Shown here: positions 1 to 64,000 of the stretch, piece by piece
How the letters are laid out: each line of letters begins with the position of its first letter
How positions within the stretch are numbered: position 1 is the stretch's first letter
NCBI RefSeq assembly: GCF_910592395.1
Contig: NC_088319.1
Span: forward strand, 1,862,001-1,926,000
Direction of reading: 5' to 3'
DNA: 64,000 nt
Source: Lineus longissimus
Lineage: Eukaryota > Nemertea > Pilidiophora > Heteronemertea > Lineidae
The notes under the pieces: generated by a model
Told to the model about the DNA's origin: nothing
The model's input: the letters and a program-made list of their open reading frames with translations, nothing else
Database searches by the model: none
Position numbers and translations under genes: made by a program

Positions 1-406
1 AAGTCAGGCGGCAAGTTTACTGACATAGATCAGACTGATGTTTGATTTCTTACTATAATGGTATAAATTTGTCTGTATTACCTTACCTTATTATAGGGTA
101 TATCGAATGTCAATGAAAAACAGACTTCATATATCAATTTTAAGAGCATTCATTGATATTTGTCCTCCCAAGTAGGGCAATAGCCTGATCTACATCACAA
201 CTTTTGCTGAACCCGCCGCCTGGCTCTAACAAGCCAGTTGCTGGCCTGATTAGGTAATCAAGTTGTCAAACACATAAATGGCTATATCTTCAAAATGGAT
301 GGAGCTAATTGCATTGGGTTTTCTGTATTGTATAAAGTGTAAGGTACACTTTTGAAATCGTCTTCAGCAGAAAATGGCAAAATACCTGGAGTTATGGCCT
401 TTAAGT

Positions 407-945
407 AGATTTTCCCACGTTGATGTAAAAGTTTGGGAATTCCTTTTGCTTCAAAAGTGAAATTATTAAAAATTATGAAATTATTAATGGTGGGGAAGAA
501 CACTGAGGAGTGTGCAGTGTCTTTGTTTCTTATGTCGCATTTCAACAATTTCATTGATTTATTTTGTTCAGAGAAACTTTCTGCACTTGAATTAAGATCA
601 AACCGGTTAAGATAATTGATTTCGCCAGCAAATGAATATAGTTCATAATGTCGGTTATAATTTGTGCACAGGAGGAAACTGACAATACAACCTACAGATA
701 TATTGAGAGTTTTGAACCGAAACCTTGAATAAATGACCCTCTTATTCTTTTCATAGTTTTACCCCCCCCCCCCCCGTGGTCATTTATTGCCAAATCTTTC
801 ATCAATCTTCGGCTGGGAACTTTGCAGTATATCATCATCTTGCAGGTTAAAACGGCATGCAGATGAAAAGAAAAGCCCAGGAGACAGTGAAGCTGGTTCC
901 AGAAAGCGCAAACTCGAGAATAGAAACGACAAGCTTGCTTCGAAC
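407..945 (+). promoter_or_regulatory. Duplicated 5' flank of ankyrin-cGLR gene A
   Basis: This stretch upstream of gene A is repeated almost base for base at 59965-60504 upstream of gene B, and in part at about 55641-55998. It contains a run of about 14 C residues near 761-775, directly before the open frame. It probably holds the promoter, 5' UTR or a first intron, but I see no convincing TATA box. AG acceptor-like sites occur at about 823-824 and 844-845 (TTGCAG), so an upstream exon spliced into the frame is possible. The gene A reading frame is open from 757, after a TAG at 754-756, and has no ATG before 946. Confidence 0.55.
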
Positions 946-3900
946 ATGGAAGAAAATCAACGAGGACAGAGTGGACTTGGAGCAGACAAGCAGGAGGGTC
1001 ATGACGCCAAAGTCGATGGAACTGGAACAGGACAGGGTCACAGGAAACATAAAGCTGTGGTAACTGGAGATGGAGTTAAAATTGATTTGGAGACTGTTAA
1101 TAGAGCCTTTCTTGAATTAGCAGAGAAAGGTCGTCCAGATACTGTCAAGATATTGATAGATGCTGGGGCTGATGTTAATGCCAAGGACATTAACAATGAT
1201 ATACTCTTGCTTGCATCAGCATCTGGAGGTCATTCTGATACTGTAAAGATATTGATAGATGCTGGGGCTGATGTTGATGCCAAGGACATTAACAATGTCA
1301 CACCCTTGCTTGCATCAGCATCGGGAGGTCATTCTGATACTGTCAAGATATTGATAGATGCTGGGGCAGATGTTAATGCCAAGACCACTAACAATGACAC
1401 ACCCTTGCATTATTCAGCATCGGTAGGTCATTCTGATACTGTCAAGATATTGATAGATGCTGGGGCTGATGTTAATGCCAAGAACACTTACAATGACACA
1501 CCCTTGCTTGTATCAGCACGGGGAGGTCATTCTGATACTGTCAAGATATTGATAGATGCTGGGGCTGATGTTGATGCAAAGGGCACTAACAATGTCACAC
1601 CCTTGCTTGCATCAGCATTGGGAGGTCATTCTGATACTGTCAAGATATTGATAGATGCTGGGGCTGATGTTGATGCAAAGGGCACTAACAATGTCACACC
1701 CTTGCTTGCATCAGCATTGGGAGGTCATTCTGATACTGGCAAGATATTGATAGATGCTGGGGCTGATGTTGATGCCAAGAACACTGACAATGACACACCC
1801 TTGCTTGTATCAGCACGGGGAGGTCATTCTGATACTGTCAAGATATTGATAGATGCTGGGGCTGATGTTGATGCAAAGGGCACTAACAATGTCACTGCCT
1901 TGCTTGCATCAGCATTGGGAGGTCATTCTGATACTGTCAAGATATTGATAGATGCTGGGGCTGATGTTGATGCCAAGAACACTGACAATGACACACCCTT
2001 GTTTGTATCAGCATGGGGAGGTCATTCTGATACTGTCAAGATATTGATAGATGCTGGGGCTGATGTTGATGCAAAGGGCACTAACAATGACACACCCTTG
2101 CTTGCATCAGCACGGGGAGGTCATTCTGATACTGTCAAGATATTGATAGATGCTGGGGCTGATGTTGATGCAAAGGGCACTAACAATGACACACCCTTGC
2201 TTGTATCAGCACGGGGAGGTCATTCTGATACTGTCAAGATATTGATAGATGCTGGGACTGATGTTAATGCCAAGAGCACTAACAATGATACACCCTTGCT
2301 TGCATCAGCACGGGGAGGTCATTCTGATACTGTCAAGATATTGATAGATGCTGGGGCTGATGTTGATGCAAAGGGCACTAACAATGACATACCCTTGCTT
2401 GCATCAGCACGGGGAGGTCATTCTGATACTGTCAAGATATTGATAGATGCTGGGGCTGATGTTGATGCCAAGACCACTGACAATGACACACCCTTGTTTG
2501 CATCAGCATTGGGAGGTCATTCTGATACTGTCAAGATATTGATAGATGCTGGGGCTGATGTTAATGCCATGGACACTGACAATGACACACCCTTGCATTA
2601 TTCAGCATCGGAAGGTCATTCTGATACTGTCAAGATATTGATAGATGCTGGGGCTGATGTTAATGCCAAGAGCACTAACAATGTCACACCCTTGCATTAT
2701 TCAGCATTGGGAGGTCATTCTGATACTGGCAAGATATTGATAGCTGCTGGGGCTGATGTTGATGCCAAGAGCACTGACAATGACACACCCTTGCATTATT
2801 CAGCATCGGAAGGTCATTCTGATACTGCCAAGATATTGATAGATGCTGGGGCTGATGTTGATGCCAAGAACACTAACAATGACACACCCTTGCTTGCATC
2901 AGCACGGGGAGGTCATTCTGATACTGTCAAGATATTGATAGATGCTGGGGCTGATGTTGATGCCAAGAACACTAACAATGACACACCCTTGCTTGCATCA
3001 GCACGGGGAGGTCATTCTGATACTGTCAAGATATTGATAGATGCTGGGGCTGATGTTAATGCCAAGAACACTAACAATGTCACACCCTTGCATTATTCAG
3101 CATTGGGTGGTGATTCTGATACTGTCAAGATATTGATAGATGCTGGGGCTGATGTTAATGCCAAGAACACTAACAATGACACACCCTTGCATTATTCAGC
3201 ATTGGGAGGTGATTCTGATACTGTCAAGATATTGATAGATGCTGGGGCTGATGTTGATGCAAAGGGCATTAACAATGTCACACCCTTGTATTATTCAGCA
3301 TCGGAAGGTCATTCTGATACTGTCAAGATATTGATAGATGCTGGGGCTGATGTTGATGCCAAGAGCACTAACAATGTCACACCCTTGCATAAATCAGCAT
3401 TGGGAGGTCATTCTGATACTGTCAAGATATTGATAGATGCTGGGGCTGATGTTAATGCCAAGGACACTAACAATGACACACCCTTGCATAAATCAGCATG
3501 GGGAGGTCATTCTGATACTGCCAAGATATTGATAGATGCTGGGGCTGATGTTGATGCCAAGGACACTAAGAATGACACACCCTTGCTTGCATCAGCACGG
3601 GGAGGTCATTCTGATACTGTCAAGATATTGATAGATGCTGGGGCTGATGTTCATGCCAAGGACACTTTTAAGAACACACCCTTGCTTGTATCAGCATCGG
3701 GAGGTCATTCTGATACTGTCAAGATATTGATAGATTCTGGGGCTGATGTTGATGCCAAGGACACTAACAATGTCACACCCTTGCTTGCATCAGCACGGGG
3801 AGGTCATTCTGATACTGTCAAGATATTGATAGATGCTGGGGCTGATGTTGATGCCAAGACCACTAACAATGTCACACCCTTGCATCAAGCAACTAGAAGA

Positions 3901-6036
3901 GGGGATTTACAAGTAGTTGTGGGACTCATACTAAAGGGGGCTAATGTGAATCTTAAGAACAACCGTGGTGTGATACCTATTCATCTGGCAGTAGAAGGTA
4001 GATACATACAAATCATAAATGAACTAATGAACAAAACTGATTTAGCTGACCCTGGTGCACTCTTGATATTACACTCTTTATTACTGGAAACCGATATTGG
4101 TATGCTGAAGATTATGTGCCGCAATTCATCAGTCTACCGTGCTTGTGGCAATTACGGGAGGACCTTACTCCATGTTGCCGGACAACTCGGCTGCCATGAA
4201 TACATTCAACATTTAACAACATGTGATGGAGTCGAGGTTAATCACAAAGATCACTTTGGAAAGAGTTCACTCCACTACGCCGTAGAGATTGGGAATGAAG
4301 AGACAATACATGAACTTCTAGAAGCTGGTTGTGATGTTCATGAATTAGACTTAGCACGGAAGTCAGTTTTGCACCATGCTGCAATCAATGGACACTGCAA
4401 TCTTATAGGATTTTTCATTGAAAAATATAGGTTAGATCCATATCAGGCTGATGTTGATGGCAGGAACTGTCTCCATTATGCTGTGATCTATCGAAATGAG
4501 GACGTAGTGGCCCTGTTGATGGAGAAATACAGTGATCCTAGGAAGGATGCAAGGGACTATCGAAACAAGACACCGACTGACTACTTGCATCAGTGTGAAG
4601 AAGGCAGTTTGACATCAAAATACCTTCGAGGCTGGACATCAGGAGTTACTGCAATTGAGCTTGGTAACACCGAAAGTGATGATCATACTGCCGGAGAATG
4701 CTCTGATATTACAAATATTCCTGACTTGTGCAAAATTTCAGAACAACCATACATTGGGTCTGTAATGACAATCACAGGACACGATAATGTAAAATTTGTT
4801 AAATATGTTAAAGAAAAGGTGCAACAAGTTATAAAAGAGGTACTACCACAGATCACGCTAGTGGAGGTTTTTGGGGTTGGAAGTTCATTTGAGGCATCAA
4901 AGCATGGCATGCCTGATGAATTTGATTTTTTGGTGAAGTTGGGAGAAATTCTTCGTGAAGATTATTACGAACGTGAAGGATATCAAAATATGAAGAATTC
5001 TTATTTCAGAGATGAATCTGTGGCACCTGTCATTGGGTCATATGGGATGTGGATGTGGAGCAGACTCATGGAATATTGGAGTGATTGCGTATCAAACAAA
5101 AAGGCCACACGAAGTGATGGTGATCGCAGCTTCTGTATGTTATCGCCACCACAGAGACATCCTGATCGTAAAACCTGCACGACATGGATCTGGCTGTACA
5201 GTGATGAAATGTTTACCGACTTGCCAATATCAATAGACTTGGTGCCTGCCATTGAGGTTGACATGAGAGAGAAATACTTGGATCGGGCATCGATGATTTT
5301 TAAGAGAAAAGACTGGAAACAACCAAAAAAGTACATAGTTCCTAAAATTCCATACAGGACCAGCACGGTAGCACAAAACATTAAACCTGACGAACTTAAT
5401 CAGCTTGGGCGAATCTCCTACCCAACAATAGAGGTGGATTACCTCAAAGCTTTGGATAAACGGGTGAAGGATGTCTTCATCACAGCAAAATGTGTGAGAA
5501 AGGCAGAGGTGTGTGGCTTCAAAATTAAGATCAACAAGGGTGATATGGTATGTGGCTACAAAATAAAAAACAATAATGTCAATATTAAGTCGGTCAGTGA
5601 GTTAGTAACCAGCTACAGATTGAAATCTGCATTCTTGCATCTGGTTGGACTGTTCCTGAAGTCAGACATGTCCCTCGGGAAAATGGTCCTGATGGTGTAT
5701 GAACATTTAGAAAAGTGTCTCGAGAGAGATAATCTACCAATGCCCATGGATAATAAGGTCAATGTGTTAGCTGGGTCCAAGCTGAGTACAGAAGACAGCC
5801 TCCAGGTGACCAGGATCATGGCAAGGTTTGTCAGGCGTCTGTACGAGAGGGATGTCTCAGCTGAACAACGGGAGAGAGACTCAAGAGAAGAGGCTCAGGG
5901 ACTAACGAGACAAAGAGCAGAGTACGATCAGGAACTGGATGAATGGATTAAGACTCTTAAGAGGGATTCACTTCGAATTCATCGGAGCGAGAAACCAACA
6001 CTGAATCCAATCCTGCTTTCAAAGCTTCCCAGGTAA
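946..6036 (+). CDS. Ankyrin-array cGAS-like receptor (Mab-21 nucleotidyltransferase) fusion, gene A
   Basis: Predicted protein of about 1,696 residues. The ATG at 946 is the first in-frame Met and has A at -3 and G at +4. Residues 62-985 are 28 near-identical 33-residue ankyrin repeats with no indels, and 986 to about 1218 are divergent ankyrin repeats. From about 1262 the protein resembles the Mab-21/cGAS nucleotidyltransferase fold: a Gly-Ser motif (G1312, S1313), paired acids E1325 and D1327 in a DEFDFL context, a third acid D1431 in SIDLVP, and a Mab-21-type C-terminal helix (SYRLKSAFLHL near 1557). Spacing of the acids resembles human cGAS (E225, D227, D319). No cGAS-type H-C-C-C zinc thumb is obvious. 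The tail is a charged, helical region. In the family, such enzymes sense a ligand and make cyclic nucleotides that act on STING. Here activity and ligand are inferred. The frame is open upstream to 757, so extra N-terminal sequence from a spliced exon is possible. Confidence 0.88.
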   Translation: MEENQRGQSGLGADKQEGHDAKVDGTGTGQGHRKHKAVVTGDGVKIDLETVNRAFLELAEKGRPDTVKILIDAGADVNAKDINNDILLLASASGGHSDTVKILIDAGADVDAKDINNVTPLLASASGGHSDTVKILIDAGADVNAKTTNNDTPLHYSASVGHSDTVKILIDAGADVNAKNTYNDTPLLVSARGGHSDTVKILIDAGADVDAKGTNNVTPLLASALGGHSDTVKILIDAGADVDAKGTNNVTPLLASALGGHSDTGKILIDAGADVDAKNTDNDTPLLVSARGGHSDTVKILIDAGADVDAKGTNNVTALLASALGGHSDTVKILIDAGADVDAKNTDNDTPLFVSAWGGHSDTVKILIDAGADVDAKGTNNDTPLLASARGGHSDTVKILIDAGADVDAKGTNNDTPLLVSARGGHSDTVKILIDAGTDVNAKSTNNDTPLLASARGGHSDTVKILIDAGADVDAKGTNNDIPLLASARGGHSDTVKILIDAGADVDAKTTDNDTPLFASALGGHSDTVKILIDAGADVNAMDTDNDTPLHYSASEGHSDTVKILIDAGADVNAKSTNNVTPLHYSALGGHSDTGKILIAAGADVDAKSTDNDTPLHYSASEGHSDTAKILIDAGADVDAKNTNNDTPLLASARGGHSDTVKILIDAGADVDAKNTNNDTPLLASARGGHSDTVKILIDAGADVNAKNTNNVTPLHYSALGGDSDTVKILIDAGADVNAKNTNNDTPLHYSALGGDSDTVKILIDAGADVDAKGINNVTPLYYSASEGHSDTVKILIDAGADVDAKSTNNVTPLHKSALGGHSDTVKILIDAGADVNAKDTNNDTPLHKSAWGGHSDTAKILIDAGADVDAKDTKNDTPLLASARGGHSDTVKILIDAGADVHAKDTFKNTPLLVSASGGHSDTVKILIDSGADVDAKDTNNVTPLLASARGGHSDTVKILIDAGADVDAKTTNNVTPLHQATRRGDLQVVVGLILKGANVNLKNNRGVIPIHLAVEGRYIQIINELMNKTDLADPGALLILHSLLLETDIGMLKIMCRNSSVYRACGNYGRTLLHVAGQLGCHEYIQHLTTCDGVEVNHKDHFGKSSLHYAVEIGNEETIHELLEAGCDVHELDLARKSVLHHAAINGHCNLIGFFIEKYRLDPYQADVDGRNCLHYAVIYRNEDVVALLMEKYSDPRKDARDYRNKTPTDYLHQCEEGSLTSKYLRGWTSGVTAIELGNTESDDHTAGECSDITNIPDLCKISEQPYIGSVMTITGHDNVKFVKYVKEKVQQVIKEVLPQITLVEVFGVGSSFEASKHGMPDEFDFLVKLGEILREDYYEREGYQNMKNSYFRDESVAPVIGSYGMWMWSRLMEYWSDCVSNKKATRSDGDRSFCMLSPPQRHPDRKTCTTWIWLYSDEMFTDLPISIDLVPAIEVDMREKYLDRASMIFKRKDWKQPKKYIVPKIPYRTSTVAQNIKPDELNQLGRISYPTIEVDYLKALDKRVKDVFITAKCVRKAEVCGFKIKINKGDMVCGYKIKNNNVNIKSVSELVTSYRLKSAFLHLVGLFLKSDMSLGKMVLMVYEHLEKCLERDNLPMPMDNKVNVLAGSKLSTEDSLQVTRIMARFVRRLYERDVSAEQRERDSREEAQGLTRQRAEYDQELDEWIKTLKRDSLRIHRSEKPTLNPILLSKLPR
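1129..3900 (+). repeat. 28 x 99-bp coding ankyrin repeat array (gene A)
   Basis: Exactly 28 units of 99 bp (2,772 bp) with no indels, each encoding one 33-residue ankyrin repeat. The framework GHSDTVKILIDAGADV is almost invariant at DNA level. Variation is confined to a few codons: the D/N after ADV, the residue after AK (D, N, T, G, S), the D/V before TPL, the two residues after TPL (LA, LV, HY, HK, FA, YY), and the two residues after SA (R, S, L or W, then G, E or V). The last unit passes directly into divergent ankyrin repeats. Confidence 0.97.
3901..4605 (+). other. Divergent ankyrin repeats linking the array to the enzyme domain
   Basis: Residues 986 to about 1218 of gene A read as further ankyrin repeats (for example HLAVEG, LLHVAGQLG, SLHYAVEIGNEE, VLHHAAINGH, CLHYAVIYRNED). 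They are diverged from each other and from the array in both protein and DNA. Their age contrasts with the homogeneous array, so only the array has been recently amplified or homogenised. Confidence 0.8.
4735..5840 (+). other. cGLR / Mab-21 nucleotidyltransferase domain
   Basis: Domain within gene A. Seen directly: Gly-Ser codons at 4879-4884, Glu at 4918, Asp at 4924, third Asp at 5236, and the C-terminal SYRLKS segment near 5611. The order and spacing match the cGAS/Mab-21 family. All three metal-binding acids are present, unlike many MAB21L paralogues that have lost them, so catalysis is plausible. Product and ligand cannot be read from sequence. Confidence 0.8.
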
Positions 6037-6123
6037 TGACATTCGGTTACATCACACCAGTTTCTTTCTCGGTGTTGTTTAACCCTTTCTTCTGGAGACA
6101 TAGCCATGAACCTTTCAAAGCTG

Positions 6124-6129
6124 AATAAA
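6124..6129 (+). terminator. Polyadenylation signal of gene A
   Basis: An AATAAA hexamer lies 88 bp after the gene A stop codon. This is a typical distance and supports 6036 as the true end of the last exon. Confidence 0.55.
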
Positions 6130-6465
6130 TGATAAATGCACTTAAGTCTATATGCTTGCAGCAAAAAGTCCTTATGTCTCCTCAAATGCGTGGTTCTGCA
6201 ATATATTGTGTCTATTCAAGCATTGTGGGTCTCTGGTAGCGCGCTGCAGACGGAATCAAAACTGAGGTTCCTAATGTAACCAATGGTTAACAACCACAGG
6301 CTTCGTCATCAATGATAACTGTTATGAATTCGGTTCTCATTGACTGATTGAGTTTATTTAGCTCATGTGTAAGTAACTCAAATGAAATGGCTACGGCCGT
6401 GTGTGAGCATCGGATCAATCTTTCGCAGACAAGTTATAACCATTCTGCTAAAGAAACATACTATA
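6130..6465. other. Non-coding downstream flank
   Basis: AT-rich sequence after the poly(A) signal. I see no gene, RNA or tandem repeat. Confidence 0.5.
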
Positions 6466-6467
6466 TA

Positions 6468-6715
6468 TGGGTATGGGGCAGAAGCAGCACAGTGGAAGAG
6501 AGTCGGTCTCTGGATCGAGAGGTTGTGGGTTTGACTCCCAGCTAAGTCACTGTTTGGTTCCCCTACTGGTCGAGTTCAAGTGAGAGTCTTCTGGTTGCTC
6601 CTTGAAATCCGTGATTGATTTCTGTGGAGACCAGGTAATCATATGGTACCCCAAAAGTGCTTTGAACAGGGAAACATTGAAAAGCGCGATATAAGAACTC
6701 AACGTGATTATTTTA
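6468..6715 (+). mobile_element. tRNA-derived SINE
   Basis: The head has an A-box-like CAGCACAGTGG at about 6484 and a B-box-like GGTTTGACTCC near 6527, the spacing of a tRNA-derived RNA polymerase III promoter. The tail (AGTGCTTTGAACA, then GAAAAGCGCGATATAAGA near 6677) matches the kind of 3' end shared by many animal tRNA-SINEs. No intact tRNA cloverleaf is present, so this is a SINE and not a tRNA gene. Confidence 0.6.
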
Positions 6716-8347
6716 TCATAGTTTATACTGGCTGATTTGCCAAATATCATTTGACTGTTGTGACCTTGAATATTTGGTCAAATCTAAGGTGCTCAGCTGA
6801 CAGATTGGAGTGGGTCAATGAAAATGAGCCCACAGCTACATGTAAATATGGAATTGTGCAAATAGTATCAGAGCTGGTACCTATTAAATATTGCAGACAC
6901 ATTTATACTATATTTACTATCCTTTGTACATATTACAGAGAAAATCGGATGACCATAGCTCAAACACTGGGACTATAAGAGCAGTTATGGAAATCAGACA
7001 TTTTTGATAGTTCGCGCAACTATCTATTTTTTTATGTATTTTAATGTATCTTGATCATTCTCGTTTCACAATGTTACTTAATTAGCTTCCGACAATCATT
7101 TAGCACAGCTTAGTTAAGAATAACATTTAAACAATTTTTTATAATTTGTTTTAATGAGCTTGTTTCATGTGTTATTGAGATGTTGGATCAGCCACTCAAA
7201 AACATGTTTGTGTTGGGCTATTTTTGAATTTCTGTCCCCAGGTGAATTTGTGTTGTAATACAAATGTAGTAGTTACATGTACTAGATTTCTTTGTGAATC
7301 TAATGTTATTATCTAAATTCAGATTTTGGACTCCAGACTGGGAACAAACATAATTAGTTTTCCTCTCTGTGATGATGAATGCATATTGAATTTATGAAGT
7401 TTTTGAAGCCAAATAGCAAACTCATGCCATTTAATCTCTTTGACCTCGAACATTAGGTCAAATGAAAAACTTGTATGAGAGGTGCCTATGATGATAATAC
7501 TGTCATTAATTGAAGATTTGCTGCACTTTTTATTTTTTAAGTTTTGGCCCTCTGGTGGCTAATTAAGGATCAGATTGAACTGAAATTAAGTGTCAAAGGT
7601 CATCTGACCGAGGGGATTATGTGTACAAAATTTGAATTTCATAGGAGGTTATCTGGATATCAAACATACCTTATCTCGGTATCACACATCAATTGTACTG
7701 TAGAAGAACAAAATGAAACATACCTGAGCAAACCCAAGATAAAATAACTGATAGTCGGTCATATTTATCCCAGGCAGGGGGTGCTCTGACCCGTGAACTT
7801 TACGCCAGTCCTGATAAGCCTGAAAAACAAAACATTTCCGAGTTAGGGCGCATGTCAAATATCACGAGGCTGAGAAAATGAACACGCTGGATCTCTCTCC
7901 CAGGCCTTTCAATTACATTGACACCCTTAATACACCTTGTAATTTTTTAACCTTTTTTGGGGACATGTTTTTTTCACTATTAAGCCTTTGGGGACATTTT
8001 GTTGTGGCAAGCCATCGAAATTAGTCAAAAATTCAGTGGGCATTTGAAGTATGTCTCTTTTTTTTGTCGCCACATGAAAATGACACATTTGGGTGTATCA
8101 GGCATTAATTTATGACATTAAGGAACAGAATTAAGCATGTTGAGGCATAGAAAAGGCTTCAGAGGTCAATTACCCCTAATATTCACGTCTCTTTTTTCAT
8201 GATTGGCAAAAATTCATGAAAGAGATAAAAACTTTCATGGTTTTTAGTTTAGTGGATTATGAAATAGCTTCCAGTTTTTCAAACCAATAAGTATTTTTTC
8301 GGATTTTTGATTATTACACATCTACATATAGGTTAATCTAGTTTTTC
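6716..8347. other. Gene-free AT-rich stretch
   Basis: No open frame with recognisable protein features, no RNA gene and no clear repeat on either strand. Short open frames (for example about 6751-6978 and 7544-7747) lack any domain. Confidence 0.5.
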
Positions 8348-8407
8348 GGCTTGACCTAGGTTGTATAGGCTTGACCTAGGTTGTATAGGCTTGACCTAGG
8401 TTGTATA
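8348..8407 (+). repeat. 3 x 20-bp tandem repeat
   Basis: Three perfect head-to-tail copies of a 20-bp unit that begins GGCTTGACCTAGG. Probably a recent slippage product. Confidence 0.9.
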
Positions 8408-8499
8408 ATACTATTTCTTATTGGTCAAAATGAATTCAGGATTCTCTTTATATATTCGTTAAATGCTTTAGGTTTGAAGCACTTTAACTGGGATGTTGA

Positions 8500-8795
8500 T
8501 CAATGATAATTCTAAAACACCTTGGTTACAATGAACCACAGTTTACAGTGTATAACGCACTCAGTGCCTCATTTTGACGGCAGCAGTTATGATCAGGCAA
8601 CCGCGGCCTGCGTTGGTGCAAAATATGGAAGCGGTGAAAAGCAGTCAAAATCTCATTTTTTTGCGTAAATTGGTGTGTTTTATAATAGAAATGGATACCT
8701 CACTGATAGAAATGGTTGTCTCTCACCAAACACTGCTCGTGGAGAAGCGATTTTGCCCAAAATCTCATCTGCCAAATTGGTTTTGGCCAATAATT
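8500..8795 (+). repeat. Dispersed repeat family R1, copy 1
   Basis: Shares diverged similarity with 15235-15480 on the same strand and 29545-29765 on the opposite strand. Shared blocks include the region around GTGCAAAATATGGAA and the downstream AGCAGTCAAAA. Non-coding; probably an old interspersed element of unknown class. Confidence 0.55.
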
Positions 8796-8954
8796 TAGGT
8801 GAGACACCATTGGTATAAATTCCTAAACCATTTAACTTGTAAAAAAGAACTTCTCAAACTGGGACCATATTCTCATGTACTTGTCCGCCAAACTTAGTAT
8901 ATTTTCTATTTCATGTTGAGTATGTTTCAACTTCAGTTCTATTGTTTGAGTATT
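8796..8954. other. Unassigned spacer
   Basis: No feature seen. Confidence 0.4.
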
Positions 8955-9118
8955 CAGGGGCGGAGCTAGCATTTTGGTTTGGCGGGGGGGGAGTAGAAGT
9001 GTTTTTGGGTGTGAAATATGACACTGCTTGAAATTTATGGGCCAAAATCATGGTCAAAAACACATTTTGGTGACTTCATGAGGCTTTTTGCACCTCCCCC
9101 CTCGTAGCTACAAACCTG
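8955..9118. mobile_element. Possible short hAT-like MITE
   Basis: Begins CAGGGGCGGAGCTAGC and ends with a roughly inverted GTAGCTACAAACCTG, about 164 bp apart, with G-rich and C-rich inner flanks. The termini look like those of hAT-type non-autonomous elements. I could not find a matching 8-bp target duplication, so this is tentative. Confidence 0.35.
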
Positions 9119-9478
9119 AGATAGGGCGATATGTTGGACAAGTTGTACACAGTTCATATTAGGGAGGTTGAGATCTGGGACTTATCACAGATCGAGTATG
9201 GATAAAAACGTACAGAAAATTCGTCCTCTTTCTACCGAGTATTCTTCGTATATGTATAAGGCTCCTTGATAAGTTGAAGACACTATCAAGGCAGAAATAT
9301 TTGAATGCCTTTTATGTAGAAAGAGTTTTGGCTGCAAAAACGAAAATCTAATTACTGAGTCTAAATTACCCTGGTAACTCAGAGTCGTTGTAAGACCGGT
9401 AATTTGGTATTACCACGTTCTGGTCTTGGTGGGTGGGATTGTGTATAGTCCATTCATAAACCTGTTGTCTGTGTTGTT
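9119..9478. other. Gene-free spacer
   Basis: Nothing recognisable on either strand. Confidence 0.4.
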
Positions 9479-9645
9479 TAGTAGAACCTCTCTATTAAGG
9501 ACACCATTCGGTGTGACAAGTGTTGTACTTAATAGAGAGGTGTCTTGATAAGAGAGCTCAAATTGAATGGAAACGATCAATTTGGGACTAAAACTACTGT
9601 CCTTAATAGAGAAGTTGTAGTTAATAGAGTGGTGTGTGCTTAGGG
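9479..9645. mobile_element. Tc1/mariner-like MITE, family M1 copy 1 (degenerate)
   Basis: Left end AGTAGAACCTCTCTATTAAGGACACC, with several inverted TTAATAGAGAGGTG-type motifs inside and at the right end. Same family as 31657-31815, 35002-35145 and 45477-45640. Its right end has decayed. Confidence 0.6.
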
Positions 9646-10150
9646 AGGTCCACAACTGGTATTGGGTGTTATAATGCTATTTCATAAATATACAAAATTG
9701 CAATTTCACGAACTTGCGAAATAAAAGGTTGACAAATATTTCTGGGTTTACGGTAATGTTGGGCAATAAAATTTGATTTAAGAAAAACTGAACTCTGAAG
9801 AAATCGGTCCAGTATCTTTTGCACAGCGGATCAAAAGGACACGGACATTTACTTCTGAATAGTATAGTAAACCATGATAAAACTTGTGTATGTTATCTAA
9901 ATATTTGTATTTCATCATCTTCTACTTGTTGTAAGACTTTGACTTTAACTTGGATGTTGTAGATCAATAATAAATTGAATTCTCTACCTGAACCTTATTT
10001 ACATATTTTAGAGATCTTCCTGGTCCCCCTTCATTAGATATTTTTACGTGAATTTTCAGCCCCTTTTCATCTCTTCCTCAGGAGTGTACTATGGCACGGC
10101 TTGACAAGCCAGCCACGGAGGAATGCCTTTATGGCCTCATGTTTGGCGTG
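9646..10150. other. Gene-free spacer
   Basis: AT-rich; no gene or repeat recognised. It leads into the 108-bp minisatellite. Confidence 0.4.
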
Positions 10151-10835
10151 GGATCTTTGCCAGACAGGCTACAACCCGAGCACTTCCAATCAATGACCAT
10201 TTGTACCCCTCGGTGGAGCAGCAACAACTCCCCAAATTGGCTACAACTGGCAACACAGGGATCTTTGCCAGACAGGCTACAACCTGAGCACTTCCATTCA
10301 ATGACCATTTCTACCCCTCGGTGGAGCAGCAACAACTCCCCAAATTGGCTACAACTGGCAACACAGGGATCTTTGCCAGACAGGCTACAACCCGAGCACT
10401 TCCAATCAATGACCATTTCTACCCCTCGGTGGAGCAGCAACAACTCCCCAAATTGGCTACAACTGGCAAAACAGGGATCTTTGCCAAACAGGCTACAACC
10501 CGAGCACTTCCATTCAATGACCATTTCTACCCCTCGGTGGAGCAGCAACAACTCCCCAAATTGGCTACAACTGGCAACACAGGGATCTTTGCCAGACAGG
10601 CTACAACCCGAGCACTTCCAATCAATGACCATTTCTACCCCTCGGTGGAGCAGCAACAACTCCCCAAATTGGCTACAACTGGCAAAACAGGGATCTTTGC
10701 CAAACAGGCTACAACCCGAGCACTTCCAATCAATGACCATTTCTACCCCTCGGTGGAGCAGCAACAACTCCCCAAATTGACTACAACTGGCAACACAGGG
10801 ATCTTTGCCAGACAGGCTACCGCCAGTAACCATTT
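10151..10835 (+). repeat. 108-bp minisatellite, 6 full copies plus a partial one
   Basis: Units begin GGATCTTTGCCAGACAGGC at 10151, 10259, 10367, 10475, 10583, 10691 and 10799, a strict 108-bp period. There is little variation (CAATCAATG/CATTCAATG, CAGACAGG/AAACAGG), partly alternating, so a higher-order 216-bp unit is possible. Because 108 is a multiple of three and the unit lacks stops in several frames, long open frames appear on both strands. I do not regard them as genes. Confidence 0.95.
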
Positions 10836-10848
10836 ATACCCATCGGAC

Positions 10849-11345
10849 CAGGGTCCTAATGACCGCTGTGGTCAGAGACCTGTGCCAATACCGTGGCACC
10901 TCGCATCAAACCAGGGTCCTAATGACCACTGTGGTCAGAGACCTGTGCCAATACCCCGGCCCCTCACATCAAACCAGGGTCCTAATGACCGCTGTGGTCA
11001 GAGACCTGTGCCAATATCATAGCCCCTCACATCAAACCAGGGTCCTAATGACCGCTGTGGTCAGAGACCTGTGCCAATACCCCGGCCCCTCACATCAAAC
11101 CAGGGTCCTAATGACCGCTGTGGTCAGAGACCTGTGCCAATACTGCAGCCCCTCACATCAAACCAGGGTCTTAATGACAGCTGTGGTCGGAGACCTGCGC
11201 CAATACCGCAGCCCCTCGCATCAAACCAGGGTCCCAATGACCGCTGTGGTCAGAGACCTGTGCCAATACCGCAGCCCCTCGCATCAAACCAGGGTCCTAA
11301 TGACCGCTGTGGTCAGAGACCTGTGCCAATACCGCAGCCCCTCCT
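10849..11345 (+). repeat. 63-bp minisatellite, 8 copies
   Basis: Units begin GGGTCCTAATGACCGCTGTGG at about 10851, 10914, 10977, 11040, 11103, 11166, 11229 and 11292. The period is 63 bp (21 codons), so open frames run through it. It directly abuts the 108-bp minisatellite but is unrelated in sequence. Confidence 0.95.
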
Positions 11346-12094
11346 ACCTGATACTTACACTATAAGCAGCCTTTAACCCTCCGTTGTCGGCTATATTTTC
11401 ACCAACCGTCTGCTGACCATTTATCTGAAGCGAAGAAGGTTGGTTTGATTTACGAAAGAAGAGACACGAATCAGCACCTGCTATCAAATCATGAAATAGT
11501 CACAGCTACCGGAGCAAACCTACCATCTGCACTTTTAAGTGCAGATCGTGAAAAGCATGGCACGACTATTAACAGAACTTCCCGCAGGGTTTTAGCTGGT
11601 GCTAAGAGTGATGACGCAGCCATACGCACTGAGGCTTCATGGGCGTTTCAGGAGCCATTCTTATCACCTCGACCACACTTAGCATTAGTCAGCAGAGAAA
11701 AGGTGACACACCACGACAAAATGAGTCGCATGTCGCACAGAAGATGAGCCTAAAATGACACCAGGAAATAACAGAAGAAATTGATGTCGTCAGATTCACA
11801 AAAGGGAGACAACAGTGAAATGAACAACCAGTCCATCTCAACCTGTCAAGCTCGGAGCGACATGCGACTCTTTTTATCGTGGTTGGTCAAAACTACGAAG
11901 CACATCACTTTGGTTGTTCTTGGCGTTCGGTGATTTTTCGATCAAATTGCATTGGATTCGATGGAATGGAGCCAAGCTCGAAGAGTTTTGTACGGACAAG
12001 CTGCTTAATTGTTGGTAAGTGTGACAGAATTGAATTGGACACCGTACTGTTGTCTCTCTGTACCAATGATGGAAACGTCAGAGGAGTATGAGGG
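11346..12094. other. Unassigned stretch between minisatellite and Penelope-like element
   Basis: Contains a 100-residue plus-strand open frame (11445-11747) with no recognisable domain. No other feature seen. Part may belong to the 3' end of the adjacent minus-strand retroelement. Confidence 0.35.
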
Positions 12095-14600
12095 AGGTTA
12101 CCAGGACGTGTTGTCCATAATGTTAAGTCCCAGCGGCGACATGGTGCGCAGACGATGGATCCAGGAAGACTCTCTGGATAGTCTTTAGGCCTTGGCGACT
12201 GTACCATCTGGGGCGATGTGCATAAATTCTAGGACATAGATTGAGAAGTCCTGGAGGCCATGATGATCTGGGAGGTTGAAATGATGTCCTATGACATCCG
12301 TTGCAATGTTTTTGGTAAAACTGTAGAAGTGATTTTGAAAACGTTCTAGTAAAGATCGTTTGGTTTCGCCGACGTATTGTATGTGACATTGACGGCATTC
12401 GATGCAATAAATCACATTATTGCTTTTACAACATATTTTTGTCTTTGTGTTGTATGATTTGCCTGTGGTATGGCTGGTGATTTGACCAGACGTGTCCAGA
12501 CGGGGGCAGTATCTGCATGTCCTCGGGGAAAGACAATTCCACCGAGGTTTGGAGGCAGTAGTGCTGTTGGTAACTGCGCGAAGATGGCCTAATCTGGCTC
12601 GGACTAGGTTGTCTCTGAGGTTTTTTGATCTTCTGAAGCCATGTATGATTGGTGTCTCATACAGGTGAACAGTAGTTTTGTGTCTAGCTAGGATGTCCCT
12701 GTTTTCTTTAAGGTTGACGGCTGGTTAAGTCATTGCCGGTGTAATATATGTGAGTGTTTCCCGTGTGTGAGTGTTTCCCCTCATTGTTTGGGAACGCTCA
12801 AAAATAGATTGACAAGTTTTTCTGTGTATCCCCCCTATTGAAAAGTCGTGGTCTCTCTAGCTGCCTATTGTTTGGAAACACTGACACATGGGGAACAACC
12901 ACAGATGTTACACCGGGTTGAAGGTTGTGACAAAGAAAAATGGGTTTTTTTCTTCATCATCAGGCGCCCCTTGGGTGGCGATTGGGTTTTGTAATGTGTT
13001 GCGATCTTGCCTGTGTGCTTTTACCATGGTTTTCTCTATCAATAGCTTGGGGAAGCCTCTGCGGACGAAATGCTGTGCTATCTCGGGTGCATGTTTCTCG
13101 AAGTCCTCCCGGTTCGAACATATTCTCCGAATTCTTAGGAATTGTCCATAGGGTATGCAATTTTTGCATGACATTATATGGGCTGATGAGTACAACAGGT
13201 AGTTGTGAGCATCGGTGGGTTTGGTGTTCAGATCTGTGTGTATCTAACCGTCAGTAGCGACGTGAATCTGAGTGTCAAGAAACGTGACGCTGGTCTCTGA
13301 GATTTCGGCGGTGAATTTGATGGTTGGATGTGCCGAGTTTAGTGACGTCACAAATTGTTCAACCTCCTCTATGGTTTGTGGGAAGAGAGCGATCGCGAAG
13401 ATGTCGTCAATGAATCTGCCCCAAAAGAGTGGTTTCGTGGGGTTAGTTTATACATGCCGCTCTTCAAAATCGGCCATGAAGAGATTTGCGAATGAGGGTG
13501 CCACTTTGGTCCCCATGGCTGTGTCTGAAACTTGCATGTATAGTTCTGGTTGTTGAACTGGAAGTTATTTTGTGATAAAACTAAGTCCAAAAGTTTGATG
13601 ATGAACTGGTTAGTAGGGCCTATTTGGGCGCCCCTGTTTCTTAGATGGCGTGCCACAGCTCTTTTACCCTCCCATGTGGGTATGTTGGTATAGAGGGATG
13701 TGACATCTAAAGTGACCAGCAGGATGCCAGGTGGGATTTGTCCCTGGGCTGTCATGGACTGTTGAAAATGGGTTGTGTCCTTGATGTATGAACGTGTGTT
13801 CTGAACCAATGGTTGTAGAAAATGGTCCGCTAATTGGGAGATGCGTTCTGTGGGGCAATCATCAGCAGACATAATGGGCCTACCTGGTGGTGGCAGTGTC
13901 CCTTTATTTATTTTTGGCTGTAAATAGAACTCGGGAGTTTTGGGTTCCGTTTGGGCGACATCATCATACATTTTTTTTGAGTGATTTCACCCGTTTGCAG
14001 CATGTCCTTAAGAAAGGATGTGACATTGTCCGCGTGGGTTTGGGTCATGCTATCGAGGGTCGGACGGTAGTGTGTCCGATTTGACAGTTGACGTTCCGCT
14101 TCCTTGATGTAATCACTTCTGTTCATGATTAATACGGCAGATCCTTTGTCTGCGGGTTTTATAACGACCTGAGGCATGTCCTTGAGTTGGATCAATGCTT
14201 CTCTTTCTGCCCCGGTGAGGTTGTGCGAGGCAGGTGAGTATAGAGGGATGCGATCGAAGTGGTATTCATTCGTCCTGATAAAAGCCTCAAGATCTGGGGG
14301 ACCAGGGGGTTCCATTTTGAGGGCAATTTTAATTTGCGTTCAAGATCGTTGGGCCTGGTGGGGGTTGGGTCTGAGTCAGCGTCACTTTCATAAACAAATG
14401 CCCTGCATGCGTCTGAGACTGACATGGAATTTATCCAAGTCCTTGAAAAGTTCTCCGAAATCGGGTTCGCCTGGTGTGGGGCAAAAATTCAGACCTTTGC
14501 TCAGAAGAGAGGTCTGAGCTGCGGTAAGAGTTATGTCGGACAAATTGATAACATACTCAGTGTTCACTTTCGGGGTGGGTGTCCCCCTGGAGTTTAATAA
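12095..14600 (-). pseudogene. Penelope-like retroelement (RT + GIY-YIG), frameshifted
   Basis: On the minus strand, successive frames carry parts of one Penelope-like protein. The N-terminal part has LLSKGLNFCPTP near 14480-14515 and ADKGSAVLIMNRSDYI near 14110-14150. The reverse transcriptase part has PGRPIMSADD, LDVTSLYTNIP near 13680 and the catalytic FIDDIF near 13400. Next come IPYGQFLRIRRICS near 13130 and NLRDNLVRARL near 12600. The C-terminus is a GIY-YIG endonuclease with CIECRQCHIQYVGETKRSLL near 12345-12405. The frame changes several times, for example just before the AMGTK segment near 13520, so this copy is dead. Ends are not defined, and neither terminal repeats nor a target duplication were found. 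Confidence 0.88.
12185..12415 (-). pseudogene. GIY-YIG endonuclease remnant of the Penelope-like element
   Basis: Fragment of 76 residues with a CxxC pair, then YVGET (the second half of the GIY-YIG signature), KRSLLERFQNH with the conserved Arg, and a downstream FNLPDHH histidine segment. In Penelope-like elements this C-terminal nuclease nicks the target for reverse transcription. It is separated from the RT part by frame changes. Confidence 0.85.
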
Positions 14601-15234
14601 ATGGTCATTATTATTATTTACAGAGTGATGGATTGCAGGAAATTGGTGTGTCCTTAGTTCATGAAGGCTCTGATCAGCGCTTCTGTAATTAAGCCAAACA
14701 ACTACAACCCCCTCTTAGTCCGGTCTCACAGACGCACTACAGCTCCCTCTCACCACAAAGAGGAAACTGGACTCACCCAGAAGCGATTCTTAAAGGGCCC
14801 AGCAGGCACACCGTCCTACTACACTCAGTTCTAGTCAAATAGCATCACTGATGAGGTCACCGCTACACCGAAACCGTTTCATTTGGTAGCGTAAAACCCG
14901 GCCAAACAATATCCTGACCCTAAATGACGCTCCAGTGTCATTTTAGCGCCAAAACCAACCCTGCCCATATTCCTACTTGACAACCAAACAATGTCAACAA
15001 AGGGCCCGTCTCCACAACCGCGGGTAACATCACAAGGGACTTTCGGCGTCTCTCCAACAAGGCGGTGACGTCAGTCATAACAGTATTATCCACTGACCGA
15101 AGAGCACGCAAAACCCGTTCACAGTTCTAAAATGATTGTCCGTACATACATGATTGTGACCAAGAATAATGAAAAGCCAATATTTCATACTTTCGTTTTA
15201 TAACCTACCCCCTGGATTAGAGCTTCAGTTTTAT
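14601..15234. other. Flank of Penelope-like element
   Basis: No coding similarity seen. It may include the 5' untranslated part of the retroelement. Rich in short ACAACC/CCACAA motifs but without a clear repeat. Confidence 0.35.
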
Positions 15235-15480
15235 ACACAAAATTACCTTGGTTGCTGCATAACATTGTTTACGGAGTATAATTAATAGTATAAAGCACTG
15301 TGCCTCATTTTTGTGGCAGCGGTTATGGTAACCATGATAAGTGCTTGGGTTAGCGAAAAAATATGGAAGTGGTCAAAAAGCAGTAAAAATCACATGGTTA
15401 TTTCTGAGATATTTTGTAATAGAAATTGATACCCAGGAACCTCTGCACTGTTGCAATCGGTTGTCACACCAAGCCTTTAT
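15235..15480 (+). repeat. Dispersed repeat family R1, copy 2
   Basis: Aligns by eye with 8520-8795: the order of blocks (CTTGGTT, GTATAA, GTGCCTCATTTT, AAAATATGGAAG, AAGCAGT, TAATAGAAAT, ACCAA) is the same, with many substitutions. Non-coding. Confidence 0.55.
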
Positions 15481-15610
15481 TGTGATGTTTGGCCTATTTC
15501 ATATGTTCCAAGTGTGACATCTCCATTGTGTGAAACGTAAAGAGGGCTGACTTGTCCCGTACGCGGATTAGACCGTTGTGATTGAACTTGCGTCAATCAG
15601 TGTCAATACC

Positions 15611-15614
15611 GTTG
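15611..15614 (+). repeat. Target-site duplication, left copy
   Basis: GTTG directly before the 5' LTR; the same GTTG follows the 3' LTR at 24089-24092. A 4-bp duplication fits Ty3-type integration. Confidence 0.75.
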
Positions 15615-15884
15615 TGTTGTATAGTAATTGTAAAACCTTTCTTATGAGTAGCACTGTAATGTGTAATTCTTGGAATTAAGTGTGCGAGATTATTGGAATT
15701 GGGTATCAGATAAGATACCTGTGAAAATTCCCACGGTCTACTTTTAATCCTCCATTCTCCCCAGCGTGATCAATTACGTCAGCATTGATGCGGCTCCTCA
15801 TTGGATGGAGACGCATCAACGTTGCCCCCTGATTGGTGCAGACAAAGCTGCGCGTGAATACAAAACAGCTATCCGCACGCTCTC

Positions 15885-15920
<36 letters not shown>

Positions 15921-16110
15921 AGCGATAGAGAGTTATTCCAGTCTCCCGAGTATTTTATAATCACGTGCACGAATCGTCATCCCGACGAACTATTTTATCA
16001 ATTATGACTTTGGTGTGTATAATTTTGTGAAGCAGTGTTAGAATAAAGGATCCGGACGTTAGAAGGCAAATTCAGGACTTATTACGTTTGTAACCTGTGC
16101 AAATACAACA
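15615..16110 (+). repeat. 5' LTR
   Basis: 496 bp, starting TGTTGTATAG and ending AATACAACA. It contains an (AG)n tract at 15888-15917, a TATA-like TATTTTATAA at 15951-15960 and AATAAA at 16042-16047. A 64-codon open frame inside it is repeated exactly in the other LTR and has no coding signature. Confidence 0.96.
15951..15960 (+). promoter_or_regulatory. Putative LTR TATA box
   Basis: TATTTTATAA about 85 bp upstream of the LTR AATAAA signal, a plausible U3/R arrangement. The start site itself cannot be read. Confidence 0.4.
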
Positions 16111-16128
16111 TGGCGACCTTCCCAGGAC
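16111..16128 (+). other. Primer binding site
   Basis: Starts TGGCGACC immediately after the LTR end, as expected for a tRNA 3' CCA-paired primer site. From memory the first eight bases resemble the arginine-tRNA type used by 412/mdg1-like elements, but I could not check the tRNA. Confidence 0.6.
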
Positions 16129-17113
16129 CTTCAATTCGTGACAGTGAGTCCGGATGCGTTTCAGTCTTGGAGCAGATTCTATTAACCGAGGACTCCGTTT
16201 TTCACGCCACGTGCTAGTGCTACTGCAGTCCATTATGTACATTACGTGTACACCTACGTGATTTCTAACTCGTTCATTTCATCGGGAGGCAGAATAGTGA
16301 CGTTCGTTTGTCAATATAATATTTATAAAATCGTGAATTTTTTCTAAACTGTTCGTGACGTAAGTGCGAATTTCATTATATTTATATATCGTCACTTTTG
16401 TTATTTCTGTCACTGTGATCGCCATGAATCACTGTGAGTGTGAGCGCAGCATTTTTTAATCGATTGACGGACACCGTCTTCGTCAGTACGCATAGTACAC
16501 GTCTATCTCTGTGTGTACCGAACCATTCAACTTCTACATCATGACATGTGCTATAACGTTCACGGATGATGTGCCCAGCAGCCAGAATACTCTTCAATTC
16601 GCCCTGATGTCTACTCGAGATCCGATACCGTTCCAGGCTCCAGCTGATCCAGCGTTGCAGTTTTAAAAGAGACATTTTATCAACTTTTTTGAAAGACATT
16701 TTATAAACTTTTGAGAGACATTTGTAAACTTTTTGATAGTCATTTATATTAACTGTTTTGAAAGACATTTTATAAACTAATTAGTAATAGGACAATATTT
16801 TTGTGCATCATTTCAATTTTGGCAGAGTATAGTACAATACTTTGCAATATCAGTCGATTCATAGCATTTAATGCATTTAATCTTAAATATTCACTCGTTA
16901 TTGCAAACTGACTGGAACCGGACCCCGAGGATTTTGACAACTGTATATCTATAATATGAACTTTGTTTAGCTTTGCCCTGTTACAGCAAGATAGACAACG
17001 GACCAACCCAACCTTTAATGTTGCATTTCCTTTTCAGAAGAAATTAACTTTTGCTTCCCAAATACCTGACTTTTTATTCCTTCATAACTAACTTTTACCC
17101 CTTTACAGTAATA
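16129..17113 (+). other. Retrotransposon leader region
   Basis: Nearly 1 kb between primer site and gag start with no long sense frame. Short imperfect repeats of GACATTTTATAAACTTTT occur around 16668-16780. Antisense open frames here have no domain. Confidence 0.5.
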
Positions 17114-18352
17114 ATGGAAGGGCCAGCAGATCCAGCACCACCTGCTTTCAGGGGCACCGATTTTCTACCTCCTTTGTTTGATGGTGAAGTGATCGACCAT
17201 GACATTTGTCATGCACATATCTTATCGTTTATGGACTACCTTCACTTCCACAATCTCCACGAGCCAGCAAATGCTGCAGAGATGATTCATATCATAACAT
17301 TGTTCAAGGCTAGACTTCGTGGCAAAGCACGTCTGTGGGCAGAGGGAAAAGTTTTCCCCACTATCGCTAATCTCAGAGCACAGTTTATGCAGCGGTTCAG
17401 TCCAACCCATTCAAATTTTGCCAATGTCAAGCATTTTCATTCTCTTTCCCATACCCCAGGCGATTCAGCCGAAATGACTCTCAATAAGATACGCTTAGCA
17501 GCCCAGCGTATTCATTATAATGAGGTCCAGGTTCGGGACAAATTCTTACAGGTTTTGCCTACCAATTGTCAGGCAGCAGTCATCATGGCTGCCCCTGCAG
17601 ATGCAGACGTGGCAGTTCTCGTTGAACGTGCTCAACAATATTTAGATTTTTCTGAGCCAGACAGGCCAACTACTGCTAATAAGCAGGTATCATTTATCAC
17701 TGATCAGGTCCATGTGGCCACTGCTAGTGCATCCACTAACAGTAGTGCTTGCGCAGTTGACAGGCTTACTGAGCAACTTGCTGCTCTTCGCACAGAAGTG
17801 CAAGATTTGTCTATAGAGGTCAGGACTCAACCTCAGGTTCATTTTAGTCAACCACAGTCCAACTCTGATACTGGTGCTCGTACATATAGCTCGAACTACC
17901 GTTCAAGTTCGCCATCTCCTGTGAGTCATCAGTCTAGACGTCCTAGTCGTAGTCCGGCTAGAGACCGTTATCGTTATAGTCATCGTGTATCCAGTAGATC
18001 CCCATGTAGGGACAGTCGTCGTTCTCAGGGTTCCTATGGTATTTCTCGTTCTGGTAACTCTCCCCGTCGTGCCACCTCCAACATTGTCTGTTATTTCTGC
18101 CACAAACCCAATCATGTGTGGAGAAACTGTTATACTTACCAGAACATGGTCAGTCGTGGGATGAACCCTACTTTCATGCCCGTAAGGCCTCCAGCGCCAC
18201 CCTTTTCTCCGTCCCATTATCAGCCATCAGATAATGGTCAACAGTTTCGTCAGGACACTCGATGTCCTCAACCCTACCCGTTCCAATCCTATAAGCCAGA
18301 TAACAGGTCTAGGTTTGATCAGTACTCTGGACCACAACAGCAAAATTTTTAG
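17114..18352 (+). CDS. gag: Retrotransposon Gag
   Basis: 412 residues from the ATG at 17114 (start MEGPADP). The N-terminal half has a Ty3-type capsid look (FLPPLFDGEVID, then LRGKARLWAEG and AQFMQRFSP). The C-terminal half is rich in Ser and Arg, followed by one CCHC zinc knuckle at residues 326-339 (C-x2-C-x4-H-x4-C), which binds the element RNA. The tail is rich in Pro, Gln and Tyr. The gene ends at TAG 18350-18352, directly after a slippery heptamer that feeds pol. Confidence 0.92.
   Translation: MEGPADPAPPAFRGTDFLPPLFDGEVIDHDICHAHILSFMDYLHFHNLHEPANAAEMIHIITLFKARLRGKARLWAEGKVFPTIANLRAQFMQRFSPTHSNFANVKHFHSLSHTPGDSAEMTLNKIRLAAQRIHYNEVQVRDKFLQVLPTNCQAAVIMAAPADADVAVLVERAQQYLDFSEPDRPTTANKQVSFITDQVHVATASASTNSSACAVDRLTEQLAALRTEVQDLSIEVRTQPQVHFSQPQSNSDTGARTYSSNYRSSSPSPVSHQSRRPSRSPARDRYRYSHRVSSRSPCRDSRRSQGSYGISRSGNSPRRATSNIVCYFCHKPNHVWRNCYTYQNMVSRGMNPTFMPVRPPAPPFSPSHYQPSDNGQQFRQDTRCPQPYPFQSYKPDNRSRFDQYSGPQQQNF
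18343..18349 (+). promoter_or_regulatory. -1 ribosomal frameshift site between gag and pol
   Basis: The heptamer A AAT TTT fits X XXY YYZ in the gag frame and sits right before the gag stop codon TAG. Pol is open in the -1 frame from 18319 to 22590, so a -1 slip here gives a Gag-Pol fusion. I did not identify a downstream pseudoknot by eye. Confidence 0.75.
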
Positions 18353-21300
18353 ATAGGAGAAGCACTAACTGCCACTTAGATGCCTCTCCGACTCTATTTT
18401 CTGCTCAGCATTCTGGTGATCAACATTCTAGTGATCATTTGTCTTCATCGTATAATCCACATTCTGAATATCTTGGTGAATCCTCTGCTGACATTCAGCT
18501 CACTTCTAGGAATTATGCCAAAGGTTATTTACCCACAGGCCAAGGTTTGGTCATTTTATTTGATTCAGGAGCCACTGAGACTCTGATTGGTTTGGAAACT
18601 GTAAGGGACTCCCCCTATTTGTCCAAATTGCCCAAGGTTGATATTAAACCAATCAAATTTCGTATTGGTAATGGAGAATTTTTGTTTGCAAAACAGGCCA
18701 TTAAGCCTAAACTTACTATTCAAGGGAACCATTTCAATGTATACAGTGTCATAGCTGAAAATTTCATTGGTCCTGATATTCTTTTGGGTACATCTACCAT
18801 GAAGGAACTCAAAGGTTCTTTGGATTTCATTACAAATTCGTTCAAGGTCAGGTCAAAGAAGGCTTGGTTACGTCCTACTGTCAATACTGTCATTAGACCA
18901 GGTCAGGTTAGGGTCATTCATGTTAAAGGCAAATTGCCCCATCACATGAAAAACTCGGCACTCATATTGAATTCATCGTCTCATTTGTCTAGGTTTTGTC
19001 CTTCAACCATGATGGTCAAATTAAAACACGGTTTAGCTCCTATTCGTATTTATAACCATTCTCGTAAACCCGTCAATATTCGGTCTGACAAGCCTATTGT
19101 CTTCACCAACTTGGATGATTTTATTCATGTAACTCAAAGTTTGTCTCCAAGCTGCCTCAAGCAAAATCAACCCTGTGCTCCGTCACAACCACCTGTTGAT
19201 GATCAAGACTCGCATTTGTCAGCTAGGGACATTTTAAGGCGAGATGTTAAATTAGACCATAGTATTCTGTCTACGCCAGAACAGGCCAGTGTGTATGATA
19301 TTTTGGAAAACCATGCTCCAGCATTTAGTCTTCGAGGTGAGGTTGGGACTTGTCCCAATTTTGAGGTGGACATCCATCTCAAGGATGAAACCCCTTTCTA
19401 TATCCGACCATATCCGGTCGCTGAGGAAAACAAACCTCTCATTGATAAGGAACTTGATAAATTAGTCAAGTTGGGCATTTTGCATCAAGGACATACATCA
19501 TATTCCAGTCCAATTTTGCTTGTCAAGAAGAAGGATTCTACTGAGAAGCGCGTTGTAACAGATTTTCGGTTTTTAAATAGTCGAGTTCATTGTGCAAATC
19601 AAGATTTCACTCCTTTGAAAACCATCTTAGCTAGAATCGGTCAGTCAAATTGTAAAGTCTTGAGTGTCATAGATTTGAAAAGTGCTTTTCATTGTCTACC
19701 TTTGTCTCGTAGGGCACAGGCCTACACCGGCATATCTGCCTACAACGGTGGTCGAACTTTTTACTATCGTAGACTTCCAATGGGTTTGTCCATTTCTCCG
19801 TCCATTTTCTCTCAGAAAATCAATGATATCCTTTCTAATATTCCCAACTCTAATCTCTTTTGCTGTGCAGTACATGATGACATTCTCATCTTCAGTAAAG
19901 ATAAGAAAGAGCATACTGTACATCTGCAACAAATTTTCCAGGCTTTTGTTGATCATTCTTCTTTGGTTCAGATTGTAAAGTCAAAGAAGCAGCCACCGAC
20001 CACTAGGTTGCAAAAGCTGCTTGAGCGACTGTCTCCCTATAGTTTTCAGTTGTCGTACATGCCAGGCAAAGAGCTTGTGTTAGCTGATTTCTTGTCACGT
20101 GCTCCTCTAGATGATGATACTGAGTTAGATAGGATTATGCCAATCGCGTTCCAGGCACAATCACCTGTTATTTATGAATTAGAGTCTCTTTCAACCCCTG
20201 TTCAGGAGCATGCATTTTATACACTGCCACTTCCTGAAAAGATTGTTACCAGGTCATATGCAAAGAAAATGAACATTCCTGTGCCTCTTCTGCATAGGCC
20301 AAAACCAATTCCCAAACCACGAACACATGTTCCTTGTCAGCAGACAGTGTCTGTTGCACCTACACACACTCCTCTTGTTAATGGCATTCAAAACAATGTG
20401 CCACCAGTATCTATACTTCCAAAAGCTCCACGTGTGCCCATTGTTACATCAACAGTGGCACCACCAGTGTCAGTGATTCCATTTGTTCTCCAACAGAATG
20501 ACAAATCTCAATCATCAACCAAGGTTGCTGATGAACCTAGGCTCATTGATTCCGCTCTTCCTCCATCTTCTGTCGTTGAAGAGTATTCAGATGATATTTT
20601 AGATCTCCTGGTTAGACCCACACCATTGGTTCCAAGGATTGATAGCATGCATACCAAGCATGTCCCTGATCAGGCATCTCTGAATAAGGTATTGAAGATC
20701 ATCAGACGCAAGGTGATTCGGGATTACAATCTCCCTATTGAGGCACAACAGCTTAGTACCGCACAACAGACATCTCCGTATTTTAAACCCATATATGATT
20801 ACTTAGTCCATGATATCTTGCCAGCAGATAAGAAAGCTGCTAGGGTCGTTAGCATCAAATCTGAGCAGTATCTGACTTTCAATGGCATTCTGTTCAGGAT
20901 TTTCTTTCCCACCAATTCTGAGAATTTCTGTTTTCAATTAGCAGTTCCGGAAAAGTATATAGATACCATCATAGGCCAACATCATGGCTCAGGTTTGCTT
21001 CTGGGACACGGAGGATGTACCAGAACTTATCTCACCATTAGGAAAAATTTCTATTTTCCATCTATGTTCCAACGCATTGTCTCGTATATTCAATCATGTG
21101 ATAGGTGTCAACAACTTAAGGGAAAGTCTGATACTATGCGGACATTTCATGAACGCATTCCAGCCAGTTTTGAACCATTCCAGACCATTAGTATGGATTT
21201 CAAATCCATGCCCACATCTCCATCAGGTTACCGTCATATGCTAGTGGTGACATGTGCCATGACCAGGTTTGTTGTGGCCGTCCCGCTAAAGACAATTGAC

Positions 21301-22590
21301 GCCCCCACTGTTTGTGAAGCCCTTCTCCAGAAGGTGATTACTCTGTTTGGCGTCCCATCTGTAATTGTGTCAGATGCAGCAGCATCTCTCACCGGTCATC
21401 TTGTTGAATTACTGTGTGCGACACTTGGCATTCAACAGAAGCTTGTCTCTGTAGAAAACCATGGTAGTCTTATGGCTGAACGGCAAATCAAATCCATTGC
21501 CGACCTCATCAAAGCAAATCTCCTTGAGTATGGTGTTTCTTGGACTCAATTCGTGTCCACAGCAGTGTACACATACAATTCATTTTCAAGTGCTCACTTG
21601 GGAGGTTACTCTCCTTTCTATTTGCTCTTCTTGCGTGAACCAGCTGATTTGTCCACTTTGAATTTCAAACCATGTCTAGGTCTCTCACGGTCACATGCTG
21701 AGTATGTCCAACATCTGCGACAGAAATTTCAGAATGTGTCCAAATGTATGCTGCAGCTCCAAGAGCACCAGCAACTGTCTCAAAATGCCAAGATTGCTAA
21801 CAAACTTCAGAAATCTCCCATCTATGCTGAAGGTCAGTTGGTTTATCTACATAAACCCAACACTACAGGGATGACGGCCAACACAAGAAAGTTTAAGACT
21901 CTTTGGGTTGGCCCATTTGTTATACACCAGGTTTTGGATAGGACACACTATATTATAGCAGATTTGAAGGGAAACATCATTCCTGATATCTTCAATTTTG
22001 CAAGGTTGAAACCAGCATTTTTGAGGGCCACAGGTCAGAAAAATGTAGCCCATCTCCAGCAGTTGCAAAACTTGCTTCATAAGGCAGACAAGGCACAGGA
22101 TGAGAAAGCTGTGCATGCTGCTTATGCTTTGGATTTCACTGATGAGACAGGTTCCGCTCATGAATCCACCACCTATAGAGGCGACATCTATGCCTCACAG
22201 GCTGAACTTTGTGATTTCAATATTCATTTGTCTCATGCCGAGGGTAACCATGGCATGATTGCTCCCTCTGTGTTGTCCACTAAGCAACAGGATGATTTGT
22301 CTCGGCTCACTTGGCAATCTCCCTCAGAGTTTGATTACACCACTTTGAAACGGGCGCGTTTCAAAAATGGATGCCTAGAACTCTTGCTCTCTGTGCCTTT
22401 TGGGCAGAAACAGTTTAGCTATTGGTGGTCACCTCAATTTGAACCACATGTTGTCAGCATTGTCCAGTTTGTGTTAAGTGCCAAGGATATAAGATGTACA
22501 GGGTGTCCCAACCCGTTAAAAATGTTCAAAGATAAGACCATTCATGATAAGTCACATATTTTGGCGAAAAGCCAAGAGAAAAGTGATTAG
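18349..22590 (+). CDS. pol: Retrotransposon Pol with in-frame deletion of RT thumb/RNase H
   Basis: About 1,413 residues in the -1 frame relative to gag. In order: an aspartic protease with D-S-G-A at 18562; reverse transcriptase from about 19380, with VVTDFRFLN, SVIDLKSAFH and catalytic box V-H-D-D at 19870-19881; a junction near 19940-19955 where the RT palm is followed at once by DHSSL and the end of RNase H (PGKELVLADFLSR); a proline-rich linker of about 200 residues; an H-H-C-C zinc-binding region (20980-21120); an integrase core with acids at 21196, 21373 and 21478; a GPF-type module (LWVGPFVIH) near 21905; and a C-terminal extension. The thumb, connection and RNase H active site are missing without loss of frame. 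The RT box lacks the usual Tyr. No envelope frame follows. Confidence 0.92.
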   Translation, partial: LDRRSTNCHLDASPTLFSAQHSGDQHSSDHLSSSYNPHSEYLGESSADIQLTSRNYAKGYLPTGQGLVILFDSGATETLIGLETVRDSPYLSKLPKVDIKPIKFRIGNGEFLFAKQAIKPKLTIQGNHFNVYSVIAENFIGPDILLGTSTMKELKGSLDFITNSFKVRSKKAWLRPTVNTVIRPGQVRVIHVKGKLPHHMKNSALILNSSSHLSRFCPSTMMVKLKHGLAPIRIYNHSRKPVNIRSDKPIVFTNLDDFIHVTQSLSPSCLKQNQPCAPSQPPVDDQDSHLSARDILRRDVKLDHSILSTPEQASVYDILENHAPAFSLRGEVGTCPNFEVDIHLKDETPFYIRPYPVAEENKPLIDKELDKLVKLGILHQGHTSYSSPILLVKKKDSTEKRVVTDFRFLNSRVHCANQDFTPLKTILARIGQSNCKVLSVIDLKSAFHCLPLSRRAQAYTGISAYNGGRTFYYRRLPMGLSISPSIFSQKINDILSNIPNSNLFCCAVHDDILIFSKDKKEHTVHLQQIFQAFVDHSSLVQIVKSKKQPPTTRLQKLLERLSPYSFQLSYMPGKELVLADFLSRAPLDDDTELDRIMPIAFQAQSPVIYELESLSTPVQEHAFYTLPLPEKIVTRSYAKKMNIPVPLLHRPKPIPKPRTHVPCQQTVSVAPTHTPLVNGIQNNVPPVSILPKAPRVPIVTSTVAPPVSVIPFVLQQNDKSQSSTKVADEPRLIDSALPPSSVVEEYSDDILDLLVRPTPLVPRIDSMHTKHVPDQASLNKVLKIIRRKVIRDYNLPIEAQQLSTAQQTSPYFKPIYDYLVHDILPADKKAARVVSIKSEQYLTFNGILFRIFFPTNSENFCFQLAVPEKYIDTIIGQHHGSGLLLGHGGCTRTYLTIRKNFYFPSMFQRIVSYIQSCDRCQQLKGKSDTMRTFHERIPASFEPFQTISMDFKSMPTSPSGYRHMLVVTCAMTRFVVAVPLKTIDAPTVCEALLQKVITLFGVPSVIVSDAAASLTGHLVELLCATLGIQQKLVSVENHGSLMAERQIKSIADLIKANLLEYGVSWTQFVSTAVYTYNSFSSAHLGGYSPFYLLFLREPADLSTLNFKPCLGLSRSHAEYVQHLRQKFQNVSKCMLQLQEHQQLSQNAKIANKLQKSPIYAEGQLVYLHKPNTTGMTANTRKFKTLWVGPFVIHQVLDRTHYIIADLKGNIIPDIFNFARLKPAFLRATGQKNVAHLQQLQNLLHKADKAQDEKAVHAAYALDFTDETGSAHESTTYRGDIYASQAELCDFNIHLSHAEGNHGMIAPSVLSTKQQDDLSRLTWQSPSEFDYTTLKRARFKNGCLELLLSVPFGQKQFSYWWSPQFEPHVVSIVQFVLSAKDIRCTGCPNPLKMFKDKTIHDKSHILAKSQEKSD

Positions 22591-23592
22591 ACGACAATTT
22601 ATTGAGAATATGGTTTGTATTTAAAACATCTCAAGTGGTTTCTTGTTGTCGTTGTTATGGTAATGATGTCATTTGGTGTTTACAACAAGACGTTGCTATA
22701 TTGCTTATCAAAACAAATCTTTACGAGAATAATTATTTCACCCTCATTGCTATTTTTATAAAAGCTAGTGAGTTGTTAGTTGGATAATTGTAGAAACATC
22801 TATTAGCTATAGATGTGATATTTTTTTCTACTTGTCTTCAATGAAGCTTTGTGCAACAGTAATCTGTCTATTGAACAGTTTTCCAGTTTGAGTATTTTAT
22901 TATCAATACTCTATTTTATTGGATGTTTGTACGGCTACATGTTAGCAAAGCCAACTCTCATCAGTCTTGGGACTGATTTATTTTCGTGATGGGTTTCTGT
23001 CTCCAAGCAGTGCTTGTGGCAATTGCTGTTTCGAGACAGCTCACACAATAGTGTATGATTTAAGCAATTTGGATACTTTTGTGACAACAACATTTTTTTT
23101 CGTTGAGGTTTTGTAAATACGCGTGTCATCCAGAAGTTCTTCGAGTTAAACTTTATTTTCCACAGTTTTCAGATGCCTTGTCGACCGGTCCAGTCAGTTT
23201 AGCAATATTCCCAGCAGAGGTTTTGACACTTCATTGTATCATTGCATATTTTAACATGCTGTTTAGCATGAGATTAATGATTCAATGTATAATTATATTG
23301 TAACCTTATGCTCATACTTTGTCATGAATGAAGTGGTCATTCATTAGTAAGTGGAACAAAATACATATATTGTAACTAAGTTCGGCCGCTGGCTGAACAC
23401 TGTTGGGAACCCCGAACCATATGATGTAATTTAAGTTCATTCGCTGCATGAACACCTCGTTTAAAGCCTTATTATCATTGATTGTACCCCATTCAACAAT
23501 ACTATGTGTTAAGCCAAAGTCATATTCCTCTAATTGTTTTTAAAAAAAAAAAATATTTTAACTTCGTAAAATATTTTACCAGTTCCGCGGGA
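22591..23592 (+). other. Retrotransposon 3' non-coding region
   Basis: About 1 kb, AT-rich, no sense frame with a domain. An A tract lies near 23539-23552. The ten bases before the LTR (TTCCGCGGGA) are not a good polypurine tract. Confidence 0.6.
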
Positions 23593-23862
23593 TGTTGTAT
23601 AGTAATTGTAAAACCTTTCTTATGAGTAGCACTGTAATGTGTAATTCTTGGAATTAAGTGTGCGAGATTATTGGAATTGGGTATCAGATAAGATACCTGT
23701 GAAAATTCCCACGGTCTACTTTTAATCCTCCATTCTCCCCAGCGTGATCAATTACGTCAGCATTGATGCGGCTCCTCATTGGATGGAGACGCATCAACGT
23801 TGCCCCCTGATTGGTGCAGACAAAGCTGCGCGTGAATACAAAACAGCTATCCGCACGCTCTC

Positions 23863-23898
<36 letters not shown>

Positions 23899-24088
23899 AG
23901 CGATAGAGAGTTATTCCAGTCTCCCGAGTATTTTATAATCACGTGCACGAATCGTCATCCCGACGAACTATTTTATCAATTATGACTTTGGTGTGTATAA
24001 TTTTGTGAAGCAGTGTTAGAATAAAGGATCCGGACGTTAGAAGGCAAATTCAGGACTTATTACGTTTGTAACCTGTGCAAATACAACA
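23593..24088 (+). repeat. 3' LTR
   Basis: 496 bp, same length and apparently the same sequence as the 5' LTR at a constant offset of 7,978 bp. AATAAA at 24020-24025 would serve as the element's poly(A) signal. Followed by GTTG. Confidence 0.96.
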
Positions 24089-24507
24089 GTTGCATTATCC
24101 TAAAGTCGCTGCGTCATCCGTGGGTTGACCCGTGGCGTCGCCCTTCGTGGAGAGACGTTCCCTTCGATGACGCAATTTGGCGTCAGATTTGGTGGGCAAA
24201 CTGGGTTGCGCATGTGTCCCCATAGGTGGCGACATATAGTGTGTTTGCGCGTTTGGCTCGCCGGGTGATGGTTGCCTTGAAAACGGTTTCGAAAAGGTAT
24301 TTTCTCATCAGTAATCAGTGCGGGAAAGACGGAGTATGGTGCAGGTACCAAAGTGAACCCTGTGACACTCTGCTGGGCTTAATTTGACAACGATGTTTTC
24401 CGACAACTAACATGCTTTTTCATAATGCGACTGGTGTTAAAGGGACAACTTTGGCATGAGATTTGCATTGTGAAACACGAACTAAGGTGTGGACATATTA
24501 ACTCTCC
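24089..24507. other. Right flank of the retrotransposon
   Basis: Starts with the GTTG target duplication. The remainder has no gene. A TTAAAGGGACAAC motif at 24438 resembles ends at 27107 and (reversed) 28745-28758, so it may be a fragment of another short-element family. Confidence 0.4.
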
Positions 24508-24809
24508 TTAACCCGTTAGCACTCTAGTGTTTTGATTTTTTTTCCATCTGTTCCTCCAGAAAATTGCCTAAAAACTTTGAGTAACAAGACTTAAGTCCGG
24601 TTACTCTAAGCAAAAAATGAGCAATTTCAACATGAAATTTGTAGTGATGGATAACTCAATGACTGAGCAGATGTTTGGCTCCGAACATTGGCTCAAGTAG
24701 AATGATGTTTTGGTTCAGCACGTTCACATCAGATGTCACTACTAAATCATAGGTGTTTGAAGGAAAAGCTGCCGGCATCGACGCATGTTTGGAGTGCTAA
24801 AGGTTTTAA
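24508..24809. mobile_element. TTAA-flanked piggyBac-like MITE
   Basis: A 302-bp stretch bounded by TTAA on both sides. Inner ends are imperfect inverted repeats: ACCCGTTAGCACTCT on the left and, read in reverse complement, AACCTTTAGCACTCC on the right, about 12 of 15 matching. The TTAA target and CCCTTTAGCAC-like ends suggest piggyBac-type mobilisation. No transposase inside. Confidence 0.55.
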
Positions 24810-25215
24810 GAGGCATGAAAATCTGGCACTTTTCAGCAGCTGGTCGGAACTTTTTGGGGTTTTGTCTTCAATAAGATTAAAGGGGAATACCAGTTCTTGC
24901 AGGTGAGAGGGTTAGATCAAATAACCCGACAAAAAAATAAATTGAAAAACTAAAATTTCTCTCAAAAATTTCTAAACTTAAGGTAAAACCACTCGAGAAT
25001 TGGCATTTTCTTTATTTTGGTTCATTTTAAAAACCCTTTTATCAAAATCATCTGAGATGATCCATGATTTCATATCAATTTGTATGTTTTGTATGACAAA
25101 CCGCATTTATGGTTGATAAGTTTATACCAGCTCTTGTGTTTATATGAAACATATATATGTAATAAAAACAATATAAATATATTTGTCGACTTTTTTCTTT
25201 TCTTACCGCAGGACC
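24810..25215. other. Gene-free AT-rich spacer
   Basis: Nothing recognisable. Confidence 0.4.
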
Positions 25216-25437
25216 TTAAAGGGACAATATAGGCAGCAGCTAGGCAGAGAGGATAAAGTTACACAAAGTCGCCAATTGGGGTCTCTCACATCTCACAGTA
25301 CGTTGAAATGATTCATTCTTGTACGGGGAATATATTAAGTGCTATATCTGACATAACCCAAGGCCCTTATTGTGTATATTAGTCACCTGAAGATGGCCAA
25401 ATTAGCTTCTCTGCTCCTGCCTATAGTCCCCCTTTAA
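25216..25437. mobile_element. TTAA MITE family M2, copy 1
   Basis: About 222 bp, bounded by TTAA, left end TTAAAGGGACAATATAGGCAG, right end CTGCCTATAGTCCCCCTTTAA. The ends are inverted repeats of about 22 bp. Same family in reverse orientation at 39479-39696 and 59737-59933, with a fragment at 55511-55580. Non-coding. Confidence 0.8.
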
Positions 25438-25509
25438 AGTGAATTCCGTCCGAGCAATACAATGCCTTTCCCTTGCGTCAGTCGTCATCAGAGCAATTTG
25501 TTTATCATC

Positions 25510-25670
25510 ATGGAGCAGGGGGTTAAATTGGCCATCTTCATATGACTAATATACACGGTAATGACAGTAGGTCATGCTAGATTCAGCCCTAAATATATTC
25601 TTTGTGAAGCGTAACTGGCTTCGACGTGGTGCAAGATGCTAGAGACCCCTATTGGCATTTAATGTAACTA
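25510..25670. mobile_element. Degenerate fragment of MITE family M2
   Basis: Shares ordered blocks with 39500-39650 (GGAGCAGGGGG, GGCCATCTTCA, TATACAC, AGATTCAGC, AAATATATTC, AGAGACCC) but lacks clean termini. Confidence 0.5.
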
Positions 25671-25698
25671 TCTTGCCGTGCACTTCAATGCACACCAA

Positions 25699-26514
25699 GG
25701 ATTCCGCGGTGACGTCACGGTTTTTCCAAGATGGCGCTGCAGATTGTAAACAAACCCGATCCACGGCCAAGGGAAAATCAAGTCATCAAATAAAGTTAGA
25801 TATTTCGCATCAAATCAGATTTATTAGTACTTTTCTGCTATGAATAAGTTATCATTTGAATAATGGAAAGTGCTGTTTTGATGGGGAAAAATAGGGTTTT
25901 TTTAAACCAAATAGCCGGGCACCGATCTTCCAAAATTAGCGATGGTTTCAAAAACAGTCTCCCAAATATGGGGCAATCTCTTCATTACCATAAATGCCAT
26001 AATGGGATTTGGAGGCGTGGTTACAGATTTTACAGGTTCGAGACCTGTAGAGCCTAAAACTCGCATAGATCCCCATAGATCCCCTCTATTTGTCGAGTTA
26101 GCGCCCCTGTGCTGTAAGATCATGCATTTTCGGACACTAGAACGAAATATTCCTGCGGATATCGCGGTTTCGGTGATGATTTAAGGAGAAATTGACTGTA
26201 CTTAGTGTTGTATGGGACAGAAATGAGTTCATACTTCATGAATACATGAATATTTCATGATAATGGTCGGGCTTCCAAGTCTTTTTTATTCGTGGAAGTT
26301 AATCTGCTCTGTAAATTTTATTTTACACAGGAAGAATTCATACTAGGTATTGCAATATTTCATGTCTATTGGTGTTTTTTTGTACAGGAGCCCACCAGAC
26401 AGTGGGACGTGCAAATATGTTCAGTGCTAGTGCTGTCAGTAGACTGAATCTGATTGGCCATAGCGGTCAGTAATATGGGATGTGATCACGTGATGTGACG
26501 TCACCGCGGAATCC
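25699..26514. mobile_element. 816-bp element with 20-bp perfect terminal inverted repeats
   Basis: The left end GGATTCCGCGGTGACGTCAC at 25699-25718 is the exact reverse complement of the right end at 26495-26514. Each end contains the palindrome TGACGTCA. The interior holds two short open frames without known domains. Probably a non-autonomous DNA transposon; target duplication not identified. Confidence 0.55.
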
Positions 26515-26689
26515 TCCTGAAATGCAGTGTAATTTCAATCTACATGTACTTCTGGTTAAGGATCTGGATGTCTGCCAAAAACCAGGGCAGTCCCTGTGGG
26601 CGTGGGAGAGAGACGAGACGTTGCTTCATTTCACAGCCTGATTCAATGCGCCATGAAGCATATCAATGCTTTCCCTGTTCTCAACACGC

Positions 26690-26960
26690 CGTCCAGACTG
26701 GCAGAGTTGTCTGAAGGCCAATATGATTGTGAGTTACATCAGTGCCCGTCACCTCGGAGGTCGTGGGTCAGACTCCCTGCTGGTTCACATCTTTAAGCAA
26801 CAGAGATTGCGACACTCGGGGACAGCGTGGATTTCCTCCAAGGTATCTGGATACCTCCCACATCATTACAAATCGTCCAATATTATTTATAGAGCTATAT
26901 GTCCCAGTTAACATGAATTTGATATTTGATCTTGGAAAGCACTGTAAAACCATCCAAACC
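26690..26960 (+). mobile_element. Degenerate tRNA-derived SINE
   Basis: A B-box-like GTGGGTCAGACTCC near 26764 is followed by GCGTGGATTTCCTCCAAGG and ACCTCCCACATCA, a conserved body motif of several animal SINE families, and then a tail-like TGGAAAGCACTGTAAAAC near 26933. Diverged and unlikely to be active. Confidence 0.45.
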
Positions 26961-27699
26961 AAGATCATCATAGTTTGCTTCGATCATTTTCTCCTCCACA
27001 TCGGGCAGAGTAGCTGGGAGAAACCCATGGTGTTCGACTATCGATTCATCTCAAATCAGTCTTATGAGGACAAAGTCACAACCAGAAGACGGGACGAGTC
27101 CATTTTAAAGGGACAACTTGGGCACCGGATTTAGGTGGCCAGGAGGATGGTGCGCTCACTCGCCACTATGTGCCACCACCTGTAACATCCTCAGGCTTAT
27201 CTCTAATAATAACTTTTGCATGTTTTGAACACGACCCGTCAATGTTAAGTTACATTCTGTTCTAGTATTTATTACGTCCAGCACCCTTCTTGGGTGCTGG
27301 ATGTACTGATTTCACTATAGGAAAGATTATTATCATTATTCTCACAAATTTTTCAATTGGGACGCGAGATTGGCCTAATAGCCTGGTACCACTGGCCACC
27401 GTCAGACGACGCTGTTGTGTTTGACCTATTTTGACTTTTGTATTGACGGTATTGGCCTAACTACTAAATAAATACCATGACTCCTCGCTTCGCTCACATG
27501 TCTATCATAGGTATATCTAGGTCTGAGTTGTAAATTCATTAAAAATTTCTAAACCTCTTCGATGTTTTTGCTGCATTTTAGATCTCAAAACTTGCCCGTA
27601 CTGATTGTAAACAAAGCCACGTGGCATTCAGCGCTGTTGTAGCTTTGTCATCACTTCCTCATGTTCCTTTAGGTACCGTATTAATTACATTCCCTTTTT
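26961..27699. other. Gene-free stretch
   Basis: No gene recognised. Contains the hairpin at 27273-27305. Confidence 0.4.
27273..27305. repeat. Short perfect-looking hairpin
   Basis: 14-bp arms (TACGTCCAGCACCC and its near-exact inverse) around a 5-base loop TTCTT, one mismatch. Could be a foldback end of a lost element. No T tract marks it as a terminator. Confidence 0.7.
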
Positions 27700-28472
27700 G
27701 TATTTTCTTCCTAATAAACGCATGAAATGTCACATGTTCTACATGATAAAATATCAAAGTGTTGCTAAATTGTTTTTTGTTTTGCAAAGTTAATTGTTGC
27801 AAAGTTAAGTAGCGGCAATGAATGGAAGAGCCATCGTTCACGTGACCAGGATCTTTGCGCGATCATTTTTTTAGTATTCATGAGCGAACACGAACGTAGT
27901 GCCCAATTAAATCAATTATACCGGGGTATATAGAATTTGCTATGTAATATCATTGATTGTAAATATTCTGAACTAATGTATGATGCTTCTCAGCTATGAA
28001 ACTGTCTGTAATTTTGATGATACCGTAATAAAAACTAAAAGAAATTATCGTTTCTGGAAAAATCCTATACACCTTTCCAGAAATGGGGCGTTGAGTGTCC
28101 GAAATAGTGATGTCATAAGGGGAAACTAGGCCTTATGGTGGAGGGACAAAGGAGATAGTCATGGTTGACCAACACACTTGAATGCCTTTAATGACGGACA
28201 AGGGGGAAAGACGTTGCGGAACAGTTTTTGGAACATAATAAATACAGCCAAATCTACTCCCCATTATGAATTGGGAAGAAAATTTACAATCCCCGACCGG
28301 AAGTGTCGCCAAACAGACATTGTCTGTCCTAGAAGAGGAGGGCAAAAAGATACCTTGAATTTTCTTGCAATGGTTGTGGACCTGATCTAGGCCTAAACTT
28401 CAAGGAAGGCTAATTCCCAAAAAGCATGTGGAAAGCCAAAACAAAGCATGTGCAAACCCTTCTTGCATGTCA
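27700..28472 (-). repeat. Dispersed repeat R2, copy 1 (inverted relative to 43263-43968)
   Basis: About 700-770 bp that reappears in reverse orientation at 43263-43968 with modest divergence. The shared part includes the CGGAAGTGTCGCCAAACAG segment near 28299. Short minus-strand frames here match plus-strand frames there, but none has a known domain. Likely a non-autonomous transposon. Confidence 0.75.
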
Positions 28473-28765
28473 ATTGAGATCGCAAACCTTCATTACAGGA
28501 ATGAGAATGTTCAGGTTTTTCCCCGATTCCAGGTTAACTCACTACAGTTACGTGGCAAAACATTTGCCGCATTTCTGCAAAACCCTCTATTTCTCCTCTC
28601 AGTATCTAAACCCCAATATCTGCACCCTGGTGCTGGACTCAAATTTGCTAAAAGCAAATATCAAAACTCTAGTTGCAATTATGCTTTTCAAAGAGTCACG
28701 GTCCTGCAGGAAGCCATTTTTCTACGAAACATATCTCATGCCTAAGTTGTCCCTTTAAATGATAT
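28473..28765. other. Spacer ending in a TTTAAAGGGACAAC-type end
   Basis: Two overlapping open frames of 105-110 residues have no recognisable domain. The reversed TTTAAAGGGACAACTTAGGCA motif at 28738-28758 resembles 24438 and 27107. Confidence 0.4.
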
Positions 28766-29090
28766 ACTGAACTTCCAGTGGTTTTGCCTCCGCCCATACT
28801 GAACTTCCAGTGGTATTGTCTCCGTTACCTCCACCCATACTGAACTTCGAGAGGTATTGCCTCCGCCCATACTGAACTTCCAGAGGTACTGCCTCCGCCC
28901 ATACTGAACTTCCAGAGGTACTGCCTCCGCCCATACTGAACTTCCAGAGGTATTGCCTCCGCCCATACTGAACTTCCAGAGGTACTGCCTCCGCCCATAC
29001 TGAACTTCCAGAGGTATTGCCTCCGCCCATACTGAACTTCCAGAGGTACTGCCTCCGTTACCTACATCCATACTGAAATTCCAGTGGTGT
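28766..29090 (-). repeat. 32-bp minisatellite, about 10 copies
   Basis: Units containing ACTGAACTTCCAGAGGTA start at 28766, 28798, 28839, 28871, 28903, 28935, 28967, 28999, 29031 and 29072. Two intervals are 41 bp because of a 9-bp GTTACCTCC-type insertion. The 32-bp period shifts frame each unit, so the long minus-strand frames cycle the same motif through three frames. Not a gene. Confidence 0.95.
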
Positions 29091-29544
29091 TACCATTGTT
29101 ACCTCTGCCTATACCATTGAAGAAATACGCGCATTGTCTGTAAAGCTTAGCAATGTCAATGCATCGAGGGTCAAGATGTATAAACGTGGGCGGAGTCGTA
29201 GTCTGTCGGGATACCAAGTATGGCCTCTAGAATTTAATCTTGATGGCTACTGACAGAAAGATACTGACTGGGATGGACAGGATAAATCAATGGTGCTAGG
29301 AGAAGGCAGTAGACAGATCAGTATTTCACAAGCGGCACCCACACTATGAAGTTAAATTGCCTCGAGGATGCATCATCTCTGTCATGTATTCGTGCCCAAG
29401 AATGTGCTAGAGGGGGATGTGAGAGGATATGCTAAAGTCACTATGAGTTTAAAGAATTGATACCAACTGGGAGGTTTGGTTTGCTGACCAATTATGGTGG
29501 GGATAAAATGTTGGCCAAAATCAAGATGTCTCTTAGAGGTTTTG
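29091..29544. other. Gene-free stretch
   Basis: No feature seen. Confidence 0.4.
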
Positions 29545-29765
29545 GCTGGAGTGGCTGATCCACCCTCAGGGTACTTGGCGAGACAACCTAGACTGACAGC
29601 GAGGTATCAATATCTCTTCTAAAACACCTATAACTAAACGACGAAATCAGATTTTTAACTGCTTTTTGATGGTTTCCATATTTTGCACTAACCCAAGCGG
29701 TAACACCACTTTAGGCGGCAGCAAAGAGGCCCAGTGCATATAAACACTACCACATTGTAACCCAG
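29545..29765 (-). repeat. Dispersed repeat family R1, copy 3 (reverse orientation)
   Basis: The reverse complement contains GCTTGGGTTAGTGCAAAATATGG and AAAAAGCAGTTAAAAATC, matching 15300-15390 and 8610-8660. Confidence 0.55.
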
Positions 29766-31656
29766 GTGTTTAAGAATGTAGTTTATGAGAGGGTGACAAT
29801 TGTTTTGCTTCTTTCATATTCATCCAGAACAAACATTTTTGAAAAGTGATTGAGAAAATTTTGAAAATTATTTCTCAACAAATGTATCAAAATGTAAAAG
29901 TAGACAAAGTTTTTCGTAACACCTTGTAGCTGTAAAACCCAAGGCAGGAACCGACAGATGGACAATAGCATTTAACATGAGACAATCTGCACATGTAAAA
30001 ATAATGAAAAGGTGCCTTTTATATGTAAATACATCCATTTTATTACAACAATCATTTATATTTACAAGTCTTATCACATTTCACTAAGATTCTGTATGAA
30101 AAATACATATTCTGAGATACAGGCCGTTTCCATGGCAACAGCTGAGTAACGTCCAGTTTATCATCACAAACTATTTAACTAGTTAACAAAGTTAAGGGTA
30201 AAAGCTAGATATTTCACAGAAATTCTAAAAAGAATTTTTTTTCCTTCAAATTACTCTAATTGTTCACTTCTAACGTCCGGCCAGCTCTTTACATAGTGCA
30301 CATTTCTAGGCCCGTAATGGGGTAATTTATAGGCCTTATTTTCACGCTCATATTGCTGCTAGTCAATCAAGTGTATAGGCCTAATGAAACTCACTCCCGT
30401 CGTGGGCCCCCAAAATGTACACATACACTGGCTTACCACAGTGGACGTTGGGCGTGCGAAACTAGAGTAATTTCACGCTACACGTATGGTTTGAGTCATA
30501 AATTTCTTGGATGATTACCCACAAATCATTCTTGGCCATCACTATTAAAGGCATTTGTCACATAGTTCCTGTATAGGCAGTGCTACAGGTGATACTTCCA
30601 AAAGTGTACACTGACAGTTGGTGTAATGTTTGTGTACAGTTTCTGATGCAACACAGAGCTGCCCTCTATAGATGATGTCCTATAGCGTCTTGGTCTCAAA
30701 AACCGTTTTCTTTGTTGATACATATTTCTAAATTTCTGGCTTTTCACCACGAGCTTTTGGACTATCTTGAATGCAAATATAACAATGGTCAAATCTAGTT
30801 TGCACTCCACTTCTAACTGTCAAGTTTTAGGTGAAAAAATTGGGCCAATAATGAACACGAGATATACTGCAACTTTGATGATTAAAATCAATCAATCAAT
30901 CAATCATTAGAATTCTAATACCGCCCTAACTCGAAGGAACTATCCCTCGAATCTTAATCGCTAAAAACTTGAACATTAACTACGGTCAGGAACAAAAGTT
31001 GAGAGATTTTCAAGAATATGAAACTTGAGTAATATACACATATCAAAATATAGAACATTCAAGAAACAATAACTTTCTAAAATCTTGAGTATAATCAACG
31101 CTATCAATGATGTACATGAAATATATTGTGACCACACATTGAATGAATATACAGCTACAGTTCTAGTGATGGCATGCTGATGACGTCACCACAGGAATAT
31201 ATGCCATTCAGGACGTCAAATTGATGTCATGCGCCCGGCATGCCTCGTCATTGGAGCCAAAATGGAGGTATCGAAAAGTGGCAGCATCAGCGGAGACATT
31301 CTTTATAGGTGGCGCACTTCTTGGGCGATGTCAGAAGGGGCCAACATCCAAAGTGGCTGCCCTACTGGTGTCACTACTGACCTCTATACCCCACCTCAGA
31401 CATTAATGTTGACGAGATACAAACCAGGTTGTCACTAAAGCATTCTTGACTGCAGTTGATTTCAAATGAGATTTATATATATCTATATATTTACTCTTGA
31501 AACCATACTTCATAACTCTGACAGGAGGAGAAGCGTGCAATAATGTCGATCGCCACTTATGTAGCTTACAGAGTTCCTGTGAGAGGGCAGTTGTTGTGTG
31601 CATCACAAAATGAGCACAATCATTCTACCAACATTTTGAACACATATTTGGATGTA
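29766..31656. other. Gene-free AT-rich region
   Basis: No gene, RNA or transposon recognised. Contains an (AATC)n microsatellite at 30885-30906. A short stretch near 31180-31215 (TGACGTCACCACAGGAATATATGCCATTCAGG) vaguely resembles the right end of the 25699-26514 element. Confidence 0.4.
30885..30906 (+). repeat. (AATC)n microsatellite
   Basis: Five to six tandem AATC units. Confidence 0.85.
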
Positions 31657-31815
31657 CAGTGGAACCTCTCTATTAAGGACACCCTCTCTATTAAGGACAC
31701 TAGTTTTGGTCCCAAATTTTGTGTTTCCATTCTGTTTGACTTTAATCAGGACACCTCTCTATTAAGGACTGCACTTGTCAGTCCCGAGGGTGTCCTTAAT
31801 AGAGAGGTGCTACTG
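31657..31815. mobile_element. Tc1/mariner-like MITE, family M1 copy 2 (best preserved)
   Basis: 159 bp between TA dinucleotides (31655-31656 and 31816-31817). The left end CAGTGGAACCTCTCTATTAAGG and the right end, read inverted, CAGTAGCACCTCTCTATTAAGG form terminal inverted repeats of about 27 bp. TA duplication and CAGT ends fit the Tc1/mariner/pogo superfamily. No coding content. Confidence 0.8.
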
Positions 31816-34800
31816 TACATATTTGTAGTTCCCTCTTCACAAGAACTTTGCATTCATCATTAGTGCTGTTCAAGCAGTGACTCTCATAACTCCACTATAT
31901 GTACAAACCACTTCTACAATTGTATGTACATTTCATATATCTAATATAAGGCAACACAAATTTAGTAACTTGGATAGCGGGCTCACCTACAAACCTTTTT
32001 CCCCAAAGTTGAAAATACTTTTTTTTGATACACCCACTGACTAGCACCAAAAGTCACATGTCGACACAAATAAAAATGAAATTTGCATAAAAACACTAGT
32101 CTTTTTCGAGTTATAAGAATAAGTATCAATATATCGTCTGTAGAATGACCTAGATACCATAATTGGAAATTTTTCACTGTCGACAAGAATCATGTCATCC
32201 TCTACAACACGACTTCTCCTAAGGCATGTTTCCCAATTGAGGAAGTAAGTATGCATCCAGGGAAATGGCCTAATATTGTCCGAGACAAGGGGTATTAATA
32301 AACAGAGAAACAGAGAAACGAAGAAATCCGGATGGAATCAAGTGTGCTGACACGGTTAATTCACAATACATGGACCTCTTGTAATATAGTCATGTGAGGT
32401 TTACTTTCATTTTTTCCTTCCACTGACAAAGATAAAACTTCATCCTCATCCGCTATCCAATTAACAAAATTGGTTTGACCAATTATACAAAGGACAAAGT
32501 TCCTTCCTGGCAGATTTATTTCAACTCATATTAACTCTTCAAAATTAACGTGGACTACTTTATGGCAAAACCACAGCGATCTACCCCCATCGACCTGCAC
32601 AGACCTTCTGAATCAAAACAGTAACCTGAATATCTTTTTCCTGATACCAAGTACATGTACTTTCTCTTTTTTAGTCATTCATGTGAGTGTACATCAATAC
32701 TGTAAACTTCAAAATGTTAAAAAAAATTCGGACTGTTCCTATTTTGGTTTTCTATTTTTCGAATAAAAAATAAATATTTGCCATTTTTTTCTCACAAATC
32801 GAGTTTAATCTCAAAATCCCCTGAAATAATATGCAGGCAAAAATTGGGCTTTTTCAGTTATGAAAGTACGCATTGAATTGAGGACAAAATTTCGACTGTG
32901 ATGTTGTGTACACTGTAATAAATATCTTTGACAGGTAAATTTTTTATCTTTCTGTACGTCTGGTTACTGTTCAGCGGCACTGTTTATTTCTTATTTCCTG
33001 TGCCACTAGTAAATACATTGTACACCAATGGCATTAACAATCATCAAACAGACAACATGCAGAATCATACCGACAAATTAGAATACACACAGGTTCTATA
33101 AAGCACTGTGCAAATTATGTCACTCTGACCTGACAATTATCGCTGCGATGAGCAATAAAAGAATAGCTCATCTGCGGGTAAAACTCATAATCCCTTGGTT
33201 TGATAAAGGCTGCAGGTATTGACATACAGTTTCATTGCAATAGTGAATTTGAATTTGTTTGTTTTTGAAGACCAAACCCCTGAAACCTAGCACAAAATTA
33301 CTAGCTGGGTTCAAATAAAACATGAGCTGTTAAAACCACTTATACCTTGCACACCCATACCATATTTGAGTCAAGTCATCCAATGTAATGAGCAGCTGAC
33401 ATGACCATGCTGCCACTAGCTATCCCCTCCCCCATATGTAGTGAAGATTTATAGGCCTTCACTGACCCCATCCCTTGGTATACTCATTTCTAACACCTTA
33501 CACCCTAAGTGCAGTACTCAGCTTGAGATTTTTCTTGCCGAGTTGTCAGGCTACCTGTCCTCAAATTCTGACTTTTCTATTTGACCACCAAGGGCTGATG
33601 ACGTCTGCCGCAAAGCACCTCCTCCTGCTCCGCAAAGGAGATGAAGTTTTAACTTCACAACAATGAACCAATATTTCAATCCTAAGTGTCATGAGGCATG
33701 TACTACGGACCCAAATTTCTAATGACGTCATTATGTATGGCGGAATACATGGCATTACGTCGTCCCAATGACAACCAAGAAACATTGAACAGCGGGAGCC
33801 AAACCACAAGAGTCCTTGCCCCCCCCCAGGTAGATAAACCTTCATTGATCCCCCTCGACTCTTAAAACCCTAATGCCTACTATGCAGGCTCAAGCTTTGT
33901 ACCCAAGGTACTGGCAGTAAAAGTAGCTACAAGAGGCTGACTTGTCAGGCTTGTTTTAAAATCGATCATTGATCATCTGCTACCCGTTGCTGAAAATCAC
34001 CACCTGGCCTTTCCTCAGATATCAATATTTTTCCATTTTCCACTTCCCTCTTCCCTCTTTCCACTTTCCCCTTTTTACATCTTTACCATAAGTAGAATAC
34101 AAGTGTATCTCGCCACCTCACCACACCTCACATTTTTTCACAGGATTCATGGGGGTTCCTGACGGACAGCTATAGTGTTGTGCGAATTCTTTAGAATTGG
34201 AGAGCGAACCAATCACCCTGAAAAAAAACGAAAGTATGTTAGATTTTTTCCAAGGAAAAGGTGTTGTCGGATTAGGTTTTCAACCATTACTTATCATATG
34301 CCAGCAGACACATTGCCAAAAACAAATGAAATGGTCCAGGGACCATGTGCTCACCTCGAGTAATGTTATGCATGTCATTTGCAGTGGATTTGGGGGGAAC
34401 AGTTTCAGGCCAGTTTCACCAGTTTTGAATCTATTGAATAATATTATTCTTCTCGGCTCAATGGCACAAAAGAAAACTTGGCTGATTCACTATAAAGCCT
34501 GACTGACTAACTGTGGCTGCTTGCCAACTGTGCATAACTTACCATTAACAGTGCTGGACTGACTAACTTTGCCTGAGAGAATAACTGGGCCTGACTTACC
34601 TATACTGAGCTGGCGTGTGTGCATCACTGACTAACTGTAAATGGTAGGTCTCCTTGGTTGCAATGCTGCACCAAACCTGCAACACAAAACAAACTATGAA
34701 CAGATAAAATGGCCATGGGCCATTGTGCTCACCAGATTAAACTTTTGTAAAGCTTAAAAAGATTGTTCTCTGATACCTTGTTTTCAAGAAAATTCAATGC

Positions 34801-35001
34801 CATCTAGAGAGGGAAACAACCTTCTGAAAAGATTGTGTGACCAGGGGTTCAGGGGAGCCTGAAGGCTCTTGAAAGTAATGAAATTGAAAAACTTTCATAC
34901 ACCTGCACCCTGGAGAATCAATTCCCCAAATTGCCAAGCATCTTTTCAGGCCTTCCAGTTTGCCGAGCTTGCTTCTCCTAGGAATTTTTTTTTGTGATAT
35001 A
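31816..35001. other. Gene-free region
   Basis: Over 3 kb without a recognisable gene. Short open frames near 33475-33845 and 34175-34502 show no domains. Two short related motifs (ATGGTCCAGGGACCATGTGCTCACC near 34331 and ATGGCCATGGGCCATTGTGCTCACC near 34709) hint at a dispersed repeat end. Confidence 0.4.
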
Positions 35002-35145
35002 CAGTAGAACCTCTCTAATAATGACAGCCTCGGGATTGACAATTGTTGTCCTTAATAGAGAGGTGTCCTGATTAAAGCTGTCAAATTGAATGAAAATAAC
35101 CAATTTGGGACCAATACTAGTGTCCTTAATAGAGAGGTGTCCGCT
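35002..35145. mobile_element. Tc1/mariner-like MITE, family M1 copy 3
   Basis: Left end CAGTAGAACCTCTCTAATAATG; inner and right inverted motifs TTAATAGAGAGGTGTCC. It lies at the start of a block that is duplicated at 45477-46680, where the same MITE recurs. Confidence 0.7.
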
Positions 35146-35322
35146 AATATTTGATGCGTGCACCACAGATTAATCTGCCGGTTAATTTACCTCAAAATTT
35201 AGTGCATATTGTCCATGTTACTAGATGGGCACAAGTTATTTTAGAAAATTTACCAACGAGCGCACATTTTGGATGTTTTTCTTGTGAGGCAGCTGTTCTC
35301 CCAGGCCTCAACGAGCACGATC

Positions 35323-35940
35323 GGGGGGGGGGGGGGGGGGGCAGTGTGCTTGCTTTAGTCGAAAGGCTGGGTGCCTGGGGATTTTATTCTCCAGGGTGAC
35401 CTGGATAGATGAATGTTCACAGTTACGCCTTATTTATAGGGCTGATGACATATCTAGCATATCAAGACATGAAATCGGGGTGGGGGGGGGGGGGGGGGGG
35501 GTGCAGTGTGCTTGCTTAGTCGGAAGGCTGGGTGCCTGGGGATTTTATTCTCCAGGGTGACTTGGATAGATGAATGTTCACAGTTATGCCTTATTTATAG
35601 GGCTGATGACATATCTAGCATATCAAGACATGAAATCGGGGTGGGGGGGGGGGGGGGGGGTGCAGTGTGCTTGCTTAGTCGGAAGGCTGGGTGCCTGGGG
35701 ATTTTATTCTCCAGGGTGACCTGGATAGATGAATGTTCACAGTTATGCCTTATTTATAGGGCTGATGACATATCAAGCATATCAAGACATGAAATCGGGG
35801 TGGGGGGGGGGGGGGTGCAGTGTGCTTGCTTAGTCGGAAGGCTGGGTGCCTGGGGATTTTATTCTCCAGGGTGACCTGGATAGATGAATGTTCACAGTTA
35901 TGCCTTATTTATAGGGCTGATGACATATATCAAGCATATC
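35323..35940 (+). repeat. Four roughly 160-bp tandem units with long poly-G tracts
   Basis: G tracts of roughly 15-23 bases lie at 35323-35341, about 35482-35501, 35643-35660 and 35802-35815, each followed by the same segment (CAGTGTGCTTGCTTAGTCGG ... GACATGAAATCGGGG). Open frames crossing them are an effect of the repeat. The G tracts are strong candidates for quadruplex formation and replication stalling, which may explain the tandem expansion. Confidence 0.9.
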
Positions 35941-36699
35941 CAAACACGAACTCCGTTGAATCTCATAAAATATCGTTTTTTTATGGCCTGGCTATATAGG
36001 GCATGTGTCATGTTGTCAGGGGCGATTTGGGAGAGGCAGCCACTGGAAGATCTCGACGATATTCCCAATTACAATCAGTAGGTCTATTGCGGCGAACAAC
36101 TTGAAAATTCAAGAATAGACGGAAATTTCCTTGCCAACAGCTATTTTTTGAAGTCACCTAGTCTAAAGTAAGTAGATAATTTGGAAATTTTGGAATAGTG
36201 GCCATCTTGAAATTCAAAGACTTTTAGCTTGTCGTGGAATGGGTCATGTCCTTGACAGCTATAATCTTAAACTTAAGAGGTTCTCATAATTGTTCAAAAT
36301 ATTGGTATCCTGGCACATTTCCTGGCCCAGCTAAAAGGTAAAAGGTGCAATATCTCGCTTATCAGTGACTTGTTTTTGATGATATTTTTATGGTAGGTAC
36401 TCCAAGCAACGATACATCACATGTCATACCGACTTTGGTTTGACCTATATACTAAATATGTAGCATGTTTCTTAACCGGGATGAATTCCTAACCAGCAAA
36501 TATCTATATGGTGAGCACATGGCCCCTGCCCGTTTCATTACCACAGTGGACATTGGGACTGTGTATTAGCCTTGGTACTGGTAGTCTACAGTAAACTAGG
36601 GCAGATATCGAAAGCATGAATTTACCTCCGTGGGGATTCCCCAGTTTAAACATGCGATGGGATTTTTGCCTTGGAGAGTTTTAGTCTGTGATTTGGTAG

Positions 36700-37803
36700 T
36701 TGATAAGACCCCCTTTAGGAGGGGCTCTTAAGATACACGTGTGTGCGGGAGTAGGTATATAATGTAAATGAAGTGAAATAAAGAGAGTAAATATTGTATA
36801 TCCAACAAACAATTTTTTTTGGTATTTTTCTGAATTAACTCCGTTGAGTTTACCGATTTCTCCGCGATCTTCCGGTGGTGGTTGCTATCCCATTGGTTGA
36901 AATTAAGTTAAATTAAATTTAAATCTTCATGGGAATTCGCTACATCATATGCCTAAGAAATTGGCCAATTATATTAATATTTTTATTAGAGAAATATCCG
37001 TCCTAAATAATGACAGAAAAGGGTGGTTTATTTCAATTTTGTGTCGACATGGTCGAGGTCACGTGACATAAAAACAAAACAATCGCACACACCCGTCCAA
37101 AAAAGGCACTTTAAGAAAAATAAATACGTTTTTCCAGCTTAAAACCACACTGACGACTAAGTTATATTGGTCTACTGCCCAAATCTGAAGTATCAAAATG
37201 AATCACAAACTAGAACTAGCTCTATTTAGCTATAGTTGCGTGAAAATTTCGGGTGAGCGACGTACATTCTGTACCCTAGCGGCCAATAAATAAACTACTT
37301 TCAGCCTTCTGCTCCGGTCTCGTTAGGGAGTTTTTCCCAAATGTACGCGATGATGACGTGCCCCATTAACAGACATCTATTTTAAAATGCGTTTCCAAAG
37401 TGAATGCATGAGGACAATCCATTTAAGTGTCGTATATCACTGGAAACGCCCGATTCCCGTGAATAAGGACAATCACAATGTATTACATTACCAAAACAAA
37501 AATGTGTCGGAAGGAACTATAATTACTATATGGATGGTCCCATCGCACCCCCCCCCCCCCCTCCAGCAGTATGACACAGAAGGGCTAGTTGACTGTCCAC
37601 CGGGGGGGGGGGGGTTTGGGGGGAGCTTCCCCCCAACGCACTGGTAAAAACCTATGTCGACGGAGGGGGGTTTGGGGGGGGGTGTCCCCCCATTGTAACA
37701 GCTGTAGTTGTTAGAGCTTGCACTTAACATATGCTCGTAGGGGGGTTCGGGGGAGCTCCCCCGACCTAAAGGGGGGCTCACTAAGTCCTTGACTTCACAT
37801 ATT
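36700..37803 (+). repeat. Direct duplication D2, copy 1
   Basis: Starts TGATAAGACCCCCTTTAGGAGGGG and is repeated at 37961 with an offset of 1,260 bp, including ACCGATTTCTCCGCGATCTTCC and CATGGTCGAGGTCACGTGAC. It ends after a GC-rich hairpin-prone segment and CACTAAGTCCTTGA. No coding signal. Confidence 0.88.
37544..37780. repeat. Poly-C / poly-G hairpin-prone segment
   Basis: A C run (about 37547-37561), then G runs and motifs like GGGGGGTTTGGGGGGAGC facing CTTCCCCCC, and GGGGGTTCGGGGGAGCTCCCCC. Related shorter versions lie at 38778-38875 and 39138-39285. Probably a family of short foldback repeats. Frames through it give Pro/Gly-rich artefacts. Confidence 0.7.
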
Positions 37804-37960
37804 ATAGCTTGGAATCAGTGAAACCTTGGAACCAGTGATAAACCTTGGAATAGTCAGTACTAAACCGTGGAATCACTGTGCAAGTACCGCGTGAAATCGG
37901 GTGCGTTCCTTCCACGATTTATACCCTTCCAACTGCCAATCTCGTCCCAGCTGAGTTTAT

Positions 37961-38901
37961 TGATAAGCCCCCCTCTTAGGAGGGGCTCTTAAGATACACG
38001 TGTGTGCGGGAGTACATAATGTAAATGAATGATGAGAAATAAAGAGAGCTATTGTATATCCTACAAACAATTTTTTTTGGTATTTTTCTGACTTAACTCC
38101 GTTGAGTTTACCGATTCCTCCGCGATCTTCCGGTGGTGGTTGCTATCCCATTGGTTGAAATTAATTTAAATTAAATTTAAATTAATTAAAATCTTCATGG
38201 GAATTCGCTACATCATATGCCTAAGAAATTGGCCAATTATATTAATATTATATAAGAGAAATATCCGTCCTAAATAATGACAGAAAAGGGTGGTTTATTT
38301 CAATTTTGTGTCGACATGGTCGAGGTCACGTGACATAAAAACAAAACAATCGCACACACCCGTCCAAAAAAGGCACTTTAAGAAAAACAAATACGTTTTT
38401 CCAGCTTAAAACCACACTGACGACTAAGTTATATTGGTCTACTGCCCAAATCTGAAGTATCTAATAGAATCACAAACTAGAACTAGCTCTATTTAGCTAT
38501 AGTTGCGTGAAAAATTCGGGCGAGCGACGTTCATTCTGTACCGTAGCGGCCAATAATTAAACTACTTTCAGCCGTCTGCTCCGGTCTCGTTAGGGAGTTT
38601 TTCCCAAATGTACGCGATGATGACGTGCCCCATTAACAGGACGTAACATCTATTTTAAAATGCGTTTCGAAAGTGAATGCATGAGGACAACCCATTTACC
38701 GTGAATAAGGACAATCACAATGTATTACATTACCAAAACAAAAATGTGTCGGAAGGAACTATGGATGGTCCCAACATGGGGGGTTGGGGGGGGGGTCCCC
38801 TCCATTGTACTGGGTAAAAACGTTACGCTATCGTAGGGGGGTTCGGGGGTGCTCCCCCGACCTAAAGGGGGGCTCACTAAGTCCTTGAATTTACATATTA
38901 G
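37961..38901 (+). repeat. Direct duplication D2, copy 2
   Basis: Second copy of 36700-37803 with small indels and a shorter GC-rich end. The tandem arrangement suggests unequal exchange. Confidence 0.88.
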
Positions 38902-39137
38902 CAATTTGCCAGTAGTTCCAGAAACCACCTTTTTGTGGAGGATGACGTCATCATGAAATGCATTTGAAATGCGTTGTTGACGTCAAAAAATAAACTTATA
39001 TTCATGACGGGCCGCAATTGCAAATATCTAATGATTTCTTTTCAATGAAAGCAAAAGAAAGGTTTTGTGATTGTTTTGTATTCCATATACTAATATGTTA
39101 AGAGCAAGCTCTAGTGAACTCACACAACTGTTTGACA

Positions 39138-39285
39138 TGGGGGAGCTCCCCCAAACCCCCGTCCTTCTGACATATTTAGCCAGTACATTGAGGGATGAGT
39201 CCCCCAAACCCCCTCCCCCGTTCTCTGATAGTGACCGGTTTCAGCCAGCACATTGGGGGAAGGCCCCCCAACCCCCCCCATTGGA
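39138..39285. repeat. GGGGGAGCTCCCCC-type foldback repeats
   Basis: Three G/C-rich inverted motifs (CATGGGGGAGCTCCCCC, ATGAGTCCCCCAAACCCCC, TTGGGGGAAGGCCCCCC) at roughly 60-bp spacing, each preceded by a CCAGTACATTG/CCAGCACATTG-like segment. Confidence 0.65.
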
Positions 39286-39478
39286 CTCTGAAAATAGAAT
39301 TCCTTGGAGATGCTGAACCACAAGGCCCCGCAAAGAAATAGTCCCCGCCCGCCCCGGTAGCTGTCTCATATCTGCTGACAGAAGCAGCTCTTTGTGGTGA
39401 AATAATGATTGAATTTTCCACCTGCTAGCATAGATAGATCTATTTGTGTATGTTTCTTGAATTAAATGCATCTTGTCA

Positions 39479-39696
39479 TTAAAGGGGGACTATAGGCAGG
39501 AGCAGAGGGGCTAATTTGGCCATCTTCAGGTGACTTATATACACAGTGAGGGCCGTCATGTCAGATTCAGCACTAAATATATTCCTTGTGCAAAGATGAA
39601 TCACTTCGACATACTGTGAGATGTGAGAGACCCGTATTGGCGACTTTGTGTAACTTTATCTTGCCTGCCTAGCTGCTGCCTATATTGTCCCTTTAA
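39479..39696. mobile_element. TTAA MITE family M2, copy 2
   Basis: 218 bp bounded by TTAA, left end TTAAAGGGGGACTATAGGCAGG, right end inverted (GCTGCCTATATTGTCCCTTTAA). Reverse orientation relative to 25216-25437. Confidence 0.8.
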
Positions 39697-41938
39697 GACT
39701 CAAACAGATTGCTGCTGCAGTGTTTGACGTAGGAAGTTAACTAATCAAAGTTAATGGTAGTCGTCAAAGTAAAGACAAACTGTTCATATATGTATAGGCT
39801 ATTGCAAGCGTAGGGTGTTTTCGTTTGTGGCCTTCATACACTAAAAGCATAACCAGTCCCCCCCTCCCCCCATCCGTAAACAGGGACATTCCCAGTTAGC
39901 AACCAGTTGGCATGCATTGAGTTCATAGTAAATACATATCCGCACAACAAACCGAACACTGATGGGATCGAGACCTATTTTAACAAGACAAAACCAAAGG
40001 GACGTGCGTCATACGAAGTGGTATTCAATAGATAATATGCTTCACGTCTGTCAAAAATTCATAAAAGAATTCAGTTTCCTTTCTTTCCCGTTCATTCAAT
40101 CATTGACGTCAACTATACGAACAATCTCTATCTACCGGTACTTAGTCGATGAATGGTTACTTCGCAAAGAGATTTCGGGGTAATCTAGATACGATACTAA
40201 GTAAATTGTTGGCTAGTTTGCCAAATTGGACAGTTGCCAGCAAAGCGAAGTAAACGACAAACTGTTCAATAGCTATATGAGATATTGCAAGTGTAGGGTG
40301 TTTGCGCCTGTGGTCTAGTATAGACATACACTGAAAGCAAATAACCAGGGTCCCCCCCCTCCGCAACCGGGGGCTTTAAGAACCAGTTGGCGTGCATTGA
40401 TTACATTGGACAGTTCATTAACTTGAGGCATGACCGCCCCCAGTATGATATGCATTGATCAGGCCAAGGTCCCTTCACACTGATTGGCGAAAACTTTTCG
40501 CTGCCTGTAGCGAGGACGTGGTAAGTTGATGAACAGTGGTTGGCATTGCGAATCAACTGATCACTTGTGACCTAACTTCTTATTAGTGGTTAGGCCTATG
40601 GTGTGGTTTTGTTAGGTCTATTGACGATCTCCAAAAAAATAAATCGCATTAAAATAAAACCCGTATCGGCCTATCTTAAACCCTTGCAGATATTGATGCA
40701 AAGGCCAATGGTACAACCATTAGACAAACTGGTATCGCCAACCCAATGTCCATCTTCGATTCACTCAAACAATTTTGAATGGCATAAACGACAATGCGCA
40801 TAATATCGTGGCGTGCATATTCAAAAACGGTATGACTAGAACGGTGAGTCTATAGAGTACTGTAGAACGGAAAATTTTCGCCGCAAAATATTTTCGCGAA
40901 TCAAGATATTTTTTCCAATCAAATTTAAATTGTCTACTTTGACATAGAGCTCTTATAGTGAATAGGCGCTGTAGTTTGGATGGCTATATTAGAATACTCA
41001 AATCCACTGTAAACATGTCTCATTGTGTCGGGTAGGCCAATGTAGTACACAAAAATGGGTATATAATACGAGTAATTATGCAACGGTCATTCAAGAGGTG
41101 TGGAATTTGTGTTTGTTAGGGGTAAATATCATACGTGTTAATTGATAAGACTTTTCTTGAAATGGACACTTTAATGTGGTGTTTGTAAAAGCCTATACCA
41201 AACTGTGATACTCAACCAAACCATACTTTCATACGAAATAAAAAATGCACTGTACATGTGGCGTAGGTGTTCCCAAACTTTTTGTGGGTAGTGTATATCT
41301 TAGGAGATATCATATGGAAATTTCAAGTATTCATTTACTTTTGACCGGAGGTGTACACACACTTTGCGTCTGCAAAAAACAACAACACAGAGCAAACGCC
41401 TACGTGCGTAAACCTGTTTCGAGTCAAGTTGCGAAAACACCCTTTCATTTACTTCGGTTCAAACTTGTACGATCATGCATCGCCTCAATAGACATACCTC
41501 GATGTGACTTATTATGCAGAGTCTGACCTTTTGACATGTTGTTTTATAGGAATGCAAATTCAAATCCTAAGATAACACTAGTTTTGTTATAGTCGTGTGA
41601 TAAACATTTTAGATTATGATCATCTCATTTTTTCATTCTCTTGACACATTTGACATCATACATACTAAGCATGGTGTACATATATAGCCTATTATGCCGA
41701 CATTAAATTATCTTCATGTAGCAATTTGAATAAATCATCACCGCGTTCATATTCAGAAACCATAAACTTTAATACAAGTCGTGTATTTCAAAGAGTTTAA
41801 TCACAACACGTATTCATCGTTTATGGTTTGACATATTTCCTTTCTCCGCGGGTCTGCACAATTTTTTTCAGATTCGATGGACATGATGGATTTATGCATT
41901 TTGTTTACACTTTACATACAGTGTATACGTAACCATAA
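39697..41938. other. Gene-free region
   Basis: No gene recognised. Two related segments (about 39776-39915 and 40232-40400) share ACAAACTGTTCA, TATTGCAAG, GTGTAGGGTGTTT and AACCAGTTGGC in the same order, so a diverged 450-bp tandem duplication is present. Confidence 0.45.
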
Positions 41939-43232
41939 AGGCCTGTGTACACTAGTAAAATATTAGCAACATTTGTACAACATTTCCAGTTGCAACAAAT
42001 GTTGCAAAAATGTTGCGTAGTGTGTATAGAGCAAAACGCGTCTTACAACATGTTGTAAAAATGTTGCAAACTCTTCAGCCAATCAGAAATAGGATTTGCG
42101 TCACGTGATCTACCTGAGGTCATGTGACTTGAACAAGAAGCTGGTATAGCAACTCTCAAGTGAGTGTCTTGCTTCGTAGGGTGGTGAAACCTTTTCTAGA
42201 AGTTTCATCCATTCGCAGGAAGTTTTTGTATGACGGCTTGTCAGTCAGCCGCAACTCCTTTAACAGGCAGTGATATGCCCCATGATCCACCCTCATTTTG
42301 ATCCAGGGCCTGGTCCATATTCTCTTTGGTTATTTCGCCGCCTCTTCCTTGCTAATTTGTTGCAATTTTGTTGCTAGTGTACACAGGGCCTTGAAGTGCT
42401 TGTTGCAAAATTGTTGTAAAAATGTTGGTAAAATGTTGGTAAAATGTTGCTAATATTTTACTAGTGTACACCCTGCTTACACTAGTAAAATGTTGCTAAT
42501 ATTTTACTAGTGTACACCCTGCTTACACTAGTAAAATATTAGCAACATTTTACCAACATTTTTACAACAATTTTGCAACAAGCACTTCAAGGCCCTGTGT
42601 ACACTAGCAACAAAATTGCAACAAATTAGCAACATTTTTACAACATGTTGGTAAATTGTTGCAAACTTTTTAGTGGGAACAAAGGGAAATAGGTATTTTG
42701 GAGGGAAAATAGATGATTCCAAGGAGAGAAGATGTGTTTTGAGTGCTTCTGCAGCAATTTTAGCTGTCATTGTTGAGAGACGGAAGAGGCGGCGAAATAA
42801 CCAAAGAGAATATGGACCAGGCCCTGGATCAAAATGAGGGTGGATCATGGGGCATACCACTGCCTGTTAAAGGAGTTGCGGCTGACTGACAACCCGTCAT
42901 ACAAAAACTTCCTGCGAATGGATGAAACTTCTAGAAAAGGTTTCATCACCCTACGAAGCAAGACACTCACTTGAGAGTTGCTATAACTGCTTCTTGTTCA
43001 AGTCACATGACCTCAGGTAGATCACATGACGCAAATCCTATTTCTGATTGGCTGAAGAGTTTGCAACATTTTTACAACATGCAACAAAGAATTGCATTGC
43101 ATTTAATTTGCAACATTTTTACAACAATTTTACAACATGTTGTAAGACGCGTTTTGCTCTGTACACACTACGCAACATTTTTGCAACATTTGTTGCAACT
43201 GGAAATGTTGTAAAAATGTTGCTAATGTGCGA
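41939..43232. mobile_element. Foldback element with Harbinger-like transposase remnant
   Basis: Two long inverted arms (about 41941-42472 and 42534-43230) read the same on opposite strands around a short centre of repeated TACACTAGTAAAAT motifs. Both arms carry TTGCAACA-rich ends. In the plus-strand reading of the right arm, near 42850-42935, short frames give LLKELRLTD and NPSYKNFLRMDE, which resemble the N-terminus of PIF/Harbinger transposases; upstream is a basic RRKRRRN stretch. The frame is broken. Probably two decayed copies in head-to-head orientation. Confidence 0.65.
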
Positions 43233-43262
43233 GTTAAAATAAAACGTTTTTATTAGAAGAAT

Positions 43263-43968
43263 CTGCAAGAAGGGTTTGCACATGCTTTTTGGCTTTCCAC
43301 ATGCTTTTTGGGAATTAGCCTTCCTTTAATTTTAGGCCTAGATCAGGTCCACAACCATTGCAAGGAAATTCAAGGTATCTTTTTGCCCTCCTCTTCCAGG
43401 ACAGACAATGTCTGTTTGGCGACACTTCCGGTCGGGGATTGTAAATTTTCTTCCCAATTCATAATGGGGAGTAGATTTGGCTGTGTTTACTATGTTCCAA
43501 AAACTGTTCCGCAACGTCATCATAGGCCTACATCAGTCATCATGTACATGCAATAGCGCTAGCATCGTCTGCTCATGCATTAGGATTTTTCCAGAAACGA
43601 TAATTTATTTTAGTTTTTATTACGGTATCATCAAAATTACAGACAGTTTCATAGCTGAGAAGCATCATACATTAGTTCAGAATATTACAATCAATTATAT
43701 TACATAGAAAAGTCTATATACCCCGGTATAATTGATTTAATTGGGCACTACATTCGTGTTCGCTCATGAATACTAAAAATTGATCGCGCAAAGGTCCTGG
43801 TCACGTGAACGATGGCTCTTCCATTCATTGCCGCTACTTAACTTTGCAACAATTAACTTTGCAAAACAAATAACCAATTCAAACACAAAAAAACAATTTA
43901 GCAACACTTTGATATTTTATCATGTAGAGTATGTGACATTTCATGCGTTTATTAGGAAGAAAAGATGA
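43263..43968 (+). repeat. Dispersed repeat R2, copy 2
   Basis: Reverse-orientation counterpart of 27700-28472. It directly follows the foldback element and directly precedes a G-tract block copy. Confidence 0.75.
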
Positions 43969-44570
43969 GAGATGAATGTTCACAGTTACGCCTTATTTAT
44001 AGGGCTGATGACATATCAAGCATATCAAGACATGAAATCGGGGTGGGGGGGGGGGGGGGGGGGGGGGGGAGTGTGCTTGCTTTAGTCGGAAGGCCAGGTG
44101 CCTGGGGAATTCATTCTCCAGGGTGACCTGGCGAGATGAATGTTCACAGTTATGCCTTATTTTATATAGGGCTGGTGACATATCAAGCATATCAAGACAT
44201 GTAATCGGTTGCATCTGATAAGATATCGATTTTTTTATGGCTTGGTTATATAGGGCATGTGTCATGTTGTCCGGGGCACTTTGGGAGAGGCAGCCACTGG
44301 AAGATCTCGACGAACAACTTTAAAATTCAACTTGAGAATATTCGGAAATTCCCTTGCCAACAGCTATTTTTTTAAGTCACCTAGTCAAAAGTAATTTGGA
44401 AATTTTGGAATAGTGGCCATCTTGAAATTCAAAGACTTTTAGCTTGTCGTGGAATGGGTCATGTCCTTGACGGCTATAATCTTAAACTGAAGAGGTTATC
44501 ATCATTGTTCAAAATATTGGTATCCTGGCACATTTCCTGGCCCAGCTACAGCAAATTCTGATGAAAATGC
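43966..44570 (+). repeat. Segmental block D1, partial copy 3 with a 25-30 bp poly-G tract
   Basis: Same order as 35730-36330: GATGAATGTTCACAGTTA, GACATGAAATCGGGGTG followed by a poly-G tract at about 44044-44069, CAGCCACTGGAAGATCTCGACGA, TTGTCGTGGAATGGGTCATG. Confidence 0.85.
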
Positions 44571-45290
44571 AACTATTTTGCTGGAACTACTTTCGGCCAG
44601 TACAAACCACAAGCCATGATAGATGGGGTCAAACATATTGAGAGACACATGTTGGGTGCCATGTTCTGTGAGGCTTAGAGTTCAAGACAGTTGATGTATG
44701 ATACCCATGGTTACATATTGTCCTAACGTATCAAAATATAGTCATCTTAAACTGAAATCTACTTTGTTGGTGCTCATTTTGCAAATCAGAGTTAAAAATC
44801 CAGGACATGACCTACTTCCTTGATGTACATTCTGTATACCCTGCACGAGTATGCATGTGTCAGTTAGGCGTTGGTGTAGTGGTTGCTATGGCTAGGGCAT
44901 TTTCACCATTAGTTAAGTTAGTTCATTGTAGAGTTTGAAGTAATTAGTACATATACCTAATTGATAATACATCCCAAATGTCCACTTAGATTAGTTAGCA
45001 TAGCCCCATTGGTTTATAATATCTATGATTTTTAATCTTTCACAAATGGGTGGATGGAGCCCATGTGGTCAGCATGAGCTAGTAGTTAGTTAGTATTCCA
45101 ACAGACAACATGCTTGGGGTTGTTTCTTTTGTATTGCTATCCAGTCAATCACGGATGCCTCTCCATCCCGGAAATAGTCTATGGCTAAATTGAGGGTGTC
45201 CTGCCTGCAGCAGATATGCCAACCGAGGCCATCGGATAATGCGGGAACTGATATCAATTACATATTCCAGTTCTGGATCGTAGACCGAGT
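44571..45290. other. Gene-free stretch
   Basis: No gene recognised. A motif GCGTTGGTGTAGTGGTTGCTATGGC near 44868 resembles a tRNA A-box region, but no B box follows. Confidence 0.4.
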
Positions 45291-45476
45291 AGGTCTATTG
45301 CGGCAAACAACTTGAAAATTCAAGAATAGTCGGAAATTTCCTTGCCAACAGCTATTTTTTGAAGTCATCTAGTCTAAAGTAATTTGGAAATCTTGGAATA
45401 GTGGGAAATTGTTTTTTTTTTAATGAAGATAGAAAAGATTTCAACAAAACATTGTTGTGTTCATCCAGGTGATATA

Positions 45477-45640
45477 TAGTAGAACCTCTCTAATAAGGTC
45501 ACCCTCGGGACTGACAATTGTTGTCCCTAATAGAGAGGTGTCCTGATTATTAAAAGCTGTCAAATTGATTGAAAATAACCAATTTGGGACCAATACTAGT
45601 GTCCTTAATAGAGAGGTGTCCGCTATTGGAGGTTCCACTG
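45477..45640. mobile_element. Tc1/mariner-like MITE, family M1 copy 4
   Basis: Left AGTAGAACCTCTCTAATAAGG, right GGAGGTTCCACTG; the best-preserved right end of the family apart from 31657-31815. Confidence 0.75.
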
Positions 45641-46680
45641 TGATAAGGTTCTTCAAGCATGGATCGCATCAAATTATAAAATATGCACGGATGGATTTTA
45701 TGCGTGCACCACAGATTAATCTGCTGGTTAATTTACCTCAAAATTTAGTGCATATTGTCCATGTTACTAGATGGGCACAAGTTATTTTAGAAAATTTACC
45801 AACGAGCGCACATTTTGGATGTTTTTCTTGTGAGGCAGCCGTTCTTCCAGGCCTCAACGAGCTAGTACTATCGGGGGCAGTGTGCTTGCTTAGTCGGAAG
45901 GCCAGGTGCCTGGGGAATTCATTCTCTAGGGTGACCTGGATAGATGAATGTTCACAGTTATGCCTAATTTATAGGGCTGATGACATATCAAGCATATCCA
46001 AACATGAACTCGGTTGAATCTCATTAAATATCGTTTTTTATGGCTAATGGCTATATAGGGCATGTGTCATGTTGTCCGGGGCATTTTGGGAGAGGCAGCC
46101 ACTGGAAGATCTCGACGATATTCCCAATCAGTAGGTCTATTGCAGCGAACAACTTGAACATTCAAGAAAAGTCGGACATTTCCTTGCCAACAGCTATTTT
46201 TTGAAGTCACCTAGTCTAAAGTAAGTAGATAATTTGGAAATTTTGGAATAGTGGCCATCTTGAAATTCAAAGACTTTTAGCTTGTCGTGGAATGGGTCAT
46301 GTCCTTGACAGCTATAATCTTAAACTTAAGAGGTTCTCATCATTGTTCAAAATATCGGTATCCTGGCACATTTCCTGGCCCAGCTAAAAGGTAAAAGGTG
46401 CAATATCTCGCTTATCAGTGACTTGTTTTTGATGATATTTTTATGGTAGGTACTCCAAGCAACGATACATCACATGTCATACCGACTTTGGTTTGACCTA
46501 TATACTAAATATGTAGCATGTTTCTTAACCAGGATGAATTCCTAACCAGCAAATATCTATACGGTGAGCACAATGGCCCCTGCCCGTTTCATTATCACAG
46601 TGAACATTGGGACCGTGTATGAGCCTTGGTAGTCTGCAGTAAACTAGGGCAAATACCGAAAGCATGTATTTACCTCCGTA
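45477..46680 (+). repeat. Segmental duplication block D1, copy 2
   Basis: Second copy of 35002-36680. Here the G tract is absent (CTATCGGGGGCAG) and only one tandem unit is present. An open frame across 45565-46017 exists because of this segment, but its counterpart in copy 1 differs, and no domain is recognisable. Confidence 0.85.
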
Positions 46681-46950
46681 AGGTGCAGTCTGTCTATTGC
46701 GGTGAACAACATGAAAATTCAAAAATACTCGGAACTTTCCTTGTCAATTGCAGTCACAAAGTCTAAATTAAGTAGATAATTTGGAAAATTTGGAACTATT
46801 TATAGTGGCCATCTTGAAATTCAAAGACTTAGCTTGTCGTGGAATGAATCATGTCCTTGACGGCCATAATCTTAAACTTAAGAGGTTTTCATCATTGTTT
46901 AGGCCTAGATTGTGTATGTTCATGAAATTTTTAAAAATTTTTCAGCAAGT
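46681..46950 (+). repeat. Array leader block, copy 1
   Basis: Starts CAGTCTGTCTATTGCGG and ends TTTAAAAATTTTTCAG. Repeated at about 53587-53846 and, in part, at 56004-56190. Diverged relatives lie in the D1 blocks (36085-36300, 44390-44500, 46130-46340). Each copy precedes a set of exon-like cassettes. Confidence 0.85.
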
Positions 46951-48727
46951 TTGAGTTCAGTCGAGCTCAACCCGCCAGATCATCGACACTTAGACTAACA
47001 CTCCTTGAGAGGACCCTAACGCACACTCACTCATGAAGACCTTGTGGCTCTGAATCAACAGGCACTGCAGGACTGAAAATCTGCTCAACACCATAAGAAG
47101 AGAGGAGGTAAGCACATGACCTGGGGCCTTGCAATATTGTACCATCACTAGGGATTCCAGCAGTCAAGGGACCAGTCATCACTTTAAGCTGCATCCAAAA
47201 TTTGCCGCTCTTGTGTTGCTGAGCCAAGGTATTCTATCATTCTCCATTCGCCAAAAATTAATACTGTGAAAATATTTAAGTTCTACAGCTGTCTAAGGTT
47301 CCATCATTATTCATCACGCAACTGAATACACAATTTTTTTCTCAACCAGCCAGATCATCGACACTTAGACTAACACTCCTTGAGAGGACCCTAACGCACA
47401 CTCACTCATAAAGACCTCATGGCTCTGAATCAACAGGCACTGCAGGACTGAAAATCTGCTCAACACCATAAGAAAGGAGGAGGTAAGCACATGACCCGGG
47501 GCCTTGTACTAGTGTACCACCACTAGGGAATCCAGCAGTCACAGGGACCAGTCAACACTTTAAGCTGCATCCAAAACTTGCCACTCTTGTGTTGCTGAGC
47601 CTAGGTATTCTATCATGCTCCATTCGCCAAAAATTAATACTGTGAAAATATTTAAGTTCTACAGTTGTCTAAGGTTCCATCATTATTCATCACGCAACTG
47701 AATACACAATTTTTTTCTCAACCAGCCAGATCATCGACACTTAGACTAACACTCCTTGAGAGGACCCTAACGCACACTCACTCATAAAGACCTCATGGCT
47801 CTGAATCAACAGGCACTGCAGGACTGAAAATCTGCTCAACACCACATGAAGAGAGGAGGTAAGCACATGACCCGGGGCCTTTCACTAGTGTACCATCACT
47901 AGGGGTTCCAGCAGTCACAGGGACCAGTCAGCAGTTTCAGCTGTATCCCCTACTTGCAACTCTGCAGCCTAGTTATTTCTATCATGCTCCATTCGCCAAA
48001 AATTAATGCCGTGAAAATATTTAAGGTCTACAGTTGTCTAAGGTTCCATCATTATTCATCACGCAACTCAATACACAATTTTTTTCTCAACCCGCCAGAT
48101 CATCCACACTTAGACTAACACTCCTTGAGAGGACCCTCACGCTCACTTACTCATGAAGACATCGTGGCTCTGAATCAACAGGCACTGCAGGACTGAAAAT
48201 CTGCTCAACACCACAAGAAGAGAGGAGGTAAGCACATGACCCGGGCCCTTTCACTAGTGTACCATCACTAGGGATTCCAGCAGTCACAGGGACCAGTCAG
48301 CAGTTTGAGCTGTATCCCCTACTTGCAACTCTGCACCCTAGTTATTTCTATCAATCATGCTCCATTCGCCAAAAGTTAATGCTGTGAAAATATTTAAGTT
48401 CTACAGTTGTCTAAAGTTCCATCATTATTCATCACACAACTCAATGCACAATTTTGTTTTTCTCAACCTGCTAGATCATCCACACTTAGGCTAACACTCC
48501 TTGAGAGGACCCTCACGCTCACTTACTCATGAAGACATCGTGGCTCTGAATCAACAGGCACTGCAGGACTGAAAATCTGCTCAACACCATAAGAAGAGAG
48601 GAGGTAAGCACATGACCCGGGCCCTTGCACTAGGGATTCCAGCAGTCACAGGAACCAGTCAGCAGTTGTATCCCCTACTTGCAACTCTGCAGCCTAGTTA
48701 TTTCTATCATGCTCCATTCGCCAAAAA
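46951..48727 (+). repeat. Tandem array of roughly 370-bp units with 129-nt exon-like cassettes, block 1 left
   Basis: Five units. Each has a cassette preceded by a polypyrimidine tract and AG (TTTTTTTCTCAACCCGCCAG) and followed by GTAAGCACATGACC: 46979-47107, 47354-47482, 47730-47858, 48099-48227, 48475-48603, every one 129 nt long. The first unit has the longer form TTTTTCAGCAAGTTTGAG. The roughly 245-bp between cassettes is also conserved and ends in the next acceptor. All three sense frames of a cassette contain stops (TAG, TAA, TGA), so it is not protein coding. It could be a non-coding transcript with repeated exons, or a satellite that captured splice signals. Confidence 0.9.
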
Positions 48728-50685
48728 CTAGAAATATATAACGCAATTGGGGCAAATTGCGAATGTATGCCCCCACTCTGGTGTGTTCGGTGTGTTAATA
48801 TGTTCATTGCGCGCGTTATTTAGCCTATAAATATTAAATTGTGGCTATAAGCGCACCTCGAATATAAGCGCAGTGCGCTTATAAGCGAAATAAATTCGAT
48901 AATATCTTCTCTGTGGCTGTTTATGAAATTTTGTGGAGGCTCTCAAATAACATTCACAATAATATGGCTGTTGACTGGGCTAGTTGGTCTGACAATAGAC
49001 ATGCACGTGAACAGCAGAGGTTGGTTTTCCCATTTACTCACTACAGAGGTGAAGCGTGGTCTATACTATTTTCGCCGTTGTCATCTCCTTCATCTTTTAA
49101 GTTTTTGCCGTTTCCAAGGCGATTGCCTGCTAGCAATTTACACAGAAGATCAGTGGGCAAGCTGTTGACCCTGTTACTGGAACAGCTTCAATTATGCGAT
49201 GGCCTGGAATCAGTCACAGAATATCTGGTACTCAGGAAGTTAAAGACTAGTCACTGCCGGGTAGCTAGTGCAATCTGCTAGAATCAGTCACAGAATATCC
49301 ATTGCTTACATGCTAATGAATAACAACTGTCAGGCTATTTATCAAAAATTATACAGCACCTCCCTTACCATGCTTACCTGAGGCGATCATACCACAGAAA
49401 TACTAGCTCCCTCACACACTCTGGCGATTTAGGTCAGTATGATAAAAATCCAAGATGCCAACTAACAGCCATGTTGGAGTTCAAACTGACCCCCAAAATC
49501 AGTAGGGAACCTCCCCCACCATTGGCCATTACACCACAAAATGTTGAAGTGTGTAGGACATCTGGTTCTTCCATAAATGAGCGAAATGCGAAAATCTAAG
49601 ATGGCGGCTGGAGGCCATTTTGGATTCTGGAATGCGCCCAAAATCGATAGAGAAACTCCCCTACTGAAGACCATTACACCACAAAAGTTTGAAGTGTGTC
49701 AAACCTCTAGTTCTTCAGTTAACACTCGGAATACCAAAATCTTAGTTGGCTGCTGGCAGCCATATTGGATTTTGGAACACGCCCAAAATTGATAGAGAGT
49801 ATCCCCTGAATGACCATTGCACCACAAAAGTTTGAAGTGTGTCAAACCTCTAGTTCTTCAGTTAACAATCGGAATACCAAAATCTAAGTTTGCTGCTGGC
49901 AGCCATATTGAATTTTGGGTCAGGCCCAAAATCGACAGGGAACCTCCCCTACACAACCTCATCACACCACATAAGATTCAGGTCTGTCACTCACTTGGTT
50001 CTTGAGTTACAGGTCGGAATGCGAAAAACCAAGTCGGGCCTGGCAGCCATCTTGGATTTCAGATCGGGCCCAAAATGGATAGGGAACCTCCCCTACACTA
50101 GGTAATAACACCACATAGGTTTCAGGTCTGTCAATCACTCGGTTCTTAATTTACGGGGCGGAATACAAATCAACAAGTCGGGGACCTGGTGGCCATCTTT
50201 GATTTCGGGTCTGGCCCAAAATCGATAGGGAACCTCCCCTACCATAGACCATTACACCACAAAAGTTTGAAGACTGTTGGACCTCTGGTTCTCCAGTTAA
50301 CGAGCGGAATGCCAAAATCTAAGATGGTGGCTGGCGGCCATCTTTGATTTCGGGTCGGGCCCAAAATCGATAGGGAACCTCCCCTACCATAGACCATCAC
50401 ACCACAAAAGTTTGAAGACTGTTGGACCTCTGGTTCTCTAGTAAACGAGCGGAATGCGAAAATCTAAGATGGCGGCTGGCGGCCATATTGGATTTTGGAA
50501 CGCGCCAAAAAACAATAGGGACCCTTTGACACACTAGGCCTACACCCCCTAAAAATTTCAAGTCAGCCGAGCTTGGGGTTCTTGAGTTATAGTCTGGAAT
50601 TCAGTGCGGCGGACGCGGACATGGCGGCGGCGGCCGGAAACCACCCAAGTACATAATGCCCCCACTTTAGCGGGGGCATAATTAA
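48728..50685. mobile_element. 1.95-kb repetitive insertion inside the cassette array
   Basis: Interrupts a unit between CCATTCGCCAAAAA and ATTAATGCTGTG, which are contiguous in intact units. Near the ends are TATGCCCCCACT (48767) and AGCGGGGGCATA (50670), an inverted pair of about 10 bp. From about 49450 to 50560 it consists of eight tandem units of about 145 bp. The left third (48730-49440) has no recognised gene. Confidence 0.75.
49450..50565 (+). repeat. 8 x roughly 145-bp tandem repeat with ATGGCGGC-like motifs
   Basis: Units start near 49450, 49597, 49742, 49884, 50028, 50174, 50321 and 50465. Shared blocks are GGCCATATTGGATTTTGG, GCCCAAAATCGATAGGGAACC and CACCACAAAAGTTTGAAG. Several units contain AAGATGGCGGC, which matches the animal YY1 motif, but no function is shown. 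Confidence 0.85.
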
Positions 50686-51860
50686 TGCTGTGAAAATATT
50701 TAACTTCTACTGTTGTCTAAGGTTCCATCATTATTCATCACGCAACTCAATGCACAATTTTTTTCTCAACCCGCCAGATCATCGACACTTAGACTAACAC
50801 TCCTTGAGAGGACCCTCACGCTCACTTTAATACTCATGAAGACATCGTGGCTCTGAATCAACAGGCACTGCAGGACTGAAAATCTGCTCAACACCATAAG
50901 AAGAGAGGAGGTAAGCACATGACCCGGGCCCTTTCACTAGTGTACCATCACTAGGGGTTCCAGCAGTCACAGGGACCAGTCAGCAATTTGAGCTGTATCC
51001 CCTACTTGCAACTCTGCAGCCTAGTTATTTCTATCATGCTCCATTCGCCAAAAATTAATGCCGTGAAAATATTTAAGGTCTACAGTTGTCTAAGGTTCCA
51101 TCATTATTCATCACGCAACTCAATACACAATTTTTTTCTCAACCCGCCAGATCATCCACACTAAGGCTAACACTCCTTGAGAGGACCCTCACGCTCACTT
51201 ACTCATGAAGACATCGTGGCTCTGAATCAACAGGCACTGCAGGACTGAAAATCTGCTCAACACCATAAGAAGAGAGGAGGTAAGCACATGACCCGGGCCC
51301 TTGCAATATCGTACCACCACTAGGGAATCCAGCAGTCAAGGGACCAGTCAACACTTTAAGCTGCATCCAAAACTAGCCACTCTTGTGTTGCTGAGCCTAG
51401 GTATTCTATCATGCTCCATTCGCCAAAAATTAATGCTGTGAAAATATTTAAGTTCTACAGCTGTCTAAGGTTCCATCATTATTCATCACGCAACTCAATA
51501 CACAATTTTTTTCTCAACCCGCCAGATCATCCACACTTAGGCTAACACTCCTTGAGAGGACCCTCACGCTCACTTACTCATGAACACATCGTGGCTCTGA
51601 ATCAACAGGCACTGCAGGACTGAAAATCTGCTCAACACCACAAGAAGAGAGGAGGTAAGCACATGACCCGGGGCCTTTCACTAGTGTACCATCACTAGGG
51701 ATTCCAGCAGTCACAGGGACCAGTCAGCAGTTTCAGCTGCATCCCCTACTTGAAACACTGCAGCCTATTTATTTCTATCATGCTCCATTCGCCAAAAAAT
51801 AATGCTGTGAAAATATTTAAGTTCTACAGTTTTCTGAGGTTCTATGATACTCAATAAATA
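50686..51860 (+). repeat. Cassette array block 1, continued after insertion
   Basis: Three further cassettes with acceptor- and donor-like edges: 50778-50910 (133 nt, a 4-base insertion), 51151-51279 and 51526-51654 (129 nt each). Confidence 0.88.
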
Positions 51861-52045
51861 ATTTTTTTCTTCATTTTTCAGTAAGTTTGAGCTGAGTCGA
51901 GCTCAACCCTGCCAGGTCATCTATGCAGTTCCCATGAGGACCCTCGCACGTACTCACTCGTAATGACCTCATGGATCGTACTTCAACAGGCATTGGACTG
52001 AAAAAACTGTTCAACACCAAGACATGAGAATAGTGAGTTTTTGAT
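51861..52045 (+). repeat. Variant terminal cassette of block 1
   Basis: Follows TTCATTTTTCAG and starts TAAGTTTGAGCTGAGTCGAGC; a diverged relative of the cassettes that lacks the GAGGAG/GTAAGC end and instead reads GAATAGTGAG. The same variant closes the other two blocks at 54990-55150 and 56950-57110. Confidence 0.75.
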
Positions 52046-52210
52046 AGAGAGTTTTATATATTGCTTGTCACTGTACTGTTTACTGTATGAAACTGCTCTA
52101 AAATCGCACACATTATCATCTAGCCTGTCCAGAGACCTTTCTGGAGAACCAAGGGCAGCCACAATCTAGCGCACACAAGGACTTTTCAGGTCAGTTGAGA
52201 GTTACAAAAT

Positions 52211-52286
52211 GGCTCCGGCCAGGTATCGAAGACGGGACCGCCGCCTGATCACAAGGTTGATGCTCAACTGTTGTGACCACGATGCT
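52211..52286 (-). mobile_element. tRNA-derived SINE head, copy 1
   Basis: On the minus strand: GTGGTCACAACAGTTGAGC, then GTGATCAGGCGGCGGTCCCG, then TCTTCGATACCTGGCC, the layout of an A-box and B-box tRNA-like SINE head. Repeated at 55324-55399 and 57282-57356 as part of the larger block duplication. Confidence 0.5.
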
Positions 52287-52434
52287 AAGCACATGACCCC
52301 GGCCCTTGCACTAGGGTTTAACCACTAGGGGCTCGAGTAGACACAGGGACAGCCCCTTTAGCTGCCACACAGTGGACCCTAGCTATAGCACCCCCAAAAT
52401 TCCATCAGCCAGGGTGTCGTGCAACTCTTGCTAC

Positions 52435-53470
52435 ACACCACCACTCACGCCTAATAAAAGGTTTTAGTCACTTTTCTCAAGGAAAAACAAATATCCCTTT
52501 TTTCAAGGACAAGTTGCAAAAATAACCAACCAAACGAGCCAAATAGTTTCTCAAAATCAATATCACAGATTTCTTACCATTTCTAAAGGACAGATTGGAA
52601 AAATTCCCAACCAATTGAGTTAAATGCTTCCTCAAAATAAAAATTGTACTGATAAACTAGGGATAATTTCCACTTCTAAAGGACAAGTTGCAGAAATTAC
52701 CAATCAACCAAGCCAAATAGGTCTCAAAATTAAGTTAACTGCTTTGTCATAGTCAAAGTTTACAAATATCTCACAGATTTTTTGCCATTTCTAAAGGACC
52801 AGTTGCAAAAATTCCCAACCAATTCAGTTAGATACTCTTCCAAAATCAATATCAACTAATATCTCATGGATATTTCTTAATTTCTATCGGCTGAGTTGCA
52901 AAAATTCCCCAACGATCAAGTTAAATGCCTTCTCAAAATAAAAATTGTACTACATACTGGGGATATTTTGCCATTTCTAAAGGACCAGTTGCAAAAATCA
53001 CCAATCAACCAAGCCAAAATAAAAATCTCAAAATAAATGATTACAGACATCTCACAGATTTGTTTTCCATTTCTAAATGTCTAATTGGAAAAATTCCTCA
53101 CCAATCGAGTTGAATGCTTTCTCAAAATAAATAATGAACGAATAAAATAGGGATATTTTTCTGTTTCGAAAGAACCAGTTGCAAAAATTACCAATCAACC
53201 GATCAGCCAAATAGTTCTTAAAATCAAGTTATAAAGTGCTTTGTCAAAATCAAAATTACTAATATCTCACAGATTTCTTTCTATTTTTTCCAAGGACCAA
53301 TTGAGTTAAATACTTTACCATGTATATTTTTCATTTTGTATAATAAAATATACCAGATCACAAATCGCAATATATTTGTAAATGATCTAGCATCAAAAAT
53401 TTGTCATGCTCGGACATCAAATATGGCCACCAGGCAGCCATCTTGAAAAGTAAACAATGTCCTTCTACTC
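52435..53470 (+). repeat. AT-rich tandem block with roughly 120-bp sub-repeats, copy 1
   Basis: Repeated CATTTCTAAAGGACCAGTTGC, AAAAATTACCAATCAACC, GCCAAATAG and TCTCAAAATCAA segments at irregular spacing of about 110-130 bp. Nearly the same 1-kb block recurs at 57500-58500. Confidence 0.85.
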
Positions 53471-53586
53471 TGAAACTAATGATCCGTTTTAGTCTGTGAT
53501 TTACCCTTTTATCTATCTCTCCTCAGCCATCATCAGCCTCACCAGTTGCGACCCTCGAAGCCAAGGGCTTGTTTATAATTACAAAT

Positions 53587-53846
53587 CAGTCTGTCTATTG
53601 CGGTGAACAACATGAAAATTCAAAAATACTCGGAACTTTCCTTGTCAATTGCAGCCACAAAGTCTAAATTAAGTAGATAATTTGGAAAATTTGGAACTAT
53701 TTATAGTGGCCATCTTGAAATTCAAAGACTTAGCTTGTCGTGGAACGAATCATGTCCTTGACGGCCATAATCTTAAACTTAAGAGGTTTTCATCATTGTT
53801 TAGGCCTAAATTGTGTATGTTCATGAAATTTTTAAAAATTTTTCAG
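53587..53846 (+). repeat. Array leader block, copy 2
   Basis: Nearly identical to 46690-46944. Confidence 0.85.
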
Positions 53847-55150
53847 CAAGTTTGAGTTCAGTCGAGCTCAACCCGCCAGATCATCGACACTTAGACTAAC
53901 ACTCCTCGAGAGGACCCTAACGCACACTCACTCATGAAGACCTTGTGGCTCTGAATCAACAGGCACTGCAGACCTGAAAAACTGCTCAACACCATAAGAA
54001 GAGAGGAGGTGAGCACATGACCCGGGCCCTTGCAATATTGTACCACCACTAGGGAATCCAGCAGTCACAGGGACCAGTCAGCACTTTAAGCTGCATCCAA
54101 AACTAGCCACTCTTGTGTTGCTGAGCCTAGGTATTCTATCATGCTCCATTCGCCAAAAATTAATGCTGTGAAAATATTTAAGGTCTACAGTTCTCTAAGG
54201 TTCCATCATTATTCATCACGCAACTCAATACACAATTTTTTTCTCAACCCGCCAGATCATCGACACTTAGACTAACACTCCTTGAGAGGACCCTCACGCA
54301 CACTCACTCATAAAGACCACATGGCTCTGAATCAACAGGCACTGCAGACCTGAAAAACTGCTCAACACCATAAGAAGAGAGGAGGTAAGCACATGACCCG
54401 GGCCCTTGCAATATTGTACCACCACTAGGGAATCCAGCAGTCAAGGGACCAGTCAACACTTTAAGCTGCATCCAAAACTAGCCACTCTTGTGTTGCTGAG
54501 CCTAGGTATTCTATCATGCTCCATTCGCCAAAAATTAATGCTGTGAAAATATTTAAGTTCTACAGTTGTCTAAGGTTCCATCATTATTCATCATGCAACT
54601 CAATACACAATTTTTTTCTCAACCCGCCAGATCATCGACACTTAGACTAACACTCCTTGAGAGGACCCTCACGCTCACTTACTCATAAAGACCTCGTGGC
54701 TCTGAATCAACAGGCACTGCAGGACTGAAAATCTGCTCAACACCACAAGAAGAGAGGAGGTAAGCACATGACCCGGGGCCTTTCACTAGTGTACCATCAC
54801 TAGGGATTCCAGCAGTCACAGGGACCAGTCAGCAGTTTCAGCTGCATCCCCTACTTGAAACACTGCAGCCTATTTATTTCTATCAATATCATGCTCCATT
54901 CGCCAAATATTAATGCTGTGAAAATATTTAAGTTCTACAGTTTTCTTAGGTTCTATGATACTTAATAAATAATTTTTTTCTTCATTTTCCAGTATAAGTT
55001 TGAGCTGAGTCGAGCTCAACCCTGCCAGTTCATCTATGCAGTTCCCATGAGGACCCTCGCACGTACTCACTCGTAAAGACCTCATGGATCGTACTTCAAC
55101 AGGTATTGGACTGAAAAAACTGCTCAACACCAAGACATGAGAATAGTGAG
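53847..55150 (+). repeat. Cassette array block 2
   Basis: Cassettes at 53880-54008 (donor GTGAGC), 54256-54384 and 54631-54759, all 129 nt, then the variant terminal cassette at about 54990-55150. A minus-strand frame over 54870-55133 has no recognisable domain. Confidence 0.9.
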
Positions 55151-55323
55151 TTTTTGATAGAGAGTTTTATATATTGCTTGTCACTGTACTGTTTACTGTA
55201 TGAAACTGCTCTAAAATCGCACACATTATCATCTAGCCTGTCCAGAGACCTTTCTGGAGAACCAAGGGCAGCCACAATCTAGCGCACACAAGGACTTTTC
55301 AGGTCAGTTGAGAGTTACAAAAT

Positions 55324-55399
55324 GGCTCCGGCCAGGTATCGAAGACGGGACCGCCGCCTGATCACAAGGTTGATGCTCAACTGTTGTGACCACAATGCT
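55324..55399 (-). mobile_element. tRNA-derived SINE head, copy 2
   Basis: Same sequence as 52211-52286 with one or two changes. Confidence 0.5.
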
Positions 55400-55510
55400 A
55401 AGCACATGACCCCGGCCCTTGCACTAGGGTTTAACCACTAGGAGTTCGAGTAGACACAGGGACAGCCCCTTTAGCTGCCACACAGTGGACCCTAGCTATA
55501 GCACCCCCAA

Positions 55511-55580
55511 CAATCATTTCTGTGAGATGTTAGAGACCCCTATCTTGCCTACCTAGCTGCTGCCTATATTGTCCCTTTAA
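55511..55580. mobile_element. MITE family M2, 3' fragment
   Basis: Right-hand third of the MITE (AATCATTTCTGTGAGATG to GTCCCTTTAA), same as 59865-59933. It precedes the orphan 5' flank just as the full MITE precedes gene B, so both were duplicated as one piece. Confidence 0.8.
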
Positions 55581-55640
55581 AACCAAATCTAATATGGGTA
55601 CGAGTGAATTTAGCCCATTGATTTCCTCTTGAAACTGCTA

Positions 55641-55998
55641 TCCTTAAGTAGTTTTTCCCACGTTGATGTAAAAGTTTGGGAATTCCTTTTGCTTCAAAAG
55701 TGAAATTATTAAAAATTATGAAGTTATTAATGGTGGGGAAGAACACTGTCACTGAGGAGTGTGCAGTGTCTTTGTTTCTTATGTCGCATTTCAACAATTT
55801 CATTGATTTATTTTGTTCAGAGAAACTTTCTGCACTTGAATTAAGATCAAACCGGTTAAGATAATTGATTTCGCCAGCAAATGAATATGGTTCATAATGT
55901 CGGCTATGATTTGTGAACAGGAGAAAACTGCCAATACAACCCACAGATATATTGAGAGTTTTGAACCGTAACCTTGATTAAATGACCCTCTTATTCTT
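55641..55998 (+). pseudogene. Orphan copy of the ankyrin-cGLR 5' flank
   Basis: Matches 400-757 and 59958-60316 with few changes and a 6-bp insertion (ACTGTC near 55745). It stops just before the poly-C tract and the reading frame, and is followed by the array leader block. A minus-strand open frame here (55564-55944, 126 codons) matches frames in the other two flanks; the insertion is in frame. No domain is recognisable, so I treat it as a truncated gene-family fragment. Confidence 0.75.
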
Positions 55999-56003
55999 AT
56001 TTA

Positions 56004-56190
56004 AGTCTAAATTAAGTAGATAATTTGGAAATTTTGGAATTATTTATAGTGGCCATCTTGAAATTCAAAGACTTAGCTTGTCGTGGAATGGGTCATGTCC
56101 TTGACGGCCATAATCTTAAACTTAAGAGGTTTTCATCATTGTTTAGGCCTAGATTGTGTATGTTCATGAAATTTTTTTTTTTTTTTTCAG
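56004..56190 (+). repeat. Array leader block, copy 3 (partial)
   Basis: Begins AAGTCTAAATTAAGTAG and ends in a T tract plus CAG. The left 90 bp of the leader were lost at the junction with the orphan 5' flank. Confidence 0.8.
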
Positions 56191-57110
56191 CAATTTTGAG
56201 TCAGTCGAGCTCAACCCGCCAGATCATCCACACTTAGGCTAACACTCCTTGAGAGGACCCTCACGCACACTTACTCATAAAGACCTCGTGGCTCTGAATC
56301 AACAGGCACTGCAGACCTGAAAAACTGCTCAACATCATAAGAAGAGAGGAGGTAAGCACATGACCCGGGCCCTTGCAATATTGTACCATCACTAGGGAAT
56401 GCAGCAGTCAAGGGACCAGTCAGCACTTTAAGCTGCATCCAAAACTCGCCGCTCTTGTGTTGCTGAGCCTAGGTATTCTATCATGCTCCATTCGCCAAAA
56501 ATTAATGCTGTGAAAATATTTAAGGTCTACAGTTGTCTAAGGTTCCATCATTATTCATCACGCAACTCAATACACAATTTTTTTCTCAACCCGGCAGATC
56601 ATCCACACTTAGGCTAACACTCCTTGAGAGGAACCTCACACTCACTTACTCGTGAAGACATCGTGGCTCTGAATCAACCGGCACTGCAGGACTGAAAATC
56701 TGCTCAACACCACAAGAAGAGAGGAGGTAAGCACATGACCGGGGCCTTTCACTAGTGTACCACAACTAGGGGTTCCAGCAGTCACAGGGACCAGTCAGCA
56801 GTTTCAGCTGCATCCCCTACTTGAAACACTGCAGCCTATTTATTTCTATCATGCTCCATTCGCCAAAAATTAATGCTGTGAAAATATTTAAGTTCTACAG
56901 TTTTCTGAGGTTCTATGATACTCAATAAATAATTTTTTTCTTCATTTTTCAGTAAGTTTGAGCTGAGTCGAGCTCAACCCTGCAAGGTCATCTATGCAGT
57001 TCCCACGGGGACCCTCGCACGTACTCACTCGTAATGACCTCATGGATCGTACTTCAACAGGTATTGGACTGAAAAAACTGCTCAACACCAAGACATGAGA
57101 ATAGTGAGTT
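56191..57110 (+). repeat. Cassette array block 3
   Basis: Cassettes 56223-56351 and 56598-56726 (129 nt each), then the variant terminal cassette at about 56950-57110. Confidence 0.9.
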
Positions 57111-57281
57111 TTTGATAGAGAGTTTTATATATCGCTTGTCACTGTACTGTTTACTGTATGAAACTGCTCTAAAATCGCACACATTATCATCTAGCCTGTC
57201 CAGAGACCTTGCTGGAGAACGAAGGGCAGCCACAATCTAGCGCACACAAGGACTTTTCAGGTCAGTTGAGAGTTACAAAAT

Positions 57282-57356
57282 GGCTCCGGCCAGGTATCGA
57301 AGACGGGACCGCCGCCTGATTACAAGGTTGATGCTCAACTGTTGTGACCACGATGC
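57282..57356 (-). mobile_element. tRNA-derived SINE head, copy 3
   Basis: Same sequence as 52211-52286. Confidence 0.5.
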
Positions 57357-57499
57357 TAAGCACATGACTGCACTAGGGTTTAACCACTAGGGGTTCGAGT
57401 AGACACGGGGACAGCCCCTTTAGCTGCCACACAGTGGACCCTAGCTATAGCACCCCAAAATTCCATCAGCCAGGGTGTCTTGCAACTCTCGCTACACAC

Positions 57500-58500
57500 C
57501 ACCACTCACGCCTAATAAAAGGTTTTAATCACTTTTCTCAAGGAAAAACAAATATCCCTTTTTTCAAGGACAAGTTGCAAAAATAACCAACCAAACGAGC
57601 CAAATAGTTTCTCAAAATCAATATCACAGATTTCTTACCATTTCTAAAGGACCGATTGGAAAAATTCCCAACCAATTGAGTTAAATGCTTCCTCAAAATA
57701 AAAATTGTACTGATAAACTAGGGATATTTTTCTACTTCTAAAGGACAAGTTGCAGAAATTACCAATCAACCAAGCCAAATAGGTCTCAAAATTAAGTTAA
57801 CTGCTTTGTCATAGTCAAAGTTTACAAATATCTCACAGATTTTTTGCCATTTCTAAAGGGCCAGTTGCAAAAATTTCCAACCAATTCAGTTAGATACTCT
57901 TCCAAAATCAATATCAACTAATATCTCATGGATATTTCTTAATTTCTATCGGCTGAGTTGCAAAAATTCCCCAACGATCAAGTTAAATGCCTTCTCAAAA
58001 TAAAAATTGTACTATATGTATATACTAGGGATATTTTGCCATTTCTAAAGGACCAGTTGCAAAAATCACCAATCAACCAAGCCAAAATAAAAATCTCAAA
58101 ATGAATAATTACAGACATCTCACAGATTGTTTTCCATTTCTAAACGACTAATTGAAAAAATTCCCCACCAATCGAGTTGAATGCTTTCTCAAAATAAATA
58201 ATGTACTAATAAAATAGGGATATTTTTCTGTTTCGAAAGAACCAGTTGCAAAAATTACCAATCAACCGATCAGCCAAATAGTTCTTAAAATCAAGTTATA
58301 AAGTGCTTTGTCAAAATCAAAATTACTAATATCTCACAGATTTCTTTTTCCAAGGACCAATTGAGTTGAATACTTTACCAAGTATATTTTTCATTTTGTA
58401 TAATAAAATATACCAGATCACAAATCGCAATATATTTGTAAATATATTTGTAAATCTAGCATCAAAAATTTGTCATGTTCGGACATCAAATATGGCCACC
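57500..58500 (+). repeat. AT-rich tandem block, copy 2
   Basis: Duplicate of 52435-53470 with small indels. Confidence 0.85.
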
Positions 58501-58980
58501 AGGCAGCCATCTTGAAAAGTAAACAATGTCCTTCTACTCTGAAACTAATGATCTGATTGGAACCAAATGTCATGTAATTTTATATGTATGTACTCTCTAC
58601 AGCATCCCTGAATTTCAGTCAATATGATAACCAATATAGCCGCCAGGAGGCCATCTTGAAAATTAAACAAAGTCCTATTTCTCTGAAACTCATATTCAGA
58701 TTGCAACCAAATTTCAGGTGATTGTGTATCTTAGTTCTTTTTACAATATCCTCAATTTTCAGTTAAATCTGATGACAAATATGGCCTCCAGGCTGCCATC
58801 TTGAAAATTCAACCAAGTCCTATTACTCTTCAACTGTTCAACAGATGTCAACTAATTTCCATGTGACATGTTCATGTACACTCTACAATAACCCTGAATC
58901 TCATGAACAATATGTGAATATGGCCGTCAGGTGGCAATCTTGAAAATTCAATAAAATCTTTAAATTCTCCATAAAAGCTC
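58480..58980 (+). repeat. Four diverged roughly 140-bp repeats
   Basis: The segment AATATGGCC...CAGG..GCCATCTTGAAAA followed by AA/CAA...GTCCT and CTCTGAAACT recurs near 58490, 58630, 58775 and 58918. A relative lies at 53420-53480. Confidence 0.65.
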
Positions 58981-59736
58981 CACTACCACACCACTTCCTC
59001 TAAGATTGCAAAATTGACTGTAATGCAGCAGACTAGACTGTTTAATGTCGCAGTAGAACTCATGGCAATTTTTACACAATCTCAAGTCTGTCATTTCTGT
59101 GACACCATGTGACAGAGGTTCAAAGGTCTGACATGTTCACAGGGATAAATACACTCTGCCAAAACCATGACACATATGTGTCAATCCAGATTGGTTAAGT
59201 GATCCCCCCCCTGACTTGAATTTATAAAAATAACCTTTCGTCACAATAATTTTTTATCAGTTTTTCGAAACATGATCTGACTGGACCGCATTTATCTGAA
59301 GGGTAAGACATGATGATGTGATCAAACCAAGAATTTGAAGTTTGGTATTTCAAATCTTGATTTGGAGTGAGCTTTCTGGGCTTTTGTATAAACGACACCT
59401 TATTGAACCTGCTGGGGTGCCTTAGTGATGAAATATGTTAATGGCCTTTGCATGATCAGAAATGCTGGTATTAATAAGATAAAACAAACTGAAAACAAAA
59501 AATACTGATATCAGCTCCATTTGGCTGCAATTTGTCCAATTTATGTCGATATTATAGGAGTTTTATATGGATACCAGAAGTAGGTTATTTTTTTTCGTTT
59601 CACCTGGTACCAACTTGATCAAGTTTCAAGTTGTTTTGGGTCAAAATATCTTAAAGGGAGTGTTTAGGCAAAGCTGTAAGTAGCCCAGGGATTACTGTAA
59701 GCATTGGTACTGTACAGACAACGTTTAGTGATAATG
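58981..59736. other. Gene-free spacer upstream of gene B
   Basis: No gene, RNA or clear repeat recognised. Confidence 0.4.
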
Positions 59737-59933
59737 TTAAAGGGGGACTATAGGCAGGAGCAGAGGGGGTAATTTGGTCATCTTCAGGTGACTATTAAAT
59801 ATACACAGTACTGGTCCTGGGTCATGTCAGATTCAGCACTAAATATATTCCTCGTACAAGCGTGAATCATTTCTGTGAGATGTTAGAGACCCCTATCTTG
59901 CCTACCTAGCTGCTGCCTATATTGTCCCTTTAA
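59737..59933. mobile_element. TTAA MITE family M2, copy 3
   Basis: 197 bp bounded by TTAA; left TTAAAGGGGGACTATAGGCAGG, right GCTGCCTATATTGTCCCTTTAA. It lies 32 bp before the duplicated 5' flank of gene B. Confidence 0.8.
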
Positions 59934-59964
59934 AGCCAAATCTAATATGGGTACGAGTGAATTT

Positions 59965-60504
59965 AGATTTTCCCACGTTGATGTAAAAGTTTGGGAATTC
60001 CTTTTGCTTCAAAAGTGAAATTATTAAAAATTATGAAATTATTAATGGTGGGGAAGAACACTGAGGAGTGTGCAGTGTCTTTGTTTCTTATGTCGCATTT
60101 CAACAATTTCATTGATTTATTTTGTTCAGAGAAACTTTCTGCACTTGAATTAAGATCAAACCGGTTAAGATAATTGATTTCGCCAGCAAATGAATATAGT
60201 TCATAATGTCGGTTATAATTTGTGCACAGGAGGAAACTGACAATACAACCTACAGATATATTGAGAGTTTTGAACCGAAACCTTGAATAAATGACCCTCT
60301 TATTCTTTTCATAGTTTTCCCCCCCCCCCCCCCAGTGGTCATTTATTGCCAAATCTTTCATCAATCTTCGGCTGGGAACTTTGCAGTATATCATCATCTT
60401 GCAGGTTAAAACGGCATGCAGATGAAAAGAAAAGCCCAGGAGACAGTGAAGCTGGTTCCAGAAAGCGCAAACTCGAGAATAGAAACGACAAGCTTGCTTC
60501 GAAC
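59965..60504 (+). promoter_or_regulatory. Duplicated 5' flank of ankyrin-cGLR gene B
   Basis: Nearly identical to 407-945, including the poly-C tract (60320-60333), the TTGCAG acceptor-like site and the open frame from the poly-C region. Beyond the start of this block the two genes have unrelated upstream DNA, so the duplication breakpoint is at about 59965. Confidence 0.65.
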
Positions 60505-63500
60505 ATGGAAGAAAATCAACGAGGACAGAGTGGACATGGAGCAGACAAGCAGGAGGGTCATGACGCCAAAGTCGATGGAACTGGAACAGGACAGGGTCAC
60601 AGGAAACATAAAGCTGTGGTAACTGGAGATGGAGTTAAAATTGATTTGGAGACTGTTAATAGAGCCTTTCTTGAATTAGCAGAGAAAGGTCGTCGAGATA
60701 CTGTTAAGATATTGATAGATGCTGAGGCTGATGTTAATGCCAAGGACATTAACAATGACATACTCTTGCTTGCATCAGCATCTGGAGGTCATTCTGATAC
60801 TGTAAAGATATTGATAGATGCTGGGGCTGATGTTGATGCCAAGGACATTAACAATGTCACACCCTTGCTTGCATCAGCATCGGGAGGTCATTCTGATACT
60901 GTCAAGATATTGATAGATGCTGGGGCAGATGTTAATGCCAAGACCACTAACAATGACACACCCTTGCTTGCATCAGCATCGGAAGGTCATTCTGATACTG
61001 CCAAGATATTGATAGATGCTGGGGCTGATGTTAATGCCAAGAACACTAACAATGACACACCCTTGCTTGCATCAGCATCGGGAGGTCATTCTGATACTGC
61101 CAAGATATTGATAGATGCTGGGGCTGATGTTGATGGCAAGACCACTTACAATGTCACACCCTTGCATGAAACATCATGGAGAAGTCATGATGATACTGTA
61201 ATGAAATTTATAGATGATGTGGCTGATGTTCTTGCCAACTACACTTACAATGACACACCCTTGCTTGCATCAGCACGGGGAGGTCATTCTGATACTGTCA
61301 AGATATTGATAGATGCTGGGGCTGATGTTGATGCAAAGGGCACTAACAATGTCACACCCTTGCTTGCATCAGCACGGGGAGGTCATTCTGATACTGTCAA
61401 GATATTGATAGATGCTGTGGCTGATGTTCTTGCCAACTACACTAACAATGACACACCCTTGCTTGCATCAGCACGGGGAGGTCATTCTGATACTGTCAAG
61501 ATATTGATAGATGCTGGGGCTGATGTTGATGCAAAGGGCACTAACAATGACACACCCTTGCTTGCATCAGCACGGGCAGGTCATTCTGATACTGCCAAGA
61601 TATTGATAGATTCTGGGGCTGATGTTAATGCAAAGGGCGCTAACAATGACACACCCTTGCTTGCATCAGCACGGGCAGGTCATTCTGATACTGCCAAGAT
61701 ATTGATAGATGCTGGGGCTGATGTTGATGCAAAGGACACTGACAATGACACACCCTTGCTTGCATCAGCACGGGCAGGTCATTCTGATACTGTCAAGATA
61801 TTGATAGATGCTGTGGCTGATGTTGATGCCAAGGACACTAACAATGTCACACCCTTGCTTGCATCAGCATGGGAAGGTCATTCTGATACTGTCAAGATAT
61901 TGATAGATGCTGGGGCTGATGTTAATGCCAAGAGCACTAACAATGTCACACCCTTGCATAAATCAGCATGGGAAGGTCATTCTGATACTGTCAAGATATT
62001 GATAGATGCTGGGGCTGATGTTAATGCCAAGGACACTAACAATGTCACACCCTTGCATAAATCAGCATGGGAAGGTCATTCTGATACTGTCAAGATATTG
62101 ATAGATGCTGGGGCTGATGTTAATGCCAAGGACACTAACAATGTCACACCCTTGCATAAATCAGCATCGGAAGGTCATTCTGATACTGTCAAGATATTGA
62201 TAGATGCTGGGGCTGATGTTGATGCAAAGGGCACTAACAATGTCACACCCTTGCTTGCATCAGCACGGGGAGGTCATTCTGATACTGTCAAGATATTGAT
62301 AGATGCTGGGGCTGATGTTAATGCCAAGAACACTGACAATGACACACCCTTGCTTGCATCAGTACGGGGAGGTCATTCTGATACTGTCAAGATATTGATA
62401 GATGCTGGGGCTGATGTTGATGCCAAGGACATTAACAATGTCACACCCTTGCATTATATAGCATTGGAAGGTCATTCTGATACTGTCAAGATATTGATAG
62501 ATGCTGGGGCTGATGTTCATGCCAAGAACACTAACAATGTCACACCCTTGCATTATTCAGCATGGGAAGGTCATTCTGATACTGTCAAGATATTGATAGA
62601 TGCTGGGGCTGATGTTGATGCCAAGAACACTAACAATTTCACACCCTTGCATTATTCAGCATGGGAAGGTTATTCTGATACTGTCAAGATATTGATAGAT
62701 GCTGGAGCTGATGTTAATGCCAAGAACACTAACAATGACACACCCTTGCATAAATCAGCATGGGGAGGTCATTCTGATACTGTCAAGATATTGATAGATG
62801 CTGGGGCTGATGTTGATGCCAAGAACACTAACAATGACACACCCTTGTTTGCATCAGCACGGGCAGGTCATTCTGATACTGCCAAGATATTGATAGATGC
62901 TGGGGCTGATGTTGATGCCAAGAACACTAACAATGTCACACCCTTGCATAAATCAGCATTGGGAGGTCATTCTGATACTGTCAAGATATTGATAGATGCT
63001 GGGGCTGATGTTAATGCCAAGGACACTAACAATGTCACACCCTTGCTTGCATCAGCACGGGGAGGTCATTCTGATACTGTCAAGATATTGATAGATGCTG
63101 GGGCTGATGTTAATGCCAAGGACACTAACAATGTCACACCCTTGCATAAATCAGCATGGGGAGGTCATTCTGATACTGCCAAGATATTGATAGATGCTGG
63201 GACTGATGTTAATGCCAAGACCACTAACAATGTCACACCCTTGCTTGCATCAGCACGGGGAGGTCATTCTGATACTGTCAAGATATTGATAGATGCTGGG
63301 GCTGATGTTGATGCAAAGGGCACTAAGAATGACACACCCTTGCTTGCATCAGCATCGGAAGGTCATTCTGATACTGTCAAGATATTGATAGATGCTGGGG
63401 CTGATGTTGATGCAAAGGGCATTAACAATGACACACCCTTGCTTGCATCAGCACGGGGAGGTCATTCTGATACTGTCAAGATATTGATAGATGCTGGGGC

Positions 63501-64000
63501 TGATGTTGATGCCAAGGACATTACCAATGTCACACCCTTGCATTATTCAGCATCGGCAGGTCATTCTGATACTGTCAAGATATTGATAGATGCTGGGGCT
63601 GATGTTAATGCCAAGACCACTAACAATGTCACACCCTTGCTTGCATCAGCACGGGGAGGTCATTCTGATACTGTCAAGATATTGATAGATGCTGGGGCTG
63701 ATGTTGATGCAAAGGGCATTAACAATGTCACACCCTTGCATAAATCAGCATTGGGAGGTCATTCTGATACTGTCAAGATATTGATAGATGCTGGGGCTGA
63801 TGTTAATGACAAGGACATTACCAATGACACACCCTTGCATAAATCAGTATGGGGAGGTCATTCTGATACTGTCAAGATATTGATAGATGCTGGGGCTGAT
63901 GTTGATGCCAAGGACATTACCAATGTCACACCCTTGCATTATTCAGCATCGGCAGGTCATTCTGATACTGTCAAGATATTGATAGATGCTGGGGCTGATG
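60505..64000 (+). CDS. Ankyrin-array protein, gene B (partial, runs off window)
   Basis: Start codon, N-terminal region and first repeats match gene A; by eye the 182 bp between ATG and array differ at only one base (CTTGGA to CATGGA). The frame is open to the window end, giving at least 1,165 codons. It holds 33 complete 33-residue ankyrin repeats and the start of a 34th. By homology to gene A a cGLR nucleotidyltransferase domain should follow beyond the window, but this is inferred. Repeat 1 has E for G in DAGAD. Repeats near 61183-61240 and 61411-61450 carry an odd variant (VADVLANYT), and the first of these is strongly diverged (SHDDTVMKFIDD). Confidence 0.85.
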   Translation, partial: MEENQRGQSGHGADKQEGHDAKVDGTGTGQGHRKHKAVVTGDGVKIDLETVNRAFLELAEKGRRDTVKILIDAEADVNAKDINNDILLLASASGGHSDTVKILIDAGADVDAKDINNVTPLLASASGGHSDTVKILIDAGADVNAKTTNNDTPLLASASEGHSDTAKILIDAGADVNAKNTNNDTPLLASASGGHSDTAKILIDAGADVDGKTTYNVTPLHETSWRSHDDTVMKFIDDVADVLANYTYNDTPLLASARGGHSDTVKILIDAGADVDAKGTNNVTPLLASARGGHSDTVKILIDAVADVLANYTNNDTPLLASARGGHSDTVKILIDAGADVDAKGTNNDTPLLASARAGHSDTAKILIDSGADVNAKGANNDTPLLASARAGHSDTAKILIDAGADVDAKDTDNDTPLLASARAGHSDTVKILIDAVADVDAKDTNNVTPLLASAWEGHSDTVKILIDAGADVNAKSTNNVTPLHKSAWEGHSDTVKILIDAGADVNAKDTNNVTPLHKSAWEGHSDTVKILIDAGADVNAKDTNNVTPLHKSASEGHSDTVKILIDAGADVDAKGTNNVTPLLASARGGHSDTVKILIDAGADVNAKNTDNDTPLLASVRGGHSDTVKILIDAGADVDAKDINNVTPLHYIALEGHSDTVKILIDAGADVHAKNTNNVTPLHYSAWEGHSDTVKILIDAGADVDAKNTNNFTPLHYSAWEGYSDTVKILIDAGADVNAKNTNNDTPLHKSAWGGHSDTVKILIDAGADVDAKNTNNDTPLFASARAGHSDTAKILIDAGADVDAKNTNNVTPLHKSALGGHSDTVKILIDAGADVNAKDTNNVTPLLASARGGHSDTVKILIDAGADVNAKDTNNVTPLHKSAWGGHSDTAKILIDAGTDVNAKTTNNVTPLLASARGGHSDTVKILIDAGADVDAKGTKNDTPLLASASEGHSDTVKILIDAGADVDAKGINNDTPLLASARGGHSDTVKILIDAGADVDAKDITNVTPLHYSASAGHSDTVKILIDAGADVNAKTTNNVTPLLASARGGHSDTVKILIDAGADVDAKGINNVTPLHKSALGGHSDTVKILIDAGADVNDKDITNDTPLHKSVWGGHSDTVKILIDAGADVDAKDITNVTPLHYSASAGHSDTVKILIDAGAD
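60688..64000 (+). repeat. At least 33 x 99-bp coding ankyrin repeat array (gene B)
   Basis: Units start every 99 bp from 60688; the 34th starts at 63955 in perfect phase. It uses the same variable codons as gene A but in a different order and with extra combinations (HKSAWE, LASARA, LASASE, VADVLANY). Array length and order are therefore not conserved between the two copies. Confidence 0.97.

Follow-up and report, generated by a model that had tools for sequence, protein, structure and literature searches.

Most cGAS-like receptors (cGLRs) are stand-alone enzymes (87%), and fusions of cGLRs to ankyrin repeats have already been published for Stylophora pistillata and others (PMC9980059). These animal proteins combine the same cGAS-like nucleotidyltransferase with ankyrin repeats as the gene described below, and the "unusual innate immune design" that an initial annotation saw in it is, put in that way, no novelty (PMC9980059). 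What is new and unusual is the hypervariable, reshuffled array and not the fusion itself: the passages of that paper on appended domains describe no array that is homogenised or hypervariable, and the family considered here fails the strict sequence motif that the paper sets (PMC9980059).

The likeness of the array is to another group of proteins. In the passages of two papers that deal with their repeats (PMC4986451, PMC12222747), fungal NLRs (the Podospora PNP_UDP/NACHT/ANK proteins and HET-D/HET-E, with ANK, TPR or WD repeats) have homogenised repeats that evolve in concert, a few hypervariable positions per repeat, located in the inner helices and the β-hairpin, and variation in repeat number; for fungal ankyrin repeats specifically, repeat number is polymorphic and the selected or polymorphic sites lie on the concave face, with one exception (PMC4986451). 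The array considered here resembles the fungal repeats in being homogenised, apparently by concerted evolution, in having few hypervariable positions per repeat, and in a repeat number that varies between gene copies. The fungal systems are NACHT/NB-ARC STAND proteins, while the present gene encodes a cGAS-like effector in an animal; its protein (P0001) has no Pfam match to NACHT or NB-ARC at E up to 0.001.

Two further systems offer yardsticks. PRDM9 is one gene, with a meiotic role, whose zinc fingers recognise DNA. The mean pairwise dN/dS of these fingers is 2.7, against pN/pS, a simpler measure, of 1.8 and 3.0 here; that repeats within proteins diverge fast is a general phenomenon (PMC5120217). 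In DARPins, six positions of each repeat are randomised (PMC6590788). Like the repeat described here, they have a fixed 33-aa framework with variable surface positions; they are man-made, whereas the natural variation extends to positions 1, 9, 10 and 31 and hardly touches 33. Vertebrate cGAS is not known to carry an ankyrin array; its Gly-Ser, its E-x-D and its third D stand in the same order and context as those of the present family.

The open-access literature that was searched yielded no hypervariable ankyrin array on a cGAS-like enzyme and no paper on cGAS and STING in nemerteans; among the 12 of 55 matches listed (titles and abstracts) for hypervariable ankyrin arrays of invertebrates there was no animal case alike, and among the 10 of 8,238 listed on immunity and ankyrin genes in this species none named Lineus longissimus.

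One reading frame for array and enzyme domain

The window, that is, the whole stretch of 64,000 nucleotides of Lineus longissimus DNA that was analysed, contains an intact reading frame that is confirmed to join a homogenised ankyrin array, by way of divergent ankyrin repeats, to a domain of the Mab-21/cGAS type:

946..6036, + strand: reading frame of the ankyrin array/cGAS-like protein, 1696 aa from an in-frame ATG at 946
1138..3883, + strand: homogenised array of ankyrin repeats in units of 99 bp, 27.7 copies, 92% matches (TRF)
3859..4638, + strand: divergent ankyrin linker, residues about 972-1231
4702..5940, + strand: Mab-21/cGAS-type nucleotidyltransferase domain, residues 1253-1665
4879..4884, + strand: Gly-Ser of the activation-loop motif, G1312-S1313, in 9/9 sequences covering it
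4918..4926, + strand: predicted catalytic acids 1 and 2, E1325 and D1327 (P-D-E-F-D), in 9/9 sequences covering them
5236..5238, + strand: predicted third catalytic acid, D1431 (S-I-D), in 10/10 sequences
5581..5781, + strand: Mab-21_C helical region, below threshold in the window protein (E 0.031)

The frame is uninterrupted from 946 to 6036. It is already open from 757, and the coding sequence of a Lineus relative (P0002) resembles 880-1179 of the window (74% identity); for these reasons the true start of the gene may lie further 5' and may be reached by splicing. The parts list drawn up in the initial annotation has held. Its 28-repeat array is found by TRF as 27.7 copies, of which 27 are regular 33-aa repeats, flanked at each end by a unit of less regular form; the divergent ankyrin repeats are present downstream; and the Gly-Ser and the three acids are exactly where they were said to be, at codons 4918, 4924 and 5236. 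The calculated pI is 8.8 for the nucleotidyltransferase domain and 4.6 for the ankyrin array.

The family to which the enzyme domain belongs is not evident from the window sequence by itself. The whole protein has no Mab-21 match in Pfam at E 0.001; the domain alone reaches E 0.0066-0.063 with Mab-21 and 0.03-0.04 with Mab-21_C, in both cases under the gathering score; and a single-sequence search of the PDB produces one chance match only (RIB72C, E 0.63). With a profile of relatives the assignment is clear. Two protein searches provided nine relatives of the domain, of which Lineus longissimus contributed five, JGI contigs three and ENA one, and the profile made from these and the window domain (A2) was searched against 177,635 distinct PDB sequences. 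Of its 39 matches to E 10, 37 are named cGAS, cGLR or Mab-21, many of them near-identical cGAS constructs; the best (E 8.2e-6) is 4jlx, which is named "uncharacterized" and which we take to be pig cGAS, and one unrelated match, to histone-like HU, has E 1.6. In these alignments the family's E-x-D context falls on P-N-E-F-D of cGAS, S-I-D falls on S-V-D, and G-S also falls on the corresponding stretch. Pfam at E up to 1 places Mab-21_C in all ten members of the alignment and Mab-21 in six of the ten, which bears out the C-terminal helix that the initial annotation had attributed to the Mab-21 family. Of the four proteins scanned for it, P0007, P0008 and P0010 have Mab-21_C scores over the gathering threshold and the window protein does not. 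A profile search of a large protein set gave a Montipora protein named cGLR at only E 0.044, and the motif region of that protein matches the family with an hhalign probability of 94.8% over 52 columns. Membership of the C-terminal domain in the Mab-21/cGAS nucleotidyltransferase superfamily is supported by these sequence comparisons.

(Some technical notes on the searches: when the ankyrin parts were kept in the profile, ankyrin entries crowded out the rest among the best 60 of its 652 matches; Pneumo_ncap and CsrA, matched in Pfam by the whole protein, were taken as artefacts of repeat composition; two relatives that are close but of short length, P0011 and P0012, were left out of the domain alignment; and a viral origin, sought in viral_contigs, gave 32 pattern matches of which none was confirmed.)

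Is the domain an enzyme? The acids that the initial annotation regarded as catalytic are in place throughout the family: every one of the nine sequences spanning the region has G1312-S1313, E1325 and D1327, and all ten have D1431, among relatives whose identity to the window domain, P0002 excepted, is 41-55%. The published definition of cGLRs (PMC9980059) asks for GS, 8-20 residues and [DE]h[DE]h, a third acid in h[DE]h, and homology in a C-terminal helix bundle, all of which are found here (GS, 11 residues, E-F-D-F and later I-D-L, with the bundle represented by Mab-21_C). Its strict form further specifies h[QT]GS and a third acid placed after another 50-90 residues (PMC9980059), and here the family departs from it: V precedes GS in the window protein and P0002 and C does so in seven relatives, and the spacing is 101 residues in the window protein and 94-115 in the nine family sequences measured. 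A coral protein that bears the NCBI name cGLR (P0014) fails the strict motif as well, with S before GS and 120 residues. We class the family as a divergent branch of the Mab-21/cGAS superfamily that probably works like a cGLR and lies outside the strict definition, which suggests that surveys relying on the strict motif can miss whole families. The zinc thumb of cGAS has the pattern HX5CCX6C; searched for by this pattern, the thumb of vertebrate cGAS is missing from nine of nine family sequences, and DNA sensing of the cGAS type is for that reason not suggested.

One alternative has the protein working as an ankyrin adaptor, with a C-terminal domain that is Mab-21-like but without catalytic activity and serves as a scaffold. 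It would accommodate the sub-threshold Pfam Mab-21 score of the window domain, the odd residue before GS (V or C) and the long spacing to the third acid (94-115 in nine sequences), and it has a precedent of sorts in Mab21L1 and Mab21L2, whose putative active sites are complete and whose production of a messenger, if any, is not understood (PMC9980059). However, a dead enzyme would not be expected to keep its acids and GS at 41-55% identity (P0002 apart), and a named cGLR, P0014, deviates from the strict motif too; we consider the scaffold doubtful.

Our preferred reading is that the protein is a receptor-enzyme, in which a diversifying recognition array gates a cyclic-nucleotide synthase; we give it a probability of roughly 0.55. 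The long ankyrin solenoid would present a binding face on which selection has made the contact residues differ from repeat to repeat, with gain, loss and shuffling of repeats adding to the diversity of the array. The conserved ankyrin linker would connect the array to the cGAS/Mab-21-type nucleotidyltransferase with its three acids kept, and a partner bound by the array would either release the enzyme or hold it back, switching synthesis of a cyclic (di)nucleotide. One can think of the array as the counterpart of the fungal NLR repeat sensor and of the enzyme as the counterpart of its effector, and this analogy guides the proposed mechanism. What the sequence shows is the architecture, the homology, the conserved catalytic residues, where the array diversity lies and what pattern of selection it bears, and the difference between the arrays of the two copies; ligand binding by the array, activity of the enzyme and its gating, and a role in immunity or in self/non-self recognition are inferred. 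If the reading is true, sensing, which in cGLRs usually resides in the enzyme domain, is here outsourced to a fast-changing array; two immune principles that are known separately, the strategy of HET-D/HET-E and the cGAS-like enzyme, are joined in one protein; and an animal system becomes available in which it can be tested what a diversified repeat sensor binds and how a cGAS-like enzyme is switched. A bolder version, which we offer only tentatively, is that of a combinatorial repertoire on cGAS-like enzymes: modules would be shuffled within and between copies, and each copy, perhaps each individual, would have its own paratope in control of the messenger.

What would such diversity be for? 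It might serve self/non-self recognition, allorecognition or the matching of an internal partner instead of the sensing of pathogens, a proposal that is compatible with the mechanism of the receptor-enzyme and opposed only to its purpose. The closest evolutionary analogue, Podospora HET-D/HET-E, does recognise alleles of HET-C (PMC12222747), while, on the other side, nucleic acids are the ligands of many cGLRs (PMC9980059); we judge the non-pathogen purpose improbable. (The weights given to the alternatives in this text are not mutually exclusive.)

The array and its second copy

The gene at 946..6036 (copy A) has a counterpart at the other end of the window (copy B), which, like the pattern in the diversity of the array, the initial annotation did not mention; part of the 5' flank occurs a third time:

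60295..64000, + strand: second gene copy (B), frame open to the window end, C-terminal part beyond the window
59964..60659, + strand: 5' flank and N-terminal coding sequence of copy B, 99.57% identical to 406-1100
55644..55998, + strand: orphan 5'-flank remnant, 95.2% identical to 401-749, no array directly behind it

The orphan flank is a hint of a third gene copy, since lost or rearranged. In copy B the ATG equivalent to 946 is at about 60505, and the array (60697-64000) has 33.4 units by TRF, a lower bound since the window end cuts it. Over 406-1400, which takes in the flank and the first repeats, A and B show 7 differences in 995 bp. Past the second repeat collinearity is lost: apart from the initial pair, A and B have no run of two or more consecutive repeats that agree within 2 nt each, and an A repeat lies on average 3.5 of 99 nt from its closest match in B. 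Repeat number is 27.7 in A, at least 33 in B and 20 (regular repeats) in P0002, these being counts for three genes. The arrays may have outpaced the flank after a duplication, the flank may have been converted, or alleles may have been placed in tandem; on any of these accounts the array would be the variable part.

The last of these, two alleles of one locus set in tandem by the assembler (or, as a variant, misassembled repeats), takes its appeal from the 99.57% identity of the 5' flanks and from the comparable repeat domains of fungal het-d and het-e, which Illumina assemblies failed to yield (PMC12222747). Yet the frame is open through both arrays, the differences between repeats sit mainly on a few codons, unlike read errors, and about 54 kb of other sequence, a retroelement included, separates the copies. 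We regard artefactual placement as unlikely, and if A and B were alleles the claim of hypervariability would be the stronger for it.

For copy A, the repeats analysed are the 27 regular 33-aa units picked by pattern, the less regular units before and after them being excluded; for copy B they number 31, with one degenerate repeat unmatched (leaving a gap of 66) and an incomplete last repeat dropped. The 27 repeats of A have a mean pairwise identity of 82% (aa) and 91% (nt), and adjacent repeats (lag 33) in the best 165 aa of the window protein have an identity of 0.88. In fungi, high internal conservation has been defined as repeats more than 85% identical over at least 100 aa (PMC4986451); against that criterion, whose authors used another program, the window array stands at 0.88 by lag 33 and at 82% as the mean of all pairs. 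Close as they are, the repeats remain mostly distinct: at the DNA level all 27 in A and 30 of 31 in B are unique, one being common to A and B, and the combinations at nine variable positions are unique in 24 of 27 (A) and 30 of 31 (B). The differences are confined: no base change at all is seen in 14 of 33 codons across the 27 repeats of A and in 13 of 33 across the 31 of B, and in both copies the strongly variable codons are 1, 3, 5, 9, 10, 13, 14 and 31. All four allele combinations are found at 77 of 99 pairs of sites in A and at 71 of 86 in B (four-gamete test), and linkage between codons exceeds that in shuffled data (r2 0.088 v 0.039 in A; 0.101 v 0.033 in B); the wide mixing of codon alleles fits the shuffling of a small stock of residues.

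Most of these variable positions presumably belong to the ligand face of the ankyrin fold, in the β-hairpin and inner helix. The positions randomised in DARPins are 2, 3, 5, 13, 14 and 33, and were originally picked as surface positions free to vary. Polymorphic sites are enriched at these positions, with 13/34 in A (hypergeometric P 0.0003) and 12/36 in B (P 0.004), using a set that comes from the DARPin literature and not from the variability table, though it was first applied after that table had been seen; restricting the count to variants that occur at least twice or at least three times weakens the enrichment to P 0.009-0.040. The fit is imperfect, position 33 being nearly invariant and 1, 9, 10, 31 and, less so, 20 varying outside the set.

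Selection or drift

Drift where the protein is free of constraint could by itself produce such a localisation, and for that reason synonymous sites were used as a yardstick. Over the whole repeat pN/pS is 1.78 in copy A (27 repeats) and 3.05 in copy B (31 repeats), and the ratio of pN at the six DARPin positions to whole-repeat pS is 3.58 in A and 6.49 in B; outside a set of nine positions and codon 31, pN/pS is 0.56 (A) and 0.68 (B). Inside the DARPin set it is 1.75 in A and 9.28 in B, the low A value arising because synonymous diversity is raised there too (pS is 0.112 in the DARPin codons of A and 0.055 overall).

What would neutrality yield? A model of neutral repeat copying was run with 28 repeats, with and without partial conversion and at two transition settings, replacements being free at ten codons and forbidden elsewhere (three settings, 1000 runs each). 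Its medians for the ratio of pN at DARPin positions to pS of the whole repeat are 0.83-0.92, with 99% points of 2.7-3.1, and the observed ratio is reached in 3, 2 and 5 runs of 1000 for A and in 1, 0 and 2 of 1000 for B; mean pairwise differences are 6.4-6.9 in the model, somewhat under the observed 8.4-8.6. A Fisher contrast of the nonsynonymous sites used within the DARPin set against synonymous sites used anywhere in the repeat is marginal for A (any variant: 10/15.0 v 8/23.3, P 0.055) and clear for B (11/14.3 v 5/24.0, P 0.0007), and with variants seen twice it gives P 0.029 (A) and 0.0017 (B). By mere count of sites, the nonsynonymous share is 27/34 in A and 31/36 in B, close to a neutral expectation of about 76%. 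The pattern in both copies is that of diversifying selection at a few predicted binding-face positions, with weaker results in A.

One alternative, which we judge improbable, is that concerted evolution is neutral here, folding holding the framework while loop and helix-1 residues drift with no selection for diversity: protein-level variability at DARPin positions is what it predicts if these are surface positions free to vary, it can cite the near-neutral site counts and, in copy A, the 1.75 inside the DARPin set and the Fisher P of 0.055, and longer ankyrin arrays do generally have more similar repeats (PMC7314423), but under it synonymous sites should match the free nonsynonymous ones, and instead the ratios are 3.6 and 6.5 against medians of 0.83-0.92, with P 0.0007 in the contrast for B. 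When the initial annotation called the array a sensor of a ligand or partner, the part of that claim that concerns a recognition surface has gained the backing of a selection signal at the predicted binding-face positions; control of synthesis by the array belongs with the receptor-enzyme reading set out above.

Relatives and neighbouring sequences

The Lineus paralogues P0003 and P0005 have arrays built of repeat motifs other than those of the window, with 16 repeats fitting the pattern in P0003 and 17 found and 16 used in P0005 (irregular repeats are not picked up). In both, variability is once more higher at the DARPin positions (permutation P 0.0011 for P0003 and 0.0001 for P0005), and likewise in the nine-position "surface 9" set (P 0.00015 and 0.00125), which was drawn up after the variability table of A and B and counts as a test only on these two proteins. 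P0002, close kin of the window gene with 20 regular repeats, has the same pattern (P 0.0012). These tests on P0002, P0003 and P0005 are at the protein level, without synonymous sites, and replicate localisation; they are not a test of selection. The best lag-33 identity is 0.88-0.92 in P0002, P0003 and P0005 (strong homogenisation) and 0.67 in P0006 (moderate). Three of the seven ankyrin-bearing relatives, P0004, P0007 and P0009, are without a homogenised array (lag-33 identity 0.13-0.17), and the hypervariable array is on that account a trait of only part of the family.

Names are a poor guide to these proteins: P0003 and P0005 go under the names ankyrin-1-like and PP6 ankyrin subunit B-like, which conceal the shared cGAS-like domain. 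Three ENA proteins, P0013, P0015 and P0016, are only weakly related (E 0.0085 to 0.6); their N-terminal half is Mab-21-like and is followed by several hydrophobic, possibly membrane-spanning C-terminal stretches, as judged by eye.

Between and beside the gene copies the window contains the following:

17048-22590, + strand: Ty3/gypsy-type retroelement, between the gene copies, Pfam matches in the ORF at 18319-22590
12185-14339, - strand: fragments that match GIY-YIG weakly (E 6e-4, under the cut-off), further frames with no Pfam match
10150-11343: two adjoining tandem arrays, one of 6.2 units of 108 bp and one of 7.9 units of 63 bp, several frames open
46966-48727, 50680-51842 and 53867-54953: three satellite arrays of 375/376 bp, apparently of a related unit, upstream of copy B

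The retroelement ORF at 18319-22590 matches RVT_1 (1e-17), Integrase_H2C2 (1.8e-15) and rve (9.4e-10); the ORF at 17048-18352 has no Pfam match and is gag-like by eye. The minus-strand fragments at 12185-14339 we liken to a decayed Penelope-like element.
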